DNA of 57,109 nucleotides, taken from IMG/VR virus record IMGVR_UViG_3300030419_005317, positions 25,318 to 82,426 of that record, one strand, 5' to 3'. Of this stretch, positions 1 through 57,109 are shown one piece after another; position 1 is the first letter of the stretch; the number at the start of each line of letters is the position of its first letter. The notes under the pieces were generated by a model. That model searched no databases. It was not told the DNA's origin and was given only the letters and a program-made list of their open reading frames with translations. Source of the stretch: a virus. The position numbers and the translations under genes are program-made.

Positions 1-1816
1 TATCCAAGTTTTCCGCGATCACAACACCGCCGGCATGCCGCGAGCATGAGCGAACCTGCCCAACAAGACCCTCAACGTGAGCCTTGACTGCTGGGTACTT
101 GTTCAGGTAGCTCTGCAGCGTTGAGGAAAATTCTATAACCTCTTGCCATGTTGGGCTATATATGCCCGCTTTAATGCCATGCTTCTTCTTTGCCTCGGGT
201 GTTGCTTCACGCATCATGACCGAAGTAACGGTATTCACCTCGGTAAAGGGGATCCCATAAAGCTTCGAAATATCCTTAATCAACGAACGCAGCTGTAGGG
301 TGTTCCAGTTTGATATCGGCGCAACGCAGTCCTCTCCCCATGTCGCAACAAGCTTCTCTTTTAGGGCCATGCTGTCAGATACATCGTAGTCAATATCCGG
401 ATAGTCTGTTGCATCTGAGCGCAAGAATCTGGAGAATAGTAGTCCGTGCTTTATGGGGTCGACTTGAGTGATATTTAGGGAATATGCTACTAGTGAGCCT
501 GCGGCGGAGCCTCGGCCCGGGCCGGCCAACATCATACTGGAGGCCATGTCCGATATTGACTTCATCGTAAGGAAATACTTAGAGAACCCACGATCATCAA
601 TAACATTCAATTCTTGCCTGAGTCGGTCCGTATATTCTTTATTGCCGTGGAGGCCCTTTTCCTTTAGGCCCTCTAATGCGAAATTTACTAACGCCTGTGT
701 TGCTGTAAAGCCCGCGGGTACGACAAATTCCGGCAGACGCACTGTATTGTCTGGCAAGAAGCTGTCGATACGCTCAAAAGCAATGCGGTGTGTTTCCTCA
801 ATGCTGCTCAAAACCACGCTATCATCATACTTGAAGCCCGTGGCTTCTGAGTATTGTTTATAGCTTTCCCAGATCTGATCGCCGTTCTTCGGATACAGTT
901 CGTATCCGATCTCTTCAACGCCGGCCGGAAGCTGTGATTCTTCCTCGGCCCATGATGGCCGGCCCTTACCAAGCCAGCCTAGGCGCTTGTAAAGCTCTCT
1001 GTCCTTCCAAGCGTCAGGGTTGGGGTAATGGCTGTCGGCTGTCGTAATCAGCCCAACGCCAAACTCTTGAGCAACTTGAATCACATATTGATTAAGTTCG
1101 TGCTGCTCTTTGATATTGTTCCATTGTATCTCGGCATACCACCTATCACCAAAAATATCAACCATACGTCGTGTTGACTCACGCATGGCGTCGAGCACTG
1201 CTTCGGCGCCCTCTTCTCTGTTTTCCCAATAGTTTCCGGCATACCCCCCGCCGAGACAAGCAGAGGAAGCAATGATACCTTCATTATATTTCTTAAGGAG
1301 CGCATAATCGATACGTGGATATCGGTAAAAATTTTCAGCCTTGTACGACTCCGATACTAATTTAAATAGGTTATTGAGTCCTGTTTGATTCTGCGCCAAT
1401 AACACCAGATGGCGCCGGCGCTTAAGAATTCCTTGAGTTTTCTTGCTATCGCCCTCGTCCTCCACGGTGGCGCCAGATTGCTCGTCCTTCTTGATTGAGC
1501 GAGCCGCCTTCTTGTCTTCCATTGCCTTATCGTATGCGGCGCGCCATTCGGAAATTGATGGCGTAAAGTATGCCTCGCAGCCAAAAATCGGCTTAAAGTT
1601 CTTGCCCTCTGATTGCATCTTTCTTGCATGCAATACTTGATATGCTAACCCATTCATGTTGCCGTGATCAGTTAGGGCCAAGGCATCACAGCCGTTTTCA
1701 TATGCAAATTCCATATGATGCTGTGGGTAACCTATTGCATCAAATATCGAACCAGCGACACTATGCGCATGCAGGCCAACAAATGGTATTTTAGAAGTCT
1801 TGCGATTGTGATTCAT
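1..1816 (-). CDS. dnaE: DNA polymerase III alpha subunit (DnaE-like), 3' end missing
   Basis: Bacterial-type replicative DNA polymerase (family C); about the first 605 residues are present and the C-terminal part lies beyond the left edge. The N-terminus carries a PHP domain, with GLHAHSVAG near the start and ALTDHGN about 30 residues later, the usual PHP metal-site pattern. Further on, GPGRGSAAGSLVAYSLNIT followed by a VDP...HGLLFSRFL block matches the hallmark polymerase core of DnaE, and YPDIDYDV just after it corresponds to the catalytic aspartate motif (PDFDIDF in bacterial DnaE). The ATG at 1816 overlaps the stop of the preceding gene by four bases (ATGA). The gene is the last visible member of the replication and nucleotide run. 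It is unusual beside the family A polymerase at 13.1-14.3 kb. The identification is firm; whether it is the main replicase is inferred. Confidence 0.95.
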   Translation of the reverse strand, partial: MNHNRKTSKIPFVGLHAHSVAGSIFDAIGYPQHHMEFAYENGCDALALTDHGNMNGLAYQVLHARKMQSEGKNFKPIFGCEAYFTPSISEWRAAYDKAMEDKKAARSIKKDEQSGATVEDEGDSKKTQGILKRRRHLVLLAQNQTGLNNLFKLVSESYKAENFYRYPRIDYALLKKYNEGIIASSACLGGGYAGNYWENREEGAEAVLDAMRESTRRMVDIFGDRWYAEIQWNNIKEQHELNQYVIQVAQEFGVGLITTADSHYPNPDAWKDRELYKRLGWLGKGRPSWAEEESQLPAGVEEIGYELYPKNGDQIWESYKQYSEATGFKYDDSVVLSSIEETHRIAFERIDSFLPDNTVRLPEFVVPAGFTATQALVNFALEGLKEKGLHGNKEYTDRLRQELNVIDDRGFSKYFLTMKSISDMASSMMLAGPGRGSAAGSLVAYSLNITQVDPIKHGLLFSRFLRSDATDYPDIDYDVSDSMALKEKLVATWGEDCVAPISNWNTLQLRSLIKDISKLYGIPFTEVNTVTSVMMREATPEAKKKHGIKAGIYSPTWQEVIEFSSTLQSYLNKYPAVKAHVEGLVGQVRSCSRHAGGVVIAENLD

Positions 1817-2052
1817 TCTCCCTCCGTTTGTGAATCAACACCGTTTAATTTTTCGAGCAGCGATTCGGTGACTACGTGCTCTTCTTCGCCGCATAACACG
1901 ATCCAGCGATCATATAAATAATACTCTTTTTCTTCGTGTTTGTCAACCTTTTTTATGAGAATTCCTACTTTTGTTTCCCTGCTGGGTATCACATCGGGAA
2001 GGCCGTGTTTGGCCGGCCATCTTACTAGATCCCCTTTGTTAAAATTCTCCAT
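1813..2052 (-). CDS. Small hypothetical protein
   Basis: A 79-residue protein I do not recognise. I start it at the ATG at 2052, which overlaps the end of the upstream nucleotidyltransferase-like gene by 14 bases; a longer reading to 2184 would lie deep inside that gene. The sequence begins MENFNKGDLVRWPAKHG and then alternates short beta-like segments (KVGILIKKV, YYLYDRWIVLCGEEEHV) with charged turns, ending in a short helix. The GDLVRW...VGILIKKV...YLYDRWIVL pattern resembles small SH3-like barrel proteins common in phage genomes, but that is only a fold guess. Its stop overlaps the dnaE start, so the two are probably co-translated. Confidence 0.7.
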   Translation of the reverse strand: MENFNKGDLVRWPAKHGLPDVIPSRETKVGILIKKVDKHEEKEYYLYDRWIVLCGEEEHVVTESLLEKLNGVDSQTEGE

Positions 2053-2905
2053 TGGTCTTATTTCTGTTCCTTGGTTTCTTAAAGGCTTCGCTTGGTAAAA
2101 CAAACTTGTCGTCACTAGCAAGGTACCTCTTATAACTATCCCAAGAATCAATTGCGTGATACCAAGAAAGAGAAATAATTTCACTTTTTTTTGTTGAAAG
2201 CTCCTTAAAGACCTCCGCTAAGTCAAAATATCGAGCCGACCATCTATCTTCGATGGGCAGCTTCTTGCTTGGGTATAATTCACCATCTTCTGGCGGATAA
2301 AACTGCTTTGTGGTGGTCTTGTTAACATGGTTCCTGCAATTTTTAAAATCATGGCCATCAAAAGTGAACCCTAAATACATGTTATCTTTGATGTTTTTAC
2401 CCTCGTAAGTGATGAGCACGCCCTTATCTGGGTCGCTTATCTCTGCTCTGTGTTTCCTAACAACGCTCGGATCATACACGCCGTACGGAAAAGTGCAGTA
2501 ATACTTATGTGGGGTGGCCCAAGTGCTAAGATTATACGAAACCGTATACGCAGTATAGGCCCCGTAGAGGACACTCCAACCTAGGCTGTCTCTTCTATTT
2601 CTATCTTTGGGGTGGATAGCCACGTAATAGATTGGTATTTCCTTACGCGATTCGGATGGATATCTGTCATAAGAGCGGCCATAGGTCACCGGATCGTATA
2701 TCCATTCACCAACTCTATTTTTTATTAGCGGCTGCATGTTGTTGTCTGCCACAATCCATATAGTGTTGCAGCCGGCCATGGCGCACTCGTATACTGCCCT
2801 TTCGATGGCTGTATAGCCTTTTTCTATTGGCATCATGCAATCGTGCCAATCAAGATTAAAATCAAACTCGATACCAGTGATGGGTATAATTCCAGCTAGG
2901 TGCAT
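2039..2905 (-). CDS. Nucleotidyltransferase-like protein (GT-A-like fold)
   Basis: A 288-residue soluble protein. The N-terminal half looks like a sugar-phosphate nucleotidyltransferase fold: a hydrophobic first strand with HLAGIIPITG, a conserved-looking WHDCMMPIEKGYTAIERAV segment, then CAMAGCNTIWIVADN, the usual strand-helix-strand order in which a nucleotide-binding loop is followed by an AG-C-x-TIWIV strand. A later LGWSVLYGAYTAY helix and YCTFPYGVYDP fit the substrate side of such enzymes. I cannot identify the nucleotide or sugar. It overlaps the upstream Rossmann-like gene by 10 bases and may work with it, for example in modifying a sugar, a base or a surface component. This is inference from neighbourhood and motif shape only. 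Confidence 0.6.
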   Translation of the reverse strand: MHLAGIIPITGIEFDFNLDWHDCMMPIEKGYTAIERAVYECAMAGCNTIWIVADNNMQPLIKNRVGEWIYDPVTYGRSYDRYPSESRKEIPIYYVAIHPKDRNRRDSLGWSVLYGAYTAYTVSYNLSTWATPHKYYCTFPYGVYDPSVVRKHRAEISDPDKGVLITYEGKNIKDNMYLGFTFDGHDFKNCRNHVNKTTTKQFYPPEDGELYPSKKLPIEDRWSARYFDLAEVFKELSTKKSEIISLSWYHAIDSWDSYKRYLASDDKFVLPSEAFKKPRNRNKTNGEF

Positions 2906-3780
2906 AGCTTTTCCAATATGTCTCTTATCCTATCAGAATTTGTAGATAAATTTAAAAGCAGTTCTTCCTCTTTGGCGGTATTCATTTTTATTGTCTCTGT
3001 TGCGGCATATACATTATTCAATGTAGAAAACTTTTCTCGGCCGGTGGATGACATTCTGATTGCGTAGTATTTGTTTTTTCCGGTTATAGTATCGATCCCG
3101 TTTGAAGCGCCCTTCATGCCATTAAGCTCCATTGTTCTTTGGGTTTTAAATCTGGCATATGTTTCCGAAAAGCCAAACTCATCTATCTGCTTTTGAGTCA
3201 AGTATGATATGGCGCAGGCATCTTTTATTCCAGAGTGGACCCTGCGCGACTCATAAAACCAAATTTCTTTAACAAACTCATCCTCTGTTTGAATTAGGTC
3301 TATTTTGTGTTTTCCGCCTGAGTGTATCGAAAACCAATCTAAAACAAGGTATTCGGGTTCTGTAATTTTCTGGGCGCGCAGATTTAAGTCCTCGTTAAAT
3401 ATGGTTGCCTTATCAAATGTGATGGCCGCAATTAGCGAAAACTCATTATATGCTTTTAATAGATTGTCGCCCTCAAGCCTCAAGCTCATTGCTGTGCCAT
3501 TTAAAGGACATAGGCCCGCAAGGTTTAACACAAAGGCTAATTTTTCCCACAAGAGTAATTTCTTTTGGCCCTTATAAACTTCTCCGATCGGTGTTACTAT
3601 TTTATTTTCTTCGTGAGCAACACCTAGACAGTCAATTATCTTGGGCGCATCAAAATATTCGAATTGGTGTGGATGCAGCGGAGTAGTAAAAAAGACTGGT
3701 GCCCCGCGTTTGAAGGCGTACGCCAATGCACCCAGAGAGCTGCCAATAATTATTTCATCATAATGCGCTTTTAATAGCAT
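2896..3780 (-). CDS. Hypothetical protein with Rossmann-like N-terminus
   Basis: A 294-residue protein of unknown function. The N-terminus reads YDEIIIGSSLGALAYAFKRG followed by APVFFTT, a strand, a glycine/serine turn, a helix and a second strand, as in dinucleotide-binding or other Rossmann-type folds; the classic GxGxxG is not intact (GSSLGA). No membrane segment or signal peptide is visible. The start ATG lies 23 bases inside the end of the thioredoxin gene, and its own end overlaps the nucleotidyltransferase-like gene, so trx, this gene and the next look translationally coupled. A flavin- or NAD-linked role helped by thioredoxin is possible but not shown. Confidence 0.55.
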   Translation of the reverse strand: MLLKAHYDEIIIGSSLGALAYAFKRGAPVFFTTPLHPHQFEYFDAPKIIDCLGVAHEENKIVTPIGEVYKGQKKLLLWEKLAFVLNLAGLCPLNGTAMSLRLEGDNLLKAYNEFSLIAAITFDKATIFNEDLNLRAQKITEPEYLVLDWFSIHSGGKHKIDLIQTEDEFVKEIWFYESRRVHSGIKDACAISYLTQKQIDEFGFSETYARFKTQRTMELNGMKGASNGIDTITGKNKYYAIRMSSTGREKFSTLNNVYAATETIKMNTAKEEELLLNLSTNSDRIRDILEKLCT

Positions 3781-4069
3781 TTAAAATTACGGCTTCTGAT
3801 TTTAGACCAGACATCGAGTCAACAACTTCTCCATCTTTAAAGATCAGCAAAGTTGGTACGCCGCGAATATTAAACCGTCTGGCTAGACCAGCGCCCTCAT
3901 CAATGTTTACCTTGTATACACTGGCGGTTGTGCCGACTTTTTGTGCAACACTTTCAATTATCGGGCTGAGGCGTCTGCAGGGGCCGCACCAGTCGGCGTA
4001 AAAATCAACCAGTACGACGCCCTCGGTTGTTTTCTTATCGAATTCTTCAGTCAGTAGCTTTTTAACCAT
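3758..4069 (-). CDS. trxA: Thioredoxin
   Basis: Small disulfide reductase of 103 residues with the classic active site WCGPC at residues 27-31, preceded by VLVDFYADWC and followed by the cis-proline region GVPTLLIFKDGE near residue 75. Length and motif order are those of a normal thioredoxin, with nothing missing. The ATG at 4069 shares one base with the stop of the upstream gene (TAATG) and has GGAG seven bases before it. Family knowledge: thioredoxin reduces the C-terminal cysteine pair of class II ribonucleotide reductase after each turnover; that reductase is encoded four genes upstream, so this is probably its dedicated electron donor. Confidence 0.97.
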   Translation of the reverse strand: MVKKLLTEEFDKKTTEGVVLVDFYADWCGPCRRLSPIIESVAQKVGTTASVYKVNIDEGAGLARRFNIRGVPTLLIFKDGEVVDSMSGLKSEAVILNAIKSAL

Positions 4070-4302
4070 TATTTTACTCCTTTGTTTCTTCCGTAGTTAA
4101 TGATGCTTTCTATTGCGCGCATAAGCGTCTCATTTTCGTAGCCGCTTACACAAAAATAACCGTCATCTTCGGCATGCTGTATGCTAGCCTCAAAGCTGTT
4201 AATCTTAAATTTGTCTAGAAGTTTTAAGATCTGCTGCCCGTTGGACTTTAGATCGAGTTCTATTTCTAAATTTGAAAAATTTAACTTAACGTTTTTTCGC
4301 AT
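4069..4302 (-). CDS. Small hypothetical protein
   Basis: A 77-residue protein without recognised domains. The start is the ATG at 4302, which shares one base with the stop of the GroES-like gene (TGATG); a TTG one codon earlier is less likely. The sequence has an N-terminal beta-like stretch (VKLNFSNLEIELDL), a helix (GQQILKLLDKF) and a C-terminal helix (ETLMRAIESIINYG), with no cysteine cluster and no membrane segment. It sits between the co-chaperonin-like and thioredoxin genes in a run with one-base overlaps, so it is very probably expressed, but I can assign no role. Confidence 0.65.
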   Translation of the reverse strand: MRKNVKLNFSNLEIELDLKSNGQQILKLLDKFKINSFEASIQHAEDDGYFCVSGYENETLMRAIESIINYGRNKGVK

Positions 4303-4577
4303 CAATCTCTCAAAATACCGTAGATATAATTCTCCAGCACAATAGAAAATGTCCGATTATCGTAGTTTAAATCATTGATCATTGAATTTTCAACAATGAT
4401 TTTATCCCCAGCTACAAGATTCAGCGTGCAATCATTTGCTATAGTATTTACGTTGCATATGACGTACTGGCTCTGTGCTGGGGCGTAGTCTTCCGGAAGC
4501 AGTATCTGTCCGGTGTCTTTGGGTTTCTCTTCCTTGACAACCTCTACCCAGACGTGCCTGTTGACGGGCTCAAACAT
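4302..4577 (-). CDS. GroES-like co-chaperonin (gp31-type)
   Basis: A 91-residue protein with the general layout of the GroES/Cpn10 barrel: an early RHVWVEVV strand, a polar loop ending in TGQILLPEDYAPAQSQYVI where GroES has its mobile loop and GxVVAVG strand, GDKIIVENSMI in the place of GDxVLF, and a C-terminal YIYGIL like the final DILAI strand. In T4 the equivalent protein gp31 replaces GroES so that host GroEL can fold the capsid protein. The match here is by pattern, not by identity, so the call is probable rather than certain. The ATG lies within the last codons of the zinc protein gene (8-base overlap). Confidence 0.75.
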   Translation of the reverse strand: MFEPVNRHVWVEVVKEEKPKDTGQILLPEDYAPAQSQYVICNVNTIANDCTLNLVAGDKIIVENSMINDLNYDNRTFSIVLENYIYGILRD

Positions 4578-4797
4578 CTCCTATCTCCTTTTCAATAAGT
4601 TTTTGTTGCGTGAAGAACTCTTCTTTCGTGAGAAATATATCCCTTCTGAGTCCACAGTTTTTACAATGCATCGTCATGTGTACGTTCTCCCCGGCGGTTG
4701 AGCGGATATTTCCCACTGGTCTGTAATAGCACTCATCATTTGTTGCTTTACATCTACGCTTGAAGGAACGCTCATCCATCAAGTGATTGAAATTCAT
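4570..4797 (-). CDS. Small zinc-ribbon-like protein
   Basis: A 75-residue protein with four well-placed cysteines: C16 and C23 in RRCKATNDECYY and then HCKNCGLRRDIF (C-x2-C), a spacing consistent with a treble-clef or zinc-ribbon site. I choose the ATG at 4797 because TTAGGAGTTAATATG gives a good ribosome site there; a start 24 bases further upstream would have none. It follows the ribonucleotide reductase gene by eight bases. Possible roles are nucleic-acid binding or protein contact; nothing in the sequence separates these. Confidence 0.7.
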   Translation of the reverse strand: MNFNHLMDERSFKRRCKATNDECYYRPVGNIRSTAGENVHMTMHCKNCGLRRDIFLTKEEFFTQQKLIEKEIGDV

Positions 4798-4805
4798 ATT
4801 AACTC

Positions 4806-6779
4806 CTAAAAAATTGTGCATGTATCATTTGTACAAAACTTAGATCCTGTGCCGCCTTGGTTTGTGTTGAGTCTCTTAATCGGTTTGATTTTCTTTATCA
4901 TGCTCTGATACGCCTCTTTATCAATTGACTCATACGGCGCCTGTTCGTAGCCGGTTTCTTCATACTTCAAAAAAGAGACTGCCTTCAATCTAGATTCATA
5001 CATTTCAAGGGCCTCCTTCAAGGATGAACTCTCGTCTTCTTTAAAGGTAACAGTAACCGAAACTGAATTATCAGCCCAGTAGTACTGATACTGTGCTGCA
5101 ATTTCCAACTGTTCCCATAGGCTTAGATCTCTTTTACCTTTTATGAAATATGGCTCATGGACTGGAAATTCAACACACATGGTATTTGGCGAGTACTTAT
5201 CTTCTTCCATATTGTAACCCGATTCTTTCAGGATGTCAAGTAAATCTGAATCTTTTGAGAATCTAATTCGTCTAATATAGTACTCGTCCTCCGGGAAATG
5301 GATGCCCGGGGTGGATCCATTCAATAACGAAACGGTGCCAGATGGCTTTATGCTGGTCATTCTGATTGATCGCGGAATGCACAACCAATTGGAATAGTGT
5401 TTATCTAATTCACGAATGTGGCCATAGGCCTTGTCGCACCAGTTGTATATCTCGCGGCGGCCGAATTTGTTGAATGCCTGAACGACGCCAGATTGAGAGA
5501 GACCAATACGACGATTCTTGAGCATGATTGCGTTGGTTTCAGCCCAATGCGTGTTAATCAATGTAACCGTTTTACCGTAAAGGTAAGCAATCTTTAGTGT
5601 TTTAAGATAGTCTTCATAATCATCATGCTTCGCGGGGTAAGTTTCGACCAAGCAACAAAGCTCGGCGTCTTCAAGCTGTTGCTCCACACACGGATTGAAG
5701 CCGGCAACGTTTATGTCGTCGTAATTTATACCATCTTTAATCCTTCCGTATTTTCTTGCATTGTCGAGCCAGATATATCCGGGTTCTCCATTTATTTGAC
5801 TTTGCTGAGCATGCCATTCATAGTCCATTCCTACTTTTGCATGAAAGGAGTTATTTGAACCCCATCGGTGGTGATACAGCTTTTCCTTGTCGTTTTTCAT
5901 CATCAGATACTGCTCGTCATCGAGTTCTCCAATGGCCAATGCAGCTGATCTCCTAACATTACCCGATACCACGCATCGACCAATAAGGTTCTCTGTGTCT
6001 ACAATGTCGGTGGAGCTAATTGCCTTTCCAACGCGAGAGTCGTATAGCTGAACCAAGTTTTCGTGCAACTCCTTTAGCGGGCCATGGCCACTTGAAGTGC
6101 CCCCAAAACCCTTAATCGGAGCGCCATATGGGCGAATTGCAGAATAGTCAAATTTTGGTACCTTGGTGCCAAAATAATAGCCGTCTAGAAGAATCTTGAC
6201 TGACTCAACCCAACCCTCTCGGCTATCTGGGACTACGTGTGTTTCGTCTGACCAGTCCGGATTTTTAATTATTACAGAGTCGGCGCCCTTGGTGTCAAAA
6301 CCGACTCCAATGCCAACCATTAAAGCATCCATTATCCAAGAGAATATATACCCACCCTTAGTAGATAAATCCTTAGTTGAGCGGAAAGCGCAGTTAAATA
6401 AACCGGCGCCGGTCTTTTCTTGAATAAATTTCGTACCCATCATCCAAAGGCCGCGCCCGGGCGGGGTCCACTTTAAATTAAAAAGCCGATCGTATGCCTC
6501 TTTAGCTGTCCTTTGTGCTTTTGCGTCGTTCCACTCCAAACCAAAAGAAATAACGTGGGTCTTTTGCACATTAAACATGCCCTCAATAACCCGGCGGCAT
6601 GTTTGATACCACTCTTCAGAGCCCTCCTGTTCGGGGTCAAACTCACTGAGTCTACGGGAGTACGTCCTTTTATATGTGACGTAACCCAGTGGGCCCCATG
6701 GCACTTCCTTATCTCTATATTGATCTATAAAACTTTCCGATAAAAAGAATCGGCGTATATTTGAAACATCTCTCATCAT
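4806..6779 (-). CDS. nrdJ: Class II (B12-dependent) ribonucleoside-triphosphate reductase
   Basis: Makes deoxynucleotides from ribonucleoside triphosphates using adenosylcobalamin, as a single polypeptide (Lactobacillus RTPR type). At 657 residues it is slightly shorter than the roughly 740 of the bacterial enzyme. Key residues are visible: C130 in GLFNCAFRST (one of the reducing pair), N362-P-C364-V-E366 (thiyl radical cysteine and glutamate), C374/C375 in ELCCLVE (second reducing cysteine), SIKPSGTVSLLNG in the barrel, and a C-terminal C649-TNDT-C654 pair that passes electrons from thioredoxin. No NrdA/NrdB type subunit is seen. The ATG overlaps the helicase stop by four bases. Being oxygen-independent, it suits hosts in varied oxygen conditions but needs cobalamin. 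Confidence 0.97.
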   Translation of the reverse strand: MMRDVSNIRRFFLSESFIDQYRDKEVPWGPLGYVTYKRTYSRRLSEFDPEQEGSEEWYQTCRRVIEGMFNVQKTHVISFGLEWNDAKAQRTAKEAYDRLFNLKWTPPGRGLWMMGTKFIQEKTGAGLFNCAFRSTKDLSTKGGYIFSWIMDALMVGIGVGFDTKGADSVIIKNPDWSDETHVVPDSREGWVESVKILLDGYYFGTKVPKFDYSAIRPYGAPIKGFGGTSSGHGPLKELHENLVQLYDSRVGKAISSTDIVDTENLIGRCVVSGNVRRSAALAIGELDDEQYLMMKNDKEKLYHHRWGSNNSFHAKVGMDYEWHAQQSQINGEPGYIWLDNARKYGRIKDGINYDDINVAGFNPCVEQQLEDAELCCLVETYPAKHDDYEDYLKTLKIAYLYGKTVTLINTHWAETNAIMLKNRRIGLSQSGVVQAFNKFGRREIYNWCDKAYGHIRELDKHYSNWLCIPRSIRMTSIKPSGTVSLLNGSTPGIHFPEDEYYIRRIRFSKDSDLLDILKESGYNMEEDKYSPNTMCVEFPVHEPYFIKGKRDLSLWEQLEIAAQYQYYWADNSVSVTVTFKEDESSSLKEALEMYESRLKAVSFLKYEETGYEQAPYESIDKEAYQSMIKKIKPIKRLNTNQGGTGSKFCTNDTCTIF

Positions 6780-8155
6780 ATGGCTTTTCTCCTAAATTTT
6801 TCATACTTTTTCTTCAACAATTCAGCTTGTTCCTTTGCACTCAAAGGCAGCGGGTTTATAGCATTGCTACTGGGCGCGTGCATTTGAGTATTGTTTTGCA
6901 AAACTTTTATACTCACAACACTTGTGTCCATGAATATTGGATACACAATTCCATCAGGACCGTTTCTATTTTTGGCGATAAAAAGCCGGCCAGTGTTGTT
7001 GTTTTTGTCTTCAACCGTTCGAGATACGGAGAATATAAAATCCGCTACAAAGCACTTGTTAAAGGCCTCCGATATCGACTCCATTGTGATAACTTCTGCA
7101 TTTAGCCCCGATCTGTTCGTCTGTGATGCGGTCCAAACGGGCATCTTAAATTCTCCCGCAATCGATCTCAATTCTTCGTAAATCGACTCCAGTTCATTTC
7201 TCTTCTCTTTCTTTACAGCGACCGGTCTCAGCAAGTCACCATAATCAACAATGACCATATCCGGCTGGATACCTCGCTTGAGCAACTTTGTCAAATGCGA
7301 TCTAATTGTATTTGAACTAGCGCTTTTTGTCGGGTATTCTTTGATGATTAGCTTGCCGGGGATTTTCTTTACCTCTTCGTAGATCTCATCCTTGAAAGGG
7401 GCAGAATCTCCCAGTGGATAGCCGAAAAGACAACTATCGTATCTGTTGGCGATTACAGTATCCTGTAGTTCTAGGGTATAGTGGATCACGGTTTTACCTT
7501 GCTTTAGCGCTTCGGCGCCTAAGTGGACCAGCACCATGCTTTTTCCTGCCCCGGTTGGCGCAATTACCACACCCAACTCATTGCGACCTAATCCACCGCC
7601 GCATATTGAATCGATTGAAGGCCAGCCAGTCGTAACCGCGTTTCGTGCTTTTGGTAAAAATCTTTCCTCAAAATCAACAATGTAATCATATCCAAAATCG
7701 TTTTCGGAGCCCATCTTCAACGCATCGTTGATCGTCTTAGATATCTCATCAAAAGAGCAAGTTTTTAATAATTCGACGGAGCGCAGCATTGCCTCTTTTA
7801 GCGACTGCTTTTTACAAAAATCAAGCGAGGTTTCTTTTATGTACTCACAGTCTTCAAGGGCTGTGATTTGTATTTTTTCAAAATAATCCCCTACCTGCTT
7901 TCTTAGGATATCATTCTCATTTTCAAGTTCAGTTTTGAATATGGTATCCATAACCTGAAGAGAGGGGTGCGTCCCATATTTAACTCGATACTGGAGGATC
8001 TTCCTCACAAACACACGAAGATAATCCAATTCTAAGAATTTAATATCTAACACTTCGGTAATTTGATCTGCAAACGGACGGTCCTCAAAAATAAGTTGGC
8101 AAAGCCCTTCTTGGAAGGCTTTGCCATATTTGCCAAAGTCTACACGCTCGTTCAT
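6776..8155 (-). CDS. dnaB: Replicative DNA helicase, DnaB-like
   Basis: SF4 hexameric helicase of 459 residues that unwinds DNA ahead of the polymerase. An N-terminal helical part (residues 1-160) precedes a RecA-like motor: GWPSIDSICGGGLGRNELGVV leads into Walker A APTGAGKS at 199-206, TLELQDTVIANR follows as the motif after it, Walker B is MVIVDYGDLL around 300-309, WTASQTNRSG is motif H3, and FSVSRTVEDKNN with LFIAKNRNG forms the C-terminal strand block with arginine finger candidates. The start at 8155 has GAGG five bases upstream. A perfect sigma70-type promoter lies in the 74-base gap before it. No primase domain is fused and no primase gene lies in this window. Confidence 0.93.
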   Translation of the reverse strand: MNERVDFGKYGKAFQEGLCQLIFEDRPFADQITEVLDIKFLELDYLRVFVRKILQYRVKYGTHPSLQVMDTIFKTELENENDILRKQVGDYFEKIQITALEDCEYIKETSLDFCKKQSLKEAMLRSVELLKTCSFDEISKTINDALKMGSENDFGYDYIVDFEERFLPKARNAVTTGWPSIDSICGGGLGRNELGVVIAPTGAGKSMVLVHLGAEALKQGKTVIHYTLELQDTVIANRYDSCLFGYPLGDSAPFKDEIYEEVKKIPGKLIIKEYPTKSASSNTIRSHLTKLLKRGIQPDMVIVDYGDLLRPVAVKKEKRNELESIYEELRSIAGEFKMPVWTASQTNRSGLNAEVITMESISEAFNKCFVADFIFSVSRTVEDKNNNTGRLFIAKNRNGPDGIVYPIFMDTSVVSIKVLQNNTQMHAPSSNAINPLPLSAKEQAELLKKKYEKFRRKAI

Positions 8156-8177
8156 ACGCCCTCACATTGTAATATAG

Positions 8178-8205
8178 ATTATAACATCATCGCTTAATTT
8201 GTCAA
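8178..8205 (-). promoter_or_regulatory. Sigma70-type promoter before the helicase gene
   Basis: On the minus strand TTGACA (8200-8205) is followed by a 16-base spacer and TATAAT (8178-8183), both at full consensus. It points at the helicase gene that starts 22 bases further on. The exact double match in a short noncoding gap makes chance unlikely. Confidence 0.9.
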
Positions 8206-8229
8206 TAGCGGATTCAAGTTTAAATAGTG

Positions 8230-9192
8230 TTAATTTTTACAATCAGCAACGATGGAATTCATCTTTACCTTCAATTCTGACCAGTCCCATTCGCCAAAAC
8301 CATCTTCCATCATCATGCGTAAAAACTCTATCCTATTGAATTCACATTCAAATTCGCGTACAACATATTTGATTTTATCTTTTCCTTGATACGATAATTG
8401 CGGCAAATAAAGTTGCATCATTTTATAATTATGTTCGATCACATCTTTGCTCTCTGCAATGTTGTGGTAAAATTTTAACTTGCTCTCAAAATCATTGCAA
8501 TATTCGATGACATCTTCTGGCGTAAAGGAGTCCTCTTCTGCCAAAAATGGCAGTCGCTTCTTTATGCCCGACAAGCCCACGCCACGAACACCGGGCAAGT
8601 TGTCAGAAGAATCGCCAGCAATGGCTCTTGCCAGTGCCATGTTGTTTGGATGAATCCCGTAATCCTCAATAACCTTGTTTCTATTAAATATTTCATTTTT
8701 TGTTGGCCTATAAAGTATTGTTCTATCATTACATAGTTGGAGAAAATCTCTATCGTTAGATACTATAACCTTCTCCCAATCATGATAATCCGGCAATTGA
8801 ACTGCGTATGATATTACATCATCAGCCTCAGTTTCAGGAATCAGGACTTGCATGATTGGGAGACAATTAAGATACTCAAACAATCTAGTCTGTTGCCATA
8901 TCTTATTTTCCAATTCCTCGGCTTCTGTGAGGTTCCTGACCGCCCTATTTAATCTAATGGGGCTACGGCCGGCCTTGTAATTTTTATCCATTATTTTGCG
9001 CTTTTTTGAGCCATTTGGGCCATCCCACGCAATTAGAACTCTATCGGGCTTTATCTCCCTAATTAGCTTCTGTAAAATTTTTAAAAACCCCTTAACTCCG
9101 CCAATTGGCTGGCCATTGGTGGATAAGCTTGGATCTACGATATATGCGCGCAAATACGCATTTAAGCCATCTATTATTAATAATCTCTTCAT
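8230..9192 (-). CDS. 5'-3' exonuclease (PolA N-terminal / FEN-like)
   Basis: A 320-residue structure-specific 5' nuclease that removes RNA primers and flaps. The metal-binding carboxylates are in place: LLIIDGLNAYLRAY at the N-terminus, VLIAWDGPNGSKKR, PETEADDVISYAV, IVSNDRDFLQL and GDSSDNLPGVRGVGLSGIKK, the last also carrying the helix-hairpin-helix. Length is typical for the stand-alone form. In bacteria this domain is joined to DNA polymerase I; here it stands apart from the family A polymerase at 13.1-14.3 kb, which has no nuclease domain recognisable by motif. The ATG overlaps the uvdE stop by four bases. Confidence 0.95.
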   Translation of the reverse strand: MKRLLIIDGLNAYLRAYIVDPSLSTNGQPIGGVKGFLKILQKLIREIKPDRVLIAWDGPNGSKKRKIMDKNYKAGRSPIRLNRAVRNLTEAEELENKIWQQTRLFEYLNCLPIMQVLIPETEADDVISYAVQLPDYHDWEKVIVSNDRDFLQLCNDRTILYRPTKNEIFNRNKVIEDYGIHPNNMALARAIAGDSSDNLPGVRGVGLSGIKKRLPFLAEEDSFTPEDVIEYCNDFESKLKFYHNIAESKDVIEHNYKMMQLYLPQLSYQGKDKIKYVVREFECEFNRIEFLRMMMEDGFGEWDWSELKVKMNSIVADCKN

Positions 9193-10124
9193 TTTGCTGC
9201 ACTTTGTTGTTTTAGTGTATCGCGATATCCCAATAGTGCCAGTTCCTTGTGTTTGGCCTCGATCATAATATCAAATTCGTTGCCGTAGTCATTAAGAGTG
9301 TTGTACACCATATCTGAATGTGCTTGCGGTTTGATTTTGGGATTGTTGTGTTCAAGTGAGCGCGATTCTGCATAGTGTACAACTGGCTTGATATCACCCC
9401 ACGTGGATAGCGCTAGTTCTAGTGCCTCTTGTTCGGACTGATCACCGGGATGCAACATGTGATGGTGGTAATCAAACACAATAGGTATACCAATACGCTT
9501 GTATACTCCGTCATATAATTCCTGAGTACAATACAAAGAGGTCTTGTCGTCATTTTCCACAGTAAGGCGAGAGCGGACTGACTCCGGCAAGCGTTCAAAG
9601 TTGCGGCAAAAGTTATCAAGCGCAAAAGGTTTATCACCATATGCGGCGCCGACATGAATATTAAGCTTGGCATACGGTGTGCGAGGCAAACCAATAAGAT
9701 CAAACAAATCAGCATGCACGGTCAAGTCGGTTTTAGTAAGCTCAAATACGCGCTCTTTTGGTGATGCTAGCTTGTTGAATGGGCCGGGGTGAGAGGTGAG
9801 GCGCATGTCATGCTGCCGAGCAAAGTTGCCGGCTGACAGGGCAGCGGCATGAATAGCGCCAAAATTAGGCATGTCCTGTAAATCGTATTCGCTAGCCCAT
9901 GGAATGATATCTGATGATAGGCGATAAAAATAGATATCGTTCTCTAGATTCCACTCCAAGATTTTGCGCAGATCGCGCAGGTTTTGTAACGCCAATTCAG
10001 AAGCATACTCAATGCCGCGATCTTTGAATGTGCGCTTAATCATGCTACGATTAGTTGTGATACGCTGCGATTTAGGCAGCGATGAAAAGCCCATGTTGAT
10101 ACAGGCATAGCCCAAGTGATTCAT
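9189..10124 (-). CDS. uvsE: UV damage endonuclease UvdE/UvsE
   Basis: A TIM-barrel enzyme of 311 residues that nicks DNA 5' of pyrimidine dimers and other lesions. The family N-terminus LGYACINMGF is intact, followed by NLRDLRKILEWNLENDIYFYRLSSDIIPWASE, LTSHPGPFNKLASP, LNIHVGAAYGDK, RLTVENDDKTS, PIVFDYHHHMLHPG and VVHYAESRS, which carry the histidines, glutamates and aspartates of the three-metal site. The protein looks complete. It has its own consensus promoter and AGGAGG before the ATG, so it may be expressed early and strongly. T4 uses an unrelated enzyme (DenV) for the same task. The likely benefit is repair of sunlight damage after infection. Confidence 0.95.
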   Translation of the reverse strand: MNHLGYACINMGFSSLPKSQRITTNRSMIKRTFKDRGIEYASELALQNLRDLRKILEWNLENDIYFYRLSSDIIPWASEYDLQDMPNFGAIHAAALSAGNFARQHDMRLTSHPGPFNKLASPKERVFELTKTDLTVHADLFDLIGLPRTPYAKLNIHVGAAYGDKPFALDNFCRNFERLPESVRSRLTVENDDKTSLYCTQELYDGVYKRIGIPIVFDYHHHMLHPGDQSEQEALELALSTWGDIKPVVHYAESRSLEHNNPKIKPQAHSDMVYNTLNDYGNEFDIMIEAKHKELALLGYRDTLKQQSAAK

Positions 10125-10150
10125 AAAGCCCTCCTACAAGCTTATATATT

Positions 10151-10179
10151 ATTATAACGCCAACCGGTGGCCCTGTCAA
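10151..10179 (-). promoter_or_regulatory. Sigma70-type promoter before uvsE
   Basis: TTGACA (10174-10179) overlaps the last codons of the uvsX-like gene; after exactly 17 bases comes TATAAT (10151-10156). Both hexamers and the spacing are ideal. The uvsE start codon follows 26 bases beyond the -10 box, with GTAGGAGGG before it. Confidence 0.92.
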
Positions 10180-11330
10180 GCACTTTGTGGTGTTTCTTCG
10201 GAATTGGCCTTTTCGTCTGGTTCGTAAAAATCAGAAGCACTGCCCTCGCGCCGTTTAAACTTTAATACCACCTCTTCGTCCATAATGTCAAGTATTCGCT
10301 GCTTAAAGTTTTCATCACCAAGAATCATCTCTGCCCACTTAGAGGGTTGAAATTTCTTTTCTGTTCCGTCATCCATATGGAGTGTATACCATGCGCCTGC
10401 CGAAGTCAGATGCTTGGAGCCCTTGACGGCATCGAACCAGCTTTCTTCATCAAGGATGCGTACATCATCAGACCACATAATGCGGAAATTGCAATTGCGG
10501 CCGGCGGTACCAAATCTAGATTTTTCAATCTTCGCCTTAACCTCGGATCCAATCCGAAATCCGTTATCGTCCGTAATAAAGGATGCCTTAGCTTTGCGGC
10601 CAGTCAGCCAAACTCTAAGAGAATAAGCATAATGCATCGCTTTTCCGCCGGGAGTCATATATGGCGTCGTCATCGCTTCGATTCTAGCCATTGGGCCTTG
10701 TGGGATGTTTGTCTTAAGCTGATTCAAGACCAAAAATGTAGACTGAGTGTCGGCAATTGGTACCGTAAGCTTTGACATGCCCTTGGCTAAAATTCTAGCC
10801 TTTACAGCCATTGAAGACTGCGGATTAAAATCGCCTTCAACATCGGAGACACTCGGCGTTAACGCTAGTGAATCCCAGATAAACAGCATTTGATTTTCAT
10901 TACTTCCGAGCAGGTCTTCAATCGTCTCCAGCACAAACTCGACTGAGACTGCCTGAACATATAGTAGACTATTAAGATCGCAGCCGGCGCGCTCAAGGAA
11001 GGCGGGATCAATAGCAGATTCTGAATCAAAGTAAATTATGTCCATACCCATCTGCTGTGCATTGGCTGCAATCTGCGCAGCCATATATGATTTTCCGGTG
11101 GCTTCTAGCCCGGCAATCTCTGTTACTTTGCCGACCGGAATTCCGGCGCGTCGGCCGCGGCAGATGATTGAATCAAGCCACCTTGATCCGGTTGGAATCC
11201 ACTGTTTGACTTCCGTTGGATTCTCGTCTGTAAGATCGTGGGCGACGTTTTGGCCCGCTTTTTTATTGATAAGCTTGCGCATATCGCCAATAGACAGCTT
11301 TCCTGCCTTAAGTTTTTTAACTCTTGCCAC
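10176..11330 (-). CDS. uvsX: UvsX/RecA-like recombinase
   Basis: ATP-dependent strand-exchange protein of 384 residues, close in size to T4 UvsX. The core shows Walker A GLEATGKS at 74-81, DIIYFDSESAIDPAFLERAG after it, Walker B MLFIWDSLA around 147-155, and FLVLNQLKTNIPQGP followed by TPYMTPGGKAMHY, the RecA/UvsX DNA-binding loop and the GGK(A)-type motif. The C-terminal tail is acidic (EPDEKANSEETPQSA). The start is a GTG at 11330, supported by AGGAGG six bases upstream. It follows the gp32-like gene by 73 bases, the classic pairing, since UvsX must displace the single-strand binding protein. A UvsY-type mediator is not recognisable here. Confidence 0.93.
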   Translation of the reverse strand: MARVKKLKAGKLSIGDMRKLINKKAGQNVAHDLTDENPTEVKQWIPTGSRWLDSIICRGRRAGIPVGKVTEIAGLEATGKSYMAAQIAANAQQMGMDIIYFDSESAIDPAFLERAGCDLNSLLYVQAVSVEFVLETIEDLLGSNENQMLFIWDSLALTPSVSDVEGDFNPQSSMAVKARILAKGMSKLTVPIADTQSTFLVLNQLKTNIPQGPMARIEAMTTPYMTPGGKAMHYAYSLRVWLTGRKAKASFITDDNGFRIGSEVKAKIEKSRFGTAGRNCNFRIMWSDDVRILDEESWFDAVKGSKHLTSAGAWYTLHMDDGTEKKFQPSKWAEMILGDENFKQRILDIMDEEVVLKFKRREGSASDFYEPDEKANSEETPQSA

Positions 11331-11403
11331 GTAAACCTCCTAGTTAAAGTGTTAGATAATGTGAGACACCTATTACCCCGTGCCTCCCTGCGGGCCAGCA
11401 GTA

Positions 11404-12168
11404 TTAACCGCTCAGCAGTTCGTCAAACGCTGCGTCAACACTACTCTTTTCATTAGCGCTGTACTTGGCAGTCTCGCTTGATCTTGCCTCTGCACCGGAA
11501 TCGCCAGATAGGAACGCATCTAAAATCTGGTCGATTTCCTCTGGAGAGGAGCGCTTAAACAATCCCATAATATCCGGGATTGTCTCTAGGAGGGCAGGAA
11601 CGCGCTCTGCATCATCCAGTAGCGGGGAAGACGATCGCTTCATTTTCATACTGGTCTGGGGATAGGCTCCCGGGCGTGTTGGCTTGGAATACGTCACAAC
11701 AATATCTGTACCCTCTGTGGTGTCCGTAATATCCCCATATTCTGGATCAAGTACGTATCCCAGCAACAGCTCGTAAGCCTTCTTTCCGTATCCATATACC
11801 CTTGCAGACTCTTCTTGATCGCGCACAACGACCGGTGAAAAGTATCGCGCCCGGACAAACAGCGACTTAGCGAGCTTCTTGCTCTCATCGTCGTTTTGAT
11901 CAACGCCTTCGCGCCAAAGTTGCGATGCAAAATCACAGATTGGACAGCGTTCGCCAAAGTTTCGCTTTGGACACAGCAGGCCTCCCTTGTGATCTGGTAC
12001 GTTGTAGTGAAAATATGCTTCCTTGAAAGGATCGCCATCTTCGGTTGGCAGGATACGGATAACCGTTTCTCCATCATCAGGGCGCCACCATACGTCGTCG
12101 CCCTTTTTCTCAAATTCACCCCGAAGGGATGAAAGTTTTTGCTTCATTAGCTCCATGTTAATTGACAT
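11404..12168 (-). CDS. gp32-like single-stranded DNA-binding protein
   Basis: A 254-residue protein that coats single-stranded DNA during replication and recombination. It has the T4 gp32 layout: a basic N-terminal segment (MELMKQKLSSLRGEFEKKGDD), an OB-fold core opening with WWRPDDGETVIRILPTEDGDPF, a zinc site with C66, C75 and C78 in CPKRNFGERCPIC plus a nearby histidine (gp32 uses one His and three Cys), and a long low-complexity C-terminal tail rich in serine and acid that would recruit partners. AAGGAG stands before the ATG. A perfect consensus promoter lies 79 bases upstream with an AT-rich leader of about 70 bases that could allow translational control, though no pseudoknot is obvious to me. 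Confidence 0.92.
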   Translation of the reverse strand: MSINMELMKQKLSSLRGEFEKKGDDVWWRPDDGETVIRILPTEDGDPFKEAYFHYNVPDHKGGLLCPKRNFGERCPICDFASQLWREGVDQNDDESKKLAKSLFVRARYFSPVVVRDQEESARVYGYGKKAYELLLGYVLDPEYGDITDTTEGTDIVVTYSKPTRPGAYPQTSMKMKRSSSPLLDDAERVPALLETIPDIMGLFKRSSPEEIDQILDAFLSGDSGAEARSSETAKYSANEKSSVDAAFDELLSG

Positions 12169-12246
12169 TTATTTTCTCCTTTTGTCGTTTTGTGCTCAGT
12201 TTTTGCACTATAGTATGTCAAGCAAATATCCTCGACATCTAAAATT

Positions 12247-12275
12247 ATTATAACCTACTTGGCTTGAATTGTCAA
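12247..12275 (-). promoter_or_regulatory. Sigma70-type promoter before the gp32-like gene
   Basis: TTGACA (12270-12275) and TATAAT (12247-12252) are separated by 17 bases on the minus strand, immediately after the stop of the tubulin-like gene. A second TTGACA lies downstream at 12216-12221 with TATAGT at 12208-12213; that pair is too close to form a promoter and may be an operator or chance. Confidence 0.93.
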
Positions 12276-12278
12276 GAA

Positions 12279-13118
12279 TTAATTTGGCTGAATAACGTGA
12301 GTCAAAAATTCACAGTACGCAATGTCATAGTCATAATTTGTTGCGTACACCGCGTAGGAAACATCAATGTCTCCATTCTCTGATTTCTCTCTCATGCTTT
12401 CAATTATTCTTGAATACAATTCGCTGTCCGTTTTTAATCTCTCTTTGTTTATACCAATATAATATCTTTTTTGCGTTACGTTGTCAAGTGGAAAAAACAT
12501 TTTTTCTTCAAAATTTTCCATAGACAAGTTGCCAAAAGTTTTAATTCGTGATATTTCTGCTGCCTCTTTTATTTTTCCTATTGCCGGCTGATCGTTGTGA
12601 AATACATTAATCATGTGCAATGTGGAAACTATTGACTGATTAATTGTGGGCCAGTAATCCATGATTGGAATTTGCCCAATTGTATTTTCATATTCGTAAT
12701 TATTAATTATGTTAAAGCTTTTGAAAAGGCCCGATCTTGCATATTCTTGCATAATACTATAAGTTGCTTTTGATTGCATTTTTTGCATCGACGTCAACAT
12801 CGCATCCTCTGGCTTTAGATAAAATACATGAATTTCTTTTTCTCTAAACTGCTGTAGTATCGCCAAAGAGGCGTTAATAGATCTGCCGTCGCCGGCGGCA
12901 AAATAATAAACTATATCATCCATGTCCTTACATGCTTTTCGTAGATCCGGGGCGCTTTCTTCGATTTTCTCTGGCGCGATGATATCCGGCACCCAGCGAT
13001 AGTCATTCTCGCACATTGGGTCAATATCGCCTATTTTATAAATACTGTACTGCGGAAACTGACTGAAGTGTTCGGCTATATTGATTCCTGCCGTGCCGGT
13101 ACCAATCACGCTAATCAT
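12279..13118 (-). CDS. Divergent tubulin/FtsZ-like protein (GTP site degenerate)
   Basis: A 279-residue protein whose N-terminal 180 residues follow the FtsZ/tubulin nucleotide-binding fold. It starts ISVIGTGTAGINIAEHF (T1-like loop at residues 5-11), then a strand and helix, DDIVYYFAAGDGRSINASLAILQQF (T4-like loop at 74-80, where FtsZ has GGGTGTG), EIHVFYLKPEDAMLTSMQKMQSKA (T5/T6 region) and FKSFNIINNYEY, where FtsZ has its IPN strand. The signature loop is reduced to AAGDGRS, so GTP hydrolysis is doubtful. A Rossmann dehydrogenase is the main alternative because of the N-terminal GTGTAG. The gene overlaps the family A polymerase by ATGA. A second, better conserved member lies at 45.6-46.6 kb. 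Confidence 0.6.
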   Translation of the reverse strand: MISVIGTGTAGINIAEHFSQFPQYSIYKIGDIDPMCENDYRWVPDIIAPEKIEESAPDLRKACKDMDDIVYYFAAGDGRSINASLAILQQFREKEIHVFYLKPEDAMLTSMQKMQSKATYSIMQEYARSGLFKSFNIINNYEYENTIGQIPIMDYWPTINQSIVSTLHMINVFHNDQPAIGKIKEAAEISRIKTFGNLSMENFEEKMFFPLDNVTQKRYYIGINKERLKTDSELYSRIIESMREKSENGDIDVSYAVYATNYDYDIAYCEFLTHVIQPN

Positions 13119-14299
13119 AGATTTAACTCCCTCATGTCTCCAAGATTTTTGCCCACTCGAATGTTTGTTAAAAATTTTCCGAGCTTATTATTTGAAAACA
13201 TCTCGTTTATTTCTGGCACTAGATGCCTTTCGCTATCTGATAAATCAATTATCAATTCGTCGTGAATCGAAAATGCGATTCTTGACTTCTTATCTTTTAA
13301 GTATTTAAATATCTCGATCATGCGCTCGGATATCGTGTCAGCGCATGTGCTCTGTAGACAATAGTTTAGTGCTTTGCCGCGGTCGACCTTTATTTCTCTA
13401 TCGTATTCTGTTTTCAGTTCGCCTTCGTGCCAGTAACTATCCAAAATCTTATCGCGATCATAGAGGTCAGAGATAATTTCACTGGAATTGGGGTTATACA
13501 GCCATGCAAAAAATTTCTTCTTTGCCTCGTCGCGACCGATCTCGTTGTTAAATAGGTTTTTAACATTCCAGTCATGAATATCGTAATCAGGCTGTTCTTC
13601 TCCTAACAGCGATAACAGTGTTCTAATTTCAGCCCCATTGTAGTCCAAAGCTAAAAACCACTCATTATGCGGCTGGATAATTGCACGCAGTTCTTTTGGC
13701 ATCGTCAGAAGCGGAAAAGATCCGGGCTCAGTTGTAAATCTGCCAGTAATTGTGCCAAACATATTTAATCGGCAATACCTATCGTGCTTTTTTAGATTTT
13801 GTGCGTATGAGCGCGTCCTTGTAGAAACCAGCAGCTTGCGAATATTAGAAAAATCAATTTTTAACTCTTGGTGCCTTATCTCGTAAACCACCCTAGACAG
13901 ATCATTCAGAAAATCGTAATTTTTTGGCCTATCAAGCGTTTCTAAAACATGCTCGGTTATATTATTTCTTATTTCAAAGAATTCTTCCAAAAACGAATGA
14001 GGTATCAAGTCGTACACGCAATGCTCATTAAGAGATATTTTTGCTATATTGAAGCTTTTCAAATACGCCTCAAATCTACGTTTGGCGGCGCCCCAAGCGT
14101 CTTTTAAGTCTTCGGGGCAGACTTCTTCTAATTTATGACCACCACAATAAAGATTTGCATATTCTATCTCATGGCCATCTAGATATCCCGCATATTTCCA
14201 TGTTTTTGTCAAATTTGTAGGCAAGTTATCAAAATGTAATTTACCATCAGCATATATGCCAACACAATTTGTTTTATCGTCTATTGCTTGAAATAGCAA
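13115..14299 (-). CDS. Short family A DNA polymerase
   Basis: A 394-residue polymerase with the palm and fingers motifs of Pol I but no room for a 5' nuclease and no clear 3'-5' exonuclease (Pol I large fragment is about 600 residues). TITGRFTTEPGSFPLL at 183-198 is the TGR motif, LDYNGAEIRT at 218-227 is motif A with the first catalytic aspartate, RDEAKKKFFAWLYN at 256-269 is a degenerate motif B (R, K, F/Y retained), QSTCADTISERM is the following helix, and IHDEL at 345-349 is motif C. The start is a TTG at 14299, backed by AGGGGG; no nearby ATG fits. Its role beside DnaE could be gap filling, repair or primer replacement. Confidence 0.88.
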   Translation of the reverse strand: MLFQAIDDKTNCVGIYADGKLHFDNLPTNLTKTWKYAGYLDGHEIEYANLYCGGHKLEEVCPEDLKDAWGAAKRRFEAYLKSFNIAKISLNEHCVYDLIPHSFLEEFFEIRNNITEHVLETLDRPKNYDFLNDLSRVVYEIRHQELKIDFSNIRKLLVSTRTRSYAQNLKKHDRYCRLNMFGTITGRFTTEPGSFPLLTMPKELRAIIQPHNEWFLALDYNGAEIRTLLSLLGEEQPDYDIHDWNVKNLFNNEIGRDEAKKKFFAWLYNPNSSEIISDLYDRDKILDSYWHEGELKTEYDREIKVDRGKALNYCLQSTCADTISERMIEIFKYLKDKKSRIAFSIHDELIIDLSDSERHLVPEINEMFSNNKLGKFLTNIRVGKNLGDMRELNL

Positions 14300-14307
14300 A
14301 TTTCCCC

Positions 14308-15648
14308 CTAATAATCGGTGCGACCGGTAACTTCTAATAAGTCAACGCCAACGTCAGCGCTTTCTATGGTTGTTGCCTCTGTTGTGACGATCTCTCGCTC
14401 TGCCGCCTCGTCGCCAAGGGCGTCCACGCGCTCCAAGAATTGATGCATTGAGCCGGTCTCATCTGAGAGATCTGCCATTGTTGTCTCCATAAAAGATAGT
14501 ATATCACGCATATAATAGCTGTCAAGCATATTTGATAAATTTCTATAAACATGCTCAAATCTGGTTGGGCTAAGTGCACTATCGGACTCTATATTTCGAA
14601 TTTTAAAATATAACCTAAACCAATACTTCTCCGGATATTTAATCATAACCTCTTCCGTTGATATTGGCTTTGGTACTATTGCCTTGATCATGGTCGTACC
14701 ATCTTTGCACTCAACAGGCTTTGGCTCGTAAGGAAAGGCCTGAACATAAGAGTTGTAGTATCCAATTATTGTTCTCTTAAACAATTCATAGTCTTCTACT
14801 GCGGTCAGGTCATAATATTTACTGAACACTTGATCTGTTTCTGTTATACCATGCTGCTCCATGTATTTCATCATCCCCGGGGAGCCAATATCCGCCTGCA
14901 ATCTCCACGGCGCATCGAGGTCCACGAAAAAGCCGTGATTTAAGGCGTTGTTCAAATAAAACTCAAAGTTTGGACTCGCGACAAACTTATCATATTTTCC
15001 TTGATCGTAATCATATTTAATGTTGGCAATATCGATCATCAGACCACTAGTGTGTTGTGGGCAAAATCTGCTTTTCATAAATCCGGACTTTGTGAATGGA
15101 ATTCGACCGACCGCATATTCCAATAATTTTTGCAAAAACACTATAAATTCATCAAAGTTCTCGATCCTAGAATTATGCTTGGTTATATGTTGTTTAACCG
15201 AATCATAAACCATTCTTCTGTGTTGTTCATACAGCGAATCTGCGCTTATATAGCCCTTATACGCAGTTATTCCGCTCAAGTAATCCTGATCTTCCTTAAG
15301 GTTGCCTTTGATGACGTTTTTATTGTGCACATTTAAGAAATCCTCAAAAGCGTCAGCCACAAAATTAATTACCCGAATGGCCTGACCCCCGGATGGTCCT
15401 GTGGATATCATTCTCAATGTTTCATCGGGGGTGTCCGTCCTTTCTTTGTTTAAATCCATGGGTAGGTGACTTCTACTTATTCTACCATACATCGTATACT
15501 CAAACAAGTTAAATCTTAAGTAATTTGGATATTTTTCTGATAAGTATCGGTTTTCTTCTTCGGTGCGATATTTGAGTCTTTGCACGAACAGTTCTCTGGT
15601 GTTCGATAAGCTATTGCTGCCTTTGAACTTTTTTTCGTCGTCTGCCAT
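14308..15648 (-). CDS. Hypothetical protein
   Basis: A 446-residue protein that I do not recognise. It begins with a charged, disordered-looking segment (MADDEKKFKGSNSLSNT), then a long mixed helical region with many aromatic residues (FNLFEYTMYGRISR, FEFYLNNALNHGFFVDLDAPWRL, YYDLTAVEDYELFKRTIIGYYNSYV), and ends in a 50-residue acidic tail. There is no membrane segment, coiled coil or nucleotide-binding motif. It lies between the last baseplate gene and the family A polymerase, with GGGGGTGATG before the ATG, so it is either the last virion gene or a bridge to the replication block. The aromatic-rich character slightly favours a structural role. Confidence 0.6.
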   Translation of the reverse strand: MADDEKKFKGSNSLSNTRELFVQRLKYRTEEENRYLSEKYPNYLRFNLFEYTMYGRISRSHLPMDLNKERTDTPDETLRMISTGPSGGQAIRVINFVADAFEDFLNVHNKNVIKGNLKEDQDYLSGITAYKGYISADSLYEQHRRMVYDSVKQHITKHNSRIENFDEFIVFLQKLLEYAVGRIPFTKSGFMKSRFCPQHTSGLMIDIANIKYDYDQGKYDKFVASPNFEFYLNNALNHGFFVDLDAPWRLQADIGSPGMMKYMEQHGITETDQVFSKYYDLTAVEDYELFKRTIIGYYNSYVQAFPYEPKPVECKDGTTMIKAIVPKPISTEEVMIKYPEKYWFRLYFKIRNIESDSALSPTRFEHVYRNLSNMLDSYYMRDILSFMETTMADLSDETGSMHQFLERVDALGDEAAEREIVTTEATTIESADVGVDLLEVTGRTDY

Positions 15649-15675
15649 TTTTTACATCACCCCCTGTTGTACTAA

Positions 15676-18600
15676 CTAGTCCGTGTCTTCGCCCGGGCCG
15701 AAGCCCATACTTTGCTTAACAAGATCCCAACGTTCGGATAGTGTGGGATCGCCTTCTTGAGCGACGGTCGTAGAGCTTACGCCAGAACCAACACCCAAGG
15801 CGCCCGATAGATCTTCGACTTCCTTGAGCAAGTCCAGGCATGGTGCGTTTGGATCCATGCGCCCGTCGTCTCCGCTGTCTCCAATTTTCGCTCCAGTGCC
15901 AACCCATTTTGCTTTTACGATAGTTTCAAAATTTCCCGGTGAAACCGAATTCGATACCTTTATCACCATATAATAGCCCCCCAAACCAAGCTGCCAAGCA
16001 TAGCTGCCGCCGGTACCATCATCGGAACCTTCTTGTGGACTGCCTAATTCTGTTGCCAAGCCGCGCGGATCAACGTAAATATACATCCCCGGAAATATTG
16101 CAGCATTTCCAAACAAAGATATTGTTACGTCATAAGGTTCTCTTAACTGGGATAATCCTTGAAATCCTTCTTGCTCAAATCTGGCTTCTTTTAAGTATGG
16201 CTGTTCTGCTTTGTCAAATTTTATATTCTTAATCAACCCAAACATCGAGCCAATTTGATAGTGATATATACCAACGGACGCGTCCTCCAAATAATTGCCA
16301 GATCTGCCATAGGGATATGCCCTAGAGGCATAAAAAATCACATATTGAAAGTGTTCTTTTTTTGACGATAGCGCATCCTTCACTTTTGATAGCGCCGGTA
16401 TTATCGGGCTATGATTGGCGGTATGGTCTTCGAAATATAGTCTTTTCTTTAATTTGCCGTCACTGTCGGCGCGATCCCCTTGTTGCAATTTCATTAAATA
16501 CTCTAATTTTTCGATGGCGTTACCGCCGGTACCCAGATAGGGGCGACCGGTCAAATAAGCCACCTGTGTGTGGACTCTTTGTTTAGTTGATACGCCAAAG
16601 CACTCTTCGGAACCCGCCACTTGTTTCAATAAATTATTCATTAGGTCTTTTATAAAATTAGCCATTAAATACTGGGCTTCGCCGCCCTTGCTGATGATCC
16701 TCGACATGAACCATTCAACAAAATACTCCATAGATACCGGTACATCACATATGTTCACCCTAAAGCGTGATTCATCCTTTGGATTTATAAATTCGATATC
16801 CCCAACACAAACTCGAAGCCTTTTCCAGCTTTTTCCAAAATCGGCATATTTTTTACCCTCTACAGTGGCATCTGGTGAGAATTGATTTATGCACTCTGAT
16901 ATGTTGCGCATTCCTATGTTTATTAGGTCGCCCAGATAGAAGAACGAGATCAAATAGTCCTCACTAGAGATTACGTTTTTTACCATGTTCGAAAGGTTCT
17001 CGGGTAGTTCCTCCATGCTGGCATTGGGTCCAATTTGGCCTATCGTGTCAAATATTGTGGCCATATCCATTTGGCCGGCAACATCAAAAAATTCACCTGA
17101 GTGCGCACTTGGGGGGTCTGCCCATGGGCCTTGATTGTTAAAATTCTCAACATCAGTATATGGTAGTGAAATGTGAAATACTTTTTTCCTTTTTACTAAT
17201 ATTCTTATTAACGCACTTAAAGCTTTGGTGCGATCTGTTGCGACCTGTTCACTCATTTCTTTTTTCATGTCATTGATTGCTTTAGAGTCGCAACCCTCGT
17301 CCTTGGCTTTTTCTAGCAGATCTGCTCTTTTTTGAATGCCTTGAACTATTTTGGGCGTCCCTAAGACATTGGCATATGGAGTTGAAAATACAGTGTCAGC
17401 AAATGCTCGATACGACAGGTTAAACGTCACCCTACCAAGCTCATCAATATCAAATTTATGATTCACGGGAATCAGGCTTATTATAACCGCTGAATTTTCG
17501 ATGGCTTGCCTGATTGGTTTTGAAAACATTTTCTTTGCCTTGGTTTCTGGCGGTGACCACCCTAAAACCGCCTTAATGTGGTAATTTTCGCCATATGAAT
17601 CAGCCGAGGGGCTTGTATTCGACTTCTTACTTGGGGTACGTAAAGCCAGATCGATATACCTAAAGGAGTCCTTGTTCTTGGTCGCGGCCGGTGATGCTCT
17701 AGTTCTCAGCAGTTCGTTAAAGGAGTCAAAATGCATCACCAAATCGGCTTTAATTGATTTTTTTGCTGTGAAAAAATTGTTGCCGTCGTAAGTCAGCTCA
17801 AAACTTTTAAAGCCGGAGCCATAGCCCCTTGAGCGCCGGCTTTTAAACACCCTCATGTCATCAGTGGTGACATTTGTATCAAAAATTATTTCAACATTTC
17901 TTTCCGATCCGTCGTCTTCTTTTATAACTTTATAAATTCGAATATAGGGAGTCAAAGAGGACAATTGAGCCGGCGTAATGAAGTTAAAAAATTGAAAGTT
18001 GGTGGCTCCAATTAATTTATTGACAATACCAAATGGATCGCCCACCATGGGAATGACTTGATTTATGCCCTTTTCTTCAAAAGGCATGAGTCGACTAGCA
18101 TCAATTGCGGTACCATCTGGTGCCGTTGTTTGATAGTTGTGCATCCTTTGTGCACTGACGGCAGCAAATCGCTTAATATTCGACATCAAGTAGCACTGGT
18201 CCATAAACCTTTGCTTGTTTCCGTAGTCTTCTCCCGCATCAGCGGCATGCTGCATCGCTGCAGCCGTAGCGCCGGCAGCAATGGCCTGTTCGGTGGCGGC
18301 GCGCGCGGCTTCTTCGCTTTTGGCAGCTGCCTCATACTCGTCCAACTCGCCTCTCGCGTCCATTACTGCGGCCTGAAGGGGGTTTGTATCCAGTCTTTCC
18401 TCGGCGGCCTTGTCGGCCATGGCATCTCGTTGGGCGCCCAGCGAGACTGCGTTATCGCCGGCGTTCATCTGGGTTTGGCCGGCAATGATTTGCTGTTCTA
18501 TCGCGTCCCTTAGCTTCTTCCGGTCGCCTGATTCAACGAGCGGATCGGTGTCGGGCAATGCATCTAGGCGATTCCTTTCGGCCGCTAGTGCTGCTTTCTT

Positions 18601-18924
18601 TTCTTGGTATTGAGCGCGCTGTTCGGAGCCGGGCGCGCCGGGAGTTGGGAGCGGATCCACTGTTGTCAGACCATTGGCCTGTGCGGATTCTTCGTATACA
18701 GTGCGAGCCTTGGCTTGATTAGCTAGTGCTTCCCGATATTTCGCTTCCGCCTTCCTTCTACGGGCTTCGTTTTCCGTGGCTTTTTGTGTAAATTCTCCAG
18801 CGGTTGTGGTGCCGTAGGCTTGGCGGATCTTGCGCTCAGCTTCTGTTCCGGTATACCCGGTAAAAGCGCCTTTTTTCGCCTCTTTGGCTCTTTCCTTCGC
18901 TGTTCCGCTTGGTCCATTCGACAT
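15676..18924 (-). CDS. Large baseplate/tail hub-like structural protein
   Basis: A 1082-residue protein. Residues 1 to about 245 are rich in Ala, Glu and Lys with heptad-like stretches (a long helical arm), and the rest is beta-rich. The C-terminal region contains GMYIYVDPRGL and GGYYMVIKVSNSVSPGNFETIVKAKWVG, the kind of (Y)xVxxVxxxIxxGxFxTxxxG ending seen in contractile-tail hub proteins (gp27/gpD type). The order tape measure, structural protein, LysM protein, large protein is that of many contractile-tail phages, where the hub gene follows the LysM gene. No lysozyme or spike domain is visible. The hub assignment is therefore contextual plus one motif. Confidence 0.6.
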   Translation of the reverse strand: MSNGPSGTAKERAKEAKKGAFTGYTGTEAERKIRQAYGTTTAGEFTQKATENEARRRKAEAKYREALANQAKARTVYEESAQANGLTTVDPLPTPGAPGSEQRAQYQEKKAALAAERNRLDALPDTDPLVESGDRKKLRDAIEQQIIAGQTQMNAGDNAVSLGAQRDAMADKAAEERLDTNPLQAAVMDARGELDEYEAAAKSEEAARAATEQAIAAGATAAAMQHAADAGEDYGNKQRFMDQCYLMSNIKRFAAVSAQRMHNYQTTAPDGTAIDASRLMPFEEKGINQVIPMVGDPFGIVNKLIGATNFQFFNFITPAQLSSLTPYIRIYKVIKEDDGSERNVEIIFDTNVTTDDMRVFKSRRSRGYGSGFKSFELTYDGNNFFTAKKSIKADLVMHFDSFNELLRTRASPAATKNKDSFRYIDLALRTPSKKSNTSPSADSYGENYHIKAVLGWSPPETKAKKMFSKPIRQAIENSAVIISLIPVNHKFDIDELGRVTFNLSYRAFADTVFSTPYANVLGTPKIVQGIQKRADLLEKAKDEGCDSKAINDMKKEMSEQVATDRTKALSALIRILVKRKKVFHISLPYTDVENFNNQGPWADPPSAHSGEFFDVAGQMDMATIFDTIGQIGPNASMEELPENLSNMVKNVISSEDYLISFFYLGDLINIGMRNISECINQFSPDATVEGKKYADFGKSWKRLRVCVGDIEFINPKDESRFRVNICDVPVSMEYFVEWFMSRIISKGGEAQYLMANFIKDLMNNLLKQVAGSEECFGVSTKQRVHTQVAYLTGRPYLGTGGNAIEKLEYLMKLQQGDRADSDGKLKKRLYFEDHTANHSPIIPALSKVKDALSSKKEHFQYVIFYASRAYPYGRSGNYLEDASVGIYHYQIGSMFGLIKNIKFDKAEQPYLKEARFEQEGFQGLSQLREPYDVTISLFGNAAIFPGMYIYVDPRGLATELGSPQEGSDDGTGGSYAWQLGLGGYYMVIKVSNSVSPGNFETIVKAKWVGTGAKIGDSGDDGRMDPNAPCLDLLKEVEDLSGALGVGSGVSSTTVAQEGDPTLSERWDLVKQSMGFGPGEDTD

Positions 18925-18925
18925 G

Positions 18926-19261
18926 TTAATACCCTATCATGTCATACAGCTTATTTAGCGGCTTCGGTATATAAATCACATCGCCCATTCTTACATGGCT
19001 CTCAGTCGGAGCAGTGTTGAACCATGCTATCACCCACCATAACTCTTCATCGCCGTAGTGCTCATATGCGAGTTTGTAGAAACGATCGCCCAGAGACCAA
19101 AAATGCGGCACTAGATATAGCGTTGATCTCTCTTCGGGGGTTGGATGCCTAAGCGTTGGAGACGCATAATGTCGGATTCTTTTGACATTGCGCGCATCAA
19201 AAAGTTCGCGGAATTGTTCAAAAGCATTAATTACTACTTTTCTATTTCTATATCTCGACAT
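18926..19261 (-). CDS. LysM-containing baseplate protein (gp53-like)
   Basis: A 111-residue protein with a LysM module: PHFWSLGDRFYKLAYEHYGDEELWWVIAWFNTAP followed by VRMGDVIYIPKPLNKLY, matching the helix-helix-strand pattern with the GD..Y.IA..Y....WW.IA..N and L..G..I.IP signatures. In T4 the wedge protein gp53 has a LysM core, and in simpler contractile phages a LysM protein joins tube end and hub. The domain therefore serves baseplate assembly and not necessarily wall binding. The stop is one base from the next start, with GGGGGATAAATTATAATG before its own ATG. Confidence 0.85.
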   Translation of the reverse strand: MSRYRNRKVVINAFEQFRELFDARNVKRIRHYASPTLRHPTPEERSTLYLVPHFWSLGDRFYKLAYEHYGDEELWWVIAWFNTAPTESHVRMGDVIYIPKPLNKLYDMIGY

Positions 19262-19277
19262 TATAATTTATCCCCCA

Positions 19278-20471
19278 TTAATCGATGTTATACACACCCG
19301 CAGCACCTTTAGTCGCTTCGGCCGCTTTAGCATCGGATCCGAATCCTCTTTCATGCTTGCGGGCCTCAAAATAGCCGGAGGATCCGCGAATGGCAGACTT
19401 CTCGGCCTCAGTCATCTTAGCTCTTTTGCTCTCGTCGGCAAAGTGTTTGGCGTCCCTTTTCGCCCTCATTCTGCCAAATAAGCCACTGTAGCGCGCTTCG
19501 GCATTTAGAAAATCAGCTTCTCTCAGTTCTTGCTCAAATTCTTGCTCTATTTGTTCATTGAGTGCATCTGTTACCGTGCTCATTTGGTTGTTGATTTTTT
19601 TCTCGATGTCTGACCGGTCGGTTCCCATGAAGGGCTTCCCTGTATCTCCGGCCGGCATCGAATATGGCCACACTGATTTATCAGCCGGGCAAGGGCCGTG
19701 ATTTCCTGTATTAACCCACCCGAATTCATTATCGCTATTCCAGCCTAGCGCCTCTTCATGAATAACTCCAAAATCAATCGTCAATTCAATTAATTTTGGA
19801 ATTGCGGCGCCATCGCCATGAAAAACACCAACCGAGCCGTCTAAATGGTGATCAACTGATACGTTGTTTATTACACCCAGAAGGCCCTTGCCGGCGTCCT
19901 TCGTGAAGGTTATCTTTTTTGGGGGAGTGACCGCTACCGTGCTTTTAAGAGATGTATTGCTAGCAAGGTTCATTAACTTCATTCTAACAAGCGGTGACGC
20001 CGATATTGTTAACGCATTTCCGCCCGTTTCGTAATTGGGGTATAGGTATCTCAAAAATCTCTGGACTTTTTGAATATTCTCTAGGGCCTCGGAGATAGTA
20101 GATGCCGGAATTTTCCAGCCGACCGTTATTGTTCTTGTCGTGCTTTTAAATTGATAAATTGGATCATTCCTGCCGAAAACGTGCTCTGGCGACCAATCAC
20201 ACGAAAACGACTCATCGTATCTGGTAATAAACGCCTTAAAATATGTATCATCGCCGGATGCAACATGCTGAAAACCAATAAGTGAGTGCTTTAAGTTTGC
20301 TAAATCGTCCGATGCATCGTGATACACCGCTTGGGTGTACTTTGGCGCTGATGGTCTTTTTGCTTTTGGATCTTGCCTAGGTGATGTTAGGCCCGTTTCA
20401 ATAAAAACGTTTTCGCCCGTTTCCTGCGCAAATTTATTAGCATTAAAATAATATTCTGATTCATCTCCCAT
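19278..20471 (-). CDS. Tail/baseplate structural protein (tube-initiator-like)
   Basis: A 397-residue protein with a beta-rich core (residues 60-230) reading YFKAFITRYDESFSCDWSPEHVFGRNDP, then YQFKSTTRTITVGWKIPA and SEALENIQKVQRFLRYLYPNYE. This FKAFI...W.PE.V.GR.DPI...TRTI...W..PA pattern recurs in tail proteins found just after the tape measure, probably at the tube-to-baseplate junction. Residues 290-397 are a long charged helical region (EQIEQEFEQELREADF, RAKRDAKHFADESKRAK). The name is by pattern and position; I cannot tie it to a single T4 gene product. GGAGGG precedes the ATG. Confidence 0.65.
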   Translation of the reverse strand: MGDESEYYFNANKFAQETGENVFIETGLTSPRQDPKAKRPSAPKYTQAVYHDASDDLANLKHSLIGFQHVASGDDTYFKAFITRYDESFSCDWSPEHVFGRNDPIYQFKSTTRTITVGWKIPASTISEALENIQKVQRFLRYLYPNYETGGNALTISASPLVRMKLMNLASNTSLKSTVAVTPPKKITFTKDAGKGLLGVINNVSVDHHLDGSVGVFHGDGAAIPKLIELTIDFGVIHEEALGWNSDNEFGWVNTGNHGPCPADKSVWPYSMPAGDTGKPFMGTDRSDIEKKINNQMSTVTDALNEQIEQEFEQELREADFLNAEARYSGLFGRMRAKRDAKHFADESKRAKMTEAEKSAIRGSSGYFEARKHERGFGSDAKAAEATKGAAGVYNID

Positions 20472-20513
20472 TATAGAGCCCTCCTTTCATATATATATAC
20501 CTTACCGACAAAA

Positions 20514-23228
20514 TTATAATCCCTCTATTGCTTCCATCATCTGCTCGTAAGTGACAAATTCACCCTTAAGGAATTTAATCAATTGTTGGTTTTCGAGCTT
20601 AAGGCTCACATTGACTGCTTGTTTGCCTTTTCGTGGACCGGGGAGAACGCTGCGACCGCCGGCTGGCATGGTGGCGCCGGCGGTGGCGGCAGTCGACGTC
20701 GCTCTCATTGCAGTGGTCAATTCAAGTGCTGCTCCCTCTGGTAAGTCCTTCACGGACTGTCCTATCGTCTTAATCGAGTCTGCCACTTTTGATAGGCCTT
20801 CGGATTTTCCAGACAGCGTCACTAATCCGGAAATAAGCCCATCCAGTGCTTTTAGTGAGTCCTCCATCGGCGCCATAGCCAAAGACATTGCCAACAATCC
20901 TGCAGCCATGACGCCAAATCCAACTCCGGCACCCGGAGCTATGAGCGCAATGCCGGCTGCAACAGTACCCAGCAAGGCCATGGAGATCGCAAACATGGTT
21001 AATTGGCCGACAGATGCGGCCTTAAACAACTCTGCAAGCCCGGTGGCTATGGCTTTAATCCCGATGCCGGCCAAAGCAACAGCGGCGCCGAGCATCAGAA
21101 AGCCGGCCGCAACGACTATGAGTGCAGCACCAAAAATTACCATAGGCTTTGCAGCAACTGCCAAGACGCTAGCCTTCATTGCCAGCAAAGCGACTGCGCC
21201 ACCCATAAATATTAATGCGCCGGCAACACCCATAATCTGGGTACCGTCAAGCCCCTTGAAGCTTTCGGCTAAGTTTCCAATTCCCGTTGCGGCAAGATAT
21301 ATCGATGCGCCGACCATAGCCAATCCAAAAGTAAGCTTAAGCAGGCTGGCGCCCAGCGTAGCCATGGCCGGGGCCGCGGCAGTGGCTGCCGGCGTTGCGG
21401 CTGTATTTGCGGCAGTCAAGCCGGCTTGGCCGGCTGCTGCGGCGGGCAATGTGGCTGCAAGAGTCGCCACGGATCCTGCCATACCGGCAATTGCGGGCGC
21501 CGCTACGCCCATACTGACCGTCGATGCAGCCATTGCTGCAGCAATGGCGGTGAAGGCCAACGCAATGGCGCCTAAGCCTACGACAAGACCAGCGGCCATC
21601 ATCTTCATCGTTGATGGATCTAGGGTTGCAACCCATTCAGCAAATCCTATCAGCATTGGCTTTATTTTCTTAACTATTTCTGTCATGGCTGGCGCCAAAG
21701 CAGCAAACGTTGATTTTAACAAATCCATGAATTCTTGGTTTTTCGCTGCTTCTTCGGCTAGTCTTTCAAAATCGGCGGCGCTTTGATCTGTAGATCCACT
21801 TAGGCTATCGAAGTTGCCAGACATCAACAGCGCCAGATCGCCAACGCTTTCAAGACCCAGCGCCTCTTTGTAGGCCAGTTTCTGATAATAGGACATGTTA
21901 TCAAATGCGAGGCCGGCATTGTCTAATGCGTCTCGAATCATTCCGAATCTTTCGGCTGGATCTGTTGCCATCATTAGGTCCATGGAGTTGACGAAGTCGC
22001 CGCCCATTAGCGCATTTAACCGGCCGACTGTTTCGGCCGATTCTTCGAAAGTATCAAATTTATTGGTTAAATTCAGAATCTTCTGCATTTCCATACCGGT
22101 TATCTTTGAAACTCTTGCCAGTTCTTTATAGGATCCGGTCAAATCATCCAGTTTGGCCATTTCCGGACCCATTCGCGCCAAGCCGGCCATCATTGTATCC
22201 GGCGCAACTCCAATCTGCATAGCATATGCAGTCATATCTCTGGCGTATCCCTCTACTGCATTGCTGGACATGCCCAGCATTTTGGTTGCAATTTGCTGGC
22301 TGGCTGCATAATCATCGCCCTTTACACCAAGCTCTGCCAAGACGGTTCCAGTTTCAGCAATGCTTTGGGCGGTCTTGTCGTTTATCATGGTAAAATCGGT
22401 AAACCCCCCATAGAGCGCGGTAACTGTGGCGCCCATTCCTTCGGCGGTAAGTCCAAACGCTCTGAGCCTGTTTGTGCTCTCTTGGACCATGTCGTTGTAT
22501 TTGCCCTGCGCGCCAGTGGCCTTATTGATAGCGGATTGTGCCGCATCCACTGCCATCGTATTTGCCCACAGCATGGCAGTATATGCCATCGCAGCTTCTG
22601 CGGCCTTTTCTGCTATGCTAGCCGCCAAGCGGCCAGTTTTGACATATTTTTCGTTGAACGTGCTAAGTATGTCGCCCTGTTTGGCGGCGAAAATAAGATT
22701 CTCACCCCATGTAAGATTTAACTCTTGGCTGATGCCCAATAGACCGGCAATAGAGTCTGCCGTCTTGTCACTAGCGTTGGCCATTTGATTGGCCAATTTT
22801 TGGCGATGACTGAGCAGCTTAAGTTGCTTTTTTAACTCTTTGGTGCGCGCAATCTCATTTTCGGTTATTATGCCCGTTTTTTCTTGTTCTTTCGCGATCA
22901 ATTCAATTTGCTTGTTAAGGAGCGCTTCTTCCGTCTGCATCGCCAACACTCTGGCATCAATAGAGCCCTGTATCGCGTTATACTGGCCGACTAGCGCCTG
23001 CAGCGCTTCGATTTCCTCTTTTAGATCAGCGTTTAATTCTTTTCGAATTGCAAGCTGTTCTTTTAGCTGTTTTCCGATATCTTCATGTTCGGTCTTTAAT
23101 TTAGCTAAAAGGGCCTCTTGTTCGGCAGTCCTTTCTCTTACTTTTGCTAAGTCTCTAATCCGCTCGCGACGAAGTTCGCGCGCTTCTTTTAACCTAGCTA
23201 TTTCTTCTGATGTTGGGTAATCGGCCAT
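20514..23228 (-). CDS. Tail tape measure protein
   Basis: A 904-residue protein that sets tail length and occupies the tube. Residues 1-170 are a strongly charged coiled coil (ARLKEARELRRERIRDL, KLKTEHEDIGKQLKEQ). The middle 200-500 region is mixed, and residues 540-790 are a very hydrophobic Ala/Gly/Met stretch with several membrane-length segments (for example VVGLGAIALAFTAIAAAMA), as expected for a protein that helps DNA cross the inner membrane. It is followed by a short conserved-looking C-terminal helix. The length would correspond to a tail of roughly 130 nm at about 0.15 nm per residue, an estimate from the general tape-measure rule. It sits between the chaperone-like genes and the baseplate genes, the usual place. 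Confidence 0.93.
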   Translation of the reverse strand: MADYPTSEEIARLKEARELRRERIRDLAKVRERTAEQEALLAKLKTEHEDIGKQLKEQLAIRKELNADLKEEIEALQALVGQYNAIQGSIDARVLAMQTEEALLNKQIELIAKEQEKTGIITENEIARTKELKKQLKLLSHRQKLANQMANASDKTADSIAGLLGISQELNLTWGENLIFAAKQGDILSTFNEKYVKTGRLAASIAEKAAEAAMAYTAMLWANTMAVDAAQSAINKATGAQGKYNDMVQESTNRLRAFGLTAEGMGATVTALYGGFTDFTMINDKTAQSIAETGTVLAELGVKGDDYAASQQIATKMLGMSSNAVEGYARDMTAYAMQIGVAPDTMMAGLARMGPEMAKLDDLTGSYKELARVSKITGMEMQKILNLTNKFDTFEESAETVGRLNALMGGDFVNSMDLMMATDPAERFGMIRDALDNAGLAFDNMSYYQKLAYKEALGLESVGDLALLMSGNFDSLSGSTDQSAADFERLAEEAAKNQEFMDLLKSTFAALAPAMTEIVKKIKPMLIGFAEWVATLDPSTMKMMAAGLVVGLGAIALAFTAIAAAMAASTVSMGVAAPAIAGMAGSVATLAATLPAAAAGQAGLTAANTAATPAATAAAPAMATLGASLLKLTFGLAMVGASIYLAATGIGNLAESFKGLDGTQIMGVAGALIFMGGAVALLAMKASVLAVAAKPMVIFGAALIVVAAGFLMLGAAVALAGIGIKAIATGLAELFKAASVGQLTMFAISMALLGTVAAGIALIAPGAGVGFGVMAAGLLAMSLAMAPMEDSLKALDGLISGLVTLSGKSEGLSKVADSIKTIGQSVKDLPEGAALELTTAMRATSTAATAGATMPAGGRSVLPGPRKGKQAVNVSLKLENQQLIKFLKGEFVTYEQMMEAIEGL

Positions 23229-23241
23229 TATGGATTAATTC

Positions 23242-23577
23242 CTATTTAAACGGCCACTTAAGACCCGTCGCTCTTTCGAACTTTTTAACTGCTTGCTTAA
23301 GCATCGATGAATTTTGGACCGTCCTTGGATCGTCTAAGCCATATTGCTTATATGCGTCCAAATAGTCTTTTTCGTGCTTAAGCGCCGAAACAAAATTTCT
23401 AACTTGTGCCGGATGCCCCTTGACTTTTACAGGAACATTAACATCATCAAACATTCTCTTTAAAATGGATTTTACTGTAAATCCAAACATTCTCAAAAAA
23501 CTTTCGTTTATTTCTTCTTCTTCGCTCGTTAATTGAGAAAAATCTATAACTATTGGCTGTAATTCGCCGGTCTCCAT
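23242..23577 (-). CDS. Small tail gene before the tape measure
   Basis: A 111-residue protein starting at the ATG at 23577, with GGAGG eight bases upstream; a TTG five codons earlier is poorer. It opens METGELQPIVIDFSQLTSEEEEINESF and continues as helices (FTVKSILKRMF, FVSALKHEKDYLDAYKQYG, LKQAVKKFERATGLKWPF). The length, helical make-up and place directly before the tape measure resemble tail-assembly chaperones or tape-measure-associated proteins, but no family is recognised. It is separated from the preceding gene by a terminator and a candidate late promoter motif, so it may open a new transcript with the tape measure. Confidence 0.65.
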   Translation of the reverse strand: METGELQPIVIDFSQLTSEEEEINESFLRMFGFTVKSILKRMFDDVNVPVKVKGHPAQVRNFVSALKHEKDYLDAYKQYGLDDPRTVQNSSMLKQAVKKFERATGLKWPFK

Positions 23578-23602
23578 GTAATATTCCTCCAAAGGACTAT
23601 AG

Positions 23603-23615
23603 TAATTAGTACCAA
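23603..23615 (-). promoter_or_regulatory. Candidate late promoter motif TTGGTACTAATTA
   Basis: Minus-strand TTGGTACTAATTA lies directly after a terminator and 25 bases before the start of the 111-residue tail gene. Close copies occur at 25393-25405, 36443-36455 and 41454-41466, all in gaps before structural genes. Function is inferred from placement only. Confidence 0.4.
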
Positions 23616-23616
23616 G

Positions 23617-23650
23617 AAAAAAACCCGGAAGAAATCAATCCCGAGTTTTT
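23617..23650 (-). terminator. Rho-independent terminator after the small chaperone-like gene
   Basis: On the minus strand AAAAACUCGG pairs with CCGGGUUUUU (one G-U pair) around a 12-base loop and is followed by further U residues. The stop codon of the gene at 23635 lies inside the loop. It would separate the tube/chaperone transcript from the tape measure transcript. Confidence 0.75.
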
Positions 23651-23877
23651 GATAATTGATTGGGCATTTGTGGTTGGTTAAAAGGTGACAATGTTTGCGT
23701 CGTGCTTCTCTTGCCGCCCTTGGATGCTTTTTCCATGGCATTTTTTTCTTCTTGAAGTTGCTTGACGAGCCTCTTGACAAACCACTTTCTGAGCCCCACA
23801 GGGAGGCTGTATGCCTCTGAAAAACTCCAACCGCCTGAATACTTTAAGAAGAAAAACTGCTCATAAATATTTTGCAT
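23635..23877 (-). CDS. Small tail-assembly-chaperone-like protein (possible frameshift product)
   Basis: An 80-residue protein from the ATG at 23877: MQNIYEQFFFLKYSGGWSF, then YSLPVGLRKWFVKRLVKQLQEE and a basic, polar tail. The open frame continues upstream without stops into the end of the previous gene, to about 23943, and a run of seven T (23896-23902) sits in the overlap. It could therefore be made either as a separate protein or as the C-terminal extension of the 285-residue protein. The LPVGLRKWFVKRLVKQL helix is like small proteins found between tube and tape measure genes in many marine T4-like phages. The start choice is uncertain because no clear ribosome site precedes 23877. Confidence 0.6.
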   Translation of the reverse strand: MQNIYEQFFFLKYSGGWSFSEAYSLPVGLRKWFVKRLVKQLQEEKNAMEKASKGGKRSTTQTLSPFNQPQMPNQLSKTRD

Positions 23878-23881
23878 GTAT

Positions 23882-24739
23882 TCATCTGTCAGGCCAAAAA
23901 AAGTCCGCCGTAAGCGGCACCTCCATTTCCTGCGAAAAATCACATTCAGGGCATTGAAAATGTTGCGTTAAATCTACATTTGGTGCTGCTAATTTATAGG
24001 CCAGTCTTATATGGCGCGCATCTAAAGAAGGAAGATTGTCGACCAGCATGTTAACAGTTTCAGCAGACCGATCGCCATTCACACCAACGATTATCTTACG
24101 CAATTGTCTGGTGACGTTCTTTTCGCCCGATTTACGCTTACGATCCAAGTTGGTGCCCTGCAAAATCTCTCTTTCGTCCGCGCCCGTTAGAAGTTTAAAT
24201 TCAACATTAACCTTTGACGTGGGCAGGGTGAGTTCAAAAGTCCCGTGCTCTGTCTTTAATATGTCTAACGAAGATATATTTTCGCCTTTGTAGACTTTTG
24301 CTTCGTTTAAGTTGAAGGTGTACTTCGCTGTTGTTGCGCATGCCGGGCATGTTACATTTGTTGCGTATTCGCTGCCATAGCCCGAGACTCTTGCTTGGAT
24401 GACTACTGCGTTTTTATCTCCGACTAAGAGATAGTCGGGATTAATGCGCTTGTCAAGGATCAAGTTTTTAATAACTCTCTCTAGCGCTACCCCTTGCTTT
24501 AAAAGAGTCCTAGAAGTTAAAATATCTTCTTCTTTTGCAGTCATATGCCGCACTTCAATATGCTTTTCGCCATGAAGTGGGTGATTTGGGGGATAATACT
24601 CCCCACCAGAAGGAAGTTCCACAAATTCAGTTGGAACGGCAAAAGAGAAAGGACTTTCTGCTTCAGCCTGTATTGAAGGAGCGGGGGTGTCGTTGTTGAC
24701 GTCGTGTGCGCCCATTCGCTCCGGATTATTTCTACTCAA
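23882..24739 (-). CDS. T4 gp26-like baseplate / tail-assembly protein
   Basis: A 285-residue protein. After a polar N-terminus it shows FVELPSGGEYYPPNHPLHGEKHIEVRHMTAKEEDILTSRTLLKQG, the LPSxGxxYP...IEVRxMTAxEEDIL pattern of the T4-type baseplate (gp26-like) family found just after tail tube genes. Two C-x2-C pairs, TCPACATTAKY near residue 130 and QCPECDFSQEM near residue 262, could bind one zinc. The start is a TTG at 24739 with AGAGGTG before it; an ATG at 24715 (GGAG three bases away) is the alternative. By position it is also the candidate upstream partner of a frameshifted tail-assembly chaperone. The family call is by motif; its exact role is not certain. Confidence 0.7.
   Translation of the reverse strand: MSRNNPERMGAHDVNNDTPAPSIQAEAESPFSFAVPTEFVELPSGGEYYPPNHPLHGEKHIEVRHMTAKEEDILTSRTLLKQGVALERVIKNLILDKRINPDYLLVGDKNAVVIQARVSGYGSEYATNVTCPACATTAKYTFNLNEAKVYKGENISSLDILKTEHGTFELTLPTSKVNVEFKLLTGADEREILQGTNLDRKRKSGEKNVTRQLRKIIVGVNGDRSAETVNMLVDNLPSLDARHIRLAYKLAAPNVDLTQHFQCPECDFSQEMEVPLTADFFWPDR
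23896..23902 (-). other. Seven-T run, candidate slippery site
   Basis: In the upstream frame the codons are GAC TTT TTT TGG, four sense codons before the stop at 23882-23884. Moving +1 (or -2) at this run enters the open frame of the 80-residue protein; moving -1 meets a stop after four codons. Position between tail tube and tape measure matches the place where other tailed phages use frameshifting. Confidence 0.5.
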
Positions 24740-24762
24740 ATTTCACCTCTCGATATTGAGTT

Positions 24763-25365
24763 TTATTCGCCGCTAACGGCGAAGAAAGTTTGTGAACCTG
24801 CAGCTGCACCGGTGGAAACAGAACCTTCGGTCTTCTTAGTTTCCAACTTGGCCCAGTCGTATCTAACCTCCATCTCAAGTATCGTTAAATCGTCATTACC
24901 ATATTCGAGGTCGCCATATTTAACGCTCTTAATCCAAGAGTTCCACAAGGTCCATGTTTCAATGGGCACACCCAGGCCGTCAATTTGAGAAATTACAACA
25001 TTTCCCAATGCGCCGGCTGCGCCGCCTTTTGAAATCGTTTGCAAGGAGTTTGTATCTGCCGGGGGTGCATAGCCAGATTCTTGGACTAGTGCGCTCAGCG
25101 TAGCGGCCATATCTGGATCAACCGGATCAACGAGGGAGATAGTTATCGTTTCCCACTTCACAGAACCGGGATAGTAAAAGGTATGGTTTAAGTAATTGTG
25201 CTCGGCTTCCTCGATTGTATAAGCCGGCTTTGTTACGGTTTTTGCATACCATAGGATGGAGCCTCCCGTCTTACTATTGACGCTTGAGAACTCAACTGTA
25301 AATCTAAAATTTCTTTTTGGATCTTTGATGGTTGTATCACCAAAATTTTCTGACCAGAATGCCAT
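24763..25365 (-). CDS. Tail tube protein (gp19-like)
   Basis: The 200-residue building block of the inner tail tube. It begins AFWSENFGDTTIKDPKRNFRFTVEF and contains YAKTVTKPAYTIEEAEHNYLNHTFYYPGSVKWETITISLVDP, the typical tube signature with the KP...ExxxxxLNHxxxYPGxxxWxxITxTLVDP pattern, and a C-terminal strand LTILEMEVRYDWAKLE. Length is normal for T4 gp19-type proteins (about 163-200). AAAGGAG precedes the ATG, and a hairpin plus a candidate late motif fill the gap after the sheath gene, which would allow separate high expression. Confidence 0.95.
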   Translation of the reverse strand: MAFWSENFGDTTIKDPKRNFRFTVEFSSVNSKTGGSILWYAKTVTKPAYTIEEAEHNYLNHTFYYPGSVKWETITISLVDPVDPDMAATLSALVQESGYAPPADTNSLQTISKGGAAGALGNVVISQIDGLGVPIETWTLWNSWIKSVKYGDLEYGNDDLTILEMEVRYDWAKLETKKTEGSVSTGAAAGSQTFFAVSGE

Positions 25366-25392
25366 TTATTTAAAACTCCTTTTGTTCTAATT

Positions 25393-25405
25393 TAATTAGT
25401 GCCAA
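25393..25405 (-). promoter_or_regulatory. Candidate late promoter motif TTGGCACTAATTA
   Basis: Same motif as at 23603 with one change (C for T), continuing AAATTA as at 36443. It lies 27 bases before the tail tube ATG. Inferred from recurrence in structural-gene gaps. Confidence 0.4.
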
Positions 25406-25426
25406 GGGAATAAATTTACCCCCTTG
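25403..25426 (-). other. Hairpin in the sheath-tube gap
   Basis: CAAGGG and CCCUUG pair perfectly on the minus-strand RNA, and the inner 12 bases can extend the stem with G-U and A-U pairs. No U run follows, so it is not a standard terminator. It could be a processing or pausing site that sets the sheath-to-tube ratio. Confidence 0.4.
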
Positions 25427-25435
25427 ACTTACTTA

Positions 25436-28372
25436 TTAGTCATCGAATGATGCACCAGTCGAAGCAATAACGAAGTCAATTGCGATGAATTCGATTGCCC
25501 GAGTAGGCTTAATCATAATTTTTGCGTACAGAATGTTCTGATCAATCAAATCTGGGGTAGTCGTCGTATCGTCTAGGATAAGTCGATACTCGGAGATTCC
25601 GAATCGGGCCTTGGTGTTGGCCAAGAAGGGCTCAACCAGTGCCTTGAAGCGGTTCCACGTAGCTTCCACGTTTTGATCAAACAGGATTCTGTTTGCGAAT
25701 CTAGAAATCTGCTTCTTGAGATAGATAACGAGCCTGCGGACGTTAATTCTATCTAAAGCGGATTGTCTTTCTTGTAATGTCTTTTGACCGAAGACCACAA
25801 TACCATTAGATGGGAATGAGGCAATCGGGTTAATGTTTGCTTCATAGAGCGAATCACGATCCTTCGAAGTCAACCTCTCGGAGACTCCCAAGACTCTAAT
25901 TCCGCCGGCGCCTTGACTTAAGCCGCCTCTATTGAAACCTGCCGGTGCAAACCACAATTCGGATGCAGCCTGTGAGCTAGCAAAGACGCCCAACATCGCG
26001 ACGGATGGTGGAGACCAAAGCACTCTACCGGTTCTCTCGTCCCTGATTTGCAGCCATGGATAGAATGTGCAACCATAGCTACTATCAACCTGACGGTCTC
26101 TGAGGGAAGTGACTGCGGAAGCCACAGTGCCTCTGCGGTTTGCAGCACTCTCTGTGCCTTCTGTTTCCGCGGTGTAGACATTCTCAATGTCGACAACCGC
26201 TAAGGCATCTGCTCTATCTTCGCAAGTTCTAATAAGGTGCGTAGTAAGTTCAGATTTTGTCAGTCCCGGAATAGTGGCCAAGTTGTACTCAACAAATTCC
26301 GGATCGGCCACAGTATCAATTGCTCTCTTAATGCTGTTGTAAGCATAGTTGTTGAATTGAGTGGAATCCGTACCCATGCCAGAATTTCTGAATGGTTCTC
26401 TCTCGGTGATATCCAACCCATCAAAGCCGCCATAGAATGGCGCAGTGAATTGGCGGAATCCTCTCTTAAGCGGACCTTCGTACGTACCGCTTACTGCGGT
26501 CAGGGAATTTCCTGCAACTCGGGATCCTGAGACCCAGCAACCATCGTTGACTCCAGAGCCAGAAATATCATCCATTGTAAAGTAGTATGAATATTCTATT
26601 TGGTTACTAGTTTCGCTCATGCCGGCGGGTACAATGTTTGGACCATGGAAATCCGGTACACTAGCATCATACACGGTGCTGTCGGGGGTTCTAGTTGTTT
26701 GAATTCCGAAGTACGCACTGCGAGGATCCAAGCCGCCGTCTGAACCACTCTTTCTTAATGGTACATAACCATATGATATCGAAGCGGACCATGCGACTGG
26801 GCCGCATGCGATGAGGCCCGGGTTGCCGGGGGCGCCCTGTGTTTGGTTTGGTCCGGTTTTAGCGGTAGAATTCAGATGTAGCGCGTTCGCGATACTACTA
26901 GTACCTGCAACCATCGGATCTGATGTATCGGCCGTCAGGACCTGATCTTGGCCACTGTTGACGAGAGGCATCGTTCCGGACAAAACTGCCCAATCTTTGT
27001 ATTTCGGAGGGCCGAAATATCCGAATGGGATTATCGCCGGATCGGTGGATCCATTGTCGGTATCGGCGTCCATGTCCACTCTAATAAATTTAGACATGTT
27101 TGGATAATCACCGTATAATCTCAGTCTTCTTTCTTGGGAGTCCCAAGTTGTATACTGGTTACCGATTTTGCGCGCAATGTAGTTTGGCGACGTCGGATCA
27201 AGATTACAGTTATCAAATCTCTCAATAACTTGTATTGCATTGTCCGTATCGGCAATGTGGCGCAACACGACCGAGAATGAGCCGTACTGAGAGTTTTTCG
27301 TGGTCGACTTCTTGATTCTTTCGATCGATACTTTTAACTTCTTGTGGTGCCATTCGCCATGTTCGCGACTGAGCAGCCGGAAAAGCTTCTGTGCGCCGGC
27401 GGCATCAAATGAGCCAGTGTTTGTAGTCAAATCCTGACCAATGAACCATCCGGTTTTTGCATTTGCATAATCTCTCTTTTGGCTCATTGGGCCAAGCGGG
27501 GTCGACGCAGTGGTTTGGATGGCGAGAATACAACCATATGAACTACCGGTGATTCCCAATTCGCGGACTCTTCTATCAAACGTCTCACCAAGCCAGTAGA
27601 CCTTTTGATTGTCAGTGTTGGTGATCGTGGTGTTGGTTAATTGCGGGTTAGTGTTAAACCGCTTGCGAATATATTTCTCGCTGTTGTCGTTAAAGTTGAA
27701 CAGCGTAACCTCTGTTGGGTCGGTCTGCTCAGTAACACTCTTGATTACTGTTCTAAAAGATTGATATGAACCGCCATCATCGACGCTTTTAACCAAACAG
27801 GCAGCCCCTGTGACTGCGACGGAATCGGAGCCTCTCCATGTGCCTGATAGTTCGACACTGTATCCTTTTGTCATATACCATACTGCAGCTAACGTACCCG
27901 TAACTGCGGACACCTTTCCTTGAACTCCGACACCGTGAATCGATTCAGATGGGAAGATAAACAAACCATACGCACCACCGTTATCGGTAGTGGTGTTATA
28001 AGTTGAATCGGTGCTCCAGCCGGCCTTTCCGGCGGTGGTCGCATCCGTGTGTTGTACACCCAGCAATCTAACGAACGTGCAGGGCCCAACAGCAGATCTC
28101 AAATATGCCTGCGCAGCAAAGGGGCCGTAAGTGGGGCCAACATAGTTGCCCTCGCGCGCGACGTCGTCGCCCTTACCTCCCGGAATGGGGTAACCGAAAT
28201 TATCGATAAATTCCGAAAAAGAATTGACCCTTACTGGTCTTAGGGCCGGTCCTCTCTCTGAGCGGCCTATGATTAGGGGCCCAAGTGGACCTTCCTCGCG
28301 GGGGATAAATGAGTTATCGATCTCATTAATAAATACGCCCGGAGAGACAAATTTAAACTTTTTAACTGACAT
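25436..28372 (-). CDS. Tail sheath protein
   Basis: The contractile sheath subunit, 978 residues, larger than T4 gp18 (659). The N-terminus VSPGVFINEIDNSFIPREEGPLGPLIIGRSERGP is the standard sheath opening with the VYVxExD pattern that donates a strand to neighbours. The C-terminal domain is also typical: WFAPAGFNRGGLSQGAGGI, ERLTSKDRDSLYEANINPIASFPSNGIVVFGQKTLQ, INVRRLVIYLKKQISRFANRILFDQN and IDQNILYAKIMIKPTRAIEFIAIDF. The extra 300 or so residues in the middle are beta-rich, Thr/Ser/Gly-rich inserts that would form surface domains. GAGGAAGGAAC precedes the ATG. Confidence 0.96.
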   Translation of the reverse strand: MSVKKFKFVSPGVFINEIDNSFIPREEGPLGPLIIGRSERGPALRPVRVNSFSEFIDNFGYPIPGGKGDDVAREGNYVGPTYGPFAAQAYLRSAVGPCTFVRLLGVQHTDATTAGKAGWSTDSTYNTTTDNGGAYGLFIFPSESIHGVGVQGKVSAVTGTLAAVWYMTKGYSVELSGTWRGSDSVAVTGAACLVKSVDDGGSYQSFRTVIKSVTEQTDPTEVTLFNFNDNSEKYIRKRFNTNPQLTNTTITNTDNQKVYWLGETFDRRVRELGITGSSYGCILAIQTTASTPLGPMSQKRDYANAKTGWFIGQDLTTNTGSFDAAGAQKLFRLLSREHGEWHHKKLKVSIERIKKSTTKNSQYGSFSVVLRHIADTDNAIQVIERFDNCNLDPTSPNYIARKIGNQYTTWDSQERRLRLYGDYPNMSKFIRVDMDADTDNGSTDPAIIPFGYFGPPKYKDWAVLSGTMPLVNSGQDQVLTADTSDPMVAGTSSIANALHLNSTAKTGPNQTQGAPGNPGLIACGPVAWSASISYGYVPLRKSGSDGGLDPRSAYFGIQTTRTPDSTVYDASVPDFHGPNIVPAGMSETSNQIEYSYYFTMDDISGSGVNDGCWVSGSRVAGNSLTAVSGTYEGPLKRGFRQFTAPFYGGFDGLDITEREPFRNSGMGTDSTQFNNYAYNSIKRAIDTVADPEFVEYNLATIPGLTKSELTTHLIRTCEDRADALAVVDIENVYTAETEGTESAANRRGTVASAVTSLRDRQVDSSYGCTFYPWLQIRDERTGRVLWSPPSVAMLGVFASSQAASELWFAPAGFNRGGLSQGAGGIRVLGVSERLTSKDRDSLYEANINPIASFPSNGIVVFGQKTLQERQSALDRINVRRLVIYLKKQISRFANRILFDQNVEATWNRFKALVEPFLANTKARFGISEYRLILDDTTTTPDLIDQNILYAKIMIKPTRAIEFIAIDFVIASTGASFDD

Positions 28373-28476
28373 GCTTTAGTTCCTTCCTCTTACTAAATGC
28401 GTTTATTGTTACTATCGTACATGTGACGTCGCATCATCTTTAAATAGTATTTCGAAATTGGAAAAGCATAATGTTA

Positions 28477-29418
28477 TTATTTCTTGGTAAAAATCCCATA
28501 ATCGGTAGGAAAATCCTTCTTTGGGTCCTCTACAGTGTCAATATCACCAGCTATAACCCGTTCTCTGGGTATTCTATACTCTACAATGTTCTCATCAATT
28601 CGAACTATGGGTCGGTCTTTGTCCGCACCGTCGCCTATTAGATACCCCAAAACCCTTATAGAAACCTCAGTTGTGAACTTCCTTTCGTCTTCTCCCATGT
28701 TTGAAACATTGTTAGTTTGACTAAACGTGCTATCGATAAATGCCTCGTATCTATGGCCGTCGCGATCTAATATAAATGCGTTTATTTGGCCCGGGCGAGT
28801 CACAAAAGGGGTTACCAACTCGTTCATTTGGCTTTGATATTCTGTCTGAATAGTGATCTTGTATTCCAAATTAACATAAACCGGGATTGGAATAGAAACA
28901 ATCTGGATCACCACTTTCGAATTAGGCTGGGGCGTTGGAAAGTATTGCTGGATGCTTCCAGATGTGTTGTTGCTCCAGCGGCCGGCGTCGGAAGAGGCAA
29001 AATTCCTTGTTTTATCTTGCTTGATTCTTCTGGCCAAAACAAATCGACCGGAGCGACCATTTCGATCGCGAGAAAACAAGTGCGCTTGAAAGGCACCTTT
29101 GCGTTCGGGATCTTTTGTTAGTCCGGTTCGCTCAACTGTGATCATTGGTAGCTTTAAATTGCCTCGATCGTCGCGCAGCTCCTTTTCGTTCTTTATCTGG
29201 AACGCGCGTTCGGGGCTAACCCAAACAATTGGAGTTTGAACCATTCCCTTGTTAGTTAAAACTGTAGGTTTCACGTCCGCCTTGAGCCAGCTGAAAAGCG
29301 CGGTGTCTATGTTTTCAATTGTTGAGGCCTGCATGCCAATTTCCGACAGTGTGACCGTCCCGGGCACGAAAGGGAGGTCCGCATAATCAAATTTTAGCTT
29401 CTGTTTCTTATCAGCCAT
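28477..29418 (-). CDS. Tail completion / tail-terminator-like structural protein
   Basis: A 313-residue protein between the neck candidates and the sheath gene, where T4-like phages encode tail completion proteins (gp3/gp15 type). The region PVYVNLEYKITIQTEYQSQMNELVTPFVTRPGQINAFILDRDGHRYEAFIDSTF, followed by FTTEVSIRVLGYLIGDG, has the strand-helix-strand order seen in tail terminator and sheath-cap proteins of marine T4-like phages. A long charged central part holds GNLKLPMITVERTGL. The gene overlaps the upstream one by eight bases. I cannot decide between gp3-like and gp15-like. Confidence 0.6.
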   Translation of the reverse strand: MADKKQKLKFDYADLPFVPGTVTLSEIGMQASTIENIDTALFSWLKADVKPTVLTNKGMVQTPIVWVSPERAFQIKNEKELRDDRGNLKLPMITVERTGLTKDPERKGAFQAHLFSRDRNGRSGRFVLARRIKQDKTRNFASSDAGRWSNNTSGSIQQYFPTPQPNSKVVIQIVSIPIPVYVNLEYKITIQTEYQSQMNELVTPFVTRPGQINAFILDRDGHRYEAFIDSTFSQTNNVSNMGEDERKFTTEVSIRVLGYLIGDGADKDRPIVRIDENIVEYRIPRERVIAGDIDTVEDPKKDFPTDYGIFTKK

Positions 29419-29896
29419 CGAACAAGCCCTCGCGCGCTCTTACGCAAATTGCAGAAATCTCAAATCTATTCTCAATTTGGCCAAAAAGCTTTTTTGGCTC
29501 TTTAAGTGTCACCAATTCGTAAAAAGTATCGCCGTATAGGACAAAATCGCCTTCTCTGATGTAAAGATTTTGGTCTTCTTCTAATCTTCTTTTATGGAAG
29601 TGTACTGTTATCCTCGTTTCCTTGTCTAGTCCAATATTGTCAGAATATTTCGTACCATATTCATTCAACTCCACCAACGCATACACTCTAACTGGCGGCA
29701 AAAACGTTTTTTCGATTGCTTCGCCATATAATTCATTAAAGTTGGTGTGCTCAATATCGATGGGATAATATAAAACCTGCTGACCGATGACTTTTTCAAT
29801 TAGCTCATCGTTCACCTGTTTTACTAAATCACGCTCCTTTTTGCCGGTGAATAACGGCGGTGGTGGGGCGTCTGGCTGTTTCCATTTATTTGACAT
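29411..29896 (-). CDS. Neck / head-closure-like protein
   Basis: A 161-residue protein starting with a proline-rich segment (QPDAPPPPLFTGKKERDLVKQVNDELIEKVIGQQVLYYPID), then HTNFNELYGEAIEKTFLPPVRVYALVELNE, beta strands, and LYIREGDFVLYGDTFYELVTLKEPKKLFGQ. The QQVLYYPI...LYGEA..K.F..PVR motif is one I associate with neck proteins near gp13/gp14 positions in myophages. It could be the head-closure protein that bridges the connector and tail. It overlaps the tail completion candidate and follows the connector candidate by seven bases. Confidence 0.6.
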   Translation of the reverse strand: MSNKWKQPDAPPPPLFTGKKERDLVKQVNDELIEKVIGQQVLYYPIDIEHTNFNELYGEAIEKTFLPPVRVYALVELNEYGTKYSDNIGLDKETRITVHFHKRRLEEDQNLYIREGDFVLYGDTFYELVTLKEPKKLFGQIENRFEISAICVRAREGLFDG

Positions 29897-29903
29897 TTAA
29901 ATA

Positions 29904-31172
29904 TTATCCTACAAATATTGGCAGTGGTGCATTTTTAAGCACCGAGGCTGCAGCATCGGAGGCCTCGCCTTGGGTCTTGGTCAGTTCCGTATAGGTCATC
30001 TGATCCAAAATTTCCATGAGCTTATCTCTTAGCTGTTGCTGTTCTTCTTTCGCTTGAGATAGCAACTCGGCATGATTTAACGTTATACTTTCACCAGGGA
30101 TTGGAATGCTGTTAAACTTGCCTCTAATTTGGCCAAGCATTTCCTTGCACAGCGCAAGGGCATATTTTCTAATCCACTGTTTTCCGATTGAATTAATATT
30201 TGCATAAGGTATATTATCAAACGGCAGGGTGTTCATATTATTGACACCGCTGACTCCTGTATGGCGGGATCCGTCATCGTCCCACGCATCGGTCTGAATC
30301 ATAAACTTAACCCATACACGGCTAGGTTTGGCGAAATTGTCTGGTATTGGGTGTATCCGCAACCGATTATTTATCAATTCATAGGAATAGTGAGAATTTC
30401 GTGTATATATCGAATCCTCGTACATTATTGCTTGCATTTTGTTATGCCATGTCGGTATTATTTCAAATGTGGAATCATCAGCGAATTGGCCATAGGTGGA
30501 ATAGTTTCCAACAACGCCAATGCCCCCGTAATATCCATAAAATCGCCACATAGCTCTTGCAGTCTTATAATAAACTCGGGTGACTAAAACTTTTTTATCT
30601 CCAACTTTGCCAGAGAAATCGACCGGATTATCGCCATCATCTTGGCCGGTCGCAGACGCGCTTTGTATTATACTGGTTAAATCATAGTCCTGAATACTCG
30701 AAATGGGCTCAAAGGAAGCGGAGTATTCGGTCAAGTGGCCTCCAACGTTGGCCTCGGTTGCAAACCCTTCAGCCATTCTTCTAGCATACCCTAATTCAAA
30801 TTTGGGATATTTTAAACTTGCACTTATTGGGCCGCTTATTAGCTTTCCTTGATGATCAAACGTTCCTGTTGTATCTCCAAGGGCATTTGCTAATGTATTT
30901 TTAGATTGGTGTAAATTGACGATATATGAATATTCTAGTACCGCCTCTTCATAAGCTGAATAGACATTGGCCGTCGTAATTTCGATATCGACCACGTCGC
31001 CGCCTAATTTCTTATATGTGTACGCAACTTGTGCCACAGCACCAGTGATGAATTCTGCAGAACCGGTATATACCCCAAAAGGTACGGATGCAGCTACTTG
31101 ACTAGCACTGCCGGTGGAAGTTAGTACATTTGTGTTGGATTGTGATTTTGGACTTAAAGTTGGTGTTGCCAT
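29904..31172 (-). CDS. Head-tail connector / neck protein
   Basis: A 422-residue protein, probably an adaptor under the portal. After a disordered Ser/Thr-rich start it contains IEITTANVYSAYEEAVLEYSYIVN, an adaptor-like helix, and near the end INSIGKQWIRKYALALCKEMLGQIRGKFNSIPIPGESITLNHAELLSQAKEEQQQLRDKLME, a helix-turn-helix block typical of neck adaptor proteins in marine T4-like phages. It is the first gene after the terminator that follows the small beta-rich gene, with CAGGAGG before the ATG. Exact equivalence to T4 gp13 or gp14 cannot be shown from sequence alone. Confidence 0.65.
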   Translation of the reverse strand: MATPTLSPKSQSNTNVLTSTGSASQVAASVPFGVYTGSAEFITGAVAQVAYTYKKLGGDVVDIEITTANVYSAYEEAVLEYSYIVNLHQSKNTLANALGDTTGTFDHQGKLISGPISASLKYPKFELGYARRMAEGFATEANVGGHLTEYSASFEPISSIQDYDLTSIIQSASATGQDDGDNPVDFSGKVGDKKVLVTRVYYKTARAMWRFYGYYGGIGVVGNYSTYGQFADDSTFEIIPTWHNKMQAIMYEDSIYTRNSHYSYELINNRLRIHPIPDNFAKPSRVWVKFMIQTDAWDDDGSRHTGVSGVNNMNTLPFDNIPYANINSIGKQWIRKYALALCKEMLGQIRGKFNSIPIPGESITLNHAELLSQAKEEQQQLRDKLMEILDQMTYTELTKTQGEASDAAASVLKNAPLPIFVG

Positions 31173-31290
31173 GCATAGACGCCTCCTGTACTAAGTAGTT
31201 TTAAGATGTTTAAAACTGAAAATCTGAAAAAATTGGCGGCGAAAAAAATTAGGAATTTGCACTTTTTCAGGATCGATTTACTTTTGGCAA

Positions 31291-31322
31291 AGAAAAGGCC
31301 CCACCCCATATGAGGTGAGGCC
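31291..31322 (-). terminator. Rho-independent terminator after the 163-residue gene
   Basis: GGCCUCACCUC (31312-31322) pairs with GGGGUGGGGCC (31297-31307) with two G-U pairs around an AUAU loop, followed by UUUUCUUU on the minus strand. It lies 25 bases after the stop at 31347. Confidence 0.9.
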
Positions 31323-31346
31323 GAAGCATATAACAATTAATTGTTA

Positions 31347-31838
31347 TTAGTCTTCCTTAGTGAGAGTGATTTTATTTTCTGCGGCAGACTTGCCAAAAAT
31401 ATAGAACAATGATCCATTGCAGTGAATATCAACCCAGTCACCCGGTACAGCACCGTTCACAAATGTGATTCTATCCGCATCTGTGTCTGCTGTTAACGTG
31501 TGGTTACCACCGTTAGCTGCAGATTCTTCGACGTACCCTGTGATCTTATCTTCCGCGCTAGCGGTGTTAAGGATGCCAGCGTCACCAGTAGCAGTTAAGA
31601 TAACCTTGATATGCCATCCGGCATCCAATCCAGCAACAGCCGGCAAAGTGATGGTGTTAGCGCTGCTAGCATCCATGAAAATAACCTTACCGGAGTCTGC
31701 TGCAGACAAAGTAGTTGCCGTACCCGTAGGTGACGAGTTAGCTTTTTTGTAATGCAGTGTTGACTTAGAAAAATCTACATCTCTCTCTAAATTCTCAAGC
31801 AAGGCTTCTAACCTTGCCAATCCTAATCTTTTTCCCAT
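31347..31838 (-). CDS. Small beta-rich virion protein, candidate capsid decoration or head fibre
   Basis: A 163-residue protein. After a short helical start (MGKRLGLARLEALLENLERDVDFSKS) the rest is beta-rich: TLSAADSGKVIFMDASSANTITLPA, GWHIKVILTATGDAGI and DRITFVNGAVPGDWVDIHCNGSLFYIFG, a jelly-roll-like pattern common in small surface proteins coded near phage capsid genes. It lies directly after the major capsid gene, with a terminator before and after it and GGAGGG before its ATG, so it probably has its own abundant transcript. That fits a decoration protein made in hundreds of copies. The role is inferred. Confidence 0.6.
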   Translation of the reverse strand: MGKRLGLARLEALLENLERDVDFSKSTLHYKKANSSPTGTATTLSAADSGKVIFMDASSANTITLPAVAGLDAGWHIKVILTATGDAGILNTASAEDKITGYVEESAANGGNHTLTADTDADRITFVNGAVPGDWVDIHCNGSLFYIFGKSAAENKITLTKED

Positions 31839-31950
31839 TTATATTACCCTCCAAAGATATTATTAATGTTTTTCAAAAAGGGCGCACACCAAGCCCATGT
31901 TTCCATGTACTATAACGTTAGCCCTCTCGATAATAAGTAGGTTTTACCAT

Positions 31951-31984
31951 AGAAAAAGCCCACGCCTTTTTAGAGACGTGGGCT
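31951..31984 (-). terminator. Rho-independent terminator after the major capsid gene
   Basis: AGCCCACGUC and GGCGUGGGCU form a ten-pair stem with one G-U pair and an eight-base loop, followed by UUUUCU on the minus strand, 24 bases past the capsid gene stop. This is the strongest terminator in the window. Confidence 0.93.
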
Positions 31985-32007
31985 CTTTTTAGCTACTCTA
32001 GCTTATT

Positions 32008-33840
32008 TTAGCTTTCAGAGCCTGCTTCACCCAGCATACCACGGATGATAACCAGACCATACATATCAGGTCGGACCATCTTCTTGGCGTAACGGGTCAT
32101 AACACCCTTACGCGGCACGAAGTCTTCGGGTCCGAAGATTGTAGGCGTAGTTTGCAGTGGCACATAAGGTGCGTACACATAGCCGCTTTCCAAGAAGCTT
32201 CCACCTCTACGACCGACGAGAACAACGTTCCGCAGGAAGTAGGGATCAACGTAAACGTCCCACTTCTTAGAGAGACTACCGGTCTTAACGGCACCGACAC
32301 TACCAGTATCGCCATCGACAGTCACGTTAGCACGATATCCAGCGGTGAACTCAAGGATTGACGCAACCTCCGGAGAGACAACAATAAAGTTGGCGCCACC
32401 ACGCAGAGTCTTGCGGTGGATTTGTGCTGACACATCATTAATGGTTTCAACCAAAGTCTCATACCATTCGCTCACGGTGCCTGTGAAGTCGGGTGCAGCC
32501 GAAGATGCTCCGATTTCTCTACCAGTATCACGCTCCACGAACAAGCCGGGAGAACGAGCCCAGTGATAGACACTAGCGCGCGCGCCATTGACCAGATCGG
32601 CAAGAATCTCACGATCAATCTCAAGAGCAATTTGCTCAGAGAGGATCTGAGTTAACTCAACCTCTGCATCAAGGTTGTGGTAGGCATTAAGATCTTGTCC
32701 TAATTCCGGGGTCCACTTAGCCTTGAGCTTCTTAGTCACAGCGGTCACTGCGATGGAATCGACTTTGATATCGATCTCGGGGATACCTTCATCATTTTCC
32801 AGTCCCCAAGTACTCGTACCAGCAACTGCACCGACTGCATCAGAAGCACCAGCAGTTGGAGTACCAGTAAAGTCATCAGCCTCTGCGTAAGTCGCTCCCT
32901 TCACCTCGCATGCGGAAGAAGACAAGTCGACGAGACTGTGGCTACCTGTACCTTGGACAACAAAAAGGATGTGGTCCTTTTTGGTACCACCCTTGTGGCT
33001 GCCGCTCCACTGAGTCAGACGACGGACTTGGCGTGCACCAAGACCAAGGTTACCGAGTGAGGTACCGGCTTCGTCGTTCCCGATAGAGCTTGACAGTTGA
33101 ATTGACTGCAATGCATCTTTGTTAAGCTGCGGGAAAGAGCCGACAGGCGCCTTTACGATTGCCAACGTTGTTGAACCAGAAGTGAAATCTGGATCGTATC
33201 GGACAAGCGCATTAAAGTCTGCCCAAACGGAACCAGAGCCGTCTAATGTTGCAAGCTTGTTGCTTGCCTCATTACCGACATACCACACGCCACCCCAAGT
33301 ACCGGAGGCAAGAACCTCAAGTGTCTCAGCAGTGGAGAATGCAGATCCAGTTGGAGAAGAATAGCCAGTGTTTAACCCATAGGGTCCACGACTAGCATTC
33401 TCTCCGGAAAGGTCCACACCCCCGGTGACTCCGAGACCAACAACGCCACCACCATAGATCGAACCGTTGTCCTGCTGACCAAGACGCGGGTTAGTTCCTT
33501 CGGTGAACTGAAAGTCCAAGAAGAAGATCAGACCAGAGGGTAAGCTCATGGGCTGAACAGATACGAGATCGTTGGCGATAAGGCCAGCGAATACTCTACG
33601 AACAATTGGGAATGCAACGGCAGCAAAACCCTCAACATCACCACCAGCCATTGTAGAAGCCTCACGAAGTAGTTCCTTCGCTTGGTTCTCCAACAGACGG
33701 GCCATGGAGTTGCGGCTGCGCTCGTTGTTTAGTCCCTCAAGAAGACCAGTCTTTTCCCACTTGGAGAGAAGTGCGTGACCTTCCTGCTTAAGATCGCGAT
33801 TAACAATACCTTCGGTTAACCGCTCAATTATACCAGACAT
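32008..33840 (-). CDS. Major capsid protein (gp23-like)
   Basis: The main shell protein, 610 residues (T4 gp23 has 521). The N-terminus follows the gp23 pattern: a helical delta region (LLSKWEKTGLLEGL, RNSMARLLENQAKELLREAST) and then FPIVRRVFAGLIANDLVSVQPMSLPSGLIFFLDF. L58-R-E60/A61 matches the (L/I)-x-E cleavage rule of T4-type prohead proteases and lies almost where T4 gp23 is cut (after residue 65). A Gly/Ser/Thr-rich insertion fills about residues 115-330. The C-terminal half has KAKWTPELGQDLNAYHNLDAEVELTQILSEQIALEIDREIL, VVSPEVASIL and KWDVYVDPYFLRNVVLVGRRG. Strong AAGGAGG before ATG and a terminator after the gene fit high expression. Confidence 0.96.
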   Translation of the reverse strand: MSGIIERLTEGIVNRDLKQEGHALLSKWEKTGLLEGLNNERSRNSMARLLENQAKELLREASTMAGGDVEGFAAVAFPIVRRVFAGLIANDLVSVQPMSLPSGLIFFLDFQFTEGTNPRLGQQDNGSIYGGGVVGLGVTGGVDLSGENASRGPYGLNTGYSSPTGSAFSTAETLEVLASGTWGGVWYVGNEASNKLATLDGSGSVWADFNALVRYDPDFTSGSTTLAIVKAPVGSFPQLNKDALQSIQLSSSIGNDEAGTSLGNLGLGARQVRRLTQWSGSHKGGTKKDHILFVVQGTGSHSLVDLSSSACEVKGATYAEADDFTGTPTAGASDAVGAVAGTSTWGLENDEGIPEIDIKVDSIAVTAVTKKLKAKWTPELGQDLNAYHNLDAEVELTQILSEQIALEIDREILADLVNGARASVYHWARSPGLFVERDTGREIGASSAAPDFTGTVSEWYETLVETINDVSAQIHRKTLRGGANFIVVSPEVASILEFTAGYRANVTVDGDTGSVGAVKTGSLSKKWDVYVDPYFLRNVVLVGRRGGSFLESGYVYAPYVPLQTTPTIFGPEDFVPRKGVMTRYAKKMVRPDMYGLVIIRGMLGEAGSES

Positions 33841-33863
33841 AATATTTAAACCTCCTTAAATGT

Positions 33864-34973
33864 TTATTTTATTCCAGCTAGTTTTTGCATCCTTGATAAT
33901 AAAGGATTACTTTCTGTTTTAGGCTCTCTATGAGAACCTTTTAGTACGGCAGACGGTCTAGAGATTGCCTCGCTCAGTGATTTTGGTTTTCTGGGCGCGC
34001 CAGAAGAACCCACTGTGCTTTGAAGCGTATCAAAAATGACCTTTGCCTCTTGTGCTGAACCAGCGTTGGATATAGCTTCGACAATCTTTTTCTTTTGCCG
34101 CTCATTCAAGGAGGTGCTACTTAACACCCGGTTCGTATAAAGCAGTCTAGCGTTAGAAAGAGTAACTTCATCAAGCTTCTCTTTCAGCGCCAAAACTGCA
34201 GATGAAAATTTGTTATTTTGTTCTTTTAAGGCACTATTTTCTTGCTTTAAATCTTCTGCTGCTTTCTTTAAATCTTCAACTTCTTCAGCTACTTCAGTAT
34301 CTTGTCTCTTTGCAGCTTCAGCTTCTAATTCTGCTTCTATTTTTTCAGGTGGGGTGCCAGCCCAGCCCTGTTTTGTTGGCTCAAGATCGACTCTGAGCCT
34401 TTCAAAAACTTTGTTTACCAATTCATCTTCAAAAGAATATTTCTCTTCAATTTCATCAGATTCTTCGGTTTCTTCGTTTATTTCCGTCTCGACGTCTTCG
34501 CTTTCAGTAGCTTCTTCGACGTCCTCGGATAATAAATTAATAATGTCTTCTTCGGTAAATTCGAATTCTTGGGATTCTGCAACTTGCTGCAATAAATCCT
34601 CTTGAGTTTCCGGGGTGCCCATTTCCGACGTGGAAAGATCGGTGACCGCTTGCGAAAGCGCCGATAGGTCAAGGTCTAGTTCTATTTCCTCGTCCTCGTC
34701 GGGGCACGGGCATGCCTTATCGCCCTCTAGCGCCGCTAACGGAGTGTCTGGCGCCACATCTTCTGCTTCCCCGGCGCCATCCATGCCCATATCCATGGCT
34801 CCGGCGCCCATATCCATGCCGCCAAGAGGGTCTTCCTCCTGTTCCAGCAATTTATCTAAAGTTTCTTTAACTTCCATAGAATATTTTTCAATAATTGAAT
34901 TTTCTGCGTTTTTAAGAGCCGCTTCTTTAAGTGCTGCGGCGTCTACTATCGCCTGTTCCAACATCGATGACAT
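33864..34973 (-). CDS. Prohead core scaffold protein (gp22-like)
   Basis: A 369-residue internal scaffold around which the capsid forms. I start at the ATG at 34973 (GGAG before it); the open frame runs 24 codons further up but without a ribosome site. The sequence begins with an amphipathic helix (SSMLEQAIVDAAALKEAALKN), then a very acidic, low-complexity middle with many E-E and D-E stretches, and then a long coiled coil (EVEDLKKAAEDLKQENSALKEQNNKF) and a basic C-terminus ending SRMQKLAGIK. Acidic, helical, just upstream of the capsid gene: this is the gp22 arrangement. Several L-x-E sites would allow digestion by the prohead protease during maturation. Confidence 0.85.
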   Translation of the reverse strand: MSSMLEQAIVDAAALKEAALKNAENSIIEKYSMEVKETLDKLLEQEEDPLGGMDMGAGAMDMGMDGAGEAEDVAPDTPLAALEGDKACPCPDEDEEIELDLDLSALSQAVTDLSTSEMGTPETQEDLLQQVAESQEFEFTEEDIINLLSEDVEEATESEDVETEINEETEESDEIEEKYSFEDELVNKVFERLRVDLEPTKQGWAGTPPEKIEAELEAEAAKRQDTEVAEEVEDLKKAAEDLKQENSALKEQNNKFSSAVLALKEKLDEVTLSNARLLYTNRVLSSTSLNERQKKKIVEAISNAGSAQEAKVIFDTLQSTVGSSGAPRKPKSLSEAISRPSAVLKGSHREPKTESNPLLSRMQKLAGIK

Positions 34974-35074
34974 ATTTTTTTCTCCAAAAGGTAATAATTC
35001 AAATATAAATAGTAAGTAACTGGGATAAAAGACGTTTTTAATCAACGGTTCCCAACGAAGCTGTTTAGGCTGCT

Positions 35075-36424
35075 TTACACTATCTCTATATAATCAGCTT
35101 CTGGCTTAAACCACAGCAAAATATCGCCGTCGCCGTTTTTGTCGACACAATGGCCTATAATCCTCACTACCTCGTTGGATCCATCCGGAGCGGTAAAGTC
35201 AAATTCTCCGGCGGTGTCATCGCACATGTAGACCGGTGCACCAATCACTGCTGTGCCATCGATCTCTTCGGCATCGATACGTATGAATCCCTCCAAGAGC
35301 ATACCAACGTCTTTTGGTTTGCCGGCACCAGTACCTAGTGCAATTGCCAATAGTTCTTTTGCGCCGGTTGAGTTGTTGTTGGCTTGAGCCAAAGTCCAAC
35401 CTCTGTTGCTGTTAAGATAATACAGCTGCCCAGCGGTTGTATTCGTAAGAGAGCCAAATCTGTCTATTTGTAATATTTGGCCACCACCTCTTGCGTGTGC
35501 GGCTAATGAGCCTGTGAACGGTTGGCCCTCTCCGGTCGCTCCCTGTATAGACCAGAAATCGTTATAAACACTAAGGCTAGTATAGAATGTCGGTGCATCA
35601 GGGCCTGCAAATCCTATCTCAACGCCATTAACACTGCTATCTAAGAAAAAGCAATATGGGAAGAATTCGCCTTCTATTCTAAAATCATTGGCGGTATCTA
35701 TTCCGCCGTTAAAGTGTGCCGCGCCAGAGCAATTTAAGGGGCCCGTAAACACAGTACCTAGAAAATGGCCGCCGGCGGAAGATGAAAGATTGCCGGCCAA
35801 GGTGGTAGCTCCGGACACATTAAGGGTCTTGCTCAGCGTTGCGCCACCGCCCATAATCAAGGCGCCAGCAGAACTACTAATTGCGCCAGAGACCGTCAGT
35901 GCGTTACTTATCAGCGAAGAGCCGCCAATAATCAAATTACCGGCAGAGCTACTAATATCGCCAACAATCTCTAATGCACCACTCATTATCGTTATTCCGG
36001 CTGAAAAGATCGCATCGCCGCCAATGATCATGCCGGCCGAAGAGCTTATGGTTCCCTTAGCTTCAATCGTACCACTGGTCGCTATCGATGCTGCATTTGT
36101 AAATAATGCAGTATTGAATGCATTAATGTTTATAGATCCACTAGTGGATGCGCTCCCCTGCTCTGCCCATGCTAGGGTTCCATTCGTCTGCGAGGTTAAA
36201 ACATAGTCGTTAGAGTCTGGGAATGCGGTCGGCAGGGTATATGTAGTATCCCCCGCTAGCGAAGCGGGAGACTTTAATCCAACATAGTGAATCCCGTTGT
36301 CGCTGTCTTCATGAATTCTTAATTCGCCTGCTAAATCCTCGCCGCGGGTAATGGCGAGCGCCCCAGTCAATTCGACTACGGCGCCCGCCGAGGCGGAAAG
36401 TAAAGCTTTTCCAATAATTGCCAT
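35075..36424 (-). CDS. Repeat-containing fibre protein 3
   Basis: A 449-residue protein with an N-terminal half built of short beta repeats of the type SGxISSSAGxLIxGGxxxxSxxLxVSG (about residues 90-230), a pattern of triple-stranded beta fibres. The second half (240-449) is a globular beta region with FRIEGEFFPYCFFLDSSVNG and GFIRIDAEEIDGTAVIGAPVYMCDD, and ends GDGDILLWFKPEADYIEIV, like the carbohydrate-binding or capping end of other marine phage fibres. It opens MAIIGKALLSASAG, similar to the opening of fibre 2. The gene sits between two further fibre genes and the scaffold gene, so it could be a head fibre as well as a tail fibre. Confidence 0.75.
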   Translation of the reverse strand: MAIIGKALLSASAGAVVELTGALAITRGEDLAGELRIHEDSDNGIHYVGLKSPASLAGDTTYTLPTAFPDSNDYVLTSQTNGTLAWAEQGSASTSGSININAFNTALFTNAASIATSGTIEAKGTISSSAGMIIGGDAIFSAGITIMSGALEIVGDISSSAGNLIIGGSSLISNALTVSGAISSSAGALIMGGGATLSKTLNVSGATTLAGNLSSSAGGHFLGTVFTGPLNCSGAAHFNGGIDTANDFRIEGEFFPYCFFLDSSVNGVEIGFAGPDAPTFYTSLSVYNDFWSIQGATGEGQPFTGSLAAHARGGGQILQIDRFGSLTNTTAGQLYYLNSNRGWTLAQANNNSTGAKELLAIALGTGAGKPKDVGMLLEGFIRIDAEEIDGTAVIGAPVYMCDDTAGEFDFTAPDGSNEVVRIIGHCVDKNGDGDILLWFKPEADYIEIV

Positions 36425-36442
36425 AACTATTCCTTTATAATT

Positions 36443-36455
36443 TAATTAGTTTAAA
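36443..36455 (-). promoter_or_regulatory. Candidate late promoter motif (TTTAAACTAATTA)
   Basis: ACTAATTAAATTA, identical over 13 bases to the copy before the tail tube gene, sits in the 32-base gap before fibre 3, followed by TAAAGGAATAG and the ATG. Part of the recurring set at 23603, 25393 and 41454. Confidence 0.35.
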
Positions 36456-36456
36456 A

Positions 36457-37620
36457 TTATTTATTTCCTTCCCAACTGTTATCTGGATCCCAATCATCTT
36501 CCGGTAACAACTCCATTAATAATTTATAGCGTTGTCCAGTTTTCTGATTACGGATAGTCAGATACTTGTCTTCCTCGATTACAACCCAGTGGCCGCGATC
36601 ATTCTGTAGGTGTAAGTCGCCTGTATAGATGTTTCGCCATCTTTTGGCTGCCGAACCTAAATCATGTGTATCATCGCCTGCCGGTAAGACATGGTTTCCA
36701 AACGTTGTTGTACCAGAGACGCTTAAAACATTGGATATCGTGGTACCACCACCAATAATCAATGCTCCAGCAGAACTGCTGATTGCTCCAGACACCGTAA
36801 GGGCTAAGCCGGGATTCGAGAAAACAGATTCTCCACCAACGCTAAGGGGCGCAGAAGCACTAAGCAAACCGCCGACTACGACTGTACCAGAGGCAACAAT
36901 CGAGGTGGGGTTGATGAAATCCGCAGTACTGAGCACATTAATATTAACGCTTCCGGAAATATTATCTGGTGCGAAAGATGCAGCCGTCAGTGTTCCACTA
37001 ACATTAACATCTTCAGCAATAACTTTGCCCAAGAACGTTGCACCACCCGAAGATGATATTGTTCCGGACACGGTTAGTGCCGCAGCATTTGAAAGAATCA
37101 CAGTTTCCGTGAAAGTGGCGCCATATGAAGATGAAAGAGCGCCATGTAAGGTGGTAGATCCAGTAACTGTTGCGCCAGCCTGAATAGATAGCGACTGGCC
37201 TTGTACTGCAGCAGCACCAGTAATATTACCGGTAACACTCAAAAGGCCGGCAGAAAAGATATTACCTGAAGCTTCAAGAGTGCTTGCTATGACACCACCT
37301 AGAAAGGTGGCAGGAGCAGAGCTGCTGATAGGCGCCGCGTAAACAGACGTACCAGAGACATTAAGTCCATTAGAAAATATCGGGTCGTTGACGTTAATTT
37401 TAACGTTACCAGACATCGAAGATGGCGAGAAAGCACCAGCGGTAGTTAATGTACCACTGACGTTAACATCCTCTGCAATGACCTTTCCTAAGAACACTGC
37501 ACCGCCAGATGAGGATAGAGTACCGGATAATGTTAGTGATTGAGCATTAGAGTAGATACCGCTTCCAGCGATAGCTAATCCAGCCGCACCACTAATTAAT
37601 CCTGATGATATAATAGCCAT
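36457..37620 (-). CDS. Repeat-containing fibre protein 2
   Basis: A 387-residue protein made almost entirely of degenerate repeats with SGTISSSGGATFLGKVIAEDVNVSG as the clearest form, present twice (about residues 33-58 and 188-213). It ends with a compact domain, DLGSAAKRWRNIYTGDLHLQNDRGHWVVIEE and YLTIRNQKTGQRYKLLMELLPEDDWDP, which is also the end of fibre 1. Such shared C-termini usually fold as a trimer cap or help folding. The CTAGGAGGG before ATG is strong. Residue composition (Ser, Gly, Ala, Thr, Val) and the repeats suggest a trimeric beta-helix fibre; receptor and location on the virion are unknown. Confidence 0.75.
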   Translation of the reverse strand: MAIISSGLISGAAGLAIAGSGIYSNAQSLTLSGTLSSSGGAVFLGKVIAEDVNVSGTLTTAGAFSPSSMSGNVKINVNDPIFSNGLNVSGTSVYAAPISSSAPATFLGGVIASTLEASGNIFSAGLLSVTGNITGAAAVQGQSLSIQAGATVTGSTTLHGALSSSYGATFTETVILSNAAALTVSGTISSSGGATFLGKVIAEDVNVSGTLTAASFAPDNISGSVNINVLSTADFINPTSIVASGTVVVGGLLSASAPLSVGGESVFSNPGLALTVSGAISSSAGALIIGGGTTISNVLSVSGTTTFGNHVLPAGDDTHDLGSAAKRWRNIYTGDLHLQNDRGHWVVIEEDKYLTIRNQKTGQRYKLLMELLPEDDWDPDNSWEGNK

Positions 37621-37645
37621 TCATAATTCCCTCCTAGAAATTTAC

Positions 37646-40600
37646 TTATTCTATTTCTTGAAGAACAAATTTAAACAGTTTACCTGTCTTATTATTCCTC
37701 AAACTTAAGTAGTCTTCTTCCTCAATAATAGTCCAGTCGCCGCGGTCATTTTTCAAATGAAGGTCGCCGGTGTAAAGATTGGCCCATCTCTTAGCTGCAG
37801 AGCCTAAATCAGAACTATTATCGGTACCCGGGAGGATATTTCCAGATACTTGAATTGAAGTGCCAGTGTTTGTAAAGTGTGCTGTCGGCAGTACTTTAAC
37901 CGCCGAGCCGCTGAATGCATGTTTTCCGGTCCAAGCTACGTCATCACTCTCGCTGGTTCCGCTTCCGCCGGAAGATATCGCAGCCCAGCTACCGCCAACA
38001 TTCTTGAACTGCATGGTGCCGGCGGAAACTCTAATTCCTATACCGTCGCTACCATCAGTTTCTGTGAAGTTTACATATGTGGTGTTTGCACTCGCTGAGA
38101 GTCCGATGTTGCCACTTACAGAAAGCAGTGATGTTGGGCTACTGGTTTTAATACCAACTGACCCAGAAGTGGAGATTGTTGGGGTCGTGGCTATGGCCGA
38201 ACTAAATACGGCCGGCCCACCAATGCTGAGCTTACCCGAACCGGACAAGTCGCTTGTAATTGAAACGCTACCATGGTTAATCAAAGAACCGGTTAGCGTG
38301 GCGCCAGCTTGAGATTTTAAGCTGTGGAATGCGCCTTCTCCAGATCCGGATATTGTGCCGGTAATTGTAAGCGAACCAGCGCTCATAATGCTGCTGGAGG
38401 CCTGAATCGTATTGGCAATAACCGTGCCTAAGAATACTGCGCCGGCCGAACTGCTAATCGTTCCAGATGACTCAATGGCGGTGGCCGTATTGGTAAAGAG
38501 TGCTGTCGACAATACTTTAAAGGCAGAGCCACTGAATGCGTTTTTTCCGGTCCAAGCATTATCATCACTGAGGCCAACACCGCCGCCGCCCCCGGTGCCC
38601 ATCGCGGTCCAACTTCCACCAACATTTTTGAATTGCATAGTGCCAGCCGAGACTCTAACTCCAATACCATCGCTACCGTCTGTTTCTGTGAAGTTTATAT
38701 ATGTAGTATTCGTACTTGAAGAGACTGCAATGTTCCCGCTCACTGAAAGGGTCGATGTGGGGCTATTTGTCTTGATACCAACCTTACCGCCGTTAGTGCC
38801 AGTTGCATATAATGCCGGCGCAGTAACGCCGGCGCCACTAACGTTCAATGTACCGGTAATCTGATGTACGCGCTGTGGCAAGTTGCCAAGAATGGTTGAG
38901 CCGCTGGATTGTATCGTTGTGCCACCTTTCGTTAACACAACAGTATCTGCAAATATTGCACCTGCCGAGGAAGATATTTGACCTGCGGAAAGAACGGTGC
39001 CGGAGATCGATAAGCTGGGCGCCGTCACGCCGCCTGCATTCGAGAATACAGCAATACCGCCAATCACCATTGGGCCGGATGAAGATATTGTTCCATTGGT
39101 GACTGTAAGTGCACCATGGTTAACCAGCGATCCGGTAAGCGTCGTGCCGGCTTGAGATTTCAAACTGTGGAAAGCACCTTCTCCGGATCCAGATATTGTC
39201 CCGCTAACCGTCAAGTTACCGGCGGACATAATACTACTTGAAGCCTCTAATGTTTTCGCAATTATGCCGCCCAAGTACGTCCCACCAAACGAAGATGAGA
39301 CTGCGCCATGTAGCGTGGTGGATCCAGTTATCGTGGCGCCAGCTTGAGATTTCAAGCTATGGAAGGCACCTTCTCCAGATCCAGATATTGTCCCGGTAAC
39401 CGTCAAGTTGCCGGCGGCCATAATGCTGCTCGAAGCCTCAATCGTTTTGGCGATAATGCCACCCAAGTATGTTCCACCAAATGAAGATGAAACAGCACCG
39501 TGTAACGTGGTAGATCCAGTTATTGTGGCGCCGTCTTGAGACTTCAGGCTGTGGAAAGCGCCCTCTCCAGAGCTTGATATTGTGCCGCTAATGGTAAAAG
39601 AGCCGGCTGACATAATACTGCTTGATGCCTGAATTGTGTCAGCTATGACTGTACCTAAGAATACGGCGCCGGCTGATGAGCTTATTGTGCCGGCAGTTGT
39701 TGTTGTGCCGGAAATATTAACAGTATTACTTAAAGTTGTACCGCCACCAATAATCAATGAACCAAGAGAACTACTAATTGAGCCGGAAGTTATAATTGAA
39801 TTGGGGTTGGCATTTTGATTATTTGTGAATACCGCAGCACCACCCAGCGTCATGCCAGCCGTGGCGCTTATGTTCGTACTGGTAATAATTACCGTACTCG
39901 TTCCGACCGTAAGTGTTCCCGATACATTTGAATCGTTCACAAACATGTCGCCTAAGAATGTGGCACCGCCAGATGATGACAAAGTACCTGACAATAACAA
40001 GGAAGTGTCAGGATGCGAGAAGATACCAGTGCCGCCCATAGTTGGGCCAGCGGATGATGATATCAACCCCTTGCTAATCAGAGTGCCAGATAAAAGCAGG
40101 GATTCTGGGTTTGAGAAAATACTCGTCCCGCCAATGTTAAGGGGTGCCGAAGATGAAATCAGTGCTTTAGTGATTATTGCGCCACTAACAAAGTTTACCG
40201 GACCTGCTAAAATTAATTCTCCGCCGACCGTAACGCCACCACTGGAGCTAATCGCACCAGATGTCTCAATTGATGTGCCCTCTTTGGTAAAATATTGAGT
40301 ACCGAGGAATTGACCACCCTTGCCTGTATTGCCTAATTCAGATCCTGAAAGGATTCCGCCAACTATTACGTTACCGCTAGCGTGTATCGCATCAGAGACG
40401 CCATCTCCAAGGGTGAATATGCCCAAACCACCAACAACAATTCCCTTGGAGGCGCTGATGGCGCCGGAAGCTTGGATTGATGTTCCCGTGTTGGTGAATT
40501 GTACGGCGCCGCCCAGATTAGTATTGATGTTATTGGAAAGATCGGCAGAACAAGAAATTATATGCTTGACTATAACAGAGCCTGTCGTCTCGATCGACGT

Positions 40601-41428
40601 CGGATGGCTAAATTCTGCCGTACCTTTGATGTTTAGGCCCAAAGACGAGGAAACTGCACCACTGACTCTTAGACCTTGCGTACTAGAACTAGGATAACCA
40701 ATAGAAACAGCCGCCATGTCGGGGCCTGCGCCCTGATGGACTTCGAAAATCGGATCTGTTTTATTGGACTTAACGCTTAAGATTGCGTTGCCGTCGCCAG
40801 AAGACGATATTGTAATGTGACCATCGCCAACAGAAGGCAGGATAGTCATAACCTTATCATCATCTACTACAAAATCAAATGAACTGCTTAGTCCCGAGCC
40901 CGATAAGCGCAGCTGAACCGGAGCAGAATCCAGTGTGTCGAAAGTTGCACCTTTCGCAACGACCGTCAGAGCAGCTTTTGCATGGCGATTATTTGGACTT
41001 GTAGTTGGATTCGTATTTATACCAACCAGCCCCATGTCAGCATTGGCGGTCACAAAGAGTGCCATGCCATTTACATTATGGGCGCCGTCTTGGAAAGCTC
41101 CGGAGACTCTTAAACTACCGGTAAACTGATGTACGTCATCAAAGGAGTCGCCAAACTGGCTGGCGCCGGATATATTAAGATGAGTGGTTGAGCGTATTGT
41201 TTCGTTTACATTATACGAATAGGCAAAGATGGTGCCTGATACATGCACGTTTCCGCTTACATGTAAATTATGTATATCTGCCGGATCGGCAGTTCCGGTA
41301 TCCCAAACTAATCTTGGACTACCCGTGATGGTAAAATCACCATCTCTAAATTGTATTGATCCTGTCTCGCCACCGGGGCCTTGTACCAAATTGGTGCCAC
41401 AATCAATATATGCCCATGAAAAACCCAT
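37646..41428 (-). CDS. Large repeat-rich fibre protein 1
   Basis: A 1260-residue fibre. The first 90 residues are non-repetitive (MGFSWAYIDCGTNLVQGPGG, then LVWDTGTADPADIHNLHVSGNVHVSG). The centre contains many beta repeats around ISSSAGAVFLGTVIADTIQASSSIMSAG, including two exact-length 64-residue units (192 bases each) with HSLKSQAGATITGSTTLHGA. Two copies of a FTETDGSDGIGVRVSAGTMQ-FKNVGGSW block near residues 910 and 1115 look like duplicated knobs. The C-terminus DLGSAAKRWANLYTGDLHL, then KNDRGDWTIIEE, matches fibre 2. The DNA-level repeats suggest recent expansion and a means to change fibre length or specificity by recombination. A candidate late motif lies 25 bases before the ATG. Confidence 0.8.
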   Translation of the reverse strand: MGFSWAYIDCGTNLVQGPGGETGSIQFRDGDFTITGSPRLVWDTGTADPADIHNLHVSGNVHVSGTIFAYSYNVNETIRSTTHLNISGASQFGDSFDDVHQFTGSLRVSGAFQDGAHNVNGMALFVTANADMGLVGINTNPTTSPNNRHAKAALTVVAKGATFDTLDSAPVQLRLSGSGLSSSFDFVVDDDKVMTILPSVGDGHITISSSGDGNAILSVKSNKTDPIFEVHQGAGPDMAAVSIGYPSSSTQGLRVSGAVSSSLGLNIKGTAEFSHPTSIETTGSVIVKHIISCSADLSNNINTNLGGAVQFTNTGTSIQASGAISASKGIVVGGLGIFTLGDGVSDAIHASGNVIVGGILSGSELGNTGKGGQFLGTQYFTKEGTSIETSGAISSSGGVTVGGELILAGPVNFVSGAIITKALISSSAPLNIGGTSIFSNPESLLLSGTLISKGLISSSAGPTMGGTGIFSHPDTSLLLSGTLSSSGGATFLGDMFVNDSNVSGTLTVGTSTVIITSTNISATAGMTLGGAAVFTNNQNANPNSIITSGSISSSLGSLIIGGGTTLSNTVNISGTTTTAGTISSSAGAVFLGTVIADTIQASSSIMSAGSFTISGTISSSGEGAFHSLKSQDGATITGSTTLHGAVSSSFGGTYLGGIIAKTIEASSSIMAAGNLTVTGTISGSGEGAFHSLKSQAGATITGSTTLHGAVSSSFGGTYLGGIIAKTLEASSSIMSAGNLTVSGTISGSGEGAFHSLKSQAGTTLTGSLVNHGALTVTNGTISSSGPMVIGGIAVFSNAGGVTAPSLSISGTVLSAGQISSSAGAIFADTVVLTKGGTTIQSSGSTILGNLPQRVHQITGTLNVSGAGVTAPALYATGTNGGKVGIKTNSPTSTLSVSGNIAVSSSTNTTYINFTETDGSDGIGVRVSAGTMQFKNVGGSWTAMGTGGGGGVGLSDDNAWTGKNAFSGSAFKVLSTALFTNTATAIESSGTISSSAGAVFLGTVIANTIQASSSIMSAGSLTITGTISGSGEGAFHSLKSQAGATLTGSLINHGSVSITSDLSGSGKLSIGGPAVFSSAIATTPTISTSGSVGIKTSSPTSLLSVSGNIGLSASANTTYVNFTETDGSDGIGIRVSAGTMQFKNVGGSWAAISSGGSGTSESDDVAWTGKHAFSGSAVKVLPTAHFTNTGTSIQVSGNILPGTDNSSDLGSAAKRWANLYTGDLHLKNDRGDWTIIEEEDYLSLRNNKTGKLFKFVLQEIE
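37865..38725 (-). repeat. Duplicated block in fibre 1
   Basis: Two copies of a roughly 240-base segment (about 37865-38105 and 38485-38725), about 621 bases apart, encode nearly the same protein stretch, with the identical core RVSAGTMQFKNVGGSW. Third positions have diverged in places, so the copy is not very recent. Confidence 0.8.
39151..39534 (-). repeat. Tandem 192-base repeats in fibre 1
   Basis: Two head-to-tail units of exactly 192 bases (39151-39342 and 39343-39534) keep the reading frame and encode 64 residues each. Partial further copies start at 39535 and at 38308. High nucleotide similarity between units points to unequal recombination. Confidence 0.92.
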
Positions 41429-41453
41429 TTAAATCCTCAACTTACCTTACAAA

Positions 41454-41466
41454 TAATTAGTACCAT
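41454..41466 (-). promoter_or_regulatory. Candidate late promoter motif ATGGTACTAATTA
   Basis: GGTACTAATTA in the 42-base gap between the bS21 gene and fibre 1, identical over 11 bases to the copy at 23603. Placement 25 bases before the fibre ATG matches the other copies. Confidence 0.4.
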
Positions 41467-41470
41467 TATA

Positions 41471-41710
41471 TTATTTACGTTTACTCTGACGTTGTAATCT
41501 TTTTAAACGTCTCGCCTCATTTCTCATCCTTTGCAATTCAGCCTTGCGTTTTTTTTCTTTCTTCTTTTCAGAAGGCTTTTTATAATACTTCCTGTCACGC
41601 ACTTGCTCAATAATTTTTTCTTTTTTTACTTTCTTAATAAATCTTCTAATCAATCTTTCGGCCGGCTCGTTTCTTCTGGCCTTTATGATAATATTGCCAC
41701 TTTTTCTCAT
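41471..41710 (-). CDS. rpsU: Ribosomal protein bS21, phage-encoded
   Basis: A 79-residue basic protein that matches bacterial S21 along its length: IIIKARRNEPAERLIRRFIK corresponds to the conserved VxxxENEPFDxALRRFKR, EKIIEQVRDRKYYKKPSEK to xGVLxEVRRREFYEKPTEK, and the tail is the usual Lys/Arg helix. I start at the ATG at 41710, where AGTAGGAATTGAAATG gives a ribosome site; a TTG 12 codons earlier overlaps the upstream gene. S21 sits on the 30S subunit near the anti-Shine-Dalgarno end of 16S rRNA and affects initiation. It is among the ribosomal proteins most often reported in phages. Here it is expressed with virion genes, so it may tune host ribosomes late in infection. Confidence 0.93.
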   Translation of the reverse strand: MRKSGNIIIKARRNEPAERLIRRFIKKVKKEKIIEQVRDRKYYKKPSEKKKEKKRKAELQRMRNEARRLKRLQRQSKRK

Positions 41711-41727
41711 TTCAATTCCTACTTTAA

Positions 41728-42150
41728 CTACTTCATTGACTGCCAAATTTTATTAGCTCCGCCAATAATAGAGCTAATGTCGACACCGGCATCTCTAGCG
41801 TTGCCTAAATCGACACTTCCTTGGGGTGTTTGTGCGGCTATTGGCTCGGTCCCTTCGAACAGGTCCACACCATTATATGCATCCCCACCAATAGCATCTA
41901 ATAAGCCTTTTTTGTACTCGTTAATCTTTTTCTTATTTTCATTAATTTTGTTAAAATCTAATTCCCTTGATTGGGCAGGTTGCTTTGCATGAGCAGAGAT
42001 GGGGGCATGCTCAACTATTGGCATACCCGCAGTTACTCCTTTGGTAACCTCTTGTACAATATTAGAAAGCAACCCCTCTTCCAAGAGGCTTTCCTTAACG
42101 CACTCTTTGACAATTGGCTTAATTAATTCTTTTAATTGTTTTTTGTTCAT
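41728..42150 (-). CDS. Hypothetical virion-region protein
   Basis: A 140-residue protein of unknown function. The N-terminus MNKKQLKELIKPIVKECVKE is a basic amphipathic helix related in pattern to the MKIT-type leader of other genes here (K-x-Q-L-K-x-I-I), followed by LLEEGLLSNIV with an L-x-E site. The rest is polar, with an acidic stretch and a Gly-rich end (DISSIIGGANKIWQSMK). It overlaps the upstream gene by four bases (ATGA) and lies just before bS21. It may be a minor capsid or core protein; the leader similarity is suggestive but weaker than in the MKIT set. Confidence 0.55.
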   Translation of the reverse strand: MNKKQLKELIKPIVKECVKESLLEEGLLSNIVQEVTKGVTAGMPIVEHAPISAHAKQPAQSRELDFNKINENKKKINEYKKGLLDAIGGDAYNGVDLFEGTEPIAAQTPQGSVDLGNARDAGVDISSIIGGANKIWQSMK

Positions 42151-43136
42151 GAATCATCTCTCGTTATTTTACTCATTATTGCATTAGCCACAGCCGTCAA
42201 TTGCTTTATGTTGCCGGATAGGACGTCTATTATTTTTCTTGCGCCATGGCTTTGGGGTAATTTGGTATAAGCATTTTTTAATTCCTTTTGGCGCGCTCTC
42301 AAAAAATCAGAATCTGCAAATTTAATGATATTGGTGGGATCTCCTTTTGCTTTCTGCTCGTTATAGAACGCTTCGCCCTTAAATGGGCCCAAGAAATTAA
42401 CAAGCTCCAGTAGATCTCTTTCAAACTGCTGTTCGGTGCCTTTGTGCTTTTGCTTCCATCGATCCCACATCATTCTATAGGCTTCTTTGGTCGAGTCGCC
42501 TGTTTTGAAGTTGTTTATATCAAGCTCATATATGTGTTCGGCCTGAACCGCCGTAACTCCGGGAGATGGCGGCATTTGAATCTGTGGTGGTACCCAAGTG
42601 TCTTGCTCGGTGCCGCCGGGTTGTCGCCATTTAAGCTTGATTCCATGATGTCTAGCAAGAAAAGCAGCAACTTTTACGGTAATCGCCGTTCTCCTTGATG
42701 TGGGCTCTACGCCGGCCGCTTTGAGCGTATCTCCCAAAGAAGAAACATCAAATTGATCTTCTTGCTCGGCCTCGTTCATTAGAGTTTTTAGCTGATTGGA
42801 TAATTCTGCCCTAACCACCGCCAGTTCTTCTTCGGATGGCTGCAAAGAGCGCAAATACCACTCCACGCCGGCCATTATTTTCTTTGACTTGGGATCTTCG
42901 GCTTTTGCCGTTGCCGGGGCGGCGCCTCCTAGGGTGGCAATAGGCGTATCCGCACCTGTTGAGGCCGAATCGGCACCAGAGGGCTGGGCCCCGGGGATCG
43001 GCCGGGATTTGCCGGTAGCCCAATTGGCCAGTTTCGTTATAGCCCCTACTTCGTTGATTGTTTTACTCTTTATCGCGGCTATAATTTCTTTCTTTATTAC
43101 TTCTTTAAATTCATTTGAAGTTGCCGTTTCAGCCAT
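42147..43136 (-). CDS. Hypothetical virion-region protein
   Basis: A 329-residue protein I do not recognise. It starts MAETATSNEFKEVIKKEIIAA, again a short helix with a KKEI motif, then a Pro/Ala/Gly-rich linker (residues 45-90), and then helical segments including SLGDTLKAAGVEPTSRRTAITVKVAAFLARHHG and a C-terminal helical region with FERDLLELVNFLGPFKGEAF and LTAVANAIMSKIT. No membrane or enzymatic motif is seen. It overlaps the protease gene by eight bases. Its place in the prohead module suggests a core or internal protein, by context only. Confidence 0.55.
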   Translation of the reverse strand: MAETATSNEFKEVIKKEIIAAIKSKTINEVGAITKLANWATGKSRPIPGAQPSGADSASTGADTPIATLGGAAPATAKAEDPKSKKIMAGVEWYLRSLQPSEEELAVVRAELSNQLKTLMNEAEQEDQFDVSSLGDTLKAAGVEPTSRRTAITVKVAAFLARHHGIKLKWRQPGGTEQDTWVPPQIQMPPSPGVTAVQAEHIYELDINNFKTGDSTKEAYRMMWDRWKQKHKGTEQQFERDLLELVNFLGPFKGEAFYNEQKAKGDPTNIIKFADSDFLRARQKELKNAYTKLPQSHGARKIIDVLSGNIKQLTAVANAIMSKITRDDS

Positions 43137-43746
43137 CGGAAAAATCCCTTAGAACATCATTCAAGGCCCTATTAATGCGATCAGATTTTGTAAATATATT
43201 CGGCTTTTCTAGATCTTTAGCTTCCTTCATCATATACGCACCGGGAGTCGATGGCTCTGAGACAAAATCAAAGCAAATTAGTTGAAAATCATCTTCTACG
43301 ATGGTTCCATTTTGGTTTTCACTGACGGATCCCATTCCGCGAGAAGAAATTCCTAGGCTAACTCCGGATTTTACCAATTCTTGCAAAACTTGCCCAGATG
43401 GAGTGTTCAACACTTTAACTTTTCCCATGACATCGTTACCGTTCCACCAAATATCTGTCACAAGATGTGAAGCGTTTTTTAAATTTATTACCGAGTCGTC
43501 GGGATGATCTAATTCACCCAATGCGCGGCGCTCTTTTACTAGTTTTATGTAATTGTGCACTTCTTTTTCAAGCACAGCATGCGGATAGATGCGCCCATTC
43601 CCATTAACAGTGTCTGATTTTTGCATTATTCCAGACAAAATCATACCGCCGCCTGCAACAAACCTTTTTTCTTCCTCAGTTAAAAGATCTTGGCAAACGC
43701 CGCCTTCGCATAATTCATAATATTCACGTAAAAGTTTTTTTGACAT
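43129..43746 (-). CDS. Prohead core protease (gp21-like)
   Basis: Serine protease of 205 residues that cleaves capsid and core proteins during head maturation. The fold markers are clear: GGGMILSGIMQKSDTVNGNGRIYP, ERRALGELDHPDD with catalytic His (H81), and VKSGVSLGISSRGMGS with the catalytic Ser (S134 or S135), the same order as T4 gp21. The ATG at 43746 has TTTGGAG before it; the open frame runs 11 codons further upstream without a good site. Family knowledge: T4 gp21 cuts after (L/I)-x-E, sites that also appear in the capsid protein and in the MKIT-type leaders here. Confidence 0.93.
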   Translation of the reverse strand: MSKKLLREYYELCEGGVCQDLLTEEEKRFVAGGGMILSGIMQKSDTVNGNGRIYPHAVLEKEVHNYIKLVKERRALGELDHPDDSVINLKNASHLVTDIWWNGNDVMGKVKVLNTPSGQVLQELVKSGVSLGISSRGMGSVSENQNGTIVEDDFQLICFDFVSEPSTPGAYMMKEAKDLEKPNIFTKSDRINRALNDVLRDFSDG

Positions 43747-43832
43747 TTGTTTATTCTCCAAAGTAAAATACGGGCGCAACCCGCGCGAGCTAAGAGCCCT
43801 TACAACAATGGCGAACTGGTTGTAGCATCCAC

Positions 43833-44174
43833 TTATTTGTCCAGATGTTGTTCATTGTTACTAACTCCTATTTGAATTCCATTGTCACAGAATAGAACAT
43901 TTAAAATATATGATGTTCCAGAACTAACACAGCCTAATATAAAGCAATTAATCAATGTAGGTTCAAACGTAAATAGTTGCGTGGTACGGTTAATTCCGCA
44001 TAAAAACACACCAACCCAAAATCCCATGCACATTGGGCAGTGGAATAATTCACCAAATCCGTTTAACCAATTCTTTGATGGTCTAATTTTATTAAATATT
44101 GTTCCGTAAACTAGAATCTGTGTAAGCCCATAAGCGGCAAGAATAAACCACAATAGATCAGCTATATATACCAT
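43833..44174 (-). CDS. Small membrane protein (DUF1360-like)
   Basis: A 113-residue protein with two or three membrane segments: LLWFILAAYGLTQILVYG at the N-terminus, FWVGVFLCGIN after HCPMCMGFW, and INCFILGCVSSGTSYILNVLF. The CPMCMGFWVG motif following an amphipathic loop is typical of a DUF1360-type family found in phages and bacteria, function unknown. The ATG at 44174 is 11 bases after the stop of the MKIT-leader gene. It is an odd membrane protein among head genes; roles in capsid assembly at the membrane or in host interference are possible. Confidence 0.65.
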   Translation of the reverse strand: MVYIADLLWFILAAYGLTQILVYGTIFNKIRPSKNWLNGFGELFHCPMCMGFWVGVFLCGINRTTQLFTFEPTLINCFILGCVSSGTSYILNVLFCDNGIQIGVSNNEQHLDK

Positions 44175-44185
44175 TCATGCTCCGC

Positions 44186-44572
44186 TTATTTGGGTGAGAT
44201 CGAGGGCCCACCACCAGCGCCTGTGCCGGGATCACCACCACCGCCGGCGGCTGGACCGGGCTCTGGGGCCTCTGCAGTCTCTGGTGTGGATATTGTGACG
44301 CCCATCTTCTCCAGCTGCTGCAGCAGAAGCTCCACCAGTCGACGGGTACGGCCGATTGCAATATTTCCTTGTGCAGCGGCATCGCGGAGGGCTTGCTCTA
44401 CTGTATCGAGCATGCTTCTTTCTGTTTTCGAGACTCCTGATGTGCTGCCCCGGGCGCGCGCCATGGTCTGCTTGCGAAGGTCACTTGCAGAAACGTCGGC
44501 TCCGTCTAGTTCCTTAAGGGAATCAAGCTCTTCTTTGATCAAGGCCCTTAATTTATCTTTAGTGATTTTCAT
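44186..44572 (-). CDS. Small protein with MKIT-type leader
   Basis: A 128-residue protein starting MKITKDKLRALIKEELDSL, a member of the leader set. Behind the leader, a helical region (TERSMLDTVEQALRDAAAQG, RRLVELLLQQLEKMG) is followed by a Pro/Gly/Ala-rich, unstructured C-terminus. The I-K-E at the leader end would be a prohead protease site. It follows another leader protein by two bases and precedes the membrane protein. It may be a minor core or internal protein; no enzymatic motif is visible. Confidence 0.7.
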   Translation of the reverse strand: MKITKDKLRALIKEELDSLKELDGADVSASDLRKQTMARARGSTSGVSKTERSMLDTVEQALRDAAAQGNIAIGRTRRLVELLLQQLEKMGVTISTPETAEAPEPGPAAGGGGDPGTGAGGGPSISPK

Positions 44573-44574
44573 TT

Positions 44575-45570
44575 TTATTTTTCCTTGTTTGATGTAATTT
44601 TAATTACGATTTTATTTTTTTGTTCTTGCAGTTCAGGCGCTGAGCGTGGTAGCTCTGCCTGCAATGCGCCTTTCTTAAATTGATTCATAAGTTTTTGTTC
44701 GATTGCTTCGGCCTGCCCCAAGAGATCTTTAAAGCGCGCCTCGATATCATTTTGAATTGATAAAAACTTTTTCTTATCTGATGGCGAGATCTGGGCGTAG
44801 AATTCCTCAGACGACACGGATACCTGACTAGCCTCTTCTTTCATTTGGGCTCTAAAAGCCTTGGTACTCCGAGAATCGCCGGATCTGTCGTCTGGATCGT
44901 AGGTGCCTGCCATGCGCGCAAGTTTCCTAAATGCGCTCTGGCGCATGTCGTCTATTTCTTCATCAATAAATCGTCTGACACTTTCTGCTTTGGCGACAGT
45001 GCCCTGAGTTGCCTTGCCGGCATCCATGATTGCGGTTAGCGCTGCCAATACATCTACAGTCTCTGCCAAATATACCATTGCATTTGCGATACTGCCTTCG
45101 ACTCCACTAGAATATACATCGCTTAAATTAATATCATCCGCCCTAGTCTGACCAAAAACCTTAGCCTGAGAGCGGCCTGGCTCCAGATTAAGCGGGCCGG
45201 CTTTGCGCTCCATGCCGAGCTTTTCCCCGTAACGATTCCATTCGGCATCGGGGGCAGATAGGAGCTTCCATATGTGAATGCGACCGCCGCGTTCATCCTG
45301 AATATATGAATCAAAACTCCAGTTGCCCTTATTGCTAGCTGTTGCTTTCGCTGCGGCCATTCCATCTTGCGCAATTACAGGTTTGATTTTGCTCCAAAAT
45401 TGGGGAGTATCCCCGAGACTGGATGCGAGACCTTTAAACTGTCGATATTTTGCATTAAAAAATTTACCGACACTCTTAATGATGTCTCCCAATCCTTCAT
45501 CAAGTGATTGAATTTCGTTTTGTATCTCTTCGTTGATGATTTGTTTTAGCTGTGCTTGGCTGTATTTCAT
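44575..45570 (-). CDS. Protein with MKIT-type leader, candidate internal protein
   Basis: A 331-residue protein from the ATG at 45570 (AAAGGA upstream). It begins MKYSQAQLKQIINEEIQNEI, with I-N-E as a possible cleavage site, then a helical region (LGDIIKSVGKFFNAKYRQFKGLASSLG), a central part with GRIHIWKLLSAPDAEWNRYGEKLG, and a long C-terminal helical segment (FLSIQNDIEARFKDLLGQAEAIEQKLMNQF) ending in a basic tail. Its start is one base after the tubulin-like gene, which suggests joint expression and possibly joint function. No known family is recognised. Confidence 0.65.
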   Translation of the reverse strand: MKYSQAQLKQIINEEIQNEIQSLDEGLGDIIKSVGKFFNAKYRQFKGLASSLGDTPQFWSKIKPVIAQDGMAAAKATASNKGNWSFDSYIQDERGGRIHIWKLLSAPDAEWNRYGEKLGMERKAGPLNLEPGRSQAKVFGQTRADDINLSDVYSSGVEGSIANAMVYLAETVDVLAALTAIMDAGKATQGTVAKAESVRRFIDEEIDDMRQSAFRKLARMAGTYDPDDRSGDSRSTKAFRAQMKEEASQVSVSSEEFYAQISPSDKKKFLSIQNDIEARFKDLLGQAEAIEQKLMNQFKKGALQAELPRSAPELQEQKNKIVIKITSNKEK

Positions 45571-45571
45571 T

Positions 45572-46621
45572 TTATTTTCCTTTAGGCAACCCATTCATAC
45601 ATAGTATGGCAACTAAGCCGGGGGCATTATCTTTTACGTAAACACCAGAAAATAGAGTATCGGTCCTTCCGCCAACATAAGAAATAGCTGCATCTAAATG
45701 CTTGCTGATTTCTGGATCAGAGGCCATCGCTGGACTGACAACCAAGAGTAGTGAGCCGGTCTTTGGTCGACCAGTTGGCTGCGGGCACGGTGAACGCTTT
45801 AGACAATTCTGCAGAATCGTTGAACCTAAGTTTGGATTTGCAGGATCTGTTATCATTGTTGAGCCAATAAACATTCTACCGTCTGTGTTTAAGCATCTTT
45901 CTAAATCCTTTGAATCAAAAGATTGAATTGGTGATTTTTCCGCGGATAATTTTAATACTTGTGTGAACAGCTTCGCAAATGCCGTGTTGGCAAATGGGAA
46001 CATTCCAAGCATTCCTACTTTACCGCGTAACAATTTAACTTGTTTTTCGTTATCAATTAAAATATGTGAGTGTTTTGAAACGTCATTTACAAGAGACAAG
46101 GCATTTTTGCTGATTGTCGGGTTTAAGCACTCTTGTGCAGTTGGCCATGAGGCAACATAAATTATATTCCCTCCCGCCTGCACGGATTTTAGATAACGAG
46201 TAAATACTTCATGTAAAGCTTCAGCGGCACTTCCAGTGCCACCACCTCCGCCGGCTAGCACAATAAGCCAGTCGACTTTGCCAAGCTTTGTTCTTAGCGC
46301 ATCTTCGACAACTGCACTATTTGCATCGAGTACAGATTTGCCAAGATTAACATCTTTACCGATTCCATCGGCGTCTGGGATAAGCACCACATGTGCGTCA
46401 TCCACATCGTCTGGGATGTCTTTCGGTGTTGTGTTTATTAGTAATGTCTTGTTGTATCCTATATCCAAGAAGGCCTTTGCCATCTTGCCACCACCGCCAC
46501 CAACACCAATGATAGCGCAATTGAGAGAAGACACTATTTCATTTTCCGGAAGTTGATCTTCGTGATTAACTTCCTCTTCTTCTCCGTAATGGTCTACAAA
46601 ATCAAAATCATCCATGCTCAT
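45572..46621 (-). CDS. Tubulin/FtsZ-like GTPase
   Basis: A 349-residue protein with all main FtsZ/tubulin GTPase loops. After an acidic 30-residue start it shows CAIIGVGGGGGKMAKAFLDIG (T1, residues 38-45), LLINTTPKDI (T2 region), WLIVLAGGGGGTGSAAEAL (T4 signature, residues 123-131), HSHILIDN (where FtsZ has IPN), and SFDSKDLERCLNTDGRMFIGST (T7 synergy loop with D236 and D239, as in FtsZ NxDFAD). It should bind and possibly hydrolyse GTP. Unlike known phage tubulins of jumbo phages (PhuZ), it lies in the head module between the portal group and the prohead protease. A filament, a scaffold for head assembly or a virion protein are the options. Confidence 0.82.
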   Translation of the reverse strand: MSMDDFDFVDHYGEEEEVNHEDQLPENEIVSSLNCAIIGVGGGGGKMAKAFLDIGYNKTLLINTTPKDIPDDVDDAHVVLIPDADGIGKDVNLGKSVLDANSAVVEDALRTKLGKVDWLIVLAGGGGGTGSAAEALHEVFTRYLKSVQAGGNIIYVASWPTAQECLNPTISKNALSLVNDVSKHSHILIDNEKQVKLLRGKVGMLGMFPFANTAFAKLFTQVLKLSAEKSPIQSFDSKDLERCLNTDGRMFIGSTMITDPANPNLGSTILQNCLKRSPCPQPTGRPKTGSLLLVVSPAMASDPEISKHLDAAISYVGGRTDTLFSGVYVKDNAPGLVAILCMNGLPKGK

Positions 46622-46659
46622 AATTAGTTTCTCCTATGCTCCTAGAAATTCGCGGTGCA

Positions 46660-47139
46660 TTACTCTGTTAGACCAGAGCCGGTTATTGCACCCATCATGT
46701 TGGCTGGAATATTTGTTAATTCCGCGAATACTTTATATGCGCCAGATGTTCCGGCATCGCCGGCACAGCTGATATAAATTTCAGTACATTTGACATTCAT
46801 CGTAATTGAGCCAGTCGAGGGGGATGCTGCCAGTCCGCCGGTTATTTCCAGAAAATGAAGCTGATCTACAACATTCGCTGAGCCCGGGTAGTCTCTTGCA
46901 TCCCGGCCGTTGTAGCCAGCGGCGCCGGCAATTGCCACCGAGCTAGTTGTGTTAAAGTGCACACGCAGGGTTTGCGTACCGTGATTGTAAACAGTTACGG
47001 CTTTTGTAACATTTGGGAATGATACTCTATCTTCTTGGCCCCGTCCCAGTGCGGAGCCGGTTATAAACGGCCTTCCTGCTATTTGATATGAGCCCACATT
47101 ATGTGGACCGGGGGGTAATTTCCACGAATTTGATGGCAT
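46660..47139 (-). CDS. Small beta-rich virion-like protein
   Basis: A 159-residue protein rich in Gly, Ser, Thr and Ala with short strands (KAVTVYNHGTQTLRVHFNTTSSVAIAG, SITMNVKCTEIYISCAGDAG), suggesting a beta-sandwich. The opening SNSWKLPPGPHNVGSYQIAGRPFITGSA looks like an extended arm. There is no signal peptide or leader of the MKIT type. It sits between two unknown genes and the tubulin-like gene, with TAGGAG before the ATG. A minor capsid or vertex protein is the most natural guess; no family is recognised. Confidence 0.55.
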   Translation of the reverse strand: MPSNSWKLPPGPHNVGSYQIAGRPFITGSALGRGQEDRVSFPNVTKAVTVYNHGTQTLRVHFNTTSSVAIAGAAGYNGRDARDYPGSANVVDQLHFLEITGGLAASPSTGSITMNVKCTEIYISCAGDAGTSGAYKVFAELTNIPANMMGAITGSGLTE

Positions 47140-47181
47140 TAATTAATCTCCTAATTCTTCTTTAAATAGTTTAAACTATCA

Positions 47182-47730
47182 TTAAATCGTATATAAATAA
47201 CTTAATGAATACGGATCACGAATGTAACCCTTTCGCATCGAGCCCTGTTCTGCCGAGTGTGGAACATCTCCTAAATCTGTGCTGTCGGTGTCACTAGGAT
47301 CTGTGAGGGCGTCTTCCTCGTCTCCAATCATTGCATCGACAAATTCAAAATATGGTCTCTCTTCATCAATAAACTTAGATATATTTAATAACGTTACTTT
47401 GGCGGCGCTTAAGTTTTCATCCGCCGATTCCTGTATTACAGCCTCCATGGAGCCGTATACATTTCCTGCTTGCACGGTCTCTGGCTTGATTATTCCCTTC
47501 TTCCGAAGGAACGTAAACAATCTATTCTGCGCTCCATAGACTGTATCTGATATGTTTTCTTTTGCAAAGGTTACAACCTTGTTGGTGCCGGGGCTTAAAA
47601 TAATATCAATATCGCCATGATCAAAAATCATGAGGTCTCCATTGAGAGATTTGCGTATATTAAGCTCTAGTCTGATTAAATTAGCTCTAGGCTTCTTGGT
47701 TTGTTTTCCAATTACAACTTCGACCGACAT
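47182..47730 (-). CDS. Hypothetical virion-region protein
   Basis: A 182-residue protein with a beta-rich first half (VEVVIGKQTKKPRANLIRLELNIRKSLNGDLMIFDHGDIDIILSPGTN) and a helical second half, followed by an acidic Asp/Ser/Thr-rich linker and GYIRDPYSLSYLYTI at the end. The ATG shares one base with the stop of the upstream gene (TAATG). It could act in head assembly since it lies two genes after the portal, but I see no diagnostic motif. Confidence 0.55.
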   Translation of the reverse strand: MSVEVVIGKQTKKPRANLIRLELNIRKSLNGDLMIFDHGDIDIILSPGTNKVVTFAKENISDTVYGAQNRLFTFLRKKGIIKPETVQAGNVYGSMEAVIQESADENLSAAKVTLLNISKFIDEERPYFEFVDAMIGDEEDALTDPSDTDSTDLGDVPHSAEQGSMRKGYIRDPYSLSYLYTI

Positions 47731-48551
47731 TACTGATGTATCTCCTGAACTAAATTCTGAATCTTCAGCAGCTGTCTTACCATGCTCTCGTCGATCTTCT
47801 TATTGGCATATGAGTCGACTTCGGACATAATCTTATTGATCTTTGCTACCATTTCATCGTCTCTAGACACGTCGTCCAATTTAAGCGATTCTGCTAATTT
47901 GTCCTTAAGCCTTCCGATCTCTTCGTTTAAGAACATTTTTAATTGAATGCCATTATCAGCAAACGAGGTGATGTAGTGGTTTAGCAGCTGCTTTTGCTCG
48001 CTTATTAGAGTGTCAGAATACTTTTCGTTGAATTTTACAATAAAGGAGTTTAATACTATATTGTCAATCGGCTTTAATTCTTTATCCTGCCTACTGTGGC
48101 CTTGCGACATATAGTCAACAATCTCATTCTCTAATATGACCGCACTCTTGGGACTTAATTTATCACTAAATATTTGTGAAATAGATGCTAGTGTCTTGTA
48201 ATTTGGAATGAAATTATTATAAACACGCGGAGATAATTCCTTGTTAATATCGTTTATTAACTCTGTTTGATTTTGAAATATATTCTCTCCGCCAATTAAT
48301 CTACGTTGAAGTTTAGCCTCTTTTATTACCTTCTCGCAAAAAGCACGATCTAAATCTGTACTTTCATATAGGCTGCGATATAATTCTAGTTCCCTTTTCA
48401 ATATTGAATCTTTCGAAAAATGTCTCTTTAAGATCTTAATAGTTTTTTGCTTTTGCTGATTGTTGCCATCAACAACGCTCTTGGTCACCTCTTTGACTAA
48501 GGATTCATAAAGAAATGCTGTGTTTCTTTTTTTATTATGTTTGGTCTTCAT
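47730..48551 (-). CDS. Hypothetical head-module protein
   Basis: A 273-residue, mostly helical, highly charged protein. It starts MKTKHNKKRNTAFLYESLVKEVTK and continues as helices (KQKTIKILKRHFSKDSILKRELELYRSLYE, NQTELINDINKELSPRVYNNF, EEIGRLKDKLAESLKLDD). Its start lies inside the end of the portal gene (17-base overlap). The place after the portal and its charge resemble prohead core proteins (gp67/gp68 position in T4), though it is larger. No catalytic motif. Confidence 0.55.
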   Translation of the reverse strand: MKTKHNKKRNTAFLYESLVKEVTKSVVDGNNQQKQKTIKILKRHFSKDSILKRELELYRSLYESTDLDRAFCEKVIKEAKLQRRLIGGENIFQNQTELINDINKELSPRVYNNFIPNYKTLASISQIFSDKLSPKSAVILENEIVDYMSQGHSRQDKELKPIDNIVLNSFIVKFNEKYSDTLISEQKQLLNHYITSFADNGIQLKMFLNEEIGRLKDKLAESLKLDDVSRDDEMVAKINKIMSEVDSYANKKIDESMVRQLLKIQNLVQEIHQ

Positions 48552-50517
48552 CTTTTTCTAACTCCAACGGAATGTTTTTTTGCTCCAATAGCTGGATCAA
48601 ATCCCTAACTTCATGATTGATTTCAAACAGACGCTGCTCTTCATCATCACTATAACTAGGTTCTAAATCTTCATAAATGCCGCCGCGGGCAAGAGTTCTC
48701 AATTCTGTTGCTCCTAAATTGTTGGTCCTGTAGGTATTAGTCTCCGGACTGGCTGATCTCATGGCGCTTCTTTGGCGGGCGGCCATGTCTGATTTGGGGT
48801 CGGCTTCGGGTTTATATTTGCTTGTCCCATGCGAGCCTTTGTATACTCTGGTCTTTCTTTTTTCCTTCGGGGCTAAGCGCCTTGATGGTCGATTAGCCGG
48901 CGGAGGCTCAGCTTCATCCGGACTAGTCAACAACATTGAGTCATCTTCAGCAGCAGGTTCCTCGGCGCCAAGTTCTTCTTCGCCACCCAAGGCATCATCG
49001 CCTAAATCTTCGCCGGCGCCAGTAAGTCCGCCAAGTTCACCGCCTAGTGCGCCCTCGCCACCCATTGCTCCAGCTTCCGCAACCGCCTGCAGAGCGGCAT
49101 CTTGTTTGCGATCAAAGAACAACTCTCTTTGGTTGCGTAAAAATTCTTCTTCAGACATGTTGAACAAGTATTGTGCAACCCATCTTCTGGAAAAGTATCC
49201 TTCAGTTGCTGCCGATGCCACGTCAAACTTAGTTCTCCAGTGTTCTAATTCTTGCAGTTCTGCTATCTTGGAGGGGTTGTTCAGAGACAGATTAAAGCTC
49301 AACAGATCGTCACCCCTAAAGCCAAGTGTGTAAAGATGCACAATTCCAATCTTTTCTAATTCTGAGATTATAACTCTCTGCAGCCTTTGAATGGTTCTGG
49401 CAAACCTAATATCCTTTTGTGCTAGTGTGGTTTTGTCTTCGTCGGCGCCTTCGCCTCGGGATAGATACGACTGAGGAATCTTGAGCGCGGAGAACAACTT
49501 ATCTCTTAGGTATTTAATATCGTCGATTTCAGTGTTGTTGGAGCCGCCGGGCAGAGTTGTAATATCGGAACTTGAGCCGGCGCGAACTGGAATAAAGTAA
49601 TCTTCTTCGATACTTAGCGGGTTATATCTAAGATCTACCCGGCCAGTATCGGGATCAACAACTTGATGTCTTTTCATTTGCGATACAATCTTTTGCATAT
49701 ACTGCTCCACATCCTGTGGCGGAATGCTGCCCACATCAATCTTAAACACTCTTCTTTCTGGGGAGCGGATAACTCGATATGCCATCATAGCATCTTCCAT
49801 CAACACTAATTGTCTCCAGATGCGGCGCGCAGGCTCCAATATGGAAGTGCCGTATGGTGCGTACTTATCATTTCCTAAAATACGAAAATGCGCAACCTGC
49901 CAGTTCTCAAATGTCATGCCGGCAGTGTTCCATTGAAACTGTACGTAGTTGGGGTTTGTGGCGTCAAGGCCCTCTAGTCTCTCAATCTCATGCGTTGGCA
50001 GAGATATGGCTGATTTGACCCCAAACTTTTCATCGATATCCAAATACAAAAAGAAATCTCCATATTTACACATCGTACGACACCAGCCAAAAAGATTATA
50101 ATTAATATTCATTATGCTATCGTACAACACATGCAATACTGCCTTTATCTCTTCGTTGGGACAGTTAATCTTAAGCATCGGCTGAAGATCTGAGTGGGTT
50201 GTCATCTCGTCTGCGTATATGTCCATTGTTGATGCAATCTCTGGCATGTATTCCATTTGATCGAAGTCGACGTATCTTTCGCTTCTTCTCTGGTTTGCAA
50301 TTGCATTAACGGCAACGGTGTCTAGTGGATTATATGTGCTTCTCTTAAACTGTTGCCCGCTAGCTGATCTAAAGCGCGCCGAATACTTATCTAGATGCTG
50401 TCTCCTGATGCGGCGACCGGTCTGGGAGCGGTAGTTGATTATCGGACCAGAAAATATTCTTGTTAATCTTTTAAATAATTCTGATTGGGGGTTTCTTGGG
50501 TTTTCAGTTTTTGCCAT
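48535..50517 (-). CDS. Portal protein (gp20-like)
   Basis: Forms the dodecameric ring through which DNA enters the head; 660 residues against about 524 for T4 gp20. The core is well preserved: YVDFDQMEYMPEIASTMDIYADEMTTHS, MNINYNLFGWCRTMCKYGDFFLYL, YAPYGTSILEPARRIWRQLVLMEDAMMAYRVIRSPERRVFKIDVGSIPP, and KIPQSYLSRGEGADEDKTTLAQKDIRFARTIQRLQR. After residue 480 there is a long acidic Gly/Ala-rich tail, then a basic segment and a helical C-terminus, an extra region absent in T4 gp20. It follows the terminase gene by eight bases. Confidence 0.96.
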   Translation of the reverse strand: MAKTENPRNPQSELFKRLTRIFSGPIINYRSQTGRRIRRQHLDKYSARFRSASGQQFKRSTYNPLDTVAVNAIANQRRSERYVDFDQMEYMPEIASTMDIYADEMTTHSDLQPMLKINCPNEEIKAVLHVLYDSIMNINYNLFGWCRTMCKYGDFFLYLDIDEKFGVKSAISLPTHEIERLEGLDATNPNYVQFQWNTAGMTFENWQVAHFRILGNDKYAPYGTSILEPARRIWRQLVLMEDAMMAYRVIRSPERRVFKIDVGSIPPQDVEQYMQKIVSQMKRHQVVDPDTGRVDLRYNPLSIEEDYFIPVRAGSSSDITTLPGGSNNTEIDDIKYLRDKLFSALKIPQSYLSRGEGADEDKTTLAQKDIRFARTIQRLQRVIISELEKIGIVHLYTLGFRGDDLLSFNLSLNNPSKIAELQELEHWRTKFDVASAATEGYFSRRWVAQYLFNMSEEEFLRNQRELFFDRKQDAALQAVAEAGAMGGEGALGGELGGLTGAGEDLGDDALGGEEELGAEEPAAEDDSMLLTSPDEAEPPPANRPSRRLAPKEKRKTRVYKGSHGTSKYKPEADPKSDMAARQRSAMRSASPETNTYRTNNLGATELRTLARGGIYEDLEPSYSDDEEQRLFEINHEVRDLIQLLEQKNIPLELEKDEDQT

Positions 50518-50525
50518 AATTTATC

Positions 50526-52109
50526 TCACTTAATTAGCCACATTAATTGTTCATATTGTTTTTTAGACTCGTTTATTTTATCAGCATTTTTATTGTTTTT
50601 ATAGTTTTTCATACCCTTAATTGTTGTATCAAAGCTTGTTCTGGTGTAAACAATTGAATCTAGAAAGGCCTTTTTGTAGTTTAAGTCTCTTTGGTTTACT
50701 TGTAGGGCGGTATCGCGAACCCAACACGCAATTGCCAAGGACATGATTAGATCATCATTATATCCCCGCATTGCTTGAGGTTTTCCATTGTGCCAAATAA
50801 AAGTTTTCATTTCATTAAGTAAACGATGAGAGTGTATGGTAATTAGTTGATTTCTGATGAATTCTTCTAATTTTGCAACAATAAGAGGTCTTGTCTTAGA
50901 AGTGGTGGAGAATCCGGGCACTGCGTTTGAGCGAGCCTCCGCCTGAAGCTGATCGACATACTCATGAGTGGCCTTAATAGAGTAGTAAATATTTGGATAT
51001 TCAAATTCGATTAATTTTTCTAATACCGAATATCCAATGCTGTTATTTTCCACTATCATGAGACAATTACCAAACTCTCGGCCAACTTGATTCAACATGT
51101 TGGCATACAAATCTGGTGCCGGCTTCCCTTGATATTCGCCTACGATACTGAGTGTTTCTAATTTGATAATATGGAACACCGAGTAATCGGCTCCGTCGCC
51201 GCGGGCGACATCGGCAACCAATATATAATTACAAGAAGCGTCGTACTCTTCCCAGATCCAAAAATTTCTATCAAATCCAGTTTTGTATTTTGGCTCTACA
51301 ATGCCCATTGAAAGCTTTTCCAAATCCTCTGGATCAATAACCGTTTCTCCTGATGTATTGAAGTTGCACTCTAACTCTTGCGCAATTTGCCTCTTGGACA
51401 TGTTTGCGGTTTCTTTGCTAAACCAATCTTTGTCGCGATCTGGGTGTACGTCCCACGGCAATATTGTAGGGTAAAAATTGTTTGTTTTTGCTTCCGCTTC
51501 GGTATAAATCTTGTGAAACCAATTACCTACGCCATTTGGGGTAGAGAGCGCGATGCAGCGGCCGCCAGTCGAGAGTGTAGGATACAGGCCGGTCCACAGC
51601 TCATCAAGATTTTCAATGTGTGCAGCCTCATCAAGCACCAACAAAGAAAGAGATTCAGAACGACCAGCATCTCCCGAAGTCGATGAGGCCTTTATAAATG
51701 ATCCATTTGATAACTCAAATGACGTCCTGTTATCAACCGATATGTCTGCTATCTTGATGAAATCCGGCAAGTTTTTCATTATGTTTTTAACTTTTTTAAC
51801 TAGGTTGGCTGCGGTGCCGAATTTTGTTGCCATGACTAATACGTTCTTATCGCGATGAAACAGCATCAACCAAACAATATAACCCGCCGATATGGTAGAT
51901 ATACCTAACTGGCGGGCTTTTAGGATTACATTAAACCTGTAATCATTGAAGTCTTGTACTAACTGATCTTGAAAGTCGTACAATCTAAAAGGAATTAAAC
52001 CGTGAAGTGGGTGAGAGATTCTTGCGTAATTGTTTAAAAAATACGTAGGATCCTTGCCGCATTTGACAATCTCCTTTACCATTTCCTTTTTTGTTAGTTG
52101 AAAACTCAT
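50526..52109 (-). CDS. Terminase large subunit (gp17-like)
   Basis: DNA packaging motor, 527 residues. The ATPase has FRLYDFQDQLVQ (adenine motif region), ARQLGIST (Walker A variant), LLVLDEAAHIE (Walker B with catalytic Glu) and ALSTPNGVGNWF (coupling motif C). The nuclease domain has LVADVARGDGADYSVFHI, LMIVENNSIGYSVLEKL and GYNDDLIMSLAIACW, with the acidic residues of the RNase H fold. It is slightly shorter than T4 gp17 (610). No ribosome site is clear before the ATG at 52109. A small terminase gene is not recognised in the window. Confidence 0.96.
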   Translation of the reverse strand: MSFQLTKKEMVKEIVKCGKDPTYFLNNYARISHPLHGLIPFRLYDFQDQLVQDFNDYRFNVILKARQLGISTISAGYIVWLMLFHRDKNVLVMATKFGTAANLVKKVKNIMKNLPDFIKIADISVDNRTSFELSNGSFIKASSTSGDAGRSESLSLLVLDEAAHIENLDELWTGLYPTLSTGGRCIALSTPNGVGNWFHKIYTEAEAKTNNFYPTILPWDVHPDRDKDWFSKETANMSKRQIAQELECNFNTSGETVIDPEDLEKLSMGIVEPKYKTGFDRNFWIWEEYDASCNYILVADVARGDGADYSVFHIIKLETLSIVGEYQGKPAPDLYANMLNQVGREFGNCLMIVENNSIGYSVLEKLIEFEYPNIYYSIKATHEYVDQLQAEARSNAVPGFSTTSKTRPLIVAKLEEFIRNQLITIHSHRLLNEMKTFIWHNGKPQAMRGYNDDLIMSLAIACWVRDTALQVNQRDLNYKKAFLDSIVYTRTSFDTTIKGMKNYKNNKNADKINESKKQYEQLMWLIK

Positions 52110-52132
52110 ACATTTTTATTAATACAGTTCAG

Positions 52133-53143
52133 TCAGGTGGGTGTATCTTCTTTTAAACTCTCGTCGGCGCGACCCATGGGATCTCCCGTATCCAAGCCAT
52201 CCAGCACATTAGCGACAATATCAAAAGCGTCCTGCAGGTGGGGGTACTCCCCAAGAACGTCCTCAAGTGCGTGATACGCTGTCGTTAGTTTTTCATAACT
52301 ATCAGGCTCTTCTTCTGCTGCAGTGCTATGTGGCGGCGGGTGGTCGCCGGCGAAGATGTCAAACATCTCATCACTGTGATAGTCGTCGTGCTCGGCCAGA
52401 ATTTCTGCAATTGCAGTGCGCAATTCTTCATACATGCCCACCTTAGACAAACGTTTCTGCCACTTGGTTGCCGCAGCAGGGGTCGCTTTGGATCTTCTAT
52501 ATTTGCTGGAGGAACGCCAGCTTGGTCCGCTTCCGCCGAGGGTACTTCTTATGATGTTATCTTTATTATCAAGCACTGCGTATCCAGATGGTACCTTGTG
52601 ACCAAGACCAGTAATGGCCAATAGTCCTTCGCGACCAAAAGAGTTCTTAATCATCTGCGCTTCCTTGGTGGCAGCAGCTGAGTCGGCTTGATCGTATAAC
52701 CCTTTTTCTAAATCACTAAATGCGCGGTAAAACAAGTCGTAAAATTCCAGCCACGCTTCAACTGAGCCGCGGCCTCCGCTTAATTGCTTGACTTCTTGCT
52801 CGGCCTCTTTGCCTCTTTTGGGCTCCATCGCCGCAAGACCTCTTTTAGATTGGTATGTGATTGGTCCAAATTTCTTTTCGCGAGTACCTTCGTATGTCTG
52901 AATATCATCTAATGCTCTCACCATATTTCTATTAAAATTACCGAGCCACCTATCAAGTCTTTCTCCCTTGAGTAGTTTGCTTTTTTGCATGCCGGTGTGT
53001 ATTAATCTGCGAATCATCACCATGTCGTGATAATCCTCTATGGCCGAATCGCCTTGGCCGGTTTTTGGATATGTATAGTCTTCTGCTTCTTGTTTTAATT
53101 GATCGCCAATGATGGCTTTCAATTCAGCTAAGGTAATTTTCAT
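52133..53143 (-). CDS. Protein with MKIT-type leader, unknown
   Basis: A 336-residue protein starting MKITLAELKAIIGDQLKQE, the least typical leader of the set (I-G-D in place of I-K-E). The body has helical parts (VMIRRLIHTGMQKSKLLKGERLDRWLGNFNRNMVRALDDIQTYEG, WLEFYDLFYRAFSDLEKGLYDQ), a segment GREGLLAITGLGHKVPSGYAVLDNKDNI, a basic region and an acidic C-terminal third (HDDYHSDEMFDIFAGDH). It lies directly before the terminase gene in the place of a small terminase, but lacks the usual helix-turn-helix and oligomer pattern, so I do not call it one. Confidence 0.65.
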   Translation of the reverse strand: MKITLAELKAIIGDQLKQEAEDYTYPKTGQGDSAIEDYHDMVMIRRLIHTGMQKSKLLKGERLDRWLGNFNRNMVRALDDIQTYEGTREKKFGPITYQSKRGLAAMEPKRGKEAEQEVKQLSGGRGSVEAWLEFYDLFYRAFSDLEKGLYDQADSAAATKEAQMIKNSFGREGLLAITGLGHKVPSGYAVLDNKDNIIRSTLGGSGPSWRSSSKYRRSKATPAAATKWQKRLSKVGMYEELRTAIAEILAEHDDYHSDEMFDIFAGDHPPPHSTAAEEEPDSYEKLTTAYHALEDVLGEYPHLQDAFDIVANVLDGLDTGDPMGRADESLKEDTPT

Positions 53144-53145
53144 TG

Positions 53146-53679
53146 TTATTTTTTCCTAGTGTCGTTGTCTGGGCGCTTACCTAAAAATCCACCTTGATCA
53201 AGAAAGCTCTTGTAGCCGGCTTCTAGTGAATTCTCGCTGTCTTCTCCGATCTTTGCAACCTCATCTAAGCCGCCGATCTTGTAATATTTATAAGCCTGAA
53301 CCCAAGAGCGGACTCTGGACATGCTTTGAACCAGTACATCTACTTCGCCTTCGGCTGTTAGAGTAACTGAATCGCCGGTAATCTTTTTATATTCTTTCTT
53401 CAAAAAGCTGGCGACATCATTTATTCTGCTTTCTATCTCCGACTCAAATCCGGTACCGTGTACCTCTTTCAATTGAATCTCAGAGTGATAATGAATGCAC
53501 AAAAGCGGTCCATGGAACCTAACTCCAAAACCATCCATTACTCGCTTATCAAGCAAGGGCTCTCCCTCTTCTCTCATTAAACCAACTTTAATTGGTTCGC
53601 CATTCTCGTCGAGGGCTCCGTCATATGCATTAGCTGCTGCTTGCGATATCCCCTGTACTACGTCTATTATAGAAGCCAT
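53146..53679 (-). CDS. Hypothetical protein
   Basis: A 177-residue protein. It begins ASIIDVVQGISQAAANAYDGALDENGEPIKVGLMREEGEP, then FGVRFHGPLLCIHYHSEIQLKEVHG, a helix with ESEIESRINDVASFLKKEYKKITGDSVTLTAEGEVDVLVQSMSRVRSWVQAYKYYKIGG, and a polar tail. This order, with the KVGL..E.G.P...RVMDGFGV.....L...YHSEI pattern, recurs in marine phage genomes as a conserved unknown near terminase genes. The ATG shares one base with the stop of the 36-residue gene upstream. A packaging or head role is possible by position. Confidence 0.6.
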   Translation of the reverse strand: MASIIDVVQGISQAAANAYDGALDENGEPIKVGLMREEGEPLLDKRVMDGFGVRFHGPLLCIHYHSEIQLKEVHGTGFESEIESRINDVASFLKKEYKKITGDSVTLTAEGEVDVLVQSMSRVRSWVQAYKYYKIGGLDEVAKIGEDSENSLEAGYKSFLDQGGFLGKRPDNDTRKK

Positions 53680-53789
53680 TATTTGCTTTCTCCCTTTTCT
53701 TCTTTAATTAGCTTGCGAATATCTTTATCCTGCAAGCGCACTAATTGTTCTCTAATTAGTTTACGAATCTGTCTTAATGTTACCTTCAT
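53679..53789 (-). CDS. 36-residue peptide made of the leader motif twice
   Basis: Very short gene encoding MKVTLRQIRKLIREQLVRL and then QDKDIRKLIKEEKGESK. It consists of the MKIT-type helix followed by a second, shorter copy (DIRKLIKEE) and nothing else. It starts within the last codons of the zinc protein gene and ends in TAATG with the next gene. GGAGG lies 11 bases before the ATG. It may be a free leader peptide, a remnant of a protein that lost its cargo, or a small core peptide. Coding is supported by the leader match and by the tight stop-start contact. Confidence 0.65.
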   Translation of the reverse strand: MKVTLRQIRKLIREQLVRLQDKDIRKLIKEEKGESK

Positions 53790-54165
53790 TTGGGCGCCAT
53801 CCTCCAAGCCATCTTTCTTCCCTGTGTTCTACCCACTTTATGTAGCAATCGTTGCAACAGTCATATTTGGCCATCGCAATATCGTCTCCTACTTTACGCG
53901 TATACTTATTACAAACAGGGCAAGAGCCAATAGGCTCTTTATTAAGTAGTTTTTTAGAAACTAAAACACCATTAACTAACACTTTCTCAGAAGCCTCTTG
54001 GGTGCGGCGTTCTTTTTGTGCTAATTCTTTTAATTGTTTTAAATATTCTTTTTCTTTTTCTTCATCCCAATTCGCTCTTGGGTTTTGAATTGCCTCTTTG
54101 CCATATTTCTTTGCAATTGCCCTCTCTATGGCGGCGATGCGGTTTAAATCTTTTTCATTTTTCAT
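53761..54165 (-). CDS. Zinc-ribbon protein
   Basis: A 134-residue protein starting at the ATG at 54165; upstream sequence in frame belongs to the preceding gene. A helical, basic first part (LNRIAAIERAIAKKYGKEAI, EKEYLKQLKELAQKERRTQE) leads to CPVCNKYTRKVGDDIAMAKYDCCNDCYIKWVEHREERWLGGW, in which C-x2-C and CC-x2-C would bind one zinc. The pattern with KYDCC..CYI.WVE.REERW..GWRP is a recurring phage unknown. The Glu/Lys-rich helix could contact nucleic acid or protein. The stop overlaps the next small gene by 29 bases. Confidence 0.7.
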   Translation of the reverse strand: MKNEKDLNRIAAIERAIAKKYGKEAIQNPRANWDEEKEKEYLKQLKELAQKERRTQEASEKVLVNGVLVSKKLLNKEPIGSCPVCNKYTRKVGDDIAMAKYDCCNDCYIKWVEHREERWLGGWRPNEGNIKTDS

Positions 54166-54577
54166 TGAAAGCCTTATAAGCCCCATAACTGGCTGCAGTA
54201 CCAACAATAATACCGCCGGCAAACCAATAAAATTTATTGCGCGGCGAAGTCTTTTTTAAGGATTTAACTAATGATTGTATTTCTTTATCTTTTTGTGCAA
54301 TAAACAAATCATACTCCTGTGTTAGTGCTTTATGTTCTATCTTCAGGGTCTCAAGCTCAAGCTTGTGACGCTCTTGTTCTTTTTTTAATTCATAATCAAT
54401 CTTTATGTCACAAGCATATGCTGCAATTTCGTAGCTCGATAAAATTGTAGAAATTGCCTTCCCATCAAACAAAACCCCCTCAAAGGGAGCGGGCTTTTTA
54501 TATTCCAATATTGTAAATTTTGCTGGCTCTGTTGCATTGGCGCTCAGAGTTGATATCAATAACAGTTTAAGGAACAT
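54155..54577 (-). CDS. Spanin-like / lysis-associated membrane protein
   Basis: A 140-residue protein with a short hydrophobic N-terminus (MFLKLLLISTLSANATEP, resembling a signal peptide but without a lipobox cysteine), a periplasmic-looking region, a coiled coil (ELKKEQERHKLELETLKIEHKALTQEYDLFIAQKDKEIQSLVKSL) and a C-terminal membrane segment (FYWFAGGIIVGTAASYGAYKAF). Directly after a second coiled-coil membrane protein and a holin-like gene, this order suggests a spanin pair. The topology (C-terminal anchor) is not that of the classic Rz/Rz1 pair, so the assignment is tentative. Confidence 0.5.
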   Translation of the reverse strand: MFLKLLLISTLSANATEPAKFTILEYKKPAPFEGVLFDGKAISTILSSYEIAAYACDIKIDYELKKEQERHKLELETLKIEHKALTQEYDLFIAQKDKEIQSLVKSLKKTSPRNKFYWFAGGIIVGTAASYGAYKAFNEK

Positions 54578-54950
54578 ATTGAATCCCGAAAGTCGTTTCT
54601 ATGTCTTTAATCAACTGTTCTCTGTCGTGATTAAACTTATTGGCATATTCACCTTTTTTATCCTCTCTTAGTTGATTAATCATCTTAAGAGCGTCTTCGT
54701 AATCCTCTTCAATCGCCGCCATGGACTCCATATAGCTTTCCATTAGCAGCCGCTTCTCTTCTATTTCTTGCTTGTGGATTTCTTTTAGGCCTTCAATTTG
54801 AGCCTCGTTGGATTCAATCATGGTCGTATAGGCAGACTGCATAAGGTGATAGTCGTATCGAGTTTTCAACACAATAACAGCGGCCAATAACACTATTGCT
54901 ATTACTTTCCAATTCTTAAGAGCAAATTGCAAAACTTGTTTCTTAATCAT
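54567..54950 (-). CDS. Inner-membrane spanin-like protein (Rz-like)
   Basis: A 127-residue protein starting at the ATG at 54950. One N-terminal membrane segment (WKVIAIVLLAAVIVLKT) after a short basic segment (MIKKQVLQFALKN) is followed by a long coiled coil (MIESNEAQIEGLKEIHKQEIEEKRLLMESYMESMAAIEEDYEDALKMINQLREDKK). This is the layout of an i-spanin that links inner and outer membranes in the last step of lysis of Gram-negative cells. It overlaps the holin-like gene by eight bases and the next gene by 11. Confidence 0.6.
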   Translation of the reverse strand: MIKKQVLQFALKNWKVIAIVLLAAVIVLKTRYDYHLMQSAYTTMIESNEAQIEGLKEIHKQEIEEKRLLMESYMESMAAIEEDYEDALKMINQLREDKKGEYANKFNHDREQLIKDIETTFGIQYVP

Positions 54951-55143
54951 TGTGCCCCCGCAATCTAGCGATACCATCAATAATTGTTTGGCCTCCGATG
55001 TAGATTGCTGAAATAATCACCCAGTCTTCACTGGTGACATGCCCTGTGAATGTAAGGGCTGTTGCTGTTGACCACACTAATAGCTTGCGAGATGTTAACT
55101 TAGCAAGCCATGTGTCGACAAATGCTTTTGTTTGTGCCATCAT
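54943..55143 (-). CDS. Holin-like small membrane protein
   Basis: A 66-residue protein with two probable membrane segments: LLVWSTATALTFTGHV and WVIISAIYIGGQTIIDGIARL, linked by a short polar loop (TSED) and ending in a basic, hydrophilic tail (RLRGHND). Size and layout fit a class II holin, and it is followed by spanin-like genes. No endolysin is visible next to it. The two consecutive ATG codons (55143, 55140) overlap the stop of the upstream leader gene (ATGA); dual starts are known to time lysis in lambda, but here this is only noted. Confidence 0.6.
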   Translation of the reverse strand: MMAQTKAFVDTWLAKLTSRKLLVWSTATALTFTGHVTSEDWVIISAIYIGGQTIIDGIARLRGHND

Positions 55144-55433
55144 TTTTTACCTCTTTTCTTCTTTGATATCTCCACTGCTGCAAGTTGTGCTTGGGCGTCT
55201 TTCTTTGGCTTCGGCTTCTTGGATAGCTCACGGCCACTCTTTGACGTTGCCTTATATCCGCCTTTGACTTTCTTGATCTTTTCTTCAAGAGCCTCTTCCC
55301 ACTCTTCGTGCTCTTGATCCTCATGCGCTTCCTTGCAAGACTGGCCGGCATGCTTTTTGCCTTTTTCTTTGGCTATCACAACTTCAATCTCTTCTTTGAT
55401 AATCTGCTTAAGTTGTCTGTGGTTAATCTTCAT
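55140..55433 (-). CDS. Lys/Glu-rich protein with MKIT-type leader
   Basis: A 97-residue protein beginning MKINHRQLKQIIKEEIEVV, followed by a charged region without hydrophobic core (KEKGKKHAGQSCKEAHEDQEHEEWEEALEEKIKKVKGG) and a strongly basic C-terminus (KSGRELSKKPKPKKDAQ, KKKRGKK). Such composition suits a DNA- or RNA-binding internal protein packaged with the genome. I-K-E at the leader end is a potential protease site. The ATG overlaps the upstream stop by four bases. Confidence 0.7.
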   Translation of the reverse strand: MKINHRQLKQIIKEEIEVVIAKEKGKKHAGQSCKEAHEDQEHEEWEEALEEKIKKVKGGYKATSKSGRELSKKPKPKKDAQAQLAAVEISKKKRGKK

Positions 55434-55918
55434 TTTCTACTATACTTTCCTGAGCAGTCCCATTTCTGGCGTGATAGACACAGGGGCGTGCCTCTGTCTT
55501 TGCCGGAACAGTCTTTACCGTGAGACTTCATGTCGCCGTACGATCTGGCGCAATATGCATCACCCTTAGAAGTACCGGGCTGCACTCTGTCGCCACCGCC
55601 CTTTGCCTTTCCTTTTTGACCATAGGAAACACACTTGCCGTCTACTCTCTTGGCAGAGGCTTTGCCTTTGGTTGGCTTACACGCTTTCTTTTTTTCATCT
55701 AAAACGGCTTCAATCTCTTCGTCGATTATATCATAAAGGTCTTGTTCTTCTTTAGTAATTTTTTTCCATGCCTTTTTGGTTGGTCGATCTTCCGCACAAT
55801 CGCCTGTTTTTGGCTTTCCTTTGCATCTTTTTTGTTTTGCGCGCATGTTATCAAAGAAGTTGCTTTCTTCGAGTTCTTCGCGGATAATCTGCTTAAGTTG
55901 TTGTTTTGTAATCTTCAT
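55430..55918 (-). CDS. Cys/Lys-rich protein with MKIT-type leader
   Basis: A 162-residue protein starting MKITKQQLKQIIREELEESN. The body is Lys-rich and contains CKGKPKTGDC, an acidic helix (DLYDIIDEEIEAVLDEKKKAC), a second basic part and a Cys-rich end: GDAYCARSYGDMKSHGKDCSGKD, then CLSRQKWDCSGKY. The final YCxRS...C...TPxCLSRxKWxCxG pattern recurs in phage proteins of unknown role and could bind zinc or form disulfides. The high positive charge suggests DNA contact. It overlaps both neighbours by four bases. Confidence 0.7.
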   Translation of the reverse strand: MKITKQQLKQIIREELEESNFFDNMRAKQKRCKGKPKTGDCAEDRPTKKAWKKITKEEQDLYDIIDEEIEAVLDEKKKACKPTKGKASAKRVDGKCVSYGQKGKAKGGGDRVQPGTSKGDAYCARSYGDMKSHGKDCSGKDRGTPLCLSRQKWDCSGKYSRK

Positions 55919-56295
55919 GTTCTCGGATCTCTAATGTTTAAAACTTGAACGAGCATTCTAGTGTCGTATTCTGATCGGTCTCCGCCATGATCCAAATTAT
56001 ATTTTGGCACCTTACCGAGATTAAGAACCAAATATCCAGCATCACTATCTACTATTTGAAGTATATCGCCTTGGTTGATCGCGGCGCCTTCGTCGTCGGT
56101 AAGGTTTTCATTAATTACTTCAGATTGAGATTCAGGCAGTCCGGACTTAAACTCGTCTGAGTAAGTGCATTTCTGTTGATCTGCATGCCATGTGCCACCT
56201 TTCATTTGACAAGACATTTCGGTATCGTACTCTTGAAGAATATTTTCTACCTCTTCCTTGATAATTTGTTTAAGTTGTTGTTTTGTAATCTTCAT
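55915..56295 (-). CDS. Protein with MKIT-type leader, unknown
   Basis: A 126-residue protein starting MKITKQQLKQIIKEEVENI. The rest has CQMKGGTWHADQQKCTY, an acidic stretch with TDDEGAAINQGDILQIVDSDAGYLVLNLGKVPKYN, and a C-terminal strand MLVQVLNIRDP, which looks like a small SH3-like beta barrel. The leader and cargo join near residue 20 (I-K-E). It overlaps the upstream gene by four bases and is co-translated with the next leader gene, which has the same first 12 residues. Confidence 0.7.
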   Translation of the reverse strand: MKITKQQLKQIIKEEVENILQEYDTEMSCQMKGGTWHADQQKCTYSDEFKSGLPESQSEVINENLTDDEGAAINQGDILQIVDSDAGYLVLNLGKVPKYNLDHGGDRSEYDTRMLVQVLNIRDPRT

Positions 56296-56627
56296 GTTGC
56301 TGCTTCTTCCATATGACCTTTGATTCGTGCGCCTGAAGCTCTTTCGCTATTCATTATAGCAATTTTAAGATCACGGCGTTGTTTCATAAGCTCATCAACC
56401 TCTGGTGTTGATTCAAAATCGGCATCAGGATCTGTTACGTCAATCCCCAAGCCGCCTAAAGCTACGGCCACATCACCGTCAAGTCTGTATAAATCTCTTG
56501 ACGACATTTGCGACAAATCAACACCGCTGAATTTTGCGCTTATGTTTCTAGATTCGTTGATAGCATCAGTCTTCTCGTCCATAAAATAACGAGGATCAAA
56601 TCTTCTTGTGTTTTTACGTCTAGCCAT
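56292..56627 (-). CDS. Small hypothetical protein
   Basis: A 111-residue protein without the MKIT-type leader. It begins MARRKNTRRFDPRYFMDEKTDA, a basic arm with RRFDPRYF, followed by acidic and helical parts (DLYRLDGDVAVALGGLGIDVTDPDADF, VDELMKQRRDLKIAIMNSERASGARIKGHMEEAAT). Its C-terminus resembles that of the partial gene at the right edge (SGA...R..KG..AT), and each directly precedes a leader gene with a four-base overlap. It could be a partner made in step with the leader proteins; no family recognised. Confidence 0.6.
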   Translation of the reverse strand: MARRKNTRRFDPRYFMDEKTDAINESRNISAKFSGVDLSQMSSRDLYRLDGDVAVALGGLGIDVTDPDADFESTPEVDELMKQRRDLKIAIMNSERASGARIKGHMEEAAT

Positions 56628-56659
56628 TATAATCTCCTATGTTGCTAATCCATTCATGC

Positions 56660-56992
56660 TTAGTTTAAATCTTCTCCAAGTGCGCTTGGATCCCAGCCTA
56701 AGTTAGTTGCTGGTTTGTTTTTCTTTCGATTATCTGCTTCTTCCCATTGTCGTGCAAGTTCTTGGAACCCCTGATCTTGTTCTATTTTTTTAACAAGTTC
56801 AGCTGCGATTCTTCTCTTTTCTTCATCAGACTTTGTATCTTCAATTACTTCTTCGGGGGTTGAGTCATCACCACTCAAACCAGCGGCGACCAGTGCACCG
56901 CCTATCAGGAAGCCTGCACCGAAGCCTTCACTCATCATTTGTTCAAGTTCTTCTTTAATAATCTGCTTAAGTTGTGATTTTGTAATCTTCAT
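56660..56992 (-). CDS. Protein with MKIT-type leader and glycine-rich segment
   Basis: A 110-residue protein starting MKITKSQLKQIIKEELEQM at the ATG at 56992. After the leader a Gly/Ala-rich hydrophobic stretch (GFGAGFLIGGALVAAGL) could insert in a membrane; the rest is acidic and helical (EEKRRIAAELVKKIEQDQGFQELARQWEEADNRKK). The open frame reaches 17 codons further upstream, but that part overlaps the preceding gene, and the leader match fixes the start. The hydrophobic stretch is unlike the other leader proteins and might help pore formation during injection (inference). Confidence 0.7.
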   Translation of the reverse strand: MKITKSQLKQIIKEELEQMMSEGFGAGFLIGGALVAAGLSGDDSTPEEVIEDTKSDEEKRRIAAELVKKIEQDQGFQELARQWEEADNRKKNKPATNLGWDPSALGEDLN

Positions 56993-57109
56993 GTCGCTAA
57001 TCCTTTCATACGACGATTCGATTGGGCGCCTGATTGAATCCATGCGTCTAACTCTTCTCCCATATCCAATACAGCGGCTCGGCTTTTATCTTTGGCGTAG
57101 AACGTGTTC
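56989..57109 (-). CDS. C-terminal end of a hypothetical protein, cut by the window edge
   Basis: About 39 residues before a stop at 56989: NTFYAKDKSRAAVLDMGEEL, then a helix and a basic end (QSNRRMKGLAT). The stop overlaps the start of the next gene (ATGA), which supports coding. The start lies outside the window. No function can be proposed from this fragment. Confidence 0.6.
   Translation of the reverse strand, partial: NTFYAKDKSRAAVLDMGEELDAWIQSGAQSNRRMKGLAT

Follow-up and report, generated by a model that had tools for sequence, protein, structure and literature searches.

Close variants of the peptide MKITKxQLKQIIKEEL formed the N-terminus of eight minus-strand open reading frames in a 57,109-nucleotide stretch of viral DNA (positions 25,318–82,426 of the 82,426-bp IMG/VR record IMGVR_UViG_3300030419_005317), which is referred to below as the window. 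Sequence comparison makes it likely that this leader is a portable capsid-targeting propeptide, cleaved by an S77 prohead protease. This reading of targeting and cleavage draws together the leader itself, the protease, a cut-site signature, the avoidance of the L-x-E tripeptide by the cargo that follows the leader, the presence of the same L-x-E in head proteins, and the location of leader genes in the head cluster. Capsid targeting combined with gp21-like cleavage had been proposed previously from the letters of the window alone (the sequence-only reading); the proposal was strongly supported by sequence statistics and gene order, but the exact cut site was corrected.

A profile scan of the window placed the eight leader genes where the sequence-only reading had located them, all on the minus strand and all starting with the leader. 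They are as follows:

56660–56992, minus strand, leader protein of 110 aa (MKITKSQLKQIIKEEL...), the start of its cargo Gly-rich and hydrophobic, with M-S-E|G at residues 20–22
55915–56295, minus strand, leader protein of 126 aa, with L-Q-E at residues 20–22 and I-N-E|N at residues 61–63
55430–55918, minus strand, leader protein of 162 aa with a Cys-rich, basic cargo and L-E-E|S at residues 16–18
55140–55433, minus strand, basic leader protein of 97 aa, with a C-terminal module also found in L068, L055, L167 and L110
53679–53789, minus strand, leader-only ORF of 36 aa, consisting of MKVTLRQIRKLIREQL and a second half-copy, KDIRKLIKEE
52133–53143, minus strand, leader protein of 336 aa and weakest of the set, with IGD instead of I-x-E
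44575–45570, minus strand, leader protein of 331 aa (MKYSQAQLKQIINEEI), with L-D-E|G right behind the leader, in the part of the head cluster around 43833 and the protease
44186–44572, minus strand, leader protein of 128 aa, with L-K-E at residues 19–21

The tripeptide I/L-x-E at leader residues 12–14 was present in seven of the eight, as had been claimed, the exception being 52133. On their own profile the 16-residue starts scored 41.9–53.8 bits, and 32–51 when each was left out in turn; the runner-up position in the whole window, across all frames, reached 10.4 bits, and the maxima of ten shuffled windows were 7.5–15.6 bits. A low-complexity or chance match was ruled out by these scores and by the absence of any leader from 131 random viral loci (1.13 Mb). 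No leader was found in the first 25 kb of the 82,426-bp record. Individual genes differed in character. The 53679 ORF, directly upstream of the conserved gene 53146, is only 36 aa long and so amounts to a leader with a half-copy and no real cargo, while 52133 scored 18.4 on the family profile. In the ORFs at 44575 and 56660 the leader Met is internal, as in-frame start codons precede it. Four homologues of 44186 were found in related phages, all of them leader-bearing and 30–36% identical; among the related loci no homologues were found for 44575, 52133 or 53679, and 55430 gave a match of leader length only. Comparison of 55915 with L116:1389-1634 showed that the leader, the I-N-E|N site and the downstream domain were shared, but the segment separating leader from site was not: L116 lacks this spacer.

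The window carries a T4-type head cluster on its minus strand, comprising terminase, portal, S77 protease, scaffold-like protein and capsid protein, together with a core-like gene:

50526–52109, minus strand, large terminase, best cultured match 45% (Flavobacterium phage immuto)
48535–50517, minus strand, T4-type portal protein (PF07230, E = 8e-80)
43129–43746, minus strand, S77 (T4 gp21-family) prohead protease (Pfam PF03420 Peptidase_S77, E = 5e-36; PHROG 207 head maturation protease, E = 2e-56)
41728–42150, minus strand, conserved core-like head-cluster protein with a leader-like N-terminus
33864–34973, minus strand, scaffold-like protein whose gene lies upstream of that for the capsid; almost all homologues have AL(K/R)E|A around residue 15
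32008–33840, minus strand, T4-type major capsid protein, with LLRE|A at residues 57–61

The second cultured relative of the terminase was that of Microcystis phage Mel-JY01 (43%). Both profile matches confirmed the gp21-like protease that had been proposed at 43129, and the capsid protein does contain L58-R59-E60|A61, as had been noted. This L(R/K)E is placed like the T4 gp23 cut, and all 23 homologues have it. In the 41728 protein, LLEEG or a close variant (L-x-E) is found in 75 of 75 homologues, and the scaffold-like protein has 12 (L/I)xE sites in 370 residues. Several neighbouring genes were also recorded. A 329-aa gene after the protease (42147–43136, minus strand) has a leader-like start, SNEFKEVIKKEI, and one homologue among the related loci. 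An FtsZ/tubulin-family GTPase is encoded at 45572–46621 on the minus strand (Pfam Tubulin, E = 5e-8; PHROG PhuZ, E = 3e-4), in a phage whose head is T4-type; homologues of this gene occurred in 36 fetched loci, often adjoining a leader island. Further away, GroES-like and thioredoxin-like genes (4302–4577 and 3758–4069, minus strand), so judged by eye, lie beside a ribonucleotide reductase-like gene.

The leader is not confined to the window. At least 119 stretches in IMG/VR matched a degenerate pattern for the leader DNA, and they contained most of the leader ORFs counted (at least 416). Once the set had been enlarged with loci around related proteases and with giant-phage contigs, the family comprised at least 686 matches, at least 505 of them with distinct cargo. 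Among the matches listed, 36 leader genes were present in G025 (284 kb), 26 in G001 and 21 in G024, and at least 28 leaders, along with S77, were present on a contig of 305 kb that is assigned to a Methylococcaceae MAG. When 84,980 genomes of bacteria and archaea were scanned, only seven stretches matched, in four MAGs, two of which carry S77; the leader as a bacterial feature was accordingly disfavoured. The carriers are an uncultured and apparently marine group of T4-like phages. A search of immuto and Mel-JY01 with the DNA pattern found no leader, and both phages have an annotated prohead protease. The leader consensus produced no match to cultured phages by tblastn, probably being masked as low complexity; a less repetitive query produced two weak matches (E 3–5), and the weak match in Mel-JY01 was rejected as a leader because it sits at the C-terminal end of an annotated gene. 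Nor was the string MKITK found in the phage literature searched. Giant-phage leader proteins L365-L372 have a basic variant of the leader, MKITKRQLRRIIREE, often with A or S at position 15.

Across the 505 collected leaders, codons varied synonymously (I12 was encoded by ATT in 249, ATC in 201 and ATA in 36), while residues 8, 12 and 14 were 96–98% fixed; this combination of fixed residues and freely varying synonymous codons indicates selection on the peptide.

T4 gp21 cleaves after L/I-x-E (PMC9026906). Among 323 non-redundant leader proteins, [LI]xE occurred within residues 17–27 in 163, against 70.6 in shuffles (z = 14), and nothing similar was found in residues 28–66 of the same proteins. 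A column-stratified test, which takes out conservation due to shared columns, assigned the enrichment to a spacing of +2 (z = 11.9), other spacings being at or below 3.1; in the enlarged set of 505 proteins the value for +2 was z = 15.5. Outside the main column [LI]xE was still significant, both at residues 17–19 (z = 6.9) and at 21–26 (z = 5.6), and the motif therefore floats. At the downstream site P1 was Glu only (Asp, z = -1.7), and P3 was Leu (z = 11.4), then Ile, but not V, M, F, A or S; the values for Ala (z = -2.4) and Ser (z = -1.0) do not agree with the S/A-x-E motif of the phiKZ type. Lys, Asn and Asp were favoured at P2, and Ala and Asn at P1', where Pro never occurred (0 versus 7.6 expected). 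The restriction of P1 to Glu and of P3 to Leu or Ile, together with the lack of Pro at P1', points to a protease site rather than to a helix.

Presence of the second site depended on the residue that follows I-x-E. It was found in 10 of 56 leaders with A, S, T or G at position 15 (I-x-E|A), compared with 241 of 425 with E15 (p = 2.5e-8), and, given L or I, E followed at +2 in 18% of cases where residue 15 was small and in 40% where it was E15. The trade-off looks as if one good site were needed, but part of it may reflect helices that end sooner, for control patterns differed as well (odds ratio ~3). Either a second LxE in residues 17–29 or a small residue at 15 was present in 300 of 505 proteins; the ~40% with neither would need to be cut at I-x-E|E, or else would stay uncut. 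The cut site originally proposed, I-x-E at 12–14, was indeed conserved, but the clearer signature is carried by the second, floating (L/I)-x-E, which mostly ends at residues 19–26. The conserved I-x-E may be either a cut site or a docking motif, since conservation alone fits both.

A cargo shut in with a protease that recognizes L/I-x-E is expected to lose its internal sites. The frequency of LxE was expressed as observed over expected, relative to Lx[DQKN]. The ratio was 0.70 for all leader cargos (CI 0.64–0.76) and 0.67 (0.61–0.73) when giant phages were left out; it was 1.17 (1.00–1.37) for conserved non-leader families, 0.93 (0.80–1.06) for leaderless neighbours in the same islands, and 0.97 (0.77–1.16) for the replication, tail and packaging genes of the window. 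Depletion in the cargos was confined to spacing +2. The 60 cargo proteins of giant phages showed no avoidance (ratio 1.00, CI 0.80–1.21). The 12 sites of the scaffold, by comparison, are what would be expected of a protein that is to be chopped up.

S77 was present in 19 of 31 long leader-bearing records, in all six of those of 150 kb or more, and in every leader-bearing record in which the whole portal–protease region was assembled. Two records had a portal without S77, and in these the contig ends at the portal. The 12 records without S77 contained no intact portal region and, with the exception of G028, where it was broken, all lacked the capsid gene; they therefore look like fragments. Bare co-occurrence (19/31) is only mildly informative, because S77 was also found in three of nine random viral contigs of more than 58 kb. 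Heads of the HK97 type employ an S78 protease and a scaffold delta domain, with protease-coupled removal of N-termini during head maturation; the present case differs, in that no S78 protease was found in the 31 leader-bearing records and the heads are T4-type. A leader that is common in phages without a prohead protease had been named as evidence against the sequence-only reading, but this was not what was observed: S77 accompanied the leader wherever the region was fully assembled, S78 was lacking, and the random viral loci contained no leader.

Gene order was compared across 153 loci, each of which had two or more head markers. All 347 leader genes matched the strand of the head cluster and none was opposite. 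Leader islands occurred upstream of 53761, around 53146, just before the terminase and around the protease; no leader genes were found in the 153 loci among terminase, portal and the following genes up to 43833, or in the gap between scaffold and capsid, and since these loci were picked by leader or protease, this result bears on where leader genes sit inside the head region. Many of the leader genes of giant phages were far from S77. Three small genes (43833–44174, 53146–53679 and 53761–54222, all minus strand), which are kept in ~100 related loci, frame the variable leader islands.

Leader proteins aligned over the leader only, with a mean column identity of 5% (n = 130); the cargos were mostly 68–257 aa in length and, where related loci were compared, hypervariable between relatives. 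The mean charge of the 505 collected proteins was -0.055 per residue, and five of them were Cys-rich. In the window, cargo charge was +10 for 55140, +16 for 55430 (with 8 Cys), -13 for 52133, -10 for 55915 and -8 for 56660. The earlier description of the cargos as basic and Cys-rich was thus apt for 55430 in both respects and for 55140 in the first, but 52133, 55915 and 56660 are acidic and the family is slightly so. Pfam, PHROGs and PADLOC revealed almost nothing of cargo function: among 130 leader proteins Pfam identified seven families with one match apiece, among them an L,D-transpeptidase domain and the C-terminal domain of FliG, and PADLOC gave one marginal match. AlphaFold models of 55915 (two sequences) had a mean pLDDT of 49 and were not usable. 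By their sequences, the cargos look like mosaics of modules. One lysine-rich C-terminal module (GGYK...GRELSKKPKPKKAALAQLAAVEISKKKRGKK) is common to 55140–55433 (minus strand), L068, L055, L167 and L110, the middles of which differ. Another, WVQ(A/S)KITKAxDYLSSVKHYL, is found at the C-terminal end of leader proteins L061, L067, L093 and L184, and also in a protein of cyanophage S-SM2 (91801–93927) encoded between the terminase subunits.

Other roles for the leader were weighed against these results. It is unlikely that the leader proteins are components of the prohead core or of assembly, like T4 gp67 and gp68, which would be cut, then broken up or expelled, and never injected. Some leader genes do lie between 43833 and the protease, where T4 has its core genes, and the leader-like N-terminus of the core-like 41728 protein is also in keeping with such a role; however, the scaffold is full of LxE whereas the leader cargos avoid it, a difference that fits mature cargo having to survive, and the cargos are hypervariable, unlike core components. 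Distinctly more improbable is a docking helix for a replication compartment, a tubulin-like filament or a membrane, with LxE as a by-product of helix composition. The tubulin-family gene that adjoins the leader island in many relatives would suit this role, as would the helix that a low-confidence model predicts at residues 5–21; yet a helix has no need of Glu over Asp at exactly +2 from Leu or Ile in shifting registers, it explains neither the exclusion of Pro nor the avoidance of the same tripeptide in cargo interiors, and the amphipathicity of the leader was no higher than that of shuffles.

The near-identical DNA of the leaders at 55918, 56295 and 56992, and the resemblance of cargos to shuffled modules, might also be explained by a recombination or translation-enhancing DNA cassette with no function at the protein level. 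This is scarcely credible when synonymous codons are free and the three leader residues are nearly fixed, although the leader may still owe its spread to recombination inside its own sequence.

As a targeting propeptide, the leader would act through its residues 1–16 (MKITKxQLKQIIKEEL), which would be read by the assembling prohead, such that unrelated late leader proteins become enclosed together with the scaffold. The S77 protease would cut after I-x-E at 12–14 where a small residue comes next, and otherwise usually at the second (L/I)-x-E ending near 19–26. The mature cargo would then remain in the head with the DNA and would presumably be injected, like the internal proteins of T4. We infer that the leader binds the prohead core, that it is actually cleaved, that the cargo is present in the virion and, by analogy with T4, that the cargo is injected and acts on the host.

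The T4 internal proteins IPI–IPIII and Alt have an N-terminal capsid-targeting sequence (CTS) that is removed by gp21 (PMC9026906, PMC3012670, PMC5694885, PMC12373910). The two systems are alike in having a short N-terminal propeptide on otherwise unrelated proteins, an S77 protease, an L/I-x-E motif and hypervariable cargo. They differ in that the leader combines I-x-E with a second site near 19–26 in half of the proteins, and in that the cargo, known here from genes alone, is slightly acidic on average, unlike T4 internal proteins. They differ also in scale: T4 has three internal proteins and Alt, and its relatives are reported to have at least 10 internal proteins (PMC12373910), against up to 36 leader genes per record here among the matches listed. 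The leader may work like the T4 CTS by analogy; it is too short for homology, and common descent is not claimed. A further parallel is provided by the ejection (inner body) proteins of phiKZ and SPN3US, which are enclosed in the head and have N-terminal propeptides cut by a gp21-related protease (PMC5694885, PMC9026906). Many proteins with N-terminal propeptides and a gp21-related protease are features of both cases, but several of the phiKZ/SPN3US propeptides exceed 100 residues, compared with ~15–26 for the leader; phiKZ cuts at S/A-x-E, whereas the signature here is L/I-x-E, without enrichment of A or S at P3; and one leader sequence is common to all cargos, unlike phiKZ/SPN3US. Judged by sequence, the leader system appears to be a new version of T4-type capsid targeting, on a greatly expanded scale.

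Recognizing injected phage proteins is difficult, as they may have only a packaging signal in common, and few of those of T4 have known targets. Where the packaging signal is readable from sequence, one profile yields hundreds of candidates for injection in environmental phages, and almost none of these proteins has a known domain. After injection, the internal proteins of T4 inhibit type IV restriction enzymes (PMC12373910), which makes the leader cargo set a natural place for new anti-defence proteins. That most cargos are injected effectors has about an even chance of being correct. Equally balanced is the broader proposition that one 16-residue tag serves as a general packaging address, by which dozens of proteins are loaded per phage and hundreds of cargos act as injected effectors or in anti-defence. 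A further possible use of the leader is as a tag with which foreign proteins could be packed into phage heads. Sequence statistics indicate that the tag is removed by the head protease while the capsid is still forming, so the particle probably carries many protein cargos; should the broader proposition be true, the injected protein set would be far larger than is known for T4 and its relatives, and would be readable from sequence alone.
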